A DNA stretch of 64,000 bases, from positions 31,674,001 to 31,738,000 of the forward strand of contig NC_091667.1 of assembly GCF_042453785.1 (NCBI RefSeq), given 5' to 3'. Made by a program: the position numbers and the translations under genes. Under the pieces are notes generated by a model. It did no database searches, had not been told where the DNA came from, and saw only the letters and a program-made list of their open reading frames with translations. This DNA is from Malus domestica. Taxonomy: Eukaryota > Streptophyta > Magnoliopsida > Rosales > Rosaceae. Below are positions 1-64,000 of this stretch, piece after piece; within the stretch, counting starts at the first letter, position 1; every line of letters starts with the position of its first letter.

Positions 1-3000
1 ACTTCTGAAATCTCTGGAAACTTCTCAAGACTCAGGCAGCCAGAAAGAAAGGAATTTAAGAGATTTCATACGAATGCTACTTGGAAGACACTTAAGTTCC
101 TTGCAATCATCTAGGATCAAACGACTCAACCCCGTGAGGTTATTAATTGACGATGGCAGTTCTTTAATTTTTGACCTAGATAAATCAAGCTGTTCTAACC
201 CCTCAATCACTTGTAAAATCTCTGGAAACATCTCAAGACTCCAGCAGCCAGAAAGATTAAAGGTTTTGAGAGATTTGATACGAATGTTGCTTGGAAGACT
301 CTTAAGTTCCTTGCAATTTTCTAGGTTCAAATGACTCAACCCCGTGAGATTATTAATTGACGAGGACAGTTCTTTAATTTTTGACTTGGATAAATCAAGC
401 TCTTCTAACTCCTCCATACCTTCTAAAATCTCTGGAAACATCTCAAGACTGGAGCAGCCAGAAAGATTAAAGGTTTTGAGAGATTTCATACGAATGCTGC
501 TGGGTAGAATCTTAAGTTTCTCGCACCCTTTCAGATTCAATAAAACAAGGTTTCTAAGAGTCCTAATAGACTGGTGAACCTCAACTAAGCTTCTACAACC
601 TTGAAGAATTAGCCTCTCAAGATTTGGCACATTTGTGAAGTCAGGGGTTTCCTCAAGGTATTGACAATAACTTAAATTGATGACTTCCAACTTTTCCAGC
701 GTCTGTTAAAACATTTAGGAAAGCATGCATTACTTAATAAGACATCTCACTCAAAACCCAAACATTTAAAAGAAACAAATACATGTAAATGATTGTACAT
801 ACCTGGGTTCCTTCCCAAAGTCGGTCAATGAGACTAAATTGCATGTCAAGTTCAACAAGATTTTTGAATTGAAAGTTGGATAGCAAAGACTTGAGAGGGA
901 ATCCAAACCAGGAGAGATACCTCAAGTTAAGTAACTTAAAGGGCCCAATCAAGTGGTGTTTGCAGTAATCATGTTTAGAAATGGAGTCCTTATGACTGAT
1001 CTTGATAAGTCTTAGTTGATTCATGCTAACAAAAGCTTCAGCATTTAAGCATACCCAGTCTGAGTACGAGAAATCCACGATTATGCTTTCAACTGATTTT
1101 GTAGCCTGTGTAAATCAAAGTAAGGGAAAATACAGAGAACCTTAGTTTAGATTATGAAACTAATACTTGTTTCTTAAGGAGCCGTTTGATAATCATTTTG
1201 TTTTTAGTTTAATTGTTTTCAATTTTCAATTATTAAAACAATAAACACTAAAGGTTGTACCCAGTGCACAAGGCTCCCGCTTTACGCAGGGTCTGGGAGA
1301 GATGAATGTTGGCTAGCCTTACCCCCATTTATGGAGAGGCTGCTTCCAAGTCTCGAACCCGAGACCTACCGCTCATGGGCGAAGGCACTTGTCATCACAC
1401 CAAGTGCGACCTCTTATTAAAACAATAAACACTAAAAATTAAAAATTAAAAACAAAAATACTTATCAAACGGACCTAAGAAATTGATTTTGATCAAAAGT
1501 TGAAACTTTTTATTGACAATAAGAAAAAGATTTCTCACCGTATTTTGAGATAGCACGTGATGAACATCTTCATAACTACACAACCTACTTCGTCTCCCAG
1601 GCTCTTTGATACATTCTTGGCGGACGATTTCCCGACCCATTTCCTCTAATGAATCATGCATCTCCAGTTCCCCCTCCCCTGAGACAGTTATGAGAGCTCG
1701 ATCGATTAGAACTCTTATTCCAGTATAAGGATGGAAACCACAAACTTCCAGAATTCGGGTTGCACAGTCTTTCTTCATCCCTTTAAAGAAACATGCAATG
1801 TCCAGAAAGATGTCCTTCTCCTTGTCATCTAGTCCATCGAAGCTTGATTTAAGCACATCATGAATTCCCCTTCGTGGGATTTTCCTTATTTTTTCTAACT
1901 CATCTTCCCACTCGCGTATAGTTTTGTTACCAAGAAAAGCTCCCAAGACTTTGTGTGCTAAAGGCAGGCCTTGAGCATATTCTACGACATGATTCGAGAG
2001 ATCATCATAATCTCTGGTAGGTTGGTTTTTTCTGAAGGCGTGCCGCCTAAAGAGTTTCAGAGCTCCAGAATCACTCAAAATCTTGGGATTATATATCACA
2101 TCAGCTATGCTTAGTAATTGCGAATCTCTAGTTGTTATAATAATTCTGCTTCCACAACCAAAGGAATGTGGCTCTTCAAGTAAAGCTTCAATTTGTTCTA
2201 ATTCGTCCACATCATCAACAACAATAAGAACTTTTCTCTGACCAAGGCTTTTTAACATCACCTGAAAACCATTTTTTGATATGTCAGAACTCCCCACCTT
2301 GTTGTTCGAGATATTCGATAGAAGTTGTGCCTGCATATGTAGTTTGCCATGCTTCATGAAACCTTCCTTGAAATTTTCAAGAAAGCAACAAGCTTCAAAT
2401 CGATTAGCGATTTTATCATAAACAGCTCTAGCGATGGTTGTTTTGCCTAAACCACCCATACCCCATATTCCAACAACGCGAACATTATTCGTTTCACCTC
2501 CGGGAGGATATAATAATAAATGCATTTCATGCATGTGAGAATCCATGTCAACCAAGCCATTATCTTTGCTTGATGTTGATGAGATGTCGATCAATTTCCT
2601 ATAAACATCTTCTACAATTTCCTCAATAAGCACCGCATCATTTCTGTCAAATTTAAAAAACAATATAATAACACCACCAAATGATAATTAATGGGTCTTT
2701 TTCATCTGTTAGTTTTCAAAAAAATAGAAATTAAAACTAAAAACTAAATATTTATCAAATTACCCCTAAACGTTACAAAAATCCCAAAAATTACTAGGAA
2801 ACTAAAACAAATTAGAATTTACTCATAGTTTCGCGAATCCCAGCCGGCTAAACTGGTGGCAGTTGTAAGAGCGGATCTCCAGCTCCGAACCTCCTCTATT
2901 TCGGCGTTAGAATCGATATCGTGCTGAGCAAAAGCTTCCGCGAAACTTTTCTTGAGTTTACGAACATCAGACGGATCAACTTCATAGAAAATGGGGAGTA

Positions 3001-3316
3001 CAATCTGGTTATTGGTACCCTTGCATTCCAGGATTTGCACGAGTTCCTTCAAGCACCAAGTGGAAGAAGCATAGTTTTGAGAGAAAACTACAATCGAAAG
3101 CCTCGACTCTTGAATCGCTGTCAGGAGCTCGGAAAGGTGGTCGCCTTTTCTGAACTTTTCGGCATCAATGAAGGCGTTGATTGGTTTCTTAGCCAGAGCG
3201 TTGTAGAGATGGCTGACGAAGCCCCTGCGAGTGTCTTCCCCTCTGAAATTGATGAACACATCGTATTTCCAACCAAAGCCAGAAGAAGAAAAAGAAGAAG
3301 AAGAAGAAGCAACCAT
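1..3316 (-). CDS. TIR-NBS-LRR disease-resistance gene, copy 1 (3' end outside window)
   Basis: Intracellular immune receptor of the TNL class. Exons on the minus strand: TIR 3316-2823, NB-ARC 2643-1539, first LRR exon 1105-803, main LRR exon 702 to beyond position 1. The start is the ATG at 3316, followed by a Ser-rich leader and the TIR motif YDVFINFRGEDTR. The NB-ARC exon shows a P-loop (GMGGLGKTT), kinase-2 (KVLIVVDDVD), RNBS-B (GSRIIITTRD) and a MHD-type motif (MHDSLEEMG). The GLPL motif reads GLPLAHKVLG where copy 2 has GLPLALKVLG, a Leu-to-His change. Exon 2 is 1105 nt in both copies. The exon 2-3 intron holds a SINE that copy 2 lacks. Leu-rich repeats recur every 210 bp. Function in effector-triggered immunity is inferred from the family; the recognised pathogen cannot be told from sequence. 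Confidence 0.93.
1253..1413 (-). mobile_element. Au-type tRNA-derived SINE in TNL1 intron
   Basis: A 161-bp element whose minus strand has a tRNA-like box B (GGTTCGAGACT) and ends in CACTGGGTACAACC followed by a T-tract, as I recall for the angiosperm Au SINE family. It is flanked by a perfect 23-bp target duplication (1230-1252 and 1414-1436). The matching intron of TNL2 (near 54010-54100) lacks it, so it inserted after, or in only one product of, the TNL duplication. A second copy lies at 60006-60167. The family name comes from memory and needs a repeat-library search. Confidence 0.85.
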
Positions 3317-4712
3317 TTATCGATCGCACCTGGTCACCGATGATCGAGCAGTTATGACTAAGAGAATTGTAAGTACATAAATACTCAATGAGTCAATGCA
3401 AAAGGGAAAAAGCGAAAAGGAAATGGTTGTGATATCCATACTTTATTTTACTTTTTTATACATTTTTGATAATTTATTTTTGTTAATTTTTTTTAATTCA
3501 TCTAGTTTTACATTTAAAAATTAAAAAAATTTATGAGAAGTTGAAATGTGTGAATATCACGTCCAAAGGAAAATTATGCTTTTATGTGTTTTCAGATCTT
3601 CTTCAGGGAAATTTCGATGGGAATGGAATCTGCATGCTTTTGATTTTTAACCCAAGAAAATGCCAAGAAAGGGGTCAAAGTAGTAAATTTAATCTACACT
3701 TGCCTACCCAACCACCTCTTAATTTAATATATTTAATCGAGAAAAGTAGGTTAGAGGAAGGATGGTATCTCCTTTTCCTCTCTCAGTCTTCCAGCATGCC
3801 ATTTAATCATGATTAAGGCTAAAGCTTAATTATAGATCTTGATTGGATTATTAGTTTCCGTTGTAATATGGTGGTTAGAAGATTAAAAAAATTATGATTT
3901 ATGCTTTCATATGCTAACAATTAATGAAGAATTAACAAAATTTTAAATTTTAAATCTAAATCCTAACATATTTTACCATAGAAGCTTAAATCTTAATTTA
4001 CTTATCACATGGATTATTTTATAACTACCTTACTATTAATTCAATTAAACCTATTATTTCTACGAAAACTAAAGAAAAGTTAAAAAAAAACTTTAGTTTT
4101 AATGAAAAAAGAAAAATGAATGTGTAGTAAATAATACCAGAAAAAAATAAAAAAAATAATTTTTTATTAAAAATAAACAGTATAAAAAATGTTGCATTAA
4201 TACTCTCATTATTTATTTACAAATACGTGACTAAATCACAAAGTGTTAGAATGAAAGGGAGCGCTCAAAACGATGAAAAGCAGGAGCACAGAAAGCTATC
4301 TCCGTTTCTTTGTTGAGCGGACAACTGTTTATTTGTCGTTCTTTTGGCAGATAGCTCCTAATGGCCCATTTCCACAGCTGGTTATAGGATTCTGTTGCTA
4401 TATAAGAAGTGTTTTGTTGTAATTCAATATCGATGGAAATTCAACAGGATCTTTTTCAAAATTTTGTGAGGATTTTGGGGTGTTCGTGAATCTTGTTCAT
4501 CGTATATTGTGTAGTTGTTTTTTATCGAATATTATTTTTGTTTAATTTTAAATAAAGTAATTTAAAATAATTTTTTACTGCAAGATGTATGATGAACGTA
4601 TATGATTCACAGATCTCCAAAATCCTCACAAAGAAAATCCAAAAATGATCTGAATTCAATGGAGATAAGTTAATTTTGAATCAAATAACATTAGGAAAGA
4701 AAAATAACATTA
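3317..4712. other. TNL1 5' flanking region, duplicated in copy 2
   Basis: AT-rich non-coding DNA between the TNL1 start codon and the downstream repeats. Several blocks match the flank of TNL2: 3590-3730 with about 56065-56190, and 4230-4680 with about 56825-57285. The homology shows that the duplicated unit extends through the TNL promoter toward the 3' end of the helicase gene. No convincing coding sequence is seen; short open frames here have no recognisable motif. Confidence 0.7.
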
Positions 4713-4799
4713 GACGCCAGTCGGGCGAAGGATTGGAGCCTAGTGCCTAGGCAGCTAGGCGAAGCCTGGGCGATTAGGCGGCTAGGCGGCCTAGACGGT
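4713..4799. repeat. Short G/C-rich repeat of CTAGGCGGC-like units
   Basis: About 87 bp of degenerate direct repeats built on CTAGGC/CTAGGCGGC and related words, in otherwise AT-rich DNA. It starts just where homology to the copy 2 flank breaks off (the shared TAACATTA near 4695). Similar words are common in dispersed plant repeats, but I cannot assign a family. Confidence 0.55.
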
Positions 4800-5163
4800 T
4801 TTAAATAATTTATTGTATATTTGTATAAAATTATTATTAGCACTTCAAAAATCTCATTTTATACTCCAAATTTTCTATATTAAAAAAGAAAAATACACTT
4901 ATGATGAGTGTAGAATGAGATTTTTGAAATGCCAATACACTTCTCTATTTTTATTATATAAATCAGTTGGACTTAAAAAAGAAAATAAAGAAAATAAAAC
5001 ATTGTTCAAAAACTAAAACTCTATAAATATAAAAAGTCAGGTCTTGATTTATCATTACAATTGATAAATAAAGGAGTGTGCTATCTACACAACTTTTTTT
5101 ACTTCTCACTCCTAAATAAAAAAATGATGTGTGGATATCACATCCCTAAATAAAATATATAAA
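4800..5163. other. AT-rich intergenic stretch
   Basis: Low-complexity AT-rich sequence between the CTAGGC repeat and the RTE insertion. It contains no recognisable gene. Two related words, tcaaaaatctcatttta and its approximate inverse, flank 4845-4925 and could be the arms of a small inverted repeat or MITE remnant. Confidence 0.4.
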
Positions 5164-5176
5164 TATAGATAGTTGG

Positions 5177-6195
5177 AGGATATCCAAGAGACATTCTTTG
5201 GAGGATTTTAGAGAAGAAAGGAGTACGAGTAGCATATATCCAAGCTATAAAGGATATGTATGAAGGAGCAAAGACTGCCGTAAGAACTCATGAAGGACAA
5301 ACCGAAAGCTTTCCCATAACTGTAGGATTACATCAAGGCTCATCCTTAAGTCCTTACCTTTTTGCGTTGGTAATGGATAAGTTAACAGGACATATTCAAG
5401 ATGATATTCCTTGGTGTATGCTTTTCGCAGACGATATAGTGTTGATAGATGAAACTCAGGAAGGGGTAAATGCAAAGCTTAACCTTTGAAGAGAAGTGTT
5501 GGAATCTAAAGGTCTTCGCCTAAGCCGATCAAAGACAGAATATATGGAGTGCAAGTTCAGTACAAATGAAGGCCAAAACGAGTTAGGGGTGAGGATCGGA
5601 GATCAAGAAATACCAAAGAGCAACCGTTTTCGTTACCTATGATCTATCTTGCAAAAGAACGGAGAATTAGATGGAGATCTCAATCATAGAATGCAAGCTG
5701 GATGGGTGAAGTGGAAGAGTGCATCCGGCGTGTTGTGTGACCGCCGTATGCCACTGAAGCTCAAGGGAAAATTTTATAGGACGGCAATAAGGCCGGTGAT
5801 GCTGTATGGCACAGAATGTTGGGCAGTGAAGCATCAACACGTACACAAAATGGGTGTAGCGAAGATGAGGATGCTTCGTTGGATGTGTGGGCACACGAGA
5901 AAGGATAAGATTAGGAATGAGGATATCCGGGGTAAAGTAGGAGTAGCCGAAATTGAAGGAAAGATGAGAGAAAATCGGTTACGGTGGTTTGGACATGTGC
6001 AAAGAAGGCCTACTGACGCTCCGATTAGAATATGCGACTATGGGACAGAGGTTCAGGGCCGAAGGGGTAGAGGAAGACCTAGGAAAACTTTGGAAGAGAC
6101 TTTAGGAAAAGACTTAGAGTACTTGGATCTAACGAAGGACATGACACAGGACCGAGCACAATGGCGTTCTAAGATTCATATAGCCGATCCCACTC
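5177..6195 (+). pseudogene. RTE-clade LINE reverse transcriptase fragment
   Basis: The translation from 5256 carries the reverse-transcriptase motifs [15 protein letters not shown] and FADDIVLID; the catalytic FADD codons are at 5424-5435. It continues into the RTE 3' domain (GVLCDRRMPLKLKGKFYRT, MLYGTECWAVK, MRMLRWMCGHTRKDK), ending at the stop near 6198. In-frame stops at 5487-5489 and 5640 break the frame. The endonuclease domain and N-terminal half are absent, so this is a 5'-truncated dead copy. The canonical (TTG)n tail does not follow; sequence diverges after about 6210. Confidence 0.88.
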
Positions 6196-6399
6196 AGTGA
6201 CTTGGATTTTCCAAGTCTCCAACCGAGAAGTTTTCCTCACTCGGGAAATTAAGGGAACACTACCTCAACCTACATGCTCCACTCACAAAGCTTCAACAAA
6301 AGAAAATTCAAAGAACTTAGCGAAGAATGATTTGGTGTATTTAACACAAACGTTGAAATGAAGGAAAGCTTATTTATTGATATTCCCGATAAGCTACAA

Positions 6400-7085
6400 A
6401 TATGTACATATACATAAGGTTGCTTAGGAGAAGTCTCAGCAGCCGGTAGAGCCCCAGAAAGAGAAGGCACCAGAGGGGGATCATTCGGAGCCTCAGAACT
6501 GGACAGAACCCTAGAAGGATGAGGCATCAAAGGTTGATCATTTGGAGCTTCATTACGCGGTACAGCCCCAGAAGATGAAGGCAATAAATGCCTTTGGAAC
6601 AAACCCACAAATCTCTGATGATCAAGTAAAACCTGACCATCAGATTCCTTCATCTGGTCAAGCTTCCTCTTCATGTTTGTAGCATAGTCATGTGCGAGCC
6701 GGTGCAACTGTTTATTCTCATGCTTGAGCCATCTAATCTCCTGTTTGAGACTCATCACTTTAGCCGCCAATGATTCAACTTGGCGGGTTCAAGCAAATAG
6801 GCGTTGGGCCGTATTAGACACAGAACCTGCACACTGAACACTGAGAGCCAGCGAATCCTTAACAGCTAACTCATCAGACCGTTTGGAAAGTAGTTTGTTA
6901 TCTTTGGGAGTGAGAAGGTTCCTGGCCATCACCGCAGCGGTCATATCATTCTTCATTACGAAATCCCCAACGGTAAGAGGACCAGTAGGGGAGACGAAGG
7001 ATGTGCGCCATATGTTGTCTGGAGAAGGCGGGGCTGCCTCTTTAACAAGGTTCAAGTCAAAACGACGGTCGGAGGGGCCAGACAT
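6400..7085 (-). pseudogene. Rosaceous repeat-family protein (MSGPSDRRFDLNLV type)
   Basis: Two minus-strand frames are separated only by an in-frame TGA near 6790 (RLFA*TRQVESLAAKV). The first part starts MSGPSDRRFDLNLVKEAAPP at 7085. The second part is heptad-like (MSLKQEIRWLKHENKQLH), as in a coiled coil, followed by a Pro/Ser-rich tail with two near-repeats (EAPNDQPLMP, EAPNDPPLVP). I believe many near-identical copies exist in apple-type genomes, which fits a transposon-borne gene, but that is from memory. Function is unknown. It lies antisense to the flanking RTE sequences. Confidence 0.6.
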
Positions 7086-7189
7086 TTTCAAAGGTGTTGA
7101 AGAGAGAAGATGTCGGATAAATCAAGATCTTAGAAGTGCAAGAATGGAGCTTCTACTGGTGGATTTCAAGTGTGCTTTAGAACTTAATG

Positions 7190-9200
7190 ACAGCCCCTAT
7201 AAAAATCTGCACTCGACGGAGCTTCAGAAATCGAAGAGGCGTTTGCTTTCTCAAAAGTTGGGCTGCTCAAAGACCACGAAGGCCAATCTCAGAAATCGAA
7301 GAGGCGCTCGCTTTCTCAAAAGCTGGGCTACTCAGAGACCACGAGGGCCGATCTCAGAAATCGAAGAGGCACCTACTTTTCCAGCCTTGTCAGCACCTGT
7401 CACACGCACACTCAGCTTTGCGGAAATTATGGGCATTCTGTCGAAGACTTCTGGTGAAGTAAAAAGCACATGAATCTTACTGTTCAATCACCCACTTCCC
7501 ACACGCAACAATAGCTCATGGGTACCACAGATAACTTTGCCAAAGTTGAGCACGTGAAGCTTGCAGCTCCTACTACATCGCTCTAACCAAGAAGGGTAAA
7601 AGAATAGCAAAGAAACAGCACTAACAAAGTTTAGACACATAGATTTTGAAGGTCTAGCTACCATATTATTACCCACAAGGGTAAATGAACAGTACCACTG
7701 CTGGATAATTGGAAAGTCCCTGTGTGTCAACCTCTGTGCTTCGTGGCAAGGTAGACTAGCAAACATGCCCAACCTTTACTCACATTCGAGAAAACTCCCA
7801 ACAAGATTGCTTGCTCCAAAATCGAAGAGGCACCGTCCTCCGAATCTCGAGAACCAGACTCTCAACATGACTACTTTCTCAAAAATCGAAGAGAGGGTAA
7901 AGGAACAGTACCATTGCTGGATAATTGGAAAGTCCCTGTGTGTCAACCTCTATGCTTCGTGGCAAGGTAGACTAGCAAACATGCCCAACCTTTACTCACA
8001 TTCGAGAAAACACTCACAACAAGATTGCCTGCTCCAAAATCGAAGAGGCGCCGCCCTCCGAATCTCGAGAGCCAGACTCCCAACATGATTACTTTCTCAA
8101 AAATCGAAGAGACACCGCTATCCGAATCTCGAGAGCCAGACCCCCAGCATGATTGCTTTCTCAAAAATCGAAGAGACATCGTTCTCCGAATCAATCGAAG
8201 AGGCGCTCGCTTTCTCAAAAGCTGGGATGCTCAGAGACCACGAGGGCCGATCTCAGAAATCGAAGAGGCACCTATTTTTCCAGCCTTGTCAGCACCTGTC
8301 ACACGCACACTCAGCTTTGCGGAAATTATGGGCATTCTGTCGAAGACTTCTGGTAAAGTAGAAAGCACATGAATCTTACTGTTCAATCACCTACTTCCCA
8401 CACGCAACAATAGCTCATGGGTACCACAGATAACTTTGCCAAAGTTCTCTGCCAAAGTTGAGCACATGAAGCTTGCAGCTCCCACTACATCGCTCTGACC
8501 AAGAAGGGTAAAAGAATAGCAAAGAAACAGCACTAACAAAGTTTAGACACATAAATTTTGAAGGTCTAGCTACCATATTATTACCCACAAGGGTAAAGGA
8601 ACAGTACCACTGCTGGATAATTGGAAAGTCCCTGTGTGTCAACCTCTGTGCTTCGTGGCAAGGTAGACTAGCAAACATGCCCAACCTTTACTCACATTCG
8701 AGAAAACACTCCCAACAAGATTGATTGCTCCAAAATCCACCGTCCTCCAAATCTCGAGGGTTAGACTCCCAACATGACTACTTTATCAAAAATCGAAAAG
8801 GGTAAACGAACAGTACCATTGCTGGATAATTGGAAAGTCCCTGTGTGTCAACCTCTGTGCTTCGTGGCAAGGTAGACTAGCAAACATGCCCAACCTTTAC
8901 TCACATTCGAGAAAACACTCCCAACAAGATTGCTTGCTCCAAAATCGAAGAGGCACCGCCCTCCGAATCTCGAGAGCCAGACTCCCAACATGATTACTTT
9001 CTCAAAAATCGAAGAGACACCGCTCTCCGAATCTCGAGAGCCAGACCCCCAGCATGATTGCTTTCTAAAAAATCGAAGAGGCATCATTCTCCGAATCTCG
9101 AGAGCCAGATCATCAATAGGATTGCTTGTTCGAAAACCGAAGAGGCACCACTTTCCCAACTTCAAGAGCCGGATCTCCTTGGATAAAGCTTGTCTATAAT
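7190..9200. repeat. Nested tandem repeats inside the composite element
   Basis: A segment of about 0.9 kb is present twice head-to-tail: 7321 onward matches 8220 onward (offset 899), and 7651 matches 8563 (offset 912). Inside each, a block starting gggtaaa-gaacagtacca occurs twice (7679, 7894, 8591, 8800). A 60-70-bp unit with the words aaatcgaagaggc and cgaatctcgagagccaga recurs at least six times (for example near 7838, 8057, 8120, 8954, 9026, 9090). Open frames here repeat with the DNA and look like by-products. This may be a non-coding part of the transposed RNA. Confidence 0.8.
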
Positions 9201-10600
9201 CTTCACACGGAACATCAGCTTTCCAGATACCACAGACCACTTTTTCAAAGTGCTCTGACAGAGTTAAAACATGTGAAGCTGGCAGGTCCCACTACCGTGC
9301 TATGACTAAGCAGGGTAAAGGAATAGCATTACTACTTGTTGTTAGGGAGACTCCTATATATGTCGACCTCCATCCCCAACGGACAGGCAGACCTGCAAAA
9401 ATGTTCAACCCTTCCTCATATCTGAGAGGCCACTCCCAACGAAGCCTTTCAAAATATTCAGCTTTCTTCCCCCTCCCCGATAATACCTCTGCAAACAAGC
9501 TATACTAGAGCAAGAATATCGCATATCATCAGGGTTAAAAGCAAGAGTATCCCATATCATGTTTTTTCCCTGTCTTTTCCTTTGGCCTTGTTCTTACCTG
9601 CAAGACAAGGAGAAAGAGAGCAATCAGTCAGCACTTGGAATCAAGCTTCCAGCCAGGAACTGACTGCCTGGAACCCCTTACCTGATTACTTACCTGGCAT
9701 TGCTCTCGAGTACTCATCTTCAACATCTTATGCTCCCAGGGAAGATACCGCATCTGCCTGAGGAACAGATTGGGCAAGTGAGAAAGATACAAGGAAGCAT
9801 GTGGAGACAAGCATAACAGCACACGTGCCGATACATCCATTACTCTGTCAAAAGCAAAAGTATCCCATATCAGCAGGGTCGAACATACTCTAGATTTGAT
9901 GGACTTGTTTTGACCCTCAAATTCTTCAGTCGGCCTTATACTCTGGAGGAAACCAGAAAACCCTCCAGCTCAGTTCAAGAATAAGCTTGTGGAAAGTTAC
10001 TTCTTCAAAAGCAAAAGTATCCCATATCATCTTTTCTCATTTTTCTTCTCTTTATCCTTCATGTTGCCTGCAAGATAAGGAGAATGTGAACAATCAGCCG
10101 GAGCTCTGATTGCTTACCTTATCTGTCACCTCTTTCAGCAAATCCCCTAGCTCGGCGACTTGGGGATTCCTACTACATGGTTTGTATCGCGCTTGACTAA
10201 GCCTGAAACTACAAGTAAGCTTCAAGTGAAATTGATACATTACCTTATGCATCTCCACCAGTTAAAGATACCACCCCCGGATGGAGGAAGAGTACTTCCA
10301 GAGAAGATGTCACATCTACCTATGAGACAGGTAAGGCAAGTCAAGACGATACCACACTCCGATAATTAGAAGTTTCGTGATTACGAGATCATTCTCCCAC
10401 AATATTTCCTAATGTCATTTGTACTAAATCATTCACTTGTACTCACTAAAGGAGAGCTTGAACCTATGTACTTGTGTAAACCCTTCACAATTAATGAGAA
10501 CTCCTCTATTCCGTGAACGTAGCCAATCTGGGTGAATCACGTACATCTTGTGTTTGCTTTCCTATCTCTATCCATTTATATACTTATCCACACTAATGAC
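9201..10600 (+). other. Non-coding part of the composite element, with a repeated motif
   Basis: No gene is recognisable. The motif GCAAGARTATCSCATATCAT or its close variant GCAAAAGTATCCCATATCA recurs at about 9511, 9541, 9851 and 10012. From about 10287 the sequence matches the 947-bp copy in helicase intron 15 (14161-15107, opposite strand). The stretch 10440-10600 resembles the end of an LTR or a Pol II leader, but no second LTR was found. Confidence 0.5.
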
Positions 10601-10602
10601 CG

Positions 10603-11239
10603 GAGTAATCTAGCGAAGATCACAAAAAGCAACCGTTTTCGCTACCTAGGATCTATCTTGCAAGAGAACGGAGAATTAGATGGAGATCTCAACCATAGAA
10701 TACAAGCTGGATGGATGAAGTGTAAGAGTGCATCCGGCGTGTTGTGCGACCGTCGTAGGCCACTGAAGCTCAAGGCAAAATTTTATAGGACGGCAATAAG
10801 GCCAGCGATGTTGTATGGCACAGAATGTTGGGCGGTGAAGCATCAACACGTACACAAAATAGGTGTAGCGGAGATGAGGATGCTTCGTGGGATGTGTGGG
10901 CACACGAGAAAGGATAAGATTGGGAATGAGGATATCCGAGGTAAAGTAGGAGTAGCCGAAATTGAAGTAAAGATGAGAGAAAATCGGTTCCGGTGATTTG
11001 GACATGTGCAAAGAAGGCCTACTGACGCTCCGGTTCGAAGATGTGACTACGGAACAGAGGTTCAGGGCCGAAGGGGTAGAGGAAGACCTAGGAAAACTTT
11101 GGAAGAGACTCTAAGAAAATACTTAGAGTACTTGGATCTAACGGAGAACATAACACAAAACCGAGCGCAATGGCGTTCTAGGATTCATATAGCCGACCCC
11201 ACTTAGTTGGAAAATGCTTTGTTGTTGTTGTTGTTGTTG
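10603..11239 (+). mobile_element. RTE LINE 3' end, fused to non-RTE leader, with (TTG)n tail
   Basis: From about 10625 the DNA encodes the RTE C-terminal region (NRFRYLGSILQENGELDGDL, GVLCDRRRPLKLKAKF, YGTECWAVKHQHVHK) up to CCCACTTAG near 11207. It then ends in six TTG units at 11222-11239. Upstream of the agcaaccgttttcgctacc junction the sequence is unrelated to the RTE pol of the 5.2-kb copy. The same junction is present in the 14.2-15.1 kb copy, so the fusion is a family trait. An in-frame TGA near 10996 interrupts the frame. Confidence 0.85.
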
Positions 11240-11252
11240 TATAGATAGTTGG

Positions 11253-11588
11253 CGCTTTGTAGTGGGCGGTAAGTTCTAGTTTTACCATTAAAAAATATAC
11301 ACTGTCAAACTAGTGTGGGTTCTATCAATTTTTTTAGTATTTTATTTATTTTTTCACTCTGTCTCCGTGCCATGGTCTTGATATTATCACTCCTTTAATA
11401 TTTTATTCATATTTTATTCTACTTGATTTATGATGGTGTGTTTTTTTGACCAAGGTTTATAATGGTGTTTGTTCTATAAGTCGGCATATTTGCCAACCGC
11501 AATCGATACTGTCGTTCTCAAACACAAAGCAATAGTTTGCTACCGAAAACAACCAAAGTGTGACAAAGGGAACCGTCTTACACCTAAC
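11253..11588. other. 3' flank of helicase 1 with deletion junction
   Basis: No coding exon. From about 11420 it matches the sequence around 57680-57771 of copy 2, then jumps at gttc (near 11516) to sequence matching 58411 onward. The 639 bp present in copy 2 at 57772-58410, holding the last two helicase exons, are missing here. The word GTTC at both edges is the microhomology. Confidence 0.8.
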
Positions 11589-14160
11589 CTGTTTTTCCCT
11601 CATCAAATGAGCGCGTTGATCTGCAGGTATTTTCTGCCATCTCAAAACCTGTTACAAAGAAATATAACGTTGATGTCGAGCTGGATAGCATATTATACCA
11701 ATTATGTGTACAAACCTATTGAAATAAAGTAGCTGTAGTTGCATATTACGACAGATATTAACGAAAACAAAAGAAGGCTCGCCTATTCAAGATCCTAAAT
11801 CCCGTGATTCTTTTGTTTTTAGTTTCAGAAATTTTCAGAGCACAAACTGGAAAGTACCAAGATACTTACATATTGGGCATAATGAAATGCATCTTCATCT
11901 TTCAAGCAAGATTTGAGTGAGCGCAAACCGTCCTGAGAGTTACATAAGTCAATCAGTAATATAAAAACGTATACGCATCACATCCAAACACAAGTATTCA
12001 AACACCAACAACTTCTTCATGCGGTGAGGCATGTTAAAAAATAGGGAAGAACAGTTATTGAATAGGAAGTTAAAGGACTAAATTTATGACCTTGTGTTTG
12101 TAGTTCTTGGCTCGTATGCGTTCATCTATTACAAAACCAATCTGTAACAGGTACAACAGAAAATATAAGCAGTAGTCAGAACATTAATCTTCGGCATTCA
12201 CATTGCCACCAATCCAAAGTTAAAAGTCTGAAGGCAAAACAGTATGATTCTTATCTCTCAAACAAAAATGAAACTATACCCCGGTCTCAGACATAAATGA
12301 AATAAGTTCTACTGCCTCAACTGAGTACTGTGATTATATATAAATCCAATTCACCTTGTCAAGTAATCTCTTAGGATCTTGAAATGCTTCCTTCTTAGCC
12401 CAGTCATTAAATACATGCGAGAAAATTGATCTCTCATCCACACTGAATCTATTGCACAGTGACAGAAGAATAAAGTTAAACATGAACATAACCAACCAAA
12501 AATGCTAGTTATAATAGTACACCCATAATTGCAAGCAAAACCTTTTTAAGAAGCCATTTCCATGGTTTTCCTCCCCAAATTCCATCAATTCTGCAGAGGC
12601 AACGTCAAATTTACTATGATGGAGATCATTTTGCACTGTAATAACTTCAGAAGGTAGGAGATTTGGTTTCAGATCATCTGTTGACGGAGTAGTTTCTTTT
12701 GAAGTGTCATGATGCTTTGATTGCAAGCCTTCTGTACTTACGTCAGCCTACAAAACAAAAATTGCATTCATCCACACTAGACTTAATAAGATTAGAAACA
12801 CTTCAGATTCTTCATTATTTGTATTTTTGACTAAACAGCAGAACAACTGAGGATAATGAACAGTAATACACACCTGGACTTCTCGTAGATGATTTGGAAT
12901 TTCTTTCAGAAATCGCGAAGGTTGAAGCATCTGAAGGAGTCACCTTCTCAGTCAGAGCAACAACAACAAATAAGGAGGACAGGAATTCAAGCTAAAACGA
13001 ACCTGCCAACTGGAATCCATCGTAACATAAAGAATGAAAAGCTTTTTTCGAGCACGAGTCATTGCAACATATAATAGGCGTCTCTCCTCCTATGATTAGA
13101 GTGGGATTATTGAGTTATTGATCAAAAGAAAAAAGAGTGGGATTATTGTGAAAAACATGTCAAAGCTCTGCATATAACTGAAAAATGTTGAACAATTTAC
13201 CACACACCTCAATGGAGGTCCCATTTTCTTTTGCAACCCCATTGAATTCATGCAACAACGGGATCTCAGATTCATTTACCTGTGTTATTGGCATGAGCAT
13301 TAAAGCAAGCTAAGATGATTTGAAGAGGTTGATATCGTCATGAATATAGTAGAACAGAATACCAATTTCAAGCCATCAATTAGGTATAGCATTGGCATGT
13401 TTAATCCGTAAATCTAATGACAGAACACCTCAACTCTACACATAAATAAATAAACAACCTGAAAAATATTACAGCCACATGTTAAGGCAAATACCTTAAT
13501 TATGAAAACTATATCCCACTCTAAACCTTTTGACTGCAAGAGAATGAAAAAGAAAGACAGTAAGCCAAGAATGTTTTGTAGAACTCCAAAGGAAGTCCAA
13601 TAGGGAAATCATCGCAAGTATAAGAGTTAGCGAGGTTCGCATAAGAGGATATCAAAAAGATCTAGAACCTGATGAATAGTAGTCAAAGTGACAGAACTTT
13701 GGTTGTCATGTCTTCGGGAGTGAAAATTTTCACTCTCCTGCTCAGATATGTAGTCGATGAAAGCTTTGAGTAAATTAACGCAGCCTTTTTCTTCTGCTAC
13801 GACTTCTCTCTCCCCTTTTCCCGCAACAAAATGAGTTGATAAGAAATCAGATACGTCGTCTAGTAGGTACTGAAGAACCTGCAATGAGAATAATCGCATC
13901 ACAGCAACAGGGTTGGACCAAGATTTAAGTGACAACAATGATTAACTAACTAAAATAGAGAAATTATTCATTTAAGACCTTGTTGACGGAAAAAAGGGTT
14001 TTCCAAGCAGCGGGTCATTTAAGCTTATTGTATAAATGACAATCATCACAAACGGCAAACTTACAGATCTCACGTCATTGTCTTCATTCAGCAGTTTTCC
14101 TCCATCTACATCAACGACTGCACGTTGCTCAAGACGGTACTTCTAAAAATTGAAAGTCAA

Positions 14161-15107
14161 CAACAACAACAACAACAACAAAGCCTTTTCCCACTAAGTG
14201 GGGTCGGCTATATGAATCCTAGAACGCCATTGCGCTCGGTTTTGTGTCATGTCCTCCGTTAGATCCAAGTACTCTAAGTCTTTTCTTAGAGTCTCTTCCA
14301 AAGTTGTCCTAGGTCTTCCTCTACCCCTTCGGCCCTGAACCTCTGTCCCGTAGTCACATCTTCGAACCGGAGCGTTAGTCGGCCTTCTTTGCACATGTTC
14401 AAAATCACCGGAGCCGATTTTCTCTCATATTTCCTACAATTTCGGCTACTCCTACTTTACCTCGGATATCCTCATTCCCAATCTTATCCTTTCTCGTGTG
14501 CCCACACATCCCACGAAGCATCCTCATCTCCGCTACACCCATTTTGTGTACGTGTTGATGCTTCACCACCCAACATTCTGTGCCATACAACATCGCTAGC
14601 CTTATTGCCGTCCTATAAAATTTTCCCTTGAGCTTCAGTGGCCTACGACGGTCACACAACACGCCGGATGCACTCTTTCCATCCAGCTCGTATTCTATGG
14701 TTGAGATCTCCATCTAATTCTCCGTTCTCTTGCAAGATAGATCCTAGGTAGCGAAAACGATCGCTTTTTGTGATCTTCGCTAGATTGCTCCGGTCATTAG
14801 TGTGGATAAGTATATAAATGGATAGAGATAGGAAAGCAAACACAAGATGTACGTGGTTCACCCAGATTGGCTACGTCCACGGAATAGAAGAGTTCTCATT
14901 AATTGTGAAGGGTTTACACAAGTACATAGGTTCAAGCTTTCATTTAGTGAGTACAAGTGAATGATTTAGTACAAATGACATTAGGAAATATTGTGGGAGA
15001 ATGATCTCGTAATCACGAAACTTCTAAGTATCGGAGTGTGGTGTCGTCTTGACTTGCCTTATCTGTCTCATAGGTAGATGTGGCATCTTCTCTGGAAGTA
15101 CTCTTCC
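14161..15107 (-). mobile_element. 947-bp chimeric RTE retrocopy in helicase 1 intron 15
   Basis: Insertion between helicase exons 15 and 16. It starts on the plus strand with (CAA)n, the complement of the RTE (TTG)n tail, then the RTE C-terminal region in reverse, then the same leader found at 10287-10600. Helicase 2 has the uninterrupted sequence gaaagtcaaacgataa (near 62366-62381), the empty site. Comparison gives a target duplication TCAA at 14157-14160 and 15108-15111. It is a 5'-truncated copy of the composite at 5177-11239, showing that the chimera is itself mobile. Confidence 0.9.
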
Positions 15108-17386
15108 TCAAACGATAAATTATTACGAAGCATTGAATATAAGCATGAAACGAAGAAAATGTTATGGAATGGTGATCCTCATCCTCAAAGATGATTAAAA
15201 GCAATTTGATTCAAAAATGACATATCAACTCTGGAGAAATGGAAGACAAACCTGTGGTACCATATTCGCAACTGAGGTTATGACAGCTGAAATCGATTGT
15301 TCCTGTGTGCATTGATAAGTGAGACTACCATAGAGATTCACAACTAAATAAAGACAGGTATTCCACAGAACAACCTTTACCTCTTTGGAAACACAGATCT
15401 AACAAAAACTATAACATTTTGGATTAATATTGACGAATCAAGAATAATGCAAGGGAGCAAGAGATACTCTTCCTTCTAATAACAAGGAGGCGTGAAAAGT
15501 ATACAGAGTTCCAACAATTAGAGAACTAAAATCAAACTAAAAAAATCACCAAAGTAGACAGAATCTCACTTCGCCAAAAATTTGAAAATATATCCTTTTT
15601 ATCCATTGAGATTCATGAACTACTACTACTACATCATGCCAATAAGCAATGCGTAAGAGGTGCTACAATTTACCGAATATATTTACCCTGAGAACAAGTT
15701 TTGAAATCATCTCTAGTGTTAACAGCACCTTGCGTCCTTGGGTAAGCTGAGTCCTATTATCAAGTAAAGAGACCAATCAGTACATATCCAAAAGATCTTA
15801 AATGCTTGTAATACCAAATAAGAAAGAAACATGAGTATATCTTGAATTAACCATGTAAAAATGTAATGTTAAAGCATCTTGTCATACAGACCTCTTCAAG
15901 GTACCAGAAATTTTTGCACTAAAGATGTCACAAGCAGCTGATATGAAGCTGCATTTTCTGTGAGTTGAAATTTTGTCAATATAATCGATCACCTGAAGAG
16001 AGAGAGAGAGAAAAAGACAGTGATATCCAGAGATGTGAGCCTAAATGCTGAGTGTGTAAAAAAAGAAGATTAAATGGATAGCAAGAATATACAACTTTAA
16101 TGCTGAAAAGAACATTGAATATGATGCTCATTCATCATTCCCATTGAACGTGTACCTTCTTCTTTTCCTCTTTCTCAAAAGCAAGTAGAGCCTTGAAGAC
16201 TTGCCTATATGATCCATCATCACAACCAGGCAAAGTTGTTTTAATCATAGCAACAATGGCTCTAACTACCTGCCATAAGAAACATGCTACATCAACAAGA
16301 TCACAGAGTGTACCAGAAACCGTAATGTAGCAAAATCTTGGATAAAATAGCTGACCAAAAGGGAATGGAAAAGCAAGCACGAAAAACAATGAAAAGGACC
16401 AGTGATGCCAAAATTCTGGTGGAAAAGGTGAAAAGCTTCTGCCTATTACAATTTTTGTATGCATTCTTTATAACTTAAGTTCTACTAGCAAAAACCACCT
16501 TATGCAAAATAATATTGGAAAAATTAGATACATACAACTGAGAAGATAGGTTTTCATAATCTGGACAAGTGCTAACTACCTTCTTCCTATAAACTGCCAC
16601 TCCATGAACATTAAATGGTATTTTCCTTTCACGCAAGGCTGTCTGGAAGACTTTTCCTGATACCTGTAGCATAAAATACAAAAGAAAATGTGACCAAAAT
16701 GTCTTATATGATTCACCTCATTCACATTAGCACTAAGGCAAGTAAGCTTGACCTGCCTCCGGTAAAGGATTGCTATATTTCCATAGGAGCACCCTGCTTC
16801 TGACCGTTTCGATGCAGTCTCCAGGATCTTGTCGACAACAAAGGCGCATTGTGCATCCTCATTGTGACTTTCCTTGATAATTACCTACATTTTGCCAGTA
16901 AAACCAGTGTCACTAACTAAAAGGACTGAAAAATGACATCAAATTGTACTTGTTGGAGCAAGGAAAGATTAAGTACCTTAGACCCAGAAGAATTGTCCGT
17001 GTCAACATTCTTTAGTTGGCATCGCTTCTTATTGTTTTTTATAACAGAAGATGCAGCTTCCACAATATAGCGTGTGGACCTAAAGTTTTTATTAAGCCTA
17101 ATCTGAACCATAAAGTTATGTCAAATCCCACAGAAACCCATAAAATAAAACTTACTTTCCTGTAATTGTACAATATATTTGTTCTATACTATATATAATG
17201 AAAAAAGACACTGTGAATGACATAAGATAACATAGCAGTCAAGTGCGAAGCGAACCTCTTTGTAATTTGAAAAATCTTTACGAAAAGAATCAAATCCAGA
17301 AATGTCCGCCCCATTGAAACTGAAAATGGACTGCAGCAGGATATATGTTATTTGATTTAGAACAGATAAGGGCTGGATTAGAATGA

Positions 17387-17430
17387 GCTGAGAGAGAGAG
17401 AGAGAGAGGGAGAGAGGGAGAGAGGGAGCA
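17387..17430. repeat. (GA)n microsatellite in helicase 1 intron
   Basis: An imperfect run of GA units (gagagagagagagagagaggg) between the exons ending at 17467 and starting at 17330. Simple sequence only; useful as a length-polymorphic marker. Confidence 0.8.
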
Positions 17431-18870
17431 ATAACATTGGATTTCCATAATAAATCAACAACATGCCTGATCATCATCACCAACAATGGTTATGTGGTTA
17501 TGAGAGGCGAGAATCCGCAAAAGACTATATTGCATAGCACTTGTGTCTTGAAACTCGTCTATTACAATAGCTTTCCATGACTCCTGGCACTCCTTCAACA
17601 CTAATTAAGAGAACACCATGTATCAACATTTAGCATTACTTGTAAAACTAGATAAATCAATGAAATATACTTAGATGATAGAGACCTTCAGGAAAATCAC
17701 TTAGCAGCTTCACAGAGCAGCTAATTAAGTCGTGGTAGTCCAAAGCGTTGCACGATTTCAAGATATCATTGTAATTCCTAAGAATTTCACCCTGATTCAG
17801 ATTGAGAGCTAAAACTCATAAGCAATAGTTTCAAAGAACTGAAATGATATCTGAAATTCTAGTTCTGAGCGTACTCCTGTCACATCACCCATTCTTCGGC
17901 ATTCAGCGGGAGTCTTTCCAGAAGCTTTTGCCTGAAACATAAATAAATTTACTGCCTAATGCCACATATTGTAAGACACACCATTGTATTGGTCATTCTA
18001 GCTTGATTGTAGCTAATATTTTTTAAATCGAATGATTAGAGTTCTTAATCCACAATAATCTGAACATTAAATTTGGTATTCAAGACTAACCTGTGTCACA
18101 AACTTCAGCCATTTCTTTGATGCATCCTTAAAATGATGTGGAGATGTTACGCCGTCAGACTCTTCCCCATCTATAGCAACATTAAGATTCGTTTTACTCT
18201 TTTCATCTTCTGATAACCGCACAGCTTCAATGATTGCTCTTCTCTGTTGCCCATGTCCATATATCAAAAATTCTGGTCTGCGCTTGAGTCTAAAACACAA
18301 GCCAACATAACAGACTCAGCTATACCACCAAATGTATGGTGTTCAAAATCAAGGGAGGTGAATCAATAGCTTACTTCTCAGCATGTGATCGGCAAAGTTG
18401 CAATGAAAATGAATGAAATGTACTGATTGTTAGTAGTTTTGCCGTTGCTTTCCCAGTCACAGATCCAATTCGATCTCTCATCTCGGAAGCTGCTGCTGTA
18501 GTGAAAGTCATTGCTAGAATGTTCGACGTGCTAATGCCCTAAGAACACAAAAAAAAAAAAAAAACGAATAAGATTTCGATCATAAACAAGAAATGTAGAG
18601 AAACACACAATTACGAAAGAAAAAGTTAGAGGGAAAGTAGCAACACCTCATTGAGCAGCATTAGAACGCGCCCAACTATCGTTGAAGTCTTTCCACTTCC
18701 AGGGCCGGCAACAATCATCAAAGGTACTGAAATATAGCTGCAAGCTGCCTCACGCTGCCTTTCGTTGAGAGAAAGCAAATACTTCAAATACTCATCCGGC
18801 ATGTTAGGCAATCCATGGTTAACAGAATCTGTTTGGTTTTCACTACTCAAAGGCGGCGCTGATGCGGCAC

Positions 18871-18875
18871 TAACG
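18871..18875. repeat. Target-site duplication TAACG (left) of element A
   Basis: The five bases TAACG directly precede the 5' LTR of element A and recur at 39639-39643 directly after its 3' LTR. Removing the element and one copy restores continuous helicase exon 2 in the same reading frame, which confirms the breakpoints. Confidence 0.95.
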
Positions 18876-19126
18876 TGTTATGACCCAAATTATTACTGAG
18901 GTTTTATGCTTTATTACTGTGAGGAATTGTTAATATACCAGCTGGCATTTAAAAGTGTAGAGGTTTTATAAAAGGAGCCCCAGCTCCCCCAAATGTATCA
19001 GATCAGAATTTTACAAAAGAAATCAATATTGGAGCTCTGCTCCTTCTTCTCTCCTTCCCTCTTCTTCCATAGCTTTCTTGTGCCACTTACAGGTTGATTA
19101 AGGGAATTGAGAATTAGATCTTATCA
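18876..19126 (+). repeat. 5' LTR of element A
   Basis: 251 bp, TGTTATGACCC to GATCTTATCA. A TATA box, TATAAAA, lies at 18967-18973, followed by a pyrimidine-rich leader. It differs from the 3' LTR at 39388-39638 at three positions seen by eye (ata/atg near 18938, ctcctt/ctcatt, cttaca/cttgca). Confidence 0.95.
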
Positions 19127-19973
19127 ATGGTATCATCCTTCTCGAATCCTGGTTTCCCTCCTGTGCACACCCACCCACCTACGTTTTCTGCCATGGTTGC
19201 TGCGCCCAAGGATTCGCTTCGCGAGACCCTGGATGCTCTATTCGCACCCTACCTGGCTAAGATCCGCCGTGCCCGTGAGTTGGCTCTCAGCGCTGAGGGA
19301 GACTCCACTCCAACCCTTATGTTCGCTATCAGTGATGGGGGAGTTCCTGATCCAGCCCCGATGATTGCCGATGACGCTGCAGGAATCGATCTCGGTCAGA
19401 AAATAATTCCACGAGTCGCTGCATCAACTAATCAGATTCTGCCGTTGCTCTCGTCATCGCCGTTATTGCGAGCACTAGCAAATCCTCCTGTCAGGCCACC
19501 GTCGAACTCAAACGCTTCATTGGCAAATTCGCCCAGCCAGCCGCTACACTCAAATGATATTGTAGCAGCCACAATTCCATTGCGGAATGTTGAGAAAACC
19601 AGGCCCGTTGCGATTGTGACCACAATGCCGCTATTTCCGATTTCAGCAACCTTTAGCACTGAATCAGCCCACGCTCACAATCACAACCTCGTTTTGAGCA
19701 CCAAGGAAGCTACAACAATGGCGCATGTTCTGGGTTTTCCTCTCAAGAAAGCAGGAGCTACTAAATCTGTAGGTATATCTCATACAAACACCACGAAGCG
19801 TCGACACGAGGTATTGACATCCTTGCTTTCCAATTCTACAAATCGGAAGGACAAATGGTATTGGGTTTTGCAGGTTATTTTGGCATATTATACTGGTGTT
19901 ATTGTGATAATGTATGACGACTTCTTAACTGATAAATGTGGATGGGGTAATTGGTACCTTGTGGGACAATTTG
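19127..19973 (+). CDS. Element A chimeric ORF, 5' part (interrupted by element B)
   Basis: An open frame starts with the ATG at 19127, the first base after the LTR and overlapping the primer-binding site. It runs 282 codons to the insertion point of B, then reads seven more codons into B's LTR and stops at 19996. With B and one ATTTG duplication taken out, the frame is in phase with the frame at 37296-39445, giving about 998 codons in total. The N-terminal part has an acidic/hydrophobic start (DSLRETLDALFAPYLAKIRR), then a Pro/Ser-rich stretch. I recognise no domain; a diverged gag N-terminus is possible. Confidence 0.75.
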
Positions 19974-22238
19974 TGTTACACGCGCCCCTAATTTAAATCG
20001 TATTTTTACTAAATTTGAGTTTATCTTGCTTTTAAAATTATTTTTGGGTTTTAAATGGTGTGCCCAAGGCCCACCCCCTGTTTTGTCCCCCGTTCCCTTT
20101 CCCTTTCTTTTATTTATTTTCTTCTTTCTTCTTCTTCTTCTTCTTCTTTTCTGTTTCTTTTTCTTTCTTTTCCGTCTGTCCCTCTCGGCTCTCTCTGCGC
20201 CCTCTCTTCTCTGCACCGCAACAAGCACACGCACGCACCCATTGCACCTGCGCGAGGAAGACCATCATCATCTCGTCCTGCTCTCTCTCCCTCTCGTGTT
20301 TGCGAACCCAGAAAATCGGAAAGGATCTTCCGCGAGATTTTTATATTTTCCGGTTAGGTAAGCCTCAAATCCCTCTCTTTCGTCCTAGAATCTTTTGAGA
20401 ATGGGTTCTAATTGGTTTTATTTCGTGATTTTTGGAGGTTTTAGGATGAAAACAAACTCGGGTGCAGGAACACCCATTTCCGGCGAGGAACCCGCCACTT
20501 TCGAGTTAATCTCCGGCCAAACCACGGCGAGTTGGCCGGCGTGCAAGGTATCAATCTCTTCGTCTCGTCGATTACTACAACTTTCCTTTTTGTTTCACCC
20601 AATTTCGTTGAGTATTGAAGAAGTTATACTCATTTGAATCTTACCCAGTTTCCGGCGAGTCCGACGGCTTTCGAGGCGTTTTCCGGTCAAACCACGGCGA
20701 ATTAGACGTCGTGTGAGGTACCATTCTCTTCGTCTCTTCGAGGGCTACAACTTTCGTTTTTGTCTCGCTTGATTTCGTTGAGTTTTAACAAAGTTATAGC
20801 CATTTAAAATTGGGTGGTTTTCCGGCCGAAATTCCAGCCTTCTTCTTCCTCGGGTCCGGCGACCCATCAAACTTGGGCCCTTTGGGCCGTTTCTGTTAAG
20901 GGCTTTAAGCCCAAACCCTAAACCTTTGGGCTTTAGGACCAAACCCAAGAACCCAAACCCTATGACCCAAACCCGGATCCAAGCCCAGACCCGTTTGACC
21001 TGGTCCGACCCGGATCCTGACCCGTTGACTTTGACCGGTCAACGTTGACTTTTCTAGTTGACTTTTCGGGTTTTCGTCCAAGACCTTCCTAGGCTAATTT
21101 CGACGTCCTGGATCCGTTTTTGAAGTTCGTTTTCCCAAATTCAATCGTTTGAGTAGAGTTTGACTAAATGGATCATTTATGTGCTTAGGTGAATTTAATG
21201 ACGGCGGTTCCGTTATTCCTATTTGGTATGGCGTTGCACCAACGGTGTACGGTGAGTGGACCCCTTCTAAAATGCATGTTTTATAGTAGAAATGCATACA
21301 TAAAAAGTATGATTTGATGATTACCTTTTATGAAACGTTTTGTGAGATAACATGCTTATTGAGGCTACTTTAAATTATTACTATTTTTCCTATAACCCGT
21401 GTTCTTATAGAATATCTGATGGATGACGATATGATATTAGAACATGTTTAGAACACCTCTTTATAGTATAGATGATGGATGACTTTATACTATGAAGTTG
21501 TTTTTCAATATATATGTTCAATGGTTTTGTACTTACCTAGTGGTCATTTCCGCTACGGGACGTAGGGATAGATTCCGGTCATTCCCGGGCGACGGTTTGG
21601 TGTTGGCATAGGGCCTGGAGTGTGTTTCCTCTGGCTATTTAGCACAGGGACGGGGAGCCGGCATGGGGCCTGAAGTGTATTTTCCTCTGACTGTCTGCTC
21701 AGAGACGGGGAGCCGGCATGGGGCCTGGGGGTTATCGGACAATTCACTAGTGATTATTATATATATAAAAGTTATGATTTGAGACACTGCACATCATGCT
21801 AGGTTTCGGAAAACCTATGTTTATCATTATATATGTGTTTTCATAAAACTTGGGGGTTAGTACGTTGATAACTGTTTTGTTATATTTATATCAAATTGGT
21901 CCACTCATGTTTGTTTTGCGCCCCCTTCAGGATTTAGGATCGAGGCGTACAATCCCGGCAATCCAGGCACTTCCGCATCGGTATCTTCAAGTCCTCTCGG
22001 TGTAGAACCCACTTCTGTGTTCATTCAATTTTTATATTAATTCTTTTAATGTTCTAGATTAGATGTGTGCTCTGAACACGTTCCTTAAATGCATATTCTT
22101 TATTCTCTTATATTTATAAGTTTTATCTATCCTTTATTTTCAGCAATTGCACTCAATAAATGGCTTTCGTCGCCCTCGGGTGTCGGCCAGCACGTGACCA
22201 TCCTGATATCCTGAGGATATCGGGATCGGGGCGTGTCA
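19974..22238 (+). repeat. 5' LTR of element B
   Basis: 2265 bp, TGTTACACGCGCC to GGGGCGTGTCA. It contains a TTC-rich microsatellite (near 20129-20150) and a stretch of abundant CCCAAACCC/GACCCG words (20890-21060). A 55-bp tandem repeat lies at 21605-21730. Short open frames within (Ser/Phe-rich, Arg/Lys-rich on the other strand) follow the low-complexity DNA and are not taken as genes. Confidence 0.95.
21605..21730 (+). repeat. 55-bp tandem repeats with hairpin potential in B LTR
   Basis: Units starting GGCATRGGGCCTGRAGTGT begin at 21605 and 21660, with a partial third at 21715. Each full unit contains a short stem, CTCTGA/TCAGAG in unit 2 and CTCTG/CAGGG with GCTA/TAGC inside in unit 1, then GACGGGGAGCC. 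The same array is in the 3' LTR near 36656-36781. Confidence 0.75.
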
Positions 22239-25200
22239 GATTGGTATCAGAGCGTGGTTTGTTCAGAGCATACTTAGGATCCTCTTCTATTATCGTAGAG
22301 TGTTGGTTTTGACATCATTTGGATGTCCAGACTTCTAGATTTGGTGCCATTCGGCGCAGTCGTGCGAATCTTCCTCTATTTGAATTGTCACATTCGGGTT
22401 GATATACAAGAATTTGTGTCGGGATTGTGCCTCATCGGTGACGTGTTTGAATTGTTGGACGACTTTCAGCTTCAGATTGATACTCTACGACGTGCATTCC
22501 CTGGGAATGACGGGCATAGTCGGTGTTACTTGGAAGCGACGGATTTTAGAAATCTCAGCTTAAGGAAGTCTGGTCAAGACCAGCTGTAAATTCGAAATGG
22601 CGATGCCACTCTACAACATGCGTTCCCTAGGAATTGCGGGCGGAGTCGGCTTTGCATCGAAATCTTGGGAAGCGGAAAAAAAATCTTGGCAGTACGAATT
22701 GACTAAGACCAACTGGAGTTCTGAAGCGGTGTTGTACTCTGCAACATGCGTTCCTTAGGAATGGCGGGCAGAGTCGTATCTCTTTAGAAATTACTCGAAA
22801 CTTTCGAAATGCAGATTGAAGAAGCGAGTAAGTGCTAGTGGTGACGACGGTTAGTAGGTGGTAGTTGGTGGGAGCAAAATCAATGTTCTCGAACTCATTA
22901 CCACTGAAGAAATTTGGGTGAATCTTTATAACAGTTCTCTGTGATTGTTTTATCGATTACCTTCTCGTTTATTCCAACGACGAAGTCAAGTTCACTGACC
23001 TTTGATCGTCAGCTTCACATCAAATCCCTCGAGAGTTGACTTCGTCTAGAGATTATACTTTTCTTGGGAAACTCCTCGGTAGCAGACGTTATTCTCATCA
23101 ATTTCGAAATGGAGTTGCGATTCTTGTTGTTGTTGTAGTTGAACTTGGATAATGAAGATTCAGCCTTGTTTGGATAAACAAATTCCTTGAACTTCACCTG
23201 GGTTTGGTACTTGGTAGTAAACCCTAGTTCCTCATCCGTGTACTTTTCAGTGAAGGTGAACTTAGTCCCTTGCTTGCAACCTAACTGTTCAGCCTTGTAA
23301 TTTTCAGCGTAATGGCTTGAGACTCTATCATATTCATCATTGTACGAAGATCGAGCTTTACTCTGAACTTCTCTGGGCTCGTTAAGCTTTGATTTGCTCA
23401 GAGGCATCACTTTAAGGTAGCCAATCGTGTCACTGCATGCATACACAAGCTGCTTTGTATCTTTCTTCTTCGTTATTCTGCTGATTCAGAGGTTTTATGT
23501 TTAATTTCTGAATTTTTAAATGACTATCGCGAAGTACCGTGAATCTCGAAATGTCTTTGGCCTCGTCAAATCTTATTAATAGTTCTTGACTATTCTTGAG
23601 ATTAGACTTGTTCCTTTTGGCTAAGAAACCAGTCGACCTTATTGTGATGAGTAGCCAAATAATCATAAACAGTAACTTCTATTTCTGCATCTTCATTTTC
23701 CTTCGTTTGTTTGTTTGTTTCTCAATGTGAACTGGATCATGCCGGGACATTACACGAAGGGTGTAAAAAAAAAAAAAAAAAAAACGTTTGTTCTCGGCGT
23801 GGTTTCTAGTTCAAATCCGGATATCTTGTACTCTATATTTAATGGACTTGTTTTGAACCTTAAATTCCTGAGTGTTCTTTTAGCCTTATCGACATGGTTT
23901 CTCTCTCAATTAGTGAGAAATTCATGATCGATGGTTTCGGCGGAAGTGTGCGCCCAATTCTTATCGATTTGGACAGGAATGTTGGGAGCATAATCTTTTC
24001 ACAAGCTTACTAGACTTACCAGAAAGAGTTCCACGTGGGTGTGAAGTTTGAGTTGTCTTTTGGTAAGAGACTGGTGAAGATTGTGGTGCAGATGATTAGC
24101 AGATTGTATCACTATCTTCACGCTGAATTGAATGGTCACCATTCATTATCCTGCTGCAATTCATAATCATCATATCTTACTCTGGTAGACATTTTTGATG
24201 ATGTGTTCGCCTCAACGCAGCTTTCCACTACCTCTCACCAGGATCCTTCGGTTCGAGAGCACGTGGGCGTGAGGTTGAGCGGTCTTTTAGTAAGAGTTGG
24301 TTGAAGGTTTTAGTTCAGAAGGTCAGCATATTGTATCACCATCTTACTAGAATTCATAGGCATCACATCGGTTATTTTCCAACGATATGTGTTCGTGTCA
24401 ATGCATACTTCGACTGCTTCACTTCTGAACCTTATTCTTGTGAGTATGTGGATGTTGAATCACTTATAGCAGATTTGTTTGGTGCACTCTGGAATGGCAC
24501 CACAACGTAGTTGAGATAAGAATCGGAAGATCTTTGCACTTTTTGCGAATGGTGTGTGCTCTCATGGGGTGTTTAGGTTGATTGCATGAGAGTCATTCTT
24601 TCCTCCAACATTGATCTTGTTTGACTAGAAATCTGCAACTAAGCAAAAATGGAGAGGTGGATTGAGCACTACAACAGTTCCCAAGAGATACTGCGTGTTG
24701 AGGAAGATGACTTCTCGTTTTCTGCTTACCTAGTTCGAGCTTTTGGGTCTACTACTAACATGGTGGCCACTTCTCTTGAATCCCAAAGTACAGTTTCAAA
24801 TGGGTTCTTTGTTGGCATAACTCTGGAGTAGTTGGTCACATTTGGAATAACTGAGGAAGAGGTTGTGCTTGGTACTAAAGGGAGTTAGTATGACGATAGT
24901 TATTGGTTTTGTTCGATTTGGGTATGGCACTATTTGCGACATGGTACGAGAGTTGCTACACGCAACATTGGTTGATAGAGGAGACGTGCAAGCTTGTACT
25001 TGGAGGATCGAATTTTCGACGTGTGAAATTGTGCACCCTCAGGAAATTACTGCTTGTTTACTGAGACAACAAATGTGTGGTCGATATCGCGGGCGGCCGA
25101 CTGTGGTATCGATAATTTATTTGTTGGGTTCGTTAAGCAAGTGGGGCAGGAATATCCTTTTACGGCAGCCGTTAAAGATTCACTATTGTTAGAACTGGAC

Positions 25201-25709
25201 CCAAAGACACATCTATTTTCGGAGTACGCGACGTTTCGAATTCTTGGGCAAGACCCACTCTCATTCTTCAGTTTTGGTTTTCAGTATAAGTATTTTAACC
25301 TCATTTACTCTAGTTAATTGTTTTGCCATTACAAATGTTTTTGGAAAAGTATTTCCGTTTTCAGTTTTTAAGTGTAGCTCGAATTTTCAACCTATATGTT
25401 GGTACATATCCATTTTGACGTTATCGTATGTTATGTTCTTACTTTTGACCTTAATCTATTTTATGTTTTCGACTTTATATCTTTATAAAGTATGTTTTCT
25501 ACTTTTACACTGATGGGGAAGAAAGTAAGCTTGGAGGCATGATAGAGGATTTTGCAACCCGCTCGCGACGGTGTGGTATATTCTCTTTGATGCACCCACT
25601 CTGACTTGATTTCTCTTTATACATATATTCTTCTTACTATTTTCGTGTATTTCAGTTTAGTAGGTGATTTTAAATTTCGGGGACGAAATTCTTTTTAAGG
25701 GGGGTAGAT
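22239..25709 (+). other. Non-coding interior of element B
   Basis: 3471 bp between primer site and polypurine tract with no gag-pol frame. Three imperfect repeats of about 125 bp centred on ctacaacatgcgttccctagg and gcgggcagagtcgg occur near 22480, 22610 and 22737. A 22-bp A-tract at about 23766-23784 hints at a retroposed insert. The only long frame is antisense at 23015-23446. Confidence 0.75.
23015..23446 (-). CDS. 143-codon antisense ORF in element B, unknown
   Basis: An open frame on the strand opposite to element B. The product is hydrophilic, rich in Lys, Glu, Ser and Tyr (SKARSSYNDEYDRVSSHYAE; KFTFTEKYTDEELGFTTKYQ). The residue composition looks like protein rather than random sequence, so it may be a captured host-gene fragment. 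I do not recognise a family. A second frame continues upstream at 23430-23666. No promoter or start context supports expression. Confidence 0.35.
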   Translation of the reverse strand: MYACSDTIGYLKVMPLSKSKLNEPREVQSKARSSYNDEYDRVSSHYAENYKAEQLGCKQGTKFTFTEKYTDEELGFTTKYQTQVKFKEFVYPNKAESSLSKFNYNNNKNRNSISKLMRITSATEEFPKKSIISRRSQLSRDLM

Positions 25710-27191
25710 TGTTACACCCGCCCCTAATTTAAATCGTATTTTCACTAAGTTTGAGTTTATCTTGCTTTTAAAATTGTTTTTGGGTCTTAAATGGTGTGCC
25801 CAAGGGGCCCACCCCCTGTTTTGTCCCCCGTTCCCTTTCCCTTTCTTTTATTTATTTTCTTCTTTCTTCTTCTTCTTCTTCTTCTTTTCTGTTTCTTTTT
25901 CTTTCTTTTCCGTCTGTCCCTCTCGGCTCTCTCTGCGCCCTCTCTTCTTTGCACCGCAACAAGCACACGCACGCACCCATTGCACCTGCGCGAGGAAGAC
26001 CATCATCATCTCGTCCTGCTCTCTCTCCCTCTCGTGTTTGCGAACCCAGAAAATCGGAAAGGATCTCCCGCGAGATTTTTATATTTTCCGGTTAGGTAAG
26101 CCTTAAATCCCTCTCTTTCGTCCTAGAATCTTTTGAGAATGGGTTCTAATTGGTTTTATTTCGTGATTTTTGGAGGTTTTAGGATGAAAACAAACTCGGG
26201 TGCATGAACACCCATTTCCGGCGAGGAACCCGCCACTTTCGAGTTAATCTCCGGCCAAACCACGGCGAGTTGGCCGGCGTGCAAGGTATCAATCTCTTCG
26301 TCTCGTCGATTACTACAACTTTCCTTTTTGTTTCACCCAATTTCGTTGAGTATTGAAGAAGTTATACTCATTTGAATCTTACCCAGTTTCCGGCGAGTCC
26401 GACGGCTTTCGAGGCTTTTTCCGGTCAAACCACGGCGAATTAGACGTCGTGTGAGGTACCATTCTCTTCGTCTCTTCGAGGGCTACAACTTTCGTTTTTG
26501 TCTCGCTTGATTTCGTTGAGTTTTGACAAAGTTATAGCCATTTAAAATTGGGTGGTTTTCCGGCCGAAATTCCGGCCTTCTTCTTCCTCGGGTCCGGCAA
26601 CCCATCAAACTTGGGCCCTTTGGGCCGTTTCTGTTAAGGGCTTTAAGCCCAAACCCTAAACCTTTGGGCTTTAGGACCAAACCCAAGAACCCAAACCCTA
26701 TGACCCAAACCCGGATCCAAGCCCAGACCTGTTTGACCTGGTTCGACCCGGATCCTGACCCGTTGACTTTGACCGGTCAACGTTGACTTTTCTAGTTGAC
26801 TTTTCGGGTTTTCGTCCAAGACCTTCCTAGGCTAATTTCGACGTCCTGGATCCGTTTTTGAAGTTCGTTTTCCCAAATTCAATCGTTTGAGTAGAGTTTG
26901 ACTAAATGGATCATTTATGTGCTTAGGTGAATTTAATGACGGCGGTTCCGTTATTCCTATTTGGTATGGCGTTGCACCAACGGTGTACGGTGAGTGGACC
27001 CCTTCTAAAATGCATGTTTTATAGTAGAAATGCATACATAAAAAGTATGATTTGATGATTACCTTTTATGAAACGTTTTGTGAGATAACATGCTTATTGA
27101 GGCTACTTTAAATTATTACTATTTTTCCTATAACCCGTGTTCTTATAGAATATCTGATGGATGACGATATGATATTAGAACATGTTTAGAA
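25710..27191 (+). repeat. 3' LTR of element B, left part
   Basis: First 1482 bp of the 3' LTR (TGTTACACCCGCC onward), ending at the TAGAA target duplication of element C. The LTR continues at 36506-37290. Differences from the 5' LTR include a 2-bp indel in caagg(gg)ccc. Confidence 0.95.
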
Positions 27192-29370
27192 TGTCACAGC
27201 CCGTCCCGGGATTTCTATATCGGGGGCGTGAATTGACGTAACTACCCTTGACGGACATTCGGGTACGTGTGTGTGCGACATTATTGAATTAATTTTGTAA
27301 GTTTTGGGATTTTAATTTTGGAATTTGGAAATTTTTGTGGTTAGGGAATTGGATGGATGGTGAGGATTGTGTTGGACCACACAATCACACACACACGCAC
27401 TCCCTGTCTTCTCTCCCTCCCGTAGCTCTCTCTGTCCCTCTCCCTCACGATCTCTCTCTTTCCCCTCACCCTATACGTACGGCCTTCACCCAAAACCCTT
27501 CAAAACTCGACGGATCGAGGCAAATAAGGTATGCATCTTCATCCTTTCGTCGTCCTGAGTTCATTGGTGCTAGTTTTAGGAAGTGAAACCTTCGATTTCA
27601 CATAGATCCCGAACCTCCATTTTTGAGGTACTGTTCATGCGAACGTAAAATGTTGTGTTTCAGGAGATTTCAAGCTTGTGGTGAGCTTTAGGAGGTTCTA
27701 AGGAAGCTCGGGGACGTTCGTTGGAGAGTTTTGGACGTCGGGATCGTAGGTTTCAAGTTTGGCCGAATCTTTGGTTTTTCCAAGGTGAGATTTCGTAGTT
27801 TTTAGGCCCTAAAACAAGTCCAACGTGATTGTACACTCTTAGGGCTTCAATTTGGTATAAAATACGAAGAAAATGGGTGAAAAACGAAGGAGAATAGTGA
27901 GTTTGAAAATCGGCCGGAGTTCGGCCGGAGTCCGGCCACCAGAGAACCAGTCCGGCGAGACCTGCGAAGAAGACGACACGTGCGCTGCACGTGCTGCGCG
28001 TGGCCAGCGCGTGGACCCGTGCCACGTGTGGCGCGTGGGGGCGCGTGGGGCTTCCAAAAATTTTTCTAAAAATTTCTCGACGCTCGTGACGTCGAGTAGG
28101 TCGATGTGGTATATTATTATACCAAAATTGAGCATCGTATGAGAAGTTATTTCAAATTATTGGTGATGTGCTTAAAATTAATGTTTTTATAGTTGTTTCG
28201 CATATAGGTGAGACGTATCCCGAGGACGACCGCATCCAGGGACGCCACGGGGGTTACGACCCGTCGACTTATCAGTGAGTGGGCAGTTTTGTTTTCGTAT
28301 TACCTATATACTACTGTTTTTCCCAGAAAAATGTTTATATGAAAATATGTTTTGAATATGCCATGCATAGAATTATTTGAAAATCATGAATTGGTTTATG
28401 AACTATATGATTGAAATATGATGCATACATGTTGCATGGTGCTGTGGAGGCACAGGTAAGTCAGGTGAGTTCATTTATTCATTGAATTGTTGTTGTTGAG
28501 ATGAGTTGAGCTCATAATCTGCACCCTAGGTGTTAGTGCTTATATTATTCACCACACCGCACGCTCGTCTTGGATCCAAGTAGGTGGATGTCGTACAGAC
28601 CATGTGAGGGTTCCGACATGCTAGTCGTACAGATCACTAGGCGTGATTCCGACTAGTGGGTGACCTTAGTTATGCGCGCTGATGATATGATGAGAGAAGC
28701 ACTAGAGCGTATTTTTACACCTTTCATCGTATAGACTACCTTACGTAGTTCCGAGTGATGTGCAGAGTAGGGCCGTATAGGTCACTGTGGTGACTCCGGC
28801 TTAGTGGGATTTGAGCTATTGAATTAATCGTATAGGACCAACTGCAGGGTCTCCGATTGATTCCTTATTCACCTGATTTATATTTTTATTTATGTCATGG
28901 CATGTTTTCTTGAAAATGTTAAAGATTTGAGATTTAAATGTTGAGATTTTATATGGTTATATATTTCTGGGAAAGTATACAGGTTTTTACGGCGAGGGGA
29001 TATAACTGTTTTAATGAAATGTTTTGGAAAACTAATTTGTTTTACTGACCCACTCATTTTGTTTTGCGCCCCTCCAGGTTCTAGTTTAGCGGTGGTTGGC
29101 TCACGAGGTCCTTTCCGGCTTTCTGACAGATTTGGGACATGTAGGACTCACCTGAGGGTGATGTATTCTTATTTTAGTCCTACTTGACTGCAGTTAACCT
29201 ATGCTCTGAACTTATGTGTTTACTTGTAACTCGTCCGGTTATGTCCGTATGTGGTTATGTTGAGTTTGGGTTGAATTTCTGTTGTTATTACGCTTCCGTG
29301 TCGTGCTTATGGTTACGTCACGCCCACGTGACGGCCAGCACACCTGGATCCTCCGGATCAGGGTGTGTCA
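27192..29370 (+). repeat. 5' LTR of element C
   Basis: 2179 bp, TGTCACAGCCCGTCC to CAGGGTGTGTCA. It includes pyrimidine-rich tracts (27385-27465), repeated CGCGTGG words (27980-28045) and the five-hairpin array at 28588-28863. Confidence 0.96.
28588..28863 (+). repeat. Array of five two-tier hairpins in C 5' LTR
   Basis: Units at 28588-28619, 28621-28656, 28724-28758, 28770-28802 and 28821-28863. Each reads: outer stem ending CG, then TAYAG, inner stem, loop, inner stem, then TC, CG and outer stem. Outer stems are ATGTCG/CGACAT, CTAGTCG/CGACTAG, TCATCG/CGA-TGA (one bulge), GGGCCG/CGGCTT, and GAATTAATCG/CGATTGATTC. Inner stems are ACC/GGT, ATCAC/GTGAT, ACTAC/GTAGT, GTCAC/GTGAC and GACC/GGTC. 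Stem sequences differ but pairing is kept, while the TAYAG/TC internal loop is constant. The array recurs at 35718-35993. Function is unknown. Confidence 0.85.
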
Positions 29371-29373
29371 GTT

Positions 29374-29385
29374 TGGTATCAGAGC
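29374..29385 (+). promoter_or_regulatory. Primer-binding site of element C
   Basis: TGGTATCAGAGC, three bases after the 5' LTR, matches the complement of the 3' end of plant initiator-Met tRNA, the usual primer for this class. Confidence 0.93.
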
Positions 29386-29449
29386 TTAGGTTGCAGTCCT
29401 GTAAAATTGTTAATGTCTTAACGATCTTTTGATGTTTTCTGTCAGAATC

Positions 29450-32400
29450 ATGCCGCCTCGTAGAGAGCGTAGGGAGTCCCGCCGTACTCCTGAACCTAAT
29501 TTCCCAGATATTACTCAGTTAGGGGAAGCGATGGCCCAGGCTTTACAGAATGTGATTCGTCCTCCCCCTCCTCCGAGGACACCTCTGGAGACCATGTACA
29601 ACTTGAAGTTAGATCGGTTTATGGGTAATGAAAGTCATGAGGGGGCAGAGAAATGGCTTGATCATATTGAGAAAACCTTTCAGGTGATGCAGAGTCAGGG
29701 GAATCTCCCTGCTAATAGGTGGGTGGAGACCACCACTTGGTTTCTGGGTTGTGAACCAGCAGCATGGTGGATAAATCAGGCTAGGTACATGTCACCTGAG
29801 ACGGCAGCCGACTGGAAAGTATTCAAGGAGCATTTTATGAAGAGATTCGTTCCTCCTGAGTATATTGACCGTAAGAAGCAGGAATTCACCAGGTTGAAAC
29901 AGAGAAATATGTCGGCACATGAATATTATAGAAAGTTTACTGATTTGTCTCGTTATGACACTGATATAGCTGGTAATCAGGGAGAGATGCTTCGACGTTT
30001 CAAGTTGGGATCTAAGAAGAAGTGGCGTACCTTTGCCAATGCACTTCCCTGCGCTGATTATCATGAGTATTTCGAGATTTTGGTTAGGATGGAGGACTCT
30101 GATAATCTTCCTGACAGTGAGGATGACGAGGACAAGAATGAGGGTCAGAAGAAGAATGATAAGGGTAAGGGTATTTCTATTCCTGGACCTCGACAGACAC
30201 AGAGTTTTAAGAAGAGTGGAGCGAGTTCGAGTTCTTCTAGTGGGGGATATAGTTTTACTGGCCCGAGGAGAGGTGGTGGAAGATTTTCTGGTGGACCCAG
30301 ATTTCAGGGTCAGAGGGATGCTGGTGGATCTGGCGCTCCATGGTGCCGCCGTTGTAACTCCCGTCACCATGGTGAGTGTAGGAGAGGTTCTGGTGCTTGT
30401 TTTACGTGTGGACAGATGGGACATCGGGCTTCTCAGTGCCCCCAGGGTCAGCAGAGACCGCAGCAGACTAATATGCCACCTCCAGCACCAGTTCAGCAGA
30501 GTTTTGGACCGGGTGGTTATGGCCAGCCGAGTCGTGGTGGTGCCTACCACTATCAGGGGGATGCTGCTCCGTATGCTTCCGGACCTTATCAGTATTCTCA
30601 GGAGCCTTATCCTCAGGCAGGGTATTCTCAGGATTTTGGAGGTTATTCTTCTTATTCCTCTATGCCAGCTGGTGGATCGCAGTGGCATCAGGGAGGCCAG
30701 CCCCGTCAGGGGGAAGTTGCTACTGGTGGTGCAGGATCATCCAGGCAGCCTAGTCAGCCAGGCCAGGGACGAGGTAATCAGGGCAATAGAGGCCGAGGTG
30801 GACGTCAGCAAGCTCAGGGGCGAGTTAATCATATGTCCCTGCAGGAGGCTCAGAACCATCCAGACTTGATAATGGGTACGTTAAATGTTCTTGGTCATTT
30901 TGCTAAGGTTTTGATTGATTGTGGCGCTACGCACTCTGTGATTTCTCATACGTTTGCTCAAATAACCCAACCTCACCCTTCACCTCTAGGATTTGATTTA
31001 GAGTTTGCCATGCCTAGAGGAGATAAATGTATTGTGGATAGTGTGTATCTGGGGTGTCCAGTGATGGTTGAGGGCGTGATTATGTCCGCTGATCTTATTC
31101 CGTTAGATATTGTGGATTTTGATGTGATTTTAGGGGCCGATTGGTTACACCATAATCGTGCCCATATTGATTGTTATGGTAAATCAGTTACTTTTTATCG
31201 TCCTGGATTACCCGAGGTTATTTTTGTGGGCGAGAGAAGTGGGGTGAGACATGGAGTTATTTCTGCCATAAGGGCGAGGAAATTATTATCGAAGGGTTGT
31301 CAGGGATATTTGGCACATGTGGTATTAAATGATGTTGCTCCTACTAGTATAGAAGAAGTTGGTGTGGTCAGACATTATCCGGATGTTTTCCCTGATGATT
31401 TGCCGGGATTGCCGCCAGACAGAGAGGTGGAATTCTCTATTGATTTGCTTCCAGGTACGGACCCTATATCTCTGACTCCTTATAGAATGGCTCCTGCTGA
31501 GTTAAGGGAATTAAAAATCCAGTTGCAAGAATTACTTGATAAAGGTTTTATTCAACCTAGTTCTTCACCTTGGGGTGCCCCAGTATTATTTGTGAAGAAG
31601 AAGGATGGAACTCTTCGATTGTGTATTGATTATAGACAATTGAACCGGGTAACGATTAAAAACCGTTATCCATTGCCCCGCATTGATGATTTGTTTGATC
31701 AGCTGAAAGGTGCGTGTGTATTTTCTAAGATTGATTTGAGATCCGGGTATTATCAATTGAAGATTAAAGAAGACGATGTACCTAAGACGGCTTTCCGAAC
31801 TCGGTACGGACATTATGAATTTTCGGTTATGCCGTTTGGGTTGACTAATGCACCTGCAGCTTTTATGAGATTAATGAATGAGGTATTCCAGAAATATCTT
31901 GATAAATTTGTTATTGTTTTTATTGATGATATTCTGGTATACTCTAAGTCCCAAGCAGATCATATCCGACACCTTAATTTGGTGTTAAGGAAATTAAGGG
32001 AGCATCAGTTGTATGCCAAGTTCAGTAAATGTCAGTTTTGGTTGACTGAAGTGGCATTTTTGGGGCATGTTGTATCAGCTCAAGGTATTCAAGTTGATCC
32101 TCAAAAGATTGCAGCAGTGGAGAATTGGGAGCAACCTCGAACCGTCACGGAGGTACGAAGTTTTCTTGGCTTAGCAGGTTATTATCGACGGTTCGTTCAG
32201 GATTTCTCTATGATTGCTTTACCGTTGACAAAGTTGACCAGGAAGGATGTTAAATTTGAGTGGGATGAGAATTGTGAGCGGAGTTTTCAACAATTGAAGT
32301 ATTGCCTCACTCATGCACCGGTGTTGGTACTTCCCGACGATAGCGGTAATTTTGAGATATATAGTGATGCTTCATTAAATGGTTTGGGATGTGTTTTGAT

Positions 32401-34267
32401 GCAGCATAATAAGGTGATTGCCTATGCTTCTAGGCAGTTGAAAAATCATGAAAGGAACTATCCTACTCACGATCTTGAATTGGCAGCAATTGTTTTTGCT
32501 TTGAAAATTTGGAGGCATTACTTGTATGGTGAGAAGTGTAAGATCTTCACTGATCACAAGAGTCTTCAGTATTTGTTTACTCAGCATGATCTTAATCTTC
32601 GTCAGCGAAGGTGGATGGAATTGTTAAGTGATTATGATTGTTCTATTGAATACCATCCAGGTCGTGCTAATGTAGTAGCGGATGCACTGAGTAGGAAACC
32701 TCAAGGTAGGCTTAATGCCTTATATGCGAGTCGTGTTCCTCTTCTTGCTGAATTGAGGACAACGGGGGTAAGGTTGGAAATTGAAGACCGAGATGGAGCT
32801 TTTCTTGCTAGTTTTCAAGTCAGGCCAGTTTTGGTGGACCGTATACTTGCAGCTCAGATGGTGAATGAGGAAGTTCAGGAGTTGGTTCAGTTAAGAAGTG
32901 AAGGGAAAAAGAAAGACCTCAGAATTCGGGAATCAGATGGTATGCTCATGCAAGAAGACAGAATGTATGTTCCGAATAATGAGGAATTGAAGAAGGAAAT
33001 TCTGGATGAAGCACATTGTTCAGCTTATGCGATGCATCCGGGAGGAACAAAAATGTATCATACCATTCGACCATTTTATTATTGGCCGGGTATGAAAAGA
33101 GAAATTGCAGAATATGTGAGCAGGTGTATTATTTGCCAGCAAGTGAAAGCAGAAAGGAAGAAGCCCTTTGGGCGAATGCAACCCCTTCCTGTTCCCCAGT
33201 GGAAATGGGAAAATATAACAATGGATTTCGTGTATAAACTTCCTCGTACGCGAAATGGATTTGATGGTATTTGGGTGATTGTGGATCGACTCACCAAGTC
33301 TGCGCATTTCATTCCTGTGAGGGAGAAATACCCTCTGAATAAATTGGCTAAGTTGTTTATTTCGAAGATTGTCAAGTATCATGGAGTCCCAGTAAATATT
33401 ATCTCCGATCGAGACCCGAGGTTTACTTCTAAATTTTGGGTGGCTTTTCAGGAAGCTCTGGGTACTCAATTACTGTATAGCACAGCTTATCATCCTCAAA
33501 CTGATGGGCAATCAGAGAGGACCATTCAGACGTTGGAGGATATGTTGAGATCTTCAGTACTGCAATTTGGTGATTCTTGGCATGATCGTCTGGACTTAAT
33601 GGAGTTTGCTTATAATAACAGTTTTCACTCGAGCATTGGTATGTCCCCATTCGAGGCACTTTATGGTAGGGCGTGTCGAACGCCATTATGTTGGTCTGAG
33701 GTTGGTGAACGGGTATTAGAAGGCCCTGAGATCGTGGACGAGACGACTCAAAATGTTCAGGTAATTAAGTCAAACCTGAAAGCAGCCCAGGATCGACATA
33801 AGAGTTTAGCGGATCGGCATACTACTGATCGAGTGTATGATGTGGGTGATTGGGTATTCTTGAAATTGTCGCCTTGGAGAGGTGTAGTACGATTTGGGAA
33901 AAGAGGGAAGCTAAGTCCGAGATATATTGGACCTTATGTGATCATTGAAAGAGTTGGTGAAGTTGCCTACCGGTTGGAACTGCCTCCGGAGTTATCTAAG
34001 GTCCATAATGTGTTCCATGTCTCTATGCTTCGGCATTATATTTCTGATCCTTCTCATGTGATCCCTCCTCAACCGTTAGAGATTAATCCGAATTTGACGT
34101 ATGATGAGGAACCGGTCACTATCTTGGATTGGAAAGATAAGGTTCTGAGGAACAAGACGGTGAGTTTGGTAAAGGTATTGTGGATGAACCATTCTGCAGA
34201 GGAAGCCACCTGGGAGACGGAAGATCGGATGAGAGAGATGTACCCAAGGTTATTTTATGGGTACTAA
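29450..34267 (+). CDS. Gag-Pol polyprotein of element C
   Basis: About 1605 codons from ATG 29450 (MPPRRERRE; the frame is open a little further upstream). Order: gag with a zinc knuckle [14 protein letters not shown] (codons at 30398-30439); protease with [10 protein letters not shown] (about 30914-30945); reverse transcriptase with [11 protein letters not shown] and the catalytic FIDDILVYS (31918 onward); RNase H with [11 protein letters not shown] (about 32357); integrase with a His/Cys zinc domain (HPGG to CIICQQVK, about 33035-33150) and D,D,E residues in MDFVYKL, SDRDPRF and QTDGQSERT; and a C-terminal [13 protein letters not shown] plus chromodomain-like region (about 34100-34258). The protease has DCG where D-S/T-G is usual. 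No stops or frameshifts. Confidence 0.96.
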
Positions 34268-34308
34268 GTGGTTAATTGATTGTGGGAATTTCGGGGACGA
34301 AATTCTAT

Positions 34309-34320
34309 AAGGAGGGGAGA
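34309..34320 (+). promoter_or_regulatory. Polypurine tract of element C
   Basis: AAGGAGGGGAGA immediately before the 3' LTR, preceded by the gggacgaaattct word shared with element B. It primes plus-strand DNA synthesis in this class. Confidence 0.9.
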
Positions 34321-34321
34321 T

Positions 34322-36500
34322 TGTCACAGCCCGTCCCGGGATTTCTATATCGGGGGCGTGAATTGACGTAACTACCCTTGACGGACATTCGGGTACGTGT
34401 GTGTGCGACATTATTGAATTAATTTTGTAAGTTTTGGGATTTTAATTTTGGAATTTGGAAATTTTTGTGGTTAGGGAATTGGATGGATGGTGAGGATTGT
34501 GTTGGACCACACAATCACACACACACGCACTCCCTGTCTTCTCTCCCTCCCGTAGCTCTCTCTGTCCCTCTCCCTCACGATCTCTCTCTTTCCCCTCACC
34601 CTATACGTACGGCCTTCACCCAAAACCCTTCAAAACTCGACGGATCGAGGCAAATAAGGTATGCATCTTCATCCTTTCGTCGTCCTGAGTTCATTGGTGC
34701 TAGTTTTAGGAAGTGAAACCTTCGATTTCACATAGATCCCGAACCTCCATTTTTGAGGTACTGTTCATGCGAACGTAAAATGTTGTGTTTCAGGAGATTT
34801 CAAGCTTGTGGTGAGCTTTAGGAGGTTCTAAGGAAGCTCGGGGACGTTCGTTGGAGAGTTTTGGACGTCGGGATCGTAGGTTTCAAGTTTGGCCGAATCT
34901 TTGGTTTTTCCAAGGTGAGATTTCGTAGTTTTTAGGCCCTAAAACAAGTCCAACGTGATTGTACACTCTTAGGGCTTCAATTTGGTATAAAATACGAAGA
35001 AAATGGGTGAAAAACGAAGGAGAATAGTGAGTTTGAAAATCGGCCGGAGTTCGGCCGGAGTCCGGCCACCGGAGAACCAGTCCGGCGAGACCTGCGAAGA
35101 AGACGACACGTGCGCTGCACGTGCTGCGCGTGGCCAGCGCGTGGACCCGTGCCACGTGTGGCGCGTGGGGGCGCGTGGGGCTTCCAAAAATTTTTCTAAA
35201 AATTTCTCGACGCTCGTGACGTCGAGTAGGTCGATGTGGTATATTATTATACCAAAATTGAGCATCGTATGAGAAGTTATTTCAAATTATTGGTGATGTG
35301 CTTAAAATTAATGTTTTTATAGTTGTTTCGCATATAGGTGAGACGTATCCCGAGGACGACCGCATCCAGGGACGCCACGGGGGTTACGACCCGTCGACTT
35401 ATCAGTGAATGGGCAGTTTTGTTTTCGTATTACCTATATACTACTGTTTTTCCCAGAAAAATGTTTATATGAAAATATGTTTTGAATATGCCATGCATAG
35501 AATTATTTGAAAATCATGAATTGGTTTATGAACTATATGATTGAAATATGATGCATACATGTTGCATGGTGCTGTGGAGGCACAGGTAAGTCAGGTGAGT
35601 TCATTTATTCATTGAATTGTTGTTGTTGAGATGAGTTGAGCTCATAATCTGCACCCTAGGTGTTAGTGCTTATATTATTCACCACACCGCACGCTCGTCT
35701 TGGATCCAAGTAGGTGGATGTCGTACAGACCATGTGAGGGTTCCGACATGCTAGTCGTACAGATCACTAGGCGTGATTCCGACTAGTGGGTGACCTTAGT
35801 TATGCGCGCTGATGATATGATGAGAGAAGCACTAGAGCGTATTTTTACACCTTTCATCGTATAGACTACCTTACGTAGTTCCGAGTGATGTGCAGAGTAG
35901 GGCCGTATAGGTCACTGTGGTGACTCCGGCTTAGTGGGATTTGAGCTATTGAATTAATCGTATAGGACCAACTGCAGGGTCTCCGATTGATTCCTTATTC
36001 ACCTGATTTATATTTTTATTTATGTCATGGCATGTTTTCTTGAAAATGTTAAAGATTTGAGATTTAAATGTTGAGATTTTATATGGTTATATATTTCTGG
36101 GAAAGTATACAGGTTTTTACGGCGAGGGGATATAACTGTTTTAATGAAATGTTTTGGAAAACTAATTTGTTTTACTGACCCACTCATTTTGTTTTGCGCC
36201 CCTCCAGGTTCTAGTTTAGCGGTGGTTGGCTCACGAGGTCCTTTCCGGCTTTCTGACAGATTTGGGACATGTAGGACTCACCTGAGGGTGATGTATTCTT
36301 ATTTTAGTCCTACTTGACTGCAGTTAACCTATGCTCTGAACTTATGTGTTTACTTGTAACTCGTCCGGTTATGTCCGTATGTGGTTATGTTGAGTTTGGG
36401 TTGAATTTCTGTTGTTATTACGCTTCCGTGTCGTGCTTATGGTTACGTCACGCCCACGTGACGGCCAGCACACCTGGATCCTCCGGATCAGGGTGTGTCA
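34322..36500 (+). repeat. 3' LTR of element C
   Basis: 2179 bp, the same ends and length as the 5' LTR. The hairpin array is repeated at 35718-35993. It ends at the TAGAA duplication. Confidence 0.96.
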
Positions 36501-36505
36501 TAGAA

Positions 36506-37290
36506 CACCTCTTTATAGTATAGATGATGGATGACTTTATACTATGAAGTTGTTTTTCAATATATATGTTCAATGGTTTTGTACTTACCTAGTGGTCCTT
36601 TCCGCTACGGGACGTAGGGATAGATTCCGGTCATTCCCGGGCGACGGTTTGGTGTTGGCATAGGGCCTGGAGTGTGTTTCCTCTGGCTATTTAGCACAGG
36701 GACGGGGAGCCGGCATGGGGCCTGAAGTGTATTTTCCTCTGACTGTCTGCTCAGAGACGGGGAGCCGGCATGGGGCCTGGGGGTTATCGGACAATTCACT
36801 AGTGATTATTATATATATAAAAGTTATGATTTGAGACACTGCACATCATGCTAGGTTTCGGAAAACCTATGTTTATCATTATATATGTGTTTTCATAAAA
36901 CTTGGGGGTTAGTACGTTGATAACTGTTTTGTTATATTTATATCAAATTGGTCCACTCATGTTTGTTTTGCGCCCCCTTCAGGATTTAGGATCGAGGCGT
37001 ACAATCCCGGCAATCCAGGCACTTCCGCATCGGTATCTTCAAGTCCTCTCGGTGTAGAACCCACTTCTGTGTTCATTCAATTTTTATATTAATCCTTTTA
37101 ATGTTCTAGATTAGATGTGTGCTCTGAACACGTTCCTTAAATGCATATTCTTTATTCTCTTATATTTATAAGTTTTATCTATCCTTTATTTTCAGCAATT
37201 GCACTCAATAAATGGCTTTCGTCGCCCTCGGGTGTCGGCCAGCACGTGACCATCCTGATATCCTGAGGATATCGGGATCGGGGCGTGTCA
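36506..37290 (+). repeat. 3' LTR of element B, right part
   Basis: Last 785 bp of B's 3' LTR after element C and its second TAGAA (36501-36505), ending GGGGCGTGTCA. The ATTTG duplication follows at 37291-37295. Confidence 0.95.
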
Positions 37291-37295
37291 ATTTG

Positions 37296-39445
37296 TGAAG
37301 AAGAATTTTTATGCACTGCAACTGTTTGATCGTCTGTCTAAGAGAGGGAGTGCAAATGTACATGTGCTTTATGTGGCCTCTTTAGATATGCATGATTTAG
37401 AAGCTAGCCCTAAACTGGATGGTAGTAGCAGCAAGCCAAGGGTTAAAGAAGTGTCTTCTGAAGAAAAAGATAATGTGTCTCACATTGAGATTAAGATTAC
37501 TGAATACCATAGCTCCGATGAAAAGTGTGTTCTGAGGTATCTTAATCTTTCAGACAACGCCATGGGCAACTATGGTGTCAATGCATTTGAGTCACTTCTT
37601 AGTTCACAAAACAATTTGAGAGAACTTTATTTGATGAATATGGCAAGGCTCAATATGTGTCATAACATGAGGGAGTGGCACTGCGATGCTATTAGGAAGA
37701 TCAAATGGCTGAATGAGAATGAGATTTCTGTTATGATCAATACCGAAGGACAAGCAAACTATGAAGGTTTTTTTTATTGTATCAAATATGGTGAGGAGCT
37801 CACTTTTAAGCTGTTGCTCTATTTCCAAGCTGTCAAGGCAAAAAGTCTTGGGTTTACTAAACTTGGGTCACCAAAAGAGGCTAAGAAGGTTGTTGGGAAC
37901 ATGAATGATGTTACTGCTAGTGCCAAACAGCTAAAGGAGATGGAACAAGGCTTGACCAGTTTGATAGTTTTGGGGAATGGGCGATTGTCTGATCTTATTG
38001 CACAGCTGCAGGATATATTAGAGGGTGTAAATGAAGCTGATATCTTGCCGGAGAAGTTTGATAATGCAGTTATTAAAGCTCAGATTCCACAATTGGCTCG
38101 AGAAATCAGGGAGTTAACCTCATCTCGACCTGTAACCATCTACAATGAGAATTCTTCCTCTAGTGGGAATTATGCTTCATATTTAGTTCCACTTGCTGCA
38201 CTTGCTGCAATGGGCTATTGTTACATGTGGTGGAGAGATTGGTCATTTTCAGATGTGATGTATGTGACAAGGCATAATATGGCAAATGTTGTTGAAGCTC
38301 TAATTAGAGAGGTAGCTAGCAAGAGCAATGACTTTGCTGGGAACGGAACAACAAATACATTGAAGATGAGTGAATGCGCTATGGGCACCTATTTAGATTT
38401 AGTATGCTCTCTTAGTCACCTGGAAAGCAATTTTGGTGGTGCCTTAGTTATTGATTTACATGTTGAGTTCTCTTTGTTTTTCACTTGTAACCCTGACTGT
38501 CGGCTTTTATGGGATCCAGGAGATGCAATGGCTAAAACTGTTAAGATGATACTCTATTTTAAAAATGTCAAGGCAGAGTGGCTTAACAGGGTTACAAAAA
38601 TAACCAAGTTTGGTAGTTTTATGGTACAATTGGATAGAAGTGTTGAAGCTTTGAATAAGGGCAAAAAGCAAAAAACTAGAGATGGTGGATATGGTGATGA
38701 GATAAAGAGATTGCATGATTTAAGCGTGAACAAGGTTGTGGATATGGCGACTAGGTTCGAAAGTGCATTGGTAGGACATGTTAACAATATAATTTGTAGT
38801 ACTACTGTAAGATTGGAGAGACTTCACTCCGATGATTGGTGGTGTTCTGCTATATCTCAACTGCTGATGATTGGTAAATCCATCGTATCTAGTTCAAACA
38901 AAACTCAGGAAGCAAATGTGGATGCTGTTTTGGGAACCGGTGATCCGAGTCTACTAGTTGAGAACACTTCAGTTGAGCAGCTTGGTTTCGTCAGAAAGGT
39001 GACAATCTTTAAGGACTCCACTTCCATTATTGGTGATGCAGCATCAAAAGATGGGTTGCAAGTCCATGGTGTGTCTCCATTTGACATTATGGGCAGAAAT
39101 CTTTTCTGGGAAAAGCAACTGCAAAGGCTGCAAATGGGAGCTGTCACAAGAAAGTTCTTGGTGGTTAATTTCAGTTCTGGTTTTGATGAATCTTCATATC
39201 TCTCTCGGGTTGAAAATTTTGAGGAGATGTCACAAGAAAATTATGGAGAGGCTACAGGAAACAAGAACTCACTCACTCAGTTCAAGCGAGCTGCCATACC
39301 TGGAAGGATTATAATGATTTCAAAGTCAAGTTCTACAATTCCATTTTTAAGCCTTGAGGACAAGGCTAATTTTCAAGGGGGAAGTATTGTTATGACCCAA
39401 ATTATTACTGAGGTTTTATGCTTTATTACTGTGAGGAATTGTTAA
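37296..39445 (+). CDS. Element A chimeric ORF, 3' part, with RanGAP, DUF1664 and chaperonin-60 alpha pieces
   Basis: Open for about 716 codons in the frame that continues the ORF starting at 19127. Recognisable pieces in order: a RanGAP leucine-rich segment (LRYLNLSDNAMG to LRELYLMN, 37526-37640); a DUF1664 segment (NGRLSDLIAQLQ, SRPVTIYNENSSSSG, YASYLVPLAALAAMGYCYMW, 37950-38298); a plastid chaperonin-60 alpha segment (ALIREVASKSNDFAGNGTT, 38293-38360), where the ATP-site GDGTT reads GNGTT; and a second chaperonin segment (LLVENTSVEQLG, DAASKDGLQ, 38938-39060). The last residues (FLSLEDKANFQGGSIV) resemble the C-terminal tail of some gypsy Pol proteins. The stop lies 57 bp inside the 3' LTR. 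Other stretches are unassigned. Whether it is translated is unknown. Confidence 0.8.
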
Positions 39446-39638
39446 TATGCCAGCTGGCATTTAAAAGTGTAGAGGTTTTATAAAAGGAGCCCCAGCTCCC
39501 CCAAATGTATCAGATCAGAATTTTACAAAAGAAATCAATATTGGAGCTCTGCTCCTTCTTCTCTCATTCCCTCTTCTTCCATAGCTTTCTTGTGCCACTT
39601 GCAGGTTGATTAAGGGAATTGAGAATTAGATCTTATCA
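39388..39638 (+). repeat. 3' LTR of element A
   Basis: 251 bp, the same ends as the 5' LTR, preceded by the AAGGGGGAAG purine tract and followed by TAACG (39639-39643) and helicase exon 2. Confidence 0.95.
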
Positions 39639-39643
39639 TAACG

Positions 39644-40240
39644 TCACTACCACAACTCCCAATATCATCACGCTGAATGTCCACACTCGGTTTCTGCTCA
39701 ATTAAAGCGTCAATTTCCTGCAAAATACTCTCATCGAAATCATCATCGTTAAGAATTCCAGATGCAGAGAAAGAATCAAATGAAGTCAGAAACTGCGGTT
39801 GTCTGATTGGAGTTGTGAAAGAATCCGATTTTGACACGCTTGATTCGGTCCGGCTAACGCTTAAGCTCCCGGAACACGAAGCACTGCCATATTCACCACG
39901 CGCTGAATTGTACCGGCTTGCGGAAATCGGAAGCGGTGTTCTTTGAACTCTATTGAGCTGAGTTGGCGTTTGGATTCCATTTCCGCCAAAAAACACAATT
40001 GAATTGATTTAAATTGAAGCAAGAAAACAGCCAAGTAGCCAAAAAATAGTAAGAAGATGAAACCTTTGATTCCTGAACGACTTACTTGGTATGAGGGAGG
40101 TGATGATCAGGTGAAACGGCGTCGTTGCAGGGGCGTTTGCGATCAATGAGGGCCTTGGCGGCTCTGAAATTCCGAGAGATGCGGTTTCTTTGTTCCGCCG
40201 TGAGCCCTCCGCCGTACGCCTGAACGTTTTCCTTGGACAT
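39644..40240 (-). pseudogene. SRS2: SRS2-like helicase copy 1, exon 1 and 5' part of exon 2
   Basis: Exon 1 is 40240-40086: the ATG at 40240 gives MSKENVQAYGGGLTAEQRNR, then ISRNFRAAKALIDRKRP, matching the N-terminus I recall for plant SRS2-like proteins, with donor GTAAGT at 40085. Exon 2 runs from about 39993 (FFGGNGIQTPTQLNRVQRTP) to the insertion point at 39644, then continues in the same frame at 18870. The acceptor before exon 2 is not obvious: the sequence reads caattgtg|tttttt, possibly a mutated AG. This separates the gene's first 170 or so codons from its helicase core by 20.8 kb. Confidence 0.88.
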
Positions 40241-40388
40241 TGCTTCCAAGATTCCAACGGAGGATTTGGCCTGACGGCCTGACCAGGCTGATAACAGTGT
40301 AAAACCTTAGGAGCTAAGGAAAAACTAAGAGAGAGATTGTAGAGAGGGAAAGTTTTTTCTTTTTGGAAACCAGTAGAGAGGGAAAGTT

Positions 40389-40552
40389 TGTTAAACCTGA
40401 ATAATATTCTTTTCATTCAACTTGTCTACAATAATTACCACTCGTGGTATTTATACATTTGTAACACACCTCACTAACTAACTAAGACCACCACCAATCA
40501 TACATAAACACTTGTCATAATCCTATGCACTCATAGTATCATCACTTTAACA
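40389..40552 (-). repeat. Copia 3' LTR (164 bp), 149 bp upstream of helicase 1 ATG
   Basis: Minus strand starts TGTTAAAG and ends TTTAACA, so the LTR has a 7-bp terminal inverted repeat, preceded by the purine tract GAGGGGAA (40553-40560). A TATA box, TATAAATA, is at 40456-40449 on the minus strand, the same orientation as the helicase gene. It could drive transcription into exon 1, but this is not shown. Confidence 0.8.
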
Positions 40553-43500
40553 TTCCCCTCAAGCTCATGTGGCAGATTGCCAAGCATGAGATTGGAACAA
40601 TTACGAGCGAACTGGGGTGAACACAAGCCTTTGGTGAACATGTCGGCATATTGATCTGCAGAGGTAACAAACTACAAAATAATTGTCCTTTGATGAACTC
40701 TTTCACGAACAAAGTGGCAATCAATCTCTATATGTTTGGCTTTATAGTGCAATACAGGATTAGTGGCAAGAGCCATTGTTGAAATGTTATCACAATGCAA
40801 AACTAGAACAGAAGGAGAACCAACATGCAAATCTCGAAGAAGCTGTTGTATCCAGATAACCTTAGCAGTGGTTGTAGCCATTGCTCTATATTTAGCTTCA
40901 GTGGAAGACCTACTCACTGTATGCTGCTTTTTAGAACTCCAAGAGATAGGAGTATCTCCCAAAAAAATGACAAAACCCGTGGTTGAACGACAATCATTGG
41001 GATCCCCTACCCAATCAGCATCTGTATAAGCTTTCAACTGAGATGAACCTGATTTAAAACATAATCCCAAAGATATAGTGCCTCTGCGATATCGTAGAAT
41101 ACGTTTCACAGCAGCAAATGAGTGGCTAAGGGTGAATGCATAAACTGACGTACTTGATTGACAGAAAAATAAATATATGGTCTTGTAAATGTTACGTATT
41201 GCAGTGCCCCAACAATACTTTTGTAAGTGGTAGGATCAAAAACAGGTTCACTACCATGATTCAGAAGCTTCTGATTAGGATGACAAGGTGTGGAAAAAAG
41301 GTTTACAGTCTAGCATATGCATCTTTTAAAGGAGTTCTTTGACATACTTGGTCTGATGAACAAAGAGTCCCTGACCCTGATACTCAATCTGTAAACCAAG
41401 AAAATAATGCAACACACCTAGATCTTTCATGCCAAACTCACTAGTTAACTAACTAATAACCTTCTGAACCTTCACAGCATCATTACCAGTGAGAATGATA
41501 TCATCAACATATAATAAGAGAACAATAATTGATGAACCATCACACTTGACAAATAAAGAAGGATCTGCATATGATGACTTGAACCCAAGCTTAGGCAAAT
41601 AACCTGAAAACCTGTCATGCTAGGCTCTGGGAGCTTGCTTGAGACCATATAAAAACCTCTCTAGTTTGCACACATAATCTGGATAGGTAGAATCCACAAA
41701 CCTTTGGGACTGAGACATATAAACTTCTTCATCAAGAAAGCCATGCAAAAAAGCATTATTGACATCTAACTGTTTGAGTTTCCAATTATGAGATGCAGCC
41801 AAGGATAAAACCAATCGAACTATGGTTGGTTTGACCACAGGGCTAAAGGTTTCATAATAGCTAATACCAACTTCTTGAGAATACCCATTAGCTACAATTC
41901 TAGCCTTGTACCTAGCCACTGAACCATCTGGATTTCTCTTAATCTTGTAAATCCATTTACAACCAACAAGATTTTTGTCAGGTGCTAAGGGCACAAGCTT
42001 CCAAGTATGAAGCATCCATCTCTTCTTTCATGGCATTTTGCCATTGAACACACTTGACTGCACTAGAAAAAGACCGAGGTCCAATAAATGGAAATGTGGA
42101 AGAAACACTAGGTGGATGAATGAATGTGTTTGAATGCACAACAGACACTGGTGAGGAAGAATGACCAGAAGTAACTTGAGGATTGAAACCCAAAGCATTA
42201 GAGTCTATAGGAAACTTGGATTCATAAAAAATAACATGTCTAGATACTAATAGTTTATGATCTTTGAGAGAGAAGCAAATATACCCTTTGTATTGTGTAG
42301 CATACCCCAGAAAAATACACTTAGTAGTTTTAGGTTCAAGTTTATTGCTTCTATAGGGTTTCAATGAAGGATAGCATAAACACCCAAAAAATCTCAAATG
42401 ATCAAGCTTAGGTGGAGATTTATATAGCATTTCAAAAGGAGACTGCATATGTAGGGTAGGTGTGGGCATTTTGTTTATAAGAAAAGTAGCAGTGGCACAG
42501 GCATGGAACTAGAATTTTGAAGGTAATGAAACTTGTTGTAAAAAGGTAATAGTTGTTTCGACAATATGTTGATTTTTTCTCTCAGCCAACCCATTATGTT
42601 ATGGGGTATAAGGACAAGATTTTTTATGAACAATGCCTTTGGTAAGAAGAAATTGCTTAAACTGAGTACTAACATATTCCCTACCCCCATCACTCTGCAA
42701 AATTTTTACATGAGCATCAAAATAATTCGAGACAGAAGCAAGAAAGTTGACAAAAACAGTGAACACTGCAACTTTATTATTTAATGGAAAAATCTAGGTA
42801 TATCTTGTACATTCATCAATAAAGGAAACATAATACTTGTAACCTTCTATAGACAAACTAGGTGAGGGACCCCAAACATCTATGTGAATTACTTCAAATG
42901 GAGTAAGTGACTTCGAAGCAATTACAGGAAAAAGGAGCTTGGTAAACTTGCCTTGCAAACAAGCATTACAAGTATGAGATTGAGAGTTACAAGGAAAAGA
43001 TATACAAGACTTATTAAGTGCTGCAGTGACAGTGGAATGTGTAGGATGGCCTAATTGACAATGCCACAATGTAGAAGAAATCTTTTGACCCACAAATGCA
43101 ACTGGATTAAAAACAGGAGAAATAGACCTCTGTGGTTTGATTATGGGAAGTGGATAGACAACATTATTACTCAGCCCTTGGAATAGCACTCTCCCGGTGA
43201 CCTTGTCCTGTAGACAGAGAGAAACATCATCCATGATACAACGACACTGATTATCTTTGCACAACTGATTCATAGATAATAAGTGTTGTGACAGTTTTGG
43301 AACATGTAACACAGAGTTTAACTTGAAATTATGTGACTAAGTGAGAAGAGAAGAGGAACCAATATGTTTGACAGCTAAACCTTCACCACTAGCACTGGTC
43401 ACAATATCATTTGATGGATAAATTTATTGTCATGTGCAAGTTTGACAAATCTGAGGTCATATGGTTAGTTGCTCCCAAGTCAAGAAACCAGAAATCTTGT

Positions 43501-43870
43501 TGAAGAGTTGAGGATGATGCACCAGCTCGTGCTTGCATAGCAAGAGGAGGATTTTGTGAGGATATAGTTAATAGATACATATGTGGTATGACAAGATACT
43601 GAAACTGTGAGCTATTAGACTGTGGAATCATGCCTTGTGAAGGACCACATGGATTCTAGCTAGGTGCTTCACCATATGACCCAGTAGGCATTGGAGTTGG
43701 CATAGATGAGGATAAACCCTAAGAGAAATGCTCTGATGTGCCTGTGAAATTTTTATTCTGATCAAAGCAAGTAGCAGCAACATGACAACCTCTGTGACAA
43801 ATTTGACATCCATGTTGAAAACAATTCAATGCAGAATGACCTTTGCGATCACATATTTGCAGAATGGCCT
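40389..43870 (-). mobile_element. 5'-truncated, degenerate Ty1/copia retrotransposon
   Basis: Minus-strand pol pieces in copia order. Gag zinc finger near 43860-43730 (CDRKGHSALNC); protease near 43500 (FLDLGATNHMTSD). Gag-pre-integrase and integrase at 43312-42000 (CQLGHPTHSTV, CNACLQGKFTKLLF, FEVIHIDVWGP, FFGCLCYPSLKPYRSNKLEP). Reverse transcriptase at 42015-41460 ([38 protein letters not shown]). RNase H at 41109-40672 (AYTDADWVGDPNDCRSTTG, EAKYRAMATTTAKVIW). Several stops and frameshifts break it. The 3' LTR is present. No 5' LTR is seen; the element breaks off near 43870 at the flank of the USB1 gene. Confidence 0.92.
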
Positions 43871-44074
43871 TTGCAACCCTAGAAAGAAGGAGCGAAGAAG
43901 ACCAAATGTGTACGTTTCTCTTTGGTTTTTTTTCCCTCCTAATCGCGCTGTTCGAAATCACGGACCTCGGGCCTGGGCCTAGTGGGCCCAATTATGAGGC
44001 CCATTATCTCCGGTCTTCTCGTTCTACTTCTAGTTACCCAAATTAAGAACGTACGCTTTTAGCGCGAGAGAGAA
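43871..44074 (+). promoter_or_regulatory. 5' flank of USB1 pseudogene
   Basis: About 200 bp between the copia breakpoint and the USB1 start codon, containing pyrimidine tracts and the GGGCCTGGGCCTAGTGGGCC region, which holds the plant site-II/TCP-type word GGGCC. No TATA box is evident. Confidence 0.4.
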
Positions 44075-45301
44075 ATGGAGGCCCTGATTGCCTCGTACGG
44101 AGACTCGTCGTCGGGCTCAGACTCCGAGTCGCCGGCTCCACCTCCACCACCACCTCCGGAGCTCAACAACCCTCAAGAACCGACCCCTGCGCTGCCTCCA
44201 CCTCCTCTGTCACTTCTCGACAGCCCCAATTCCTTCGGTAACCTCTGATTCCCATCAATTTTCATCTTTTAGCTTTCTGTTGTGATGGCTTTTTCCGAGT
44301 TGCCCACCAAGTGTTTGATGTTTTGCCTCCGAAGAATTTCTGGACTTATCGGCAAGCGCCCAGCCGAGCAGAGTTCGGAACTTTCCTCACGTCGAAGGGA
44401 ACTACGCAGTACATGTATACATCCCAGGTTATCAAAATTCTCGAAATTTTCAGCTCCATTAGCAAATGCGATCGCTTTGCACTTAGTTTTTGCTTGTTTA
44501 ATTGTGTGGTTCCAGTTTATATACCACCAGCACCAAGGAAAGAGATGGCCTTGTTTTTGAACAAGCTAGCTTCTCTGCTGCCTGGTCTCCATGCGGTTGA
44601 CGTTGACTTCCCGCTTGACATTCTGCGTAAGGACGAGCACAAGCTTGAACAAGTTGCTTTAGGCAGAGAGTTCCATATAAGTCTCGGAAGAACTGTTCCG
44701 ATGCGGGTGCACCAGATTGATTCCTTGGTGACAATGCTGCGGCAGAAGCTTCAGATTCAGAGGCGGTATGGTTACATTTACATTCTCTTGTCTGCATTGC
44801 GTGAATTTAGTTCTGTTATTTAACATAATTCTGTAAGCCTGTTTTCGTATAAATGCACGGTTGAATCAGCTTTCATTGTCTACAAGTCTGAAATATTTTA
44901 ACTTCCATTGATTTCAGATAACAAAGCAGATTCAAGCTGTGAATGAGGTGTATAAGCTTCACAATCTTCCTGAATTTTACAAGGTTAGCTTTTTCGTGCT
45001 TTTCAAACTCGAATCGGTTCCTGAATGTATGACAATATATTGGATCAAACGATTTCTCAAAACACTAATTCACTTGATGGGGTCTTGGTGATCACAGGAT
45101 CCACGCCCTCACATCTCGGTAGCTTGAGCATTGGGTGACATCAGCAATTCCCTGAACAAAGTGGTTGAAGAAGAAAGACGAAGATCTACCATCGGAGGAT
45201 CGTTACAGAAATGTATTTTTACCAGTAAATTCAATGGTATCGATATCGAATGTAGGATTGGTAATAAAACACACAAAATATGTAAATTTTCTGAAGAATA
45301 A
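44075..45301 (+). pseudogene. USB1: U6 snRNA phosphodiesterase USB1, broken copy
   Basis: USB1 trims the 3' end of U6 snRNA and is a 2H phosphodiesterase. Exons: 44075-44237 (MEALIASYGDSSSGSDSESP), 44335-44427 (RVRNFPHVEGNYAVHVYIP), 44516-44770 (including the first catalytic motif, HISLGRT), 44918-44983 (ITKQIQAVNEVYKLHNLPEF) and 45098-45301 (DPRPHISVA, second H-x-S). The exon normally between the third and fourth here (FNKWEVFVND region) is absent, so splicing 44770 to 44918 shifts the frame. The conserved Trp after HISVA is TGA (45125-45127). The C-terminal tail after that stop is otherwise well preserved to TAA at 45299-45301. Two independent lesions indicate a recent pseudogene. Confidence 0.88.
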
Positions 45302-45329
45302 TGTAGCCATTTAACTGTATTGTGAAATT

Positions 45330-45835
45330 CCGAGAATATATGGCTGAGCATTGGATGAGAAGACATTTCTTCGTTGGTGTCGAACTTCTTGTCGAAGGTA
45401 TTGGCACCAGTGTAAACGTCATCATCCATGTTGATGGTAATTACTTACCAGCTACTAAGGGTGTCGGAACAACCTTGCACGCACCCTCCTGTGCATTACT
45501 TGGTATTGTCTCGGATTCTCCAAACTTGAATGCTAATGTAAACCCACTCTTGACCTTTCCGTCATCTGCAATTACCGGAAAGCCGGCTTGGATGTTGCCG
45601 TTGACCTACCAAACTTAAAATACCGACGAAATGTTGGAGTACTTCAGTGTACTACTCGTTTTTGTATGCGAGAGCTCCACCTCTATCGTTGTAACAGCAT
45701 CTGATGCGGACTAGTCCTTCATTCCCGTTACTCTTTGCCATCTCCACTTCAAACTTGGTGTGATGGCTCCCGGCCTCCTCTCCGGTGAAATTGAGTAACC
45801 CCGGAGCTGGCGTGCCATCAAGATTTCCGTTGTGT
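45330..45835 (-). pseudogene. Amaranthin-like lectin with aerolysin-type domain, fragment
   Basis: Minus-strand translations in shifting frames match the agglutinin (amaranthin) domain (KFEVEMAKSNGNEG, VRIRCCYND, about 45670-45830) followed by a pore-forming-type aerolysin-like domain (GFPVIADDGKVKSGF near 45560, DDDVYTGANTFDKKFDTNEE near 45364-45430). Amaranthin-aerolysin fusions occur in plants as presumed stress lectins. Frames are broken several times and most of the agglutinin domain is missing, so no functional product is expected. The assignment rests on remembered family motifs. Confidence 0.65.
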
Positions 45836-46288
45836 CTCTATTTGCTGTTGTGGTTCGGTTCCACTATAAACTTGGCAGAGTTAGCATTTTCATTCTGTTG
45901 TCTGTATATCTTGATATTACAAGTATTTGTTGTGCAAAATGCATGCTAAGTTCAAGTTATGTTTATATGTGTGTGTGTGTTGCCACTTTTCCAACGTTTT
46001 CTCCAAAATTGTGACGAGCAACAAAGCAGTTTTGATTCCGTGCACAACAACGATACCTCGAAAGAAATTGATTCTTCCCCAGAAAGATGTTTTAAAACAA
46101 AGTTGAACAAGGGAAGAAAACTTTTGAATCGCAATCAGATGTCTGGTCAAATTCTTTAACAGTTGATGTATACAGAAGTTCCTTGCTTATGACACGACTT
46201 ATGAGAGGATGTATGTATTGCATTTGCATCAAAAGAAAGAAAGAAGGTTGTAAGTGGTAAGGGAACGACTACCGATGCCGCTCCACTT
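45836..46288. other. Non-coding stretch with GT microsatellite, 3' flank of ORANGE gene
   Basis: Contains a (GT)n run at about 45967-45980 and the 3' untranslated side of the ORANGE copy. No gene motif is seen in either strand. Confidence 0.5.
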
Positions 46289-48147
46289 CTAATCAAAGGG
46301 ATCGATCCGAGGGTCGTGTTCACTTGCCATCGCCATTCCAGTGCAAAGGCATGTCGGGCACATTACCTGCCACATTTACAGACGCAATGTTAGATATAGC
46401 TGCCATTTGGAAGTCATCTCTCAAAATTTTGCTACTAAATTAATCTTAAACTTCATTTCCAGTGCAATTTTTTTCTTCTGAATTGTCTTTCACATGCCCG
46501 ACAAATAGAAGTATCACCAAACATGTGAATATAGAGCATCTAAGCGGCAGGCACTAAAAGGAATTTAGTATGCAATAAACATTCAACGGACATAATTATA
46601 TGTCTAACCTTTCCCGCTCCTGAGCAATTTGAACATCGTTCAGTTTTTGGCAGAGATAGGGGTTGGTTTCCGCCATCAGCTGTCGATACTGGTTCAGTAA
46701 GAACAAGGGTTCCAGTGCTGGAGCAACGAGCACAAGCAAGAGATCCTGCGTAAGTATCAAATACACAGGTAAGTTGACATACGAAACCAATCCGAACATC
46801 TCCATCGTATATATTTAAAGCTACAGTACATAAAACTAAAAGTCAGAAATATAGGACATTATCACACCAGTTCCAAGACAATATTTGCATCGTTTATGCT
46901 CCTGCTGTTTCACATTGTTTATTTCAACTACCATCAATGCTGAGATCACTCCGACTGCTCCTCCAGAGAATGACGCCACTATGGGATCAACTTGACTGCA
47001 GTTTGAAAGTAAAGGAGATCAATAAACGAAACTGGTAACAACATAGTATCAACATTATTTAGCTTCGTTTCAAGAAAGATGACATCCTAGGTTTTTCTAA
47101 TGTGTAAAAATTGAGGATCCTCGTAAAATTTGACTATATCGGTTCCCAAAGCATTTGATTCCTACGTTACAGACGGAAAACAGCAACAATCGAATTTAAA
47201 GATTCATAACACGATAGATGGTACAAAATTTCAAAACGATAATTACTAGAGAACAGGAGGGTTAATAGCCTGAGATATGAGCAATACCTCAACTGCAACG
47301 GCAGATGCATATTTACTATAAAGTCTTTATATGATGTGCCTCCTATTCCCAGCTTCAACTCCAACTGAAAGATGTAAAGGTAATTGTAGGCAAAGAGTTA
47401 CAAACATAACCGAATCCATGTTTTATAAGCAACAACTACACTTATTTTGATATGTTTCCTCATTTTTTACTTGCAAATTCCAAACCATATTGTCGGACCA
47501 GTAAAAGAAAATAATGTTTATGATAACTGTTAAAACTAATTACAACAAGTTAATGCATAAAGAACTTACGGAGGGTGCTATGAGGCCACCGAAAAGGATA
47601 AACCCCGCAATAATTGAATAACAAACAGCATAATACTGCTTAAGGTTGTCTGAACTCTGCAAGCAATGAATTCACCTTGTGATTAATACTTTGCACAAAC
47701 ACTAGTTTTCGCAATTTTTTATGAATCGACAAAAGGCTACAACAAAATATGGCTAAAACATGTCGGGGATATGAAAATACATGTCTTCACAGGGGCACCA
47801 GCTTACCAGGGGAGGCAAAAATGGAATGAACGATGGAAAACTAGGAAGTTCGTTTTCTTGATCTTCATTTACCGCTCCAAGCTCTGCACGTTTAATCCGC
47901 TGTTGTATCCTCAGCCTGCGAACCTACGCATATCGAAGCTCATTCTTAAAGAACACATTTCTAATGGCAATTGGAGAGTAATTTAAAACATGCTACACTG
48001 AGAAAGTGGTAGCAACTAGCAATTGCTCTCACCTCCTCCATATGCAAGAAAATTTTGTTGCGACGACTCCGAATATTATCTTGAATTTCCTGCAGCTCCA
48101 TTGTGGCAAAATCCTGCACTGTTTCAGGCCCCTCTATGATACAAAAT
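46289..48147 (-). pseudogene. OR: ORANGE (OR) chaperone gene lacking its first exon
   Basis: OR is a plastid DnaJ-like zinc-finger protein that stabilises phytoene synthase and promotes carotenoid storage. Exons: 48147-48033 (FCIIEGPETVQDFATMELQE), 47923-47807 (RRLRIQQRIKRAELGAVNED), 47656-47570 (membrane helix, YSIIAGFILFGGLIAPS), 47364-47288 (LELKLGIGGTSYKDFIV), 46995-46868 (VDPIVASFSGGAVGVISALM, second helix), 46745-46609 and 46366-46289 (CPTCLCTGMAMASEHDPRID). The four CxxCxGxG-type motifs (CKYCLGTG, CARCSSTG, CSNCSGAG, CPTCLCTG) are present. All splice sites follow GT-AG. No transit-peptide exon is found between 48148 and the lipase fragment at 48486, so this looks like a 5'-truncated copy. 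It could be functional only if a distant first exon exists. Confidence 0.85.
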
Positions 48148-48485
48148 CTGCACCATTAAGCATGTAAAAATTAAAAATTACAAGCTACAAAGCAATTTCC
48201 GTATAGTTGTTGGGTTAAATAACATCAACAGCAAATAAATCACATAGGTTTTTCACATAAAGTTACAAACTTTCAAGGACTAATAAGCTGTCTGCAATCT
48301 CATAAATTTCACAGTGCAAAGTAACAATCCAAAGCTTGGAACTTTAAATTTCCACCTTCTGTTAATTTTTTAGTGCACCTGGTGTCGTTAGATTCGAGTA
48401 GTATGTCACATTAAATTTTTTTTTTCTGTGCATGCATTTTTTTTTAAAAGAAAATTTATATTGTTAAAGAGCGAGTTCGAAACTA
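48148..48485. other. Gap between ORANGE and lipase remnants
   Basis: AT-rich, no exon recognised on either strand. The first exon of the ORANGE gene would be expected here or beyond and is not seen. Confidence 0.5.
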
Positions 48486-50650
48486 TTACATTATGGAAGG
48501 ACATAGTACCGAAACTCCGACGATCAAAAACAAAATCATGTACAACCACTCCAAGCAGTCAACATGGCCATCACATATTGAATCCAAAATGTTGACGCCC
48601 CATTCGCTGCATATAATGTACAGACGAGCGGCAGCTTCAACCAGTTCTGCCATATCCGGCTGGATGAGAGCAGCTAAAGACATGATTGTTCCCTAATAAC
48701 ATGAATAAATTGAGTAAACACCAAAAGTAGCAGCAAGGGAAGGAGATGTGAAGTATATGAAGAGGTGTAAGACCTGTGAATGTCCAGCAACAAAGATTTT
48801 GGAGCTTGTTGTCGAATAATGCAACGCGTCATTTCTGGTAGATCAAATAGAGCCAATTCCCGCCAACTCCAATTCCAAAATTTCTACAGTAAAGCATAAA
48901 TCTTATTCTCTCTTCTGATAAAGATGAGTGTCCCAGACTCCAACGTGTTCCACACACATTCCCTACCCATACATCGAAACCTTCATCTGCAAGGACGAAT
49001 CCCAGCGATTCTTCTGGAGAATTTAAGAATCATGCATCACCTGGTTAAGATCAAGAAAAGCCAGTAACCAAGTTCAATTGAGTTAAAATGTATCCCATGG
49101 ATGTTCATCACTTTGCCCAATTGTTCTTTTCAAGAAAGGAAATTTCAACAGAACCTGAAAACTTCAGATCAGGGGGCACCAAATAGTGAGCTATACATTC
49201 AAAATTTGAAATAATCAACTTAGTAGGACCAGTATGTTGAAAAAATAGGAAGGAGCTATGAAAGTAAGACTTTTCACTAATCAGGCGTCCAGAGAATCCA
49301 TATTTTACCCGCGTATCAGTTACGGGGAACACTCCCCACCAGAGCAATCTCATTAGTCCTTCACATCTCAACCGTACAGAAGTTGCACTAACAAACATGA
49401 CTCCTATTAGTCCTTCACATCTCAAATCCAGGAAGTACCCATCTTTCGTCTGAATCTGGAAAATAAGCAGCAGTCAATTTAACAATCTCGGTATCTCAAA
49501 GTTACTCACTTTAATCACAAATTTAGCAATTAAACATATAAATGGGCATTTTTTTAGGGAAATATTAGTATAGTACTCACTGTGTGCTCGGAGCAAGAGT
49601 ACCCAGAAAGCTCAATGAGCTGCGCACAGAGGACTGCAGTGGTGAACGACAGCGACCGCACAGAGGACTGCAGTGGTGAACGACAGTGACCAATTCTGTA
49701 AAATTTAGTCGAGTTTTGGGAAATTTCTGCAGCGATTTCGGAGGTCAAGAGGCTGATAAGGAAAGCCGCGACCAAAGGGCACTGGTCTGGAAGAAAGGCT
49801 TTGGTCGCCGCTATCGCAATTCACGAAGGAAGAAGTGCCCCAAAACAATTTCGGCCCTGGACAGGTGCACTGTTTGCACTGAGCCAGGGCCGGCCCTGAA
49901 TCGCGATAACGTCCTTCTCCAAACAGTATATATACAGATGCTAGAAAAATCTACCGGAACTATTCAATTCTAGCGTCTACAGCTTTAGCATTAGTTGGTA
50001 CAAGGGGCATTCTTCCAAAGAGGGAGATGAAATCGTTGAGGCACCAAATAGTGAGCTATACATTCAAAATTTGAAATAACCTCTTGGTAGGACCAATATG
50101 TTGAAAAAATTGGAAGGAGCTATGAAAGTATGGCTTTTCACTAATCAGGCGTCCACAGAATCAATATTTTACTCACAGATCATTTACGGGGAACACTCCC
50201 CACCATAACAATCTTTTTAGTCCTTCACATCTCAAACCAAGTAGAAATTGCAGTAACAAACACGACTTCTATTAGTCCTTCACATCTCAAACCCAGTAAG
50301 TACCCATCTTTCGTCTGAATCTGGAAAACAAGCAGCAGTGGATTCAACAATCTGGGTATCTCAAAGTCACTCACTTTAATCACAAAATTAACAATTAAAC
50401 ATATAAATGGGCATTTATTTAGTGAAATATTAGTATAGTACTCACTGTGTGCTCGGAGCAAGAGTACCCAGAAAGCTCAATGAGCTGCGCACAGAGGGAC
50501 TGCAGCGGTGACGACGGCAACCGATTCTGTAAAATTCAGTCGAGTTTTGGGCGATTTCTGCAGCGATTTCGGAGGTCAAGAGGCTGATAAGGAAAGCTGG
50601 GACGGAAGGGCACTGGTCTGGAAGAAAGGCTCAGGACACCGCTGTCCCGA
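48486..50650 (-). pseudogene. Triacylglycerol lipase (acid-lipase family), broken
   Basis: Alpha/beta-hydrolase pieces in order on the minus strand. N-terminal exons (LCAQLIELSGYSCSEHT, then QTKDGYLLGLR) are present twice in tandem: near 50560-50446 with 50325-50290, and 49700-49581 with 49459-49425. A middle exon at about 49030-48774 has LGFVLADEGFDVWVGNV and ends KIFVAGHSQ. The next exon starts at 48692 (GTIMSLAALIQPDMAELVEA), so the nucleophile motif GHSQG is split by an intron but intact. Beyond this the reading is collapsed (ILDSICDGHVDC), with a deletion. Frame changes in the middle exon and missing central and C-terminal parts make it a pseudogene. Confidence 0.75.
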
Positions 50651-50900
50651 TTCGTGAAGGAAGAAGTGCCCCCAAAACAATTTCGGCTCTGGACAGGTGT
50701 ACTGTTTGCACTGGACCAGGGTCGGCCCTGGCGATAACGTCCCCCAAACAGCACATATACAGATGCTAGAAATATATAAATGTAACCTGAAACTACTAGA
50801 ACCATTCAATTCTAGCGTCTACAGCTTTAGCATTAGTTGGTACAAGGGACATTCTTCCAAAGAGGGAGATGAACTCATTGAGGCTCTTATTTATTCCTCC
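49175..50900. repeat. Head-to-tail duplication, about 865-bp unit, of lipase 5' region
   Basis: 49175-50039 and 50040-about 50900 are near-identical with a constant offset of 865 bp: caccaaatagtgagc at 49177 and 50042, tgaatctgga at 49451 and 50316. The first unit also has an internal 33-bp duplication (cgcacagaggactgcagtgg, near 49622 and 49657). Confidence 0.9.
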
Positions 50901-51867
50901 TCTTGATGTGCCCTTTTAGGCTGCTAATTCCACACGATCCAATCTCATACATCTTCCCTGCAAAAGCATGTGTGCCTGACTTCAAGATCAAATTTTTCCA
51001 ACAAAAGAAACTTAAAGATCAAACTCGCTAGAGGAATAAGTGGTGCACAAGGGTGTTAAAATCTTGACATATGTATATTTTTGGCAGATTTTATGTGAGC
51101 ATGCAACTAAAACTGGCATCACTATCAATGGTGCACAAAGATTGGTGGAAAACTTTAACAGTTTGAGTTGTAACTTCTCCATTGTATTTGTTAAGGCAAG
51201 ACGGATGTCATCTATTCATTTTTCTGTAAAACTTAAAAGGCTGCATAGCAGCTCTTGTTCGTTGTATTGAATACCGTGGTTTTACTGATGAATGCAGAGT
51301 TTGCTGATGATTCATACGACAAGCAATTGAAAATCCCATCATTATGCCCCCCATATACCAGAAGAAAAAAAAGTCATTTACACAAATTCAGAGCGTTCAT
51401 CCACTGTAATTTGCAGATATAGAAACGTTAAGATAAAAGGAAATGCAAAGTACCTTTCACCAAATTGGAGGAGCACCGGTGGCATTAGCAAGTTAGCAAC
51501 GGGAATTGACATACCAATATCTTCACAGTTTCTGCACAAGCACAAATCAAAAGAATCCGGAGGTGGAGTTATGTACCTCTCCTTGGAAAATGCCACCTCT
51601 TGGGATTTCAAAATATGCGGCCGTGGCTAGCCGTCTGACCACGCCAATTCCACCAAAGCCGCCGCAACGCGGTGTAGTGTCCGATTGATTGCTTCAAATC
51701 AGAGCTTCGTATCCATGTGTTTATCAGCAGAGAGTACCCAAAACCCCTGAAAATTATTTCTTTATTCAGATAATAAAATATCCCAAATTTCGAATTTTAA
51801 TTCCGAATCAAAAATAGGGTTTGAATTTTGATTACCTATAAATTGGGGGGTTGCGGTGGAAAGGGAG
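50901..51867. other. Intergenic region 3' of TNL2
   Basis: No gene recognised. A minus-strand open frame at 51611-51378 (ITPPPDSFDLCLCRNCEDIG) and nearby translation in other frames may be a short exon remnant, but I cannot assign it. It lies just downstream of the TNL2 stop and could hold its 3' untranslated or post-LRR sequence. Confidence 0.4.
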
Positions 51868-54800
51868 TCAGCCAAGACGGCGATATGCGTCCTCGAGAGG
51901 GCTATGAAAATACAAATTACAGAGCGTGTTGGGACGATGTACAAGGCTTTTGCAGTCTCTCAAATATAAATACCGAAGCTCCGTAAGGCGTTCAATCCAG
52001 GGGGAAAGCTCTTTAATAGATGTTCCATCCAGGAAAAGACTTCTTAATCCTTCCATATTTTCTTCAATGCTTGGAAACAACTCAAATTTTGTACAACCGG
52101 AAAGAGAGAGAGAGAAAAGGGACTTGAGCTGACAAATGCTGCTTGGAAGACTCTTAAGTTCTTTGCAATCTTTTAGATTCAAATGATTCAATCCCGTAAG
52201 ATTATTAATTGACGAGGGCAGTTCTTTAATTTTTGACCCGGATAAATTAAGCTCTTCTAACTCCTCCATACCTTCTGAAATCTTTGGAAACATCTCAAGA
52301 CTAGAGCAGCCAGAAAGATTAAAGGTTTTGAGAGATTTCATACGAATGCTGCTTGGAAGACTCTTAAGTTCCGTGCAATTATGTAGATTCAAATGACACA
52401 ACCTCGTAAGATTATTAATTGACGAGGACAGTTCTTTAATTTTTGAGCAGGGTAAATCAAGCTTTTCTAACCCCTCAATACCTTCTGAAATCGATGGAAA
52501 CATCTCAAGACTGAAGCAGCCATAAAGATTAAAGGTTTTCAGACATTTCATATGAATGCAGCTTGGAAGACTCTTAAGTTCCTTGCAATCTTTTAGGTTG
52601 AAATGACTCAACCCCGTGAGATTATTAATTGACAGGGACAGTTCTTTAATTTTTGACCCGGATAAATTAAGCTCTTCTAACTCCTCCATACCTTCTGAAA
52701 TCTCTGGAAACATCTCAAGACTGGTGCAGTCAGAAAGATTAAAGGTTTTGAGAGATCTCATACGAATTTTGCTAGGTAGAATCTTAAGTTCCTTGCAATC
52801 TTTTAGGTTGAAATGACTCAACCCCGAGAGATTATTAATTGACAGGGGCAGTTCTTTAATTTTTGACCCAGATAAATTAAGCTCTTCTAACCCCTCCATA
52901 CCTTCTGAAATCTCTGGAAACATCTCAAGACTGGAGCAGTCACAAAGATTAAAGGTTTTGAGAGATCTCATACAAATTTTGCTAGGTAGAATCTTAAGTT
53001 CCTTGCAATCTTTTAGGTTGAAATGACTCAACCCCGAGAGATTATTAATTGACAGGGGCAATTCTTTAATTTTTGACCCGGATAAATTAAGCTCTTCTAA
53101 CTCCTCCATACCTTCTGAAATCTCTGGAAACATCTCAAGACTGGAGCAGTCAGAAAGATTCAAGGTTTTGAGAGATCTCATACAAATTTTGCTAGGTAGA
53201 ATCTTAAGTTCATTGCACCCATGCAGATCCAATAAAACAAGGTTTGTAAGAGTCGAAATAGACGGGTGAACCTCAACTAAGCTTATACAACTTCGAACAA
53301 TTAGCCTCTCAAGATTTGGCACATTTGTGAAGTCAGGGGTTTCCTTAAGGGATTGACAATAACTTAAATTGATGAATTTCAACTTTTCCTGCGTCTGTTC
53401 AAACATTCAGGAAAACATGCATTACTTAATAAGACATCTCACTCAAAGCCCAAACATTTAAAAGATACAAATACATGTAAATGATTGTACGTACCTGGGT
53501 TCCTTCCCAAAGTCGGTCAATGAGACTACATTGCATGTCAAGTTCAACAAGATTTTCGAATTGAAAGTTGGATGGCAAAGACTTGAGAGGGAAACCAAGC
53601 CAGGAGAGATACCTCAGGTTAAGCAACTTTAAGGACCCAAACAGGTGTTGTTTGCAGTACTCATCTTTAAAAACGAAGTGCCTATAACTGATCTCGAGAA
53701 GTCTTCGTTGAGCATTTAAGTTCCCATGAAGACCGATCGTGAGAAGTCTTCGTTGAATCCTTCTAACAACAGATTCAGCATTTAAGTGCCTATGACTGAT
53801 CTTGAGAAGTCTTAGTTGAGTCATTCTAACAAAAGCTTCAGCATTTAAGCATGGCCAGCCTGAGTACGAGAAATCCACAATTATGCTTTCAACTGTTTTT
53901 GTAGCCTGTGCAAATCAAAGTAAAGGAAAATACAGAGAAATTAGTTTTGATTATGAAATTAATGATTGTTTCTTAAGGAGCCGTCTGATAATCATTTCAT
54001 TTTCTATTTAATTGTTTTCAATTTTCATTATTAAAACAATGAAAACTAAAAATAAAAAATTGAAAACAAAAATGGTTATCAAATGGGCCTAAGAAATTGA
54101 TTTTGGTCAAAAGTTGAAGCTTTCTACTAATAATTGCATAAGAAAAAGATTTCTCACCGTATTTTGAGATAGCACGTGATGAACATCTTCATAACTCCAC
54201 AACCTACTTCGTCTCCCAGGCTCTTTGATACATTCTTGGCGGACGATTTCCCGACCCATTTCCGCTAATGAATCATGCATCTCCAGTTCCCCCTCCCCTG
54301 AGACAGTTATGAGTGCTCGATCGATTAGAACTCTTATTCCAGTATAAGGATGGAAACCACAATCTTCCAGAATTCGGGCTGCACAGTCTTTCTCCATCCC
54401 TTTAAAGAAACATGCAATGTCTAGAAAGATGTCCTTCTCCTTGTCATCTAGTCCATCGAAGCTTGATTTAAGCACATCATGAATTCCCCTTCGCGGGATT
54501 TTCCTTATTTTTTCTAACTCATCTTCCCACTCGCGTATAGTTTTGTTACCAAGAAAAGCTCCCAAGACTTTGAGTGCTAAAGGCAGGCCTTGAGCATATT
54601 CTACGACATGATTCGAGAGATCATCATAATCTCTGGTGGGTTGGTTTTTTCTGAAGGCGTGCCGCCTAAAGAGTTTCAGAGCTCCAGAATCACTCAAAAT
54701 CTTGGGATTATATATCACATCAGCTATGCTTAGTAATTGCGAATCTCTAGTTGTTATAATAATTCTGCTTCCACCACCAAAGGAATGTGGCTCTTCAAGT

Positions 54801-55933
54801 AAAGCTTCAATTTGTTCTAATTCGTCCACATCATCAACAACAATAAGAACTTTTCTCTGACCAAGGCTTTCTAACATCACCTGAAAACCTTTACTCGATA
54901 TGTCAGAACTCCCCACCTTGTTGTTCGAGATACTCAATAGAAGTTGTGCCTGCATATGTAGTTTGCCATGCTTCATGAAACCTTCCTTGAAATTTTCAAG
55001 AAAGCAACAAGCTTCAAATCGACTAGCGATTTTATCATGAACAGCTCTAGCGATGGTTGTTTTGCCTAAACCACCCATACCCCATATTCCAACAATGCGA
55101 ACAGTATTCGTTTCACCTCCGGGAGGATATAATAATAGATGCATTTCATGCATGTGAGAATCCATGTCAACCAAGCCATTATCTTTGCTTGATGTTGATG
55201 AGATGTCGATCAATTTCCTATAAACATCTTCTACAATTTCCTCAATAAGCACCACATCATTCCTGTCAAATTAAAAAAAAAACAATATAATAACACCACC
55301 AAATAATAATTAATGGGTTTTTTCATCTGTTAGTTTTAAAAAAAAAACAGAAATTAAAACTAAAAACTAGATATTTATCAAATGACCCCTAAACGTGACA
55401 AAAATCCCAAAAATTAATAGGAAACTAAAACAAATTAGAATTTACTCATAGTTTCGCGAATCCCAGCCGGATAAACTGGTGGCAGTTGTAAGAGCGGATC
55501 TCCAGCTCTGAACCTCTTCCATTTCAGCGTTAGAATCACGATAGTGCTGAGCAAAAGCTTCCTCGAATTTTCTCTTGAGTTTACGAACGTCAGACGGATC
55601 AACTTCATAGAAAATGGGGAGTACAATCCGGTTATTGGTATCCTTGCATTCCAGGATTTGCACGAGTTCTTTCAAGCACCAAGTGGAAGAAGCATAGTTT
55701 TGAGAGAAAACTACAATCGAAAGCCTTGACTCTCGAATCGCTGTCAGGAGCTCGGAAAGGTGGTCGCCTTTTCTGAGCTTTTCGGCATCAATGAAGGCGT
55801 TGATTGGTTTCTTAGCCAGAGCGTTGTAGAGATGGCTGACGAAGCCCCTGCGAGTGTCTTCCCCTCTGAAATTGATGAACACATCGTATTTGCAACCAAG
55901 GCCAGAAGAAGATGAAGAAGAAGAAGCAGCCAT
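51868..55933 (-). CDS. TIR-NBS-LRR disease-resistance gene, copy 2
   Basis: Complete-looking TNL. Exons: TIR 55933-55446 (ATG at 55933, YDVFINFRGEDTRRGF), NB-ARC 55262-54158, short LRR exon 53905-53495, main LRR exon 53394-51868. NB-ARC motifs: GMGGLGKTT, KVLIVVDDVD, GSRIIITTRD, GLPLALKVLG, MHDSLAEMG. The third exon is 108 bp longer than in copy 1 because a segment with HRHLNAESVV/GNLNAQRRLL was duplicated. The main LRR exon has six 70-residue super-repeats. The frame ends with DAYRRLG; a post-LRR exon may exist beyond a donor I did not identify. Likely an immune receptor guarding against an unknown effector. Confidence 0.93.
52141..53394 (-). repeat. 210-bp LRR super-repeats in TNL2 main LRR exon
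   Basis: The word gcttggaaga/gctaggtaga followed by tcttaagtt occurs at 52141, 52351, 52561, 52771, 52981 and 53191, an exact 210-bp period. Each unit encodes 70 residues, three leucine-rich repeats. The three units at 52771-53394 (SLKTFNLCDCSSLEMFPEIS type) are the most alike, pointing to recent unequal exchange. TNL1 shows the same period (79, 289, 499). Confidence 0.95.
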
Positions 55934-57979
55934 TATTAATCGATCGCACCTGGTCAGCGATGATCGAGCCGCTAAGACTAGAGAATTGTAAGTACAGAAA
56001 TACTCAATAGATCTACAAATTTGATCACCGGAAATTAGTCACTGAGTCAATGCAAAAGGGAATTTTCTTCAGGAAATTTCGGTGTGAAAGGAATCCGCAT
56101 ACTTCGGATTTTTCAACCCAAGAAAATGCGAAGAAAGGGGACAAAGTAGTAAATTTAATCTACAGTTGCCTACCCAACACCCTCTTGATTTAGAGGGTGT
56201 ATTCAATTAGGATTCTGAGAGGGTTTCAGGAAATTAATAATTTCAGGAGTATTCAATTAGGATTTTAAGTGATTTTTTGAAATTCTAGGTGTATTCAATT
56301 AGAATTTCAAAATAGTTTATGAAAATCCTTAGAAATCCAGGTGTATTCAAAGTTTATAACATTCCATGTGTATTCAATTAGAAATTGATTTTAAAGAATT
56401 TGAGAAAGTTAAAGAATTAGAGGGAATTGGAGAGATTACGTAGTGTATTTTAAGTATCCACAAATCTCACATATTCCCATGAGATTTCGAGGGAATTGAA
56501 TCAAAATTTTATATGGAATCTCTACAAATCAATTAAACTCCATAAAAATCAATGGATTTATAAATCCATTAAAATCTCTCACATTCTCAATTGAATATAT
56601 ATTAAAAAGATAAAGTTAGTCTCACATGTAATCTCTACGTACTAACAATTAAATGAGAGTTCCGTTTTAACTTAATATATGTAACTTACATGCTAATAAT
56701 TAACGAAATATTAGCAAAATTTTTAATTTTAAGCATAAATTCTAATTTAGATATCTTCTAACTATCTTATCACCTTAAAAATTATTAATCAAATTAAACT
56801 TATTATTTATTTATAAATGCGTAACTAAATCACAAAGTGTTGAATGAAAGGGAGCACTCCAAAGGATGAAAAAGCGGGAGCATCGAAAGCTATCTCCGTT
56901 TTTTGCTGTCTATTTGTCTTCTTTTGGCAGATAGCTCCTAGACTCCTAGGGGCCGGCCTATTTTCCACAGCTGGTTATAGGACTCAGTTGCTATTGAAGA
57001 AGTGCTTTGTTGTAATTCAATATCGATGGAAATTCAACAGAATCTTTTTCAAATTTTTGTGAGGATTTTGGGGTGTAAGTGAATTGTTTTTGTTCATTGT
57101 ATATTGTGCGGTCATTTTTCATCAAATACTGTTTATGTTTCATTTTAAATAAAATAATTTAAAATAATTTTTAGCTGCAAGTTGTACGATGAACTGATAT
57201 AATTCATAAATCTTTAAAATCCTTACAAAGAAAATCTGAAAAAAATCCGAATTCAATGGAAATAAGCTGATTTTGAATCAAATAACATTACTTTACAACA
57301 CTGCAGTTTTCAGCATTGCACCGGAGATCGTGCGGTCATTCGTCCTTCTGTTCTCCGTAGTTTTGCCGACTTTGGTTCCACTTGCTGTCCAATGCGCTAG
57401 GCGGCTTATCAGGATCAGGCTTAGAGAACCTGTAGTAAACTGCATTATGTGGTTCGTTTATAGCTGTACATCATAAGTCTATTTCCGGGATCATATCATC
57501 GTTGGCGCATTCATCATAGAAGCTCCAGCTTCGTATCCAAGTCAGTCGTTACTATCTTACATTTGCTATATATTACAAAATTTTGGGTGGGAAAACTTCT
57601 TATATGATAATGCGTGAAGAATTCAGTTCGAAAACAGTAAAACAAAATTATTTGTACTAGTTCTTCTACTTGATATATGATGGTGTGTTTTTTGTTTTTT
57701 TGACCGAGGTTTATAATGGTGTTTGTTCTATAAGTCGGCATCTTTGCCAACCGCAATCGATACTGTCGTTCGATACTGCAAATGAAAACCCGGTGGGTGC
57801 GCAAAATTTCGAGCCAATCCTACAATCTGACAGATTGTAGGAAGAAAGGAACAATGTTGTTGGCAGCACAAAAGTTCATAATCTTCTACTTGGAGTAATC
57901 TGTTTAAGGCTTTAATATTCATGCAGAAAGTTTTACAAAATGATCGCCTTTCGACATATATCACAATGGCGATCTTTAA
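55934..57979. other. Region between TNL2 start and helicase 2 stop
   Basis: Contains the TNL2 promoter side, with blocks homologous to the TNL1 flank (56065-56190, 56825-57285). A MITE-like insert lies at 56199-56600. Copy-2-specific sequence follows at 57290-57680, where a plus-strand frame (EIVRSFVLLFSVVLPTLVPL) is hydrophobic but unassigned. The helicase 3' flank lies at 57680-57979. Confidence 0.6.
56199..56600. mobile_element. Probable MITE with repeated GTGTATTCAATTAG words
   Basis: The left end reads gggtgtattcaattagg and the right end caattgaatatat, an imperfect terminal inverted repeat. Inside, gtattcaattagga recurs three to four times near the left side. The equivalent place beside TNL1 (near 3722) lacks this block. 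Target duplication was not resolved, and the superfamily is uncertain. Confidence 0.5.
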
Positions 57980-60005
57980 TCATAATGACTTGTACTGCTC
58001 GATCAAACGAGACGCATGGAGGCACGACGTAGGAGCCACGGTGCAGCCCAAACTTTGCAGATAAGAAATCTGGTAATTCACAGCATGACAAACATATTAT
58101 TGGGTCTCCTGACCATCCTAGATACCAATGTGTGCACAAGGAAAGGAGTAAGGTAATCAAATGCTTGAGTCTTGTGTACCTGTTTCGGTGTTGGTTCGGA
58201 TGAACCCATTGAGTTCTCGATCCTTAACTTCTGGAAATGCTCCTGAAAGCATAAATATATGTACGGATTTAAACCAATGACAATGGACATAATTTACAGA
58301 CAATGATTGAAGAAAATACAGATATAAATGCCTCAGTATTCCATTGACGAAAGTTCTAGATTTGATGAATCAAACGTCCCACGTTGAGACTGCGTTAAGG
58401 CAAATGGTTCTCAAACACAAAGCAATAGTTTGCTACCGAAAACAACCAAAGTTTGACAAAGGAAACCGTCTTACACCTAACCTGTTTTTCCCTCATCAAA
58501 TGAGCGCGTTGATCTGCAGGTATTTTCTGCCATCTCAAAACCTGTTACAAAGAAATATAACATTGATGTCGAGCTGGATAGCATATTATACCAATTATGT
58601 GTACAAACCTATTGAAATAAAGTAGCTGTAGTTGCATATTACGACAGATATTAACGAAAACAAAAGAAGGCTCGCCTATTCAAGATCCTAAATCCCGTGA
58701 TTCTTTTGTTTTTAGTTTCAGAAATTTTCAGAGCACAAACTGGAAAGTACCAAGATACTTACATATTGGGCATAATGAAATGCATCTTCATCTTTCAAGC
58801 AAGATTTCAGTGAGCGCAAACCGTCCTGAGAGTTACATAGAGTCAATCAGTAATATAAAAACGTAGATGCATCACACCCAAACACAAGTATTCAAACACC
58901 GACAACTTCTTCATGCGGTGAGGCATGTTAAAAAATAGGGAAGAACAGTTATTGAACAGGAAGTTAAAGGACTAAATTTATGACCTTGTGTTTGTAGTTC
59001 TTGGCTCGTGTGCGTTCATCTATTACAAAACCAATCTGTAACAGGTACAACAGAAAATATAAGCAGTAGTCAGAACATTAAGCATCGGCATTCACATTGC
59101 CACCAATCCAAAGTTAAAAGTCTAAAGGCAAAACAGTATGATTCTTATCTCTCAAACAAAAATGAAACTATACCCCGGTCTCAGACATAAATGAAATAAG
59201 TTCTACTGCCTCAACTGAGTACTGTGATTATATATAAATCCAATTCACCTTGTCAAGTAATCTCTTAGGATCTTGAAATGCTTGCTTCTTAGCCCAGTCA
59301 TTAAATACATGCGAGATAATCGATCTCTCATCCACACTGAATCTATTGCACAGTGACAGAAGAATAAAGTTAAACATGAACATAACCAACCAAAAATGCT
59401 AGTTATAATAGTATACCCATAATTGCAAGCAAAACCTTTTTAAGAAGCCATTTCCATGGTTTTCCTCCCCAAATTCCATCAATTCTGCAGAGGCAACGTC
59501 AAATTTACTATGATGGAGATCATTTTGCACCATAACAACTTCAGAAGGTAGGAGATTTGGTTTGAGATCATCTGTTGACGGAGTAGTTTCTTTTGAAGTG
59601 TCATGATGCTTTGATTGCAAGCCTTCTGTACTTACGTCAGCCTACAAAACAAAAATTGCATTCATCCACACTAGACTTAATAAGATTAGAAACACTTCAG
59701 ATTCTTCACTATTTGTAAGTTTGACTAAACAGCAGAACAACTAAGGATAATGAACAGTAATACACACCTGGACTTCTCGTAGATGATTTGGAATTTCTTT
59801 CAGAAATCGCGAAGGTTGAAGCATCTGAAGGAGTCACCTTCTCAGTCAGAGCAACAAAAAATAAGGAGGACAGGAATTCAAGCTAAAACGAACCTGCCAA
59901 CTGGAATCCATCGTAACATAAAGAATGAAAAGCTTTTTTCGAGCACGAGTCATTGCAACATATAATAGGCGTCTTAACACTTCAAAGCTCTGCATATAAC
60001 TAAAA

Positions 60006-60167
60006 GGTCGTACCCAGTGCACAAGGCTCCCGCTTTACGCAGGGTCTGGGAGAGGTGAATGTCAGCTAGCCTTACCCCCATTTTATGGAGAGGTTGCTCC
60101 CAAGTCTCGAACCCGAGACCTACCGCTCATGGGCGAAGGCACTTGCCATCACACCAAGTGCGACCTC
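60006..60167 (-). mobile_element. Au-type SINE, second copy
   Basis: Near-identical to the element at 1253-1413 (box B-like GGTTCGAGACT; ends CACTGGGTACGACC then T-tract). It forms the 3' end of the 1383-bp insert in the helicase 2 intron. No duplication of its own flanks it, unlike the first copy. Confidence 0.85.
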
Positions 60168-61076
60168 TAATTGTATCAAATACATATATTCACAAAAATT
60201 ATATATGACCGTTAGATGTATTAAATACATGCAAGTATTGTAGCTAGATGATTATTGAGTAAGGAAATTCGATCCTGACTTGCAAGACCTAGAGTATACT
60301 AATGACTTGTACCAGATCATGAGTCAACAAGCACGTAAGGTTATTCATAGTTTGACACTAGACGACAATAATGAAGACATGATCCAATGATTTTGCAAAA
60401 TAAAAAGTGCCTTAACAAATGATTTTGGTGTGCCACCGGAGAAATCTAAATCATATTCATTGAAAGGCCAGTTATTTCCTTCCATTCTAAAAGAAATACA
60501 GCAATGAATGTCAAACTATAAAATGTATCTCCTAAAGTTGAGAGAAAGGACCCTTACCTACATTACGGAAAAACACTATCTTCCAATGAAGTGGCATAAA
60601 AATTGCTGAAATATGTTAATTTCTAAAGTACAAATAAAACAACCTACCTTTTCAAAGTAGAAATTTATAAGTGCCTTTTCAAAGTAAAAACTTAAAAGTG
60701 CCTCTTCAATGTTTTCATTTTCAAATAAAAGTGGTCCAAAATGCTTGAAGACAACTAGGAAAAAGAAACATAACTGATTGAAGACCATATAGGAAATCAA
60801 TGGAGCTTGAATTTCTAGATTAATAAACAAATTAACAGAGCTTCTGTACTACACAAGCCTTCCAAGGATAAGAAGAATAACAGAAGAATAATAAAAATCA
60901 CATATAGGTGCACATGAACCTTCACACGTCCAGAAAATTTGCAAAAGAAGTACAGCAATAACATAGATGACATATGGCTTGGCGCACACACTCACACAGA
61001 GAAGCGTAATAAGTAATAATATTCCCAAATAGCTGCACATTCAATTGCACACATACAACAAGAACTACAACAATAA

Positions 61077-61115
61077 CGTAGACATGACGCGCACGCGCAC
61101 ACACACACACACACA
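61077..61115. repeat. (CA)n microsatellite
   Basis: Run of CA/CG units (gcgcacacacacacacacac) inside the retroposed insert. Short open frames over it are low-complexity and not genes. Confidence 0.8.
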
Positions 61116-61186
61116 CTCACGGAGCTAGTGAATGCAACAATAATCAGCTGACCTGGTTCAAGACTGGAGCAGTGGTAGTGCAATCG

Positions 61187-61374
61187 TCACATTTTTGTTG
61201 ACATCATGAACTTGGCTTTTTTCTCAGCTGGCTTAAGAATCTGGAAAGAGCACATTAAGTTTTCATCTACACTCATCATCGCACCAGCATTGTCAAACTC
61301 ACCACAGTAGTTGGGAGCTGAAAAAATTGTAACAAGTTGCCTGTCCGCAAAGAATTCATAACCATCTTCCATTG
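61187..61374 (-). pseudogene. Protein phosphatase 1 catalytic subunit, C-terminal exon fragment
   Basis: The minus strand encodes [20 protein letters not shown], then [20 protein letters not shown] and [14 protein letters not shown], ending at TGA 61187-61189. This is the highly conserved PP1 (TOPP) C-terminal region, including the SAPNYC loop of the beta12-beta13 segment. The rest of the phosphatase is absent. At its 5' side homology stops at TGGAAGATGG and is joined to 17 bp identical to helicase intron sequence near 61605-61625. The fragment has no start or promoter and is non-functional. Confidence 0.9.
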
Positions 61375-64000
61375 GCATGTTTAATCTGCATATAACTGAA
61401 AAATGTTAAACAATTTACCGCACATCTCAATGGAGGTCCCATTTTCTTTTGCAACGCCATTGAATTCATGGAACGGGATCTCAGATTCATTTACCTGTGT
61501 TATTGGCATGAGCATTAAAGCAAGCTAAGATGATTTGAAGAGGTTGATATCGTCATGAATATACTAGAACAGAATACCAATTTCAAGCCATCAATTAGGT
61601 ATAGCATTGGCATGTTTAATCCGTAAATCTAATGACAGAACACCTCAACTCTACACATAAATAAATAAACAACCTGGAAAATATTACAGCCACTTGTTAA
61701 GGCAAATACCTTAATTATGAAAACCATATCCCACTCTAAACCTTTTGACTGCAAGAGAATGAAAAAGAAAGACAGTAAGCCAAGAATGTTTTGTAGAACT
61801 CCAAAGGAAGTCCAATAGGGAAATCATCGCAAGTATAAGAGTTAGCGAGGTTCGCATAAGAGGATATCAAAAAGATCTAGAACCTGATGAATAGTAGTCA
61901 AAGTGACAGAACTTTGGTTGTCATGTCTTCGGGAGTGAAAATTTTCACTCTCCCGCTCAGATATGTAGTCGATGAAAGCTTTGAGTAAATTAACGCAGCC
62001 TTTTTCTTCTGCTACGACTTCTCTCTCCCCTTTTCCCACAACAAAATGAGTTGATAAGAAATCAGATACGTCGTCTAGTAGGTACTGAAGAACCTGCAAT
62101 GAGAATAATCGCATCACAACAACAGGGTTGGACCAAGATTTAAGTGACAACAATGATTAACTAACTAAAATAGAGAAATTATTCATTTAAGACCTTGTTG
62201 ACTGGAAAAAGGGTTTTCCAAGCAGCGGGTCATTTAAGCTTTTTGTATAAATGACAATCATCACAAACGGCAAACTTACAGATCTCATGTCATTGTCTTC
62301 ATTCAGCAGTTTTCCTCCATCTACATCAACGACTGCACGTTGCTCAAGACGGTACTTCTAAAAATTGAAAGTCAAACGATAAATTATTAAGAAGCATTGA
62401 ATATAAGCATGAAACGAAGAAAATGTTATGGAATGGTGATCCTCATCCTCAAAGATGATTAAAAGCAATTTGATTCAAAAATGACATATCAACTCTGGAG
62501 AAATGGAAGACAAACCTGTGGTACCATATTCGCAACTGAGGTTATGACAGCTGAAATCGATTGTTCCTGTGTGCATTGATAAGTGAGACTACCATAGAGA
62601 TTCACAACTAAATAAAGATAGGTATTCCACAGAACAACCTTTACCTCTTTGGAAACACAGATCTAACAAAAACTATAACATTTTGGATTAATATTGACGA
62701 ATCAAGAATAATGCAAGGGAGCAAGAGATACTCTTCCTTCTAATAACAAGGAGGCATGAAAAGTATACAGAGTTCCAACAATTAGAGAACTAAAATCAAA
62801 CTAAAAAAATCACCAGAGTAGACAGAATCTCACTTCGCCAAAAATTTGAAAATATATCCTTTTTATCCATTGAGATTCATGAACTACTCCTACTCATCAT
62901 GCCAATAAGCAATGCGTAAGAGGTGCTACAATTTACCGAATATATTTACCCTGAGAACAAGTTTTGAAATCATCTCTAGTGTTAACAGCACCTTGCGTCC
63001 TTGGGTAAGCTGAGTCCTATTATCAAGTAAAGAGACCAATCAGTACATCCAAAAGATCTTAAATGCCTCTAATACCAATAAGAAAGAAACATGAGTATAT
63101 CTTGAATTAACCATGCAAAAATGTAATGTTAAAGCATCTTGTCATACAGACCTCTTCAAGGTACCAGAAATTTTTGCACTAAAGATGTCACAAGCAGCTG
63201 ATATGAAGCTGCATTTTCTGTGAGTTGAAATTTTGTCAATATAATCGATCACCTGAAGAGAGAGAGAGAGAGAAAGACAGTGATATCCAGAGATGTGAGC
63301 CTAGATGCTGAGTGTGTAAAAAAAGAAGATTAAATGGATAGCAAGAATATACAACTTTAATGCTGAAAAGAACATTGAATATGATGCTCATTCAATTGCC
63401 ATTGAACGTGTACCTTCTTCTTTCCTCTTTCTCAAAAGCAAGTAGAGCCTTGAAGACTTGCCTATATGATCCATCATCACAACCAGGCAAAGTTGTTTTA
63501 ATCATAGCAACAATGGCTCTAACTACCTGCCATAAGAAACATACTACATCAACAAGATCACAGTGTACCAGAAACCGTAATGTACCAGAAACATACTACA
63601 TCAACAAGATGCAGTCTCCAGGATCTTGTCGACAACAAAGGCACATTGTGCATCCTCATTGTGACTTTCCTTGATAATTACCTACATTTTGCCAGTAAAA
63701 CCGGTGTCACTAACTAAAAGGACTGAAAAATGACATCAAATTGTACTTGTTGGAGCAAGGAAAGATTAAGTACCTTAGACCCAGAAGAATTGTCCGTGTC
63801 AACATTCTTTAGTTGGCATCGCTTCTTATTGTTTTTTATAACAGAAGATGCAGCTTCCACAATATAGCGTGTGGACCGAAAGTTTTTATTAAGCCTAATC
63901 TGAACCATAAAGTTATGTCAAATCCCACAGAACCCCATAAAATAAAACTTACTTTCCTGTAATTGTACAATATATTTGTTCTATACTATATACAATGTTT

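What the first reader, a model, noticed from the sequence alone, without database searches (positions are those of the whole stretch)
18876..39638. LTR retroelement whose entire interior is one chimeric ORF of captured host genes
Seen: with nested B and its duplicated ATTTG set aside, the frame from 19127 and the frame ending at 39445 are in phase, leaving about 998 codons without a stop. It starts at the first base after the 5' LTR and ends inside the 3' LTR. Known: pieces match RanGAP, DUF1664 and plastid chaperonin-60 alpha. Inference: host exons were captured in frame and the ORF was kept open, so translation may matter for packaging or mobilisation. An open frame this long is not expected by chance in a non-coding passenger.
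Basis: partly seen in the sequence, partly recalled or inferred. Interest (0 to 1): 0.88.

Follow-up and report, generated by a model that had tools for sequence, protein, structure and literature searches.

The report
Apple jumping gene shuffling host-gene pieces
This is one copy of an apple and pear jumping-gene family that has stitched fragments of many plant genes into a single long reading frame that stays open while its amino acids appear to drift, suggesting that being readable may matter more than what is written.

Summary
Element A (18876-39638) has 251-bp LTRs (3 differences), a TAACG target-site duplication, and an interior that is one frame: 847 nt before the nest plus 2147 nt after it, 998 codons by arithmetic. 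It opens at the first base after the 5' LTR and stops 58 bases into the 3' LTR. RanGAP, DUF1664, DUF7798 and two plastid cpn60-alpha pieces lie in that frame; pyruvate kinase and RRM pieces are probable. 35-43% of codons match host genes. 'Nested B' is two elements.

A is no one-off. 57 family-like proteins were retrieved; all 51 named ones are from Malus or Pyrus. They share leader, core and tail modules but carry different host fragments (UCH, NMD3, Ist1, PRPP synthetase, MFS, thioredoxin). Malus and Pyrus share chimeric junctions. Amino-acid replacements look unconstrained (mean BLOSUM62 -0.44; neutral simulation -0.26 to -0.46; host genes +0.28), yet frames are open. Best reading: a Bs1-like, trans-mobilised mosaic family built by template switching, where openness, not protein, is selected (perhaps NMD escape). 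No other copy's DNA could be read, so dN/dS is untested. New variant of a known kind.

The parts
18871..18875 (.). target-site duplication TAACG, left copy (right copy 39639-39643)
18876..19126 (+). 5' LTR of A, 251 bp, TG..CA
18967..18974 (+). TATA-like box TATAAAAG in the 5' LTR; transcription start inferred about 30 nt downstream
   Evidence: start site is inference
19128..19135 (+). 8-nt primer-binding-like site TGGTATCA (initiator Met tRNA), overlapped by the ORF start ATG at 19127
   Evidence: the tRNA complement used as yardstick is recalled
19127..19973 (+). 5' part of the chimeric ORF (282 codons + 1 nt): family leader MVSSFSNPGF.. and family-specific sequence without host match
19969..19973 (.). 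ATTTG duplication of nested element B (right copy 37291-37295)
19974..37290 (+). nested LTR element B (its own DNA 19974-27191 and 36501-37290), interrupting the ORF of A
27192..36500 (+). element C inside the 3' LTR of B: Ty3/gypsy, LTRs about 2.18 kb at 99.86%, TAGAA duplication, open gag-pol frame 29414-34267 (1617 codons)
37296..39445 (+). 3' part of the chimeric ORF, stop TAA at 39443-39445 within the 3' LTR
37505..37639 (+). RanGAP fragment (78% identity over 45 aa to a host-type RanGAP; a gapped match reaches further upstream)
37631..37792 (+). probable pyruvate kinase fragment (weak)
   Evidence: made on the Malus baccata relative P0021
37835..37915 (+). probable RRM fragment (weak)
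   Evidence: made on relative P0021
37916..38338 (+). DUF1664 fragment
38279..38356 (+). plastid chaperonin-60 alpha fragment 1 (residues 115-140 of P0032), overlapping the DUF1664 match at the junction
38357..38563 (+). family module ..WDPG.. of unknown origin, shared wholly or in part with P0029, P0045, P0054, P0056
38570..38923 (+). DUF7798 fragment
38942..39061 (+). plastid chaperonin-60 alpha fragment 2 (residues 353-392 of P0032)
39302..39442 (+). family tail of the ORF (..LEDKANFQGGSIV..), running into the 3' LTR; similar tail in P0029, which carries other host genes
39375..39384 (+). polypurine tract AAGGGGGAAG before the 3' LTR
   Evidence: sequence read; role is inference
39388..39638 (+). 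3' LTR of A

Best explanation
A is a non-autonomous, probably Ty3/gypsy-derived LTR retrotransposon of a Malus/Pyrus family whose members are mosaics of a family leader, family modules and host-gene fragments. Its genomic RNA is shaped like an mRNA: probably the first AUG overlaps the primer-binding site, one frame fills the interior, and at most 193 nt follow the stop. An autonomous relative supplies enzymes in trans. Host mRNAs and other family RNAs packaged with it are joined by template switching during reverse transcription, so modules are gained, cut back and exchanged. Copies whose new junctions or mutations break the frame leave fewer descendants because translation to the end protects the RNA: a stop deep inside would give a 3' UTR of hundreds of nucleotides or more, a known plant NMD trigger. 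The peptide itself need not do anything. Shown: anatomy, frame, host pieces, mosaic family, Malus-Pyrus shared junctions, unconstrained replacement spectrum. Inferred: Ty3/gypsy ancestry, trans mobilisation, template switching, selection on openness, NMD as the agent.
For: LTRs, TSD, PBS-like and PPT-like sites. Open frame far beyond shuffles. Five firm host pieces, all sense and in one frame; 0 of 10 other-frame translations has a Pfam match up to E 0.1. 57 family-like proteins, some with quite different host domains: UCH, NMD3, cation ATPase, MFS_5, PRPP synthetase N-domain, Ist1 above Pfam cut-offs; Sec7-HUS, gag and PK below; thioredoxin as a precomputed label. Mosaicism: the RanGAP piece ends at the same place in A, P0021 and Pyrus P0022 but begins at different ones; P0029 keeps cpn60 7-139 where A keeps 115-140 with DUF1664 in front. 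The 5' piece aligns gap-free to P0035 over 281 codons with 83 replacements; the 3' piece to Pyrus P0020 over 357 columns with 61 replacements and three whole-codon gaps. Replacement spectrum: 574 changes in 11 disjoint pairs, mean BLOSUM62 -0.441 (SE 0.069) against -0.260 to -0.455 in neutral simulations and +0.277 (SE 0.104) in four host pairs; the same neutral process at 18% divergence would have hit about 8 stop-making mutations per 715 codons. No confident fold: mean pLDDT 44.6 and 28.7. Long 3' UTRs trigger plant NMD (PMC3711448, passages).
Against: All relatives are gene models, found because someone annotated an open frame; broken copies are under-represented, and models can splice around damage. 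Several models are truncated or gapped relative to A. The closest copy, P0001, has a conservative spectrum (12 changes, mean +0.17), too few to weigh. Host control pairs overlap in proteins. No DNA, RNA or ribosome data for any other copy. NMD was not tested. A plant LTR element without intact ORFs has been seen to transpose (AT2TE84980, PMC8704663, passages), so an open frame is not a general need. Some transcriptome studies find little or no trend for long-3'UTR NMD (PMC6173133, passages). Gypsy ancestry rests on a below-cut-off gag match in P0045 and recalled 3'-end resemblance; no autonomous partner was found. Shallow alignments make low pLDDT weak evidence.
Confidence: 0.45

Rival explanations
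1. Plain gene capture with inertia: coding exons were captured in frame by luck and the element is too young to have lost the frame; nothing selects for openness.
For: LTRs differ at 3 of 251 positions, 0.46 to 1.5 My at assumed rates. Close copies such as P0001 (12 replacements, one 3-codon gap in 682 columns) need no selection. Annotated proteins over-sample open copies.
Against: Five firm and two probable host pieces are all in one frame and none was found in others by Pfam; junctions are shared with Pyrus, and relatives at 70-83% identity are still open over 281-357 codons, where neutral change would be expected to have made several stops.
Confidence: 0.3
2. The chimeric protein works: as a Gag-like or RNA-binding helper of the element, or as a new host gene like the proposed role of maize Bs1.
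For: Leader motif in 23 of 57 family-like proteins; open frames; Bs1 is described as transcribed and translated with a potential reproductive role (PMC13317346, passages).
Against: Replacement spectrum like unconstrained change; host domains are fragments; no confident fold; different members carry unrelated domains; this copy is cut by B.
Confidence: 0.15
3. Host fragments serve only as filler that brings the RNA to a packageable length, and the frame is a by-product of choosing coding mRNA as donor.
For: Identified donors are coding pieces in sense orientation.
Against: Sense coding donors would still join in the wrong frame two times in three; no out-of-frame host piece was identified, though only Pfam was used for that control and UTR donors could not be recognised.
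Confidence: 0.1

Closest known systems
Bs1 of maize (original papers not held; seen only through passages of PMC13317346, PMC4717578 and PMC7264820)
   Same: LTR element carrying fragments of several host genes (three in Bs1) joined into a hybrid ORF; exon-only capture
   Different: A carries five firm and two probable pieces from about six genes; it belongs to a Malus/Pyrus family with many different host passengers and exchanged modules; the frame fills the interior from the primer-binding site into the 3' LTR
Gene-carrying TRIMs, e.g. GmaRetroS15 of soybean (PMC4717578, section 13 read)
   Same: LTR element with 5-bp TSD, exon fragments of more than two genes, multi-copy
   Different: those elements are 1,172-1,449 bp; A without its nest is about 3.4 kb with a 998-codon frame; the survey section reports capture in soybean and Medicago, not apple or pear
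TR-GAG elements (PMC8704663, passages)
   Same: non-autonomous LTR element with a single ORF
   Different: TR-GAG encodes a Gag; no gag match in A, only a below-cut-off one in relative P0045
LARDs (definition from PMC4668562, passages)
   Same: LTR element without pol
   Different: LARD interior is conserved non-coding DNA, usually over 4 kb; A is a coding frame of about 3 kb
Coronavirus defective-interfering RNAs that need an open frame for fitness (recalled; one search gave only a search listing)
   Same: proposed principle: openness of a chimeric frame is selected, not its product
   Different: replicating virus RNA, not a retroelement; analogy only

Membership tests
LTR retrotransposon | two direct LTRs with TG..CA ends and target-site duplication | tested here: met
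   251 bp, 3 differences, TAACG both sides
LTR retrotransposon | primer-binding site and polypurine tract next to the LTRs | tested here: inconclusive
   first 8 of 14 nt match the recalled initiator-Met PBS; AAGGGGGAAG before the 3' LTR
autonomous Ty3/gypsy or Ty1/copia element | gag-pol domains in the interior | tested here: not met
   no gag, protease, RT, RNase H or integrase match in either piece of A
Ty3/gypsy derivative | remnant of Ty3/gypsy gag or pol | tested here: inconclusive
   relative P0045 gives Retrotrans_gag 18.5 bits, below the 24.1 cut-off; none in A
Bs1-like gene-transducing element | fragments of more than one host gene fused in one frame between LTRs | tested here: met
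Bs1-like gene-transducing element | captured pieces lack introns (RNA-mediated capture) | not testable with these tools
   structures of the apple donor genes were not available
TRIM | very short element | tested here: not met
   about 3.4 kb without the nest by coordinates; gene-carrying TRIMs 1,172-1,449 bp
TR-GAG | single ORF encoding Gag | tested here: not met
   no gag match in A
LARD | large conserved non-coding interior, usually over 4 kb | tested here: not met
   interior about 2.9 kb by coordinates, open frame throughout

The most novel reading that the evidence does not exclude
In this Malus/Pyrus family the open frame is itself the selected trait: any in-frame host coding sequence will do, because continuous translation from the primer-binding site into the 3' LTR shields the genomic RNA from nonsense-mediated decay or couples it to packaging. 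The element is thus a self-propagating exon-shuffling device that filters host fragments for frame but not for meaning.
Probability: 0.33. Interest if true: 0.85.

Novelty: new variant of a known kind. Interest (0 to 1): 0.63.

Why it matters
Gene capture by plant LTR elements is known mostly from single cases such as Bs1. A family with many different, recombining chimeric frames shared by apple and pear would be a natural experiment in exon shuffling and gives a direct test of whether retroelement RNAs must stay translatable. It also warns annotators: a number of 'hypothetical', 'RAN GTPase-activating protein 2-like' or domain-labelled proteins in Malus and Pyrus appear to be retroelement mosaics.

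Tried and rejected
Whole-genome search for the LTR: the genome search 'own' was asked 14 times in the same form and never answered, so copy number, DNA alignments of interiors and dN/dS are missing. IMG/VR and GTDB contigs: no relatives confirmed. No PDB match up to E 1 for the 5' piece and none up to 0.1 for P0036; an FGGY-kinase reading of P0020, P0023 and P0036 is recalled only and gave no Pfam match. Structure models of both pieces were too poor for fold searches, so none was run. C as the autonomous partner of A was rejected: no meaningful similarity of the retrieved proteins to its frame, best E 0.003 on a 39-residue stretch, and A's LTR has no other full-length match in the window. Literature searches aimed at this family listed no paper that describes it, judged by titles and the starts of abstracts; a pear LTR survey and a Rosaceae TE paper have no occurrence of 'captured' or 'gene fragment' in the main text. 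Bs1 papers PMC2899935 and PMC160511 are not held. Selections made: the host pair P0031/P0033 (n 16, mean -0.25) was left out of the pooled host control, and P0030 and P0027 each occur in two of its four pairs; the 11 family pairs pooled were picked by hand to be disjoint, 10 of them from the 23 and one new (P0038/P0064); P0001 (+0.17 on 12 changes) was in neither set. One search scored only the 7991 candidates sharing most words, so its list is a lower bound. E-values are for small local sets.
Full report
Anatomy. Element A spans 18876-39638. Its LTRs (18876-19126, 39388-39638) are 251 bp, begin TG and end CA, differ at 3 positions and are flanked by TAACG. The 5' LTR holds a TATAAAAG box at 18967; after the ATG at 18993 the next ATG is 19127, the first base of the interior. 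If transcription starts about 30 nt past the TATA box (inference), 19127 is probably the first AUG of the RNA. The ATG overlaps an 8-nt primer-binding-like site TGGTATCA (the tRNA yardstick is recalled), and AAGGGGGAAG lies just before the 3' LTR. The frame ends at TAA 39443-39445; 193 bases of LTR follow it.

The frame. Nested DNA occupies 19974-37290 with ATTTG at both ends. By coordinates alone the two parts of the frame are in phase and total 998 codons. None of 500 dinucleotide shuffles of either part lacks stops.

The nest. B has LTRs of about 2.27 kb and an interior (22239-25709) with no long pol frame. Its 3' LTR is split by C (27192-36500; TAGAA on both sides; LTRs 99.86% alike over 2183 aligned bases), which carries an open 1617-codon frame with gag, protease, RT, RNase H and integrase matches.

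Host pieces. In the 3' part Pfam gives DUF7798 (3.2e-20) and DUF1664 (2.4e-16). cpn60-alpha appears twice (PDB chains; P0032 at 69% over 26 aa and 75% over 40 aa). RanGAP matches at 78% over 45 aa, or 55-57% over 72 residues with gaps. Searched with the relative P0021, the next stretch looks like pyruvate kinase (Pfam 14.5 bits, cut-off 30; PDB E 0.022) and an RRM (PDB best E 7e-4). These two are weak. Firm pieces cover 350 of 998 codons, 427 with the weak ones. The 5' part has no match in Pfam or PDB up to E 1. In the 10 other-frame translations of both parts, with X at stops, no Pfam family appears up to E 0.1. That control used Pfam only.

Host and family. The 3' part finds 33 proteins (candidates capped), the 5' part 32, and the leader of P0022 eight: 64 distinct in all. 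Seven are ordinary host-type proteins (P0025, P0027, P0028, P0030-P0033); 57 are family-like. P0007 (Malus domestica) equals the 3' part at 567 of 567 aligned residues with two gaps and looks like a spliced model of this locus or an allele; P0034 likewise for the 5' part, its last 25 residues matching B's LTR. So the window is very probably apple.

Different passengers. Other members carry, above Pfam cut-offs, UCH, NMD3 and a cation ATPase (all in P0029), MFS_5 (P0056), the N-domain of PRPP synthetase (P0052) and Ist1 (P0060); below cut-off, Sec7-HUS (P0047, P0061), pyruvate kinase (P0021) and gag (P0045). P0064 has a precomputed thioredoxin label. These come from 20 of the 57 proteins scanned; 5 of the 20 had no match up to E 0.1, and several further sub-cut-off matches look like chance. 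A leader motif was found in 23 of 57 and a tail motif in 16 of 57. P0029 shares with A the tail, the WDPG module and a cpn60 piece but otherwise holds other genes.

Mosaic history. RanGAP ends at residue 247 in A, P0021 and Pyrus P0022, and at 265 in Pyrus P0024, which is the same place if that match is to the longer Fragaria protein (18 residues more at the start; one search does not print which). It begins at 203 in A's ungapped match (173 with gaps) and at 128 in P0021. P0029 keeps cpn60 residues 7-139, A only 115-140, with DUF1664 in front. The second cpn60 piece ends at residue 392 in A and in Pyrus P0022 and P0024. Shared ends with different extents mean inherited chimeras later cut and recombined. 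Inheritance from before the Malus-Pyrus split is the simplest reading; transfer between the genera is not excluded.

Open but drifting. Against P0035 the 5' part aligns over 281 codons without a gap at 70.5% identity; against Pyrus P0020 the 3' part aligns over 357 columns at 82.9% with three whole-codon gaps. Among 23 family pairs the mean BLOSUM62 of replacements runs from 0.00 to -0.83; among 5 host pairs from -0.25 to +0.64. P0001, not among the 23, gives +0.17 on 12 changes. Pooled over 11 disjoint pairs, 574 replacements average -0.441 (SE 0.069); four host pairs, 249 replacements, +0.277 (SE 0.104); neutral simulation of the 3' part gives -0.260 to -0.455. So amino acids look unconstrained while these frames are open. 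The weakness is ascertainment: the relatives are gene models, chosen by being open, and some are gapped or truncated. Both parts model without a confident fold (mean pLDDT 44.6 and 28.7), weak evidence on shallow alignments.

Mechanism. Abnormal template switching between packaged RNAs is one described route by which plant LTR elements make chimeras (PMC13317346, passages) and fits sense coding pieces; read-through transduction is the other. Why keep the frame? [quoted passage not shown] the numbers are read as lengths). A's RNA, read to the end, has at most 193 nt after its stop; a stop early in the interior would leave more than a kilobase. This makes NMD escape a natural filter for openness. 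It is an inference; a review notes that some transcriptome studies find little or no trend for long 3' UTRs (PMC6173133, passages), and an Arabidopsis element without intact ORFs can transpose (PMC8704663, passages).

Comparison. The nearest known case is Bs1 of maize, three host genes in a hybrid ORF. Gene-carrying TRIMs are shorter (1,172-1,449 bp) and were reported from soybean and Medicago (PMC4717578, section 13). TR-GAG and LARD definitions are not met. Four searches of the held library listed no paper on such a family in apple or pear, judged by titles and abstract starts; subscription papers are mostly not held.

Verdict. It is a new variant of a known kind. Whether openness is selected, and by what, needs the DNA of many copies.

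Noticed in passing
18371-18877 (- strand); right flank 39610-40008: A lies in antisense orientation next to, and probably inside, coding sequence of a UvrD/REP-type helicase gene: the left flank frames match UvrD-helicase (7.5e-9 and 7.6e-14). The right flank frame was not tested by family search.
   Followed up: partly
1-17200 versus 52132-63997: A direct segmental duplication in collinear blocks (83-99% identical) spaced about 47-53 kb apart; the right copy includes part of the helicase gene region (16811-17200 / 63608-63997) and reaches the window's end before the site of A.
   Followed up: partly
27192-36500: Young Ty3/gypsy element C (LTRs 99.86% alike) with an open 1617-codon gag-pol frame, nested in the 3' LTR of B.
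   Followed up: partly
41620-42027 (- strand): Ty1/copia reverse transcriptase (RVT_2, 5.4e-38) about 2 kb from A.
   Followed up: no
10284-11240 and 14160-15109: Inverted repeats in three adjoining stretches (439, 279 and 244 nt, each 96% complementary), about 2.9 kb between the innermost arms.
   Followed up: no
P0050 and P0043 (relatives): Models begin upstream of the leader, in what looks like LTR sequence; P0050 has a doubled MVS, as if the ATGGTATCA primer-site motif were repeated (sequence; reading is inference).
   Followed up: no
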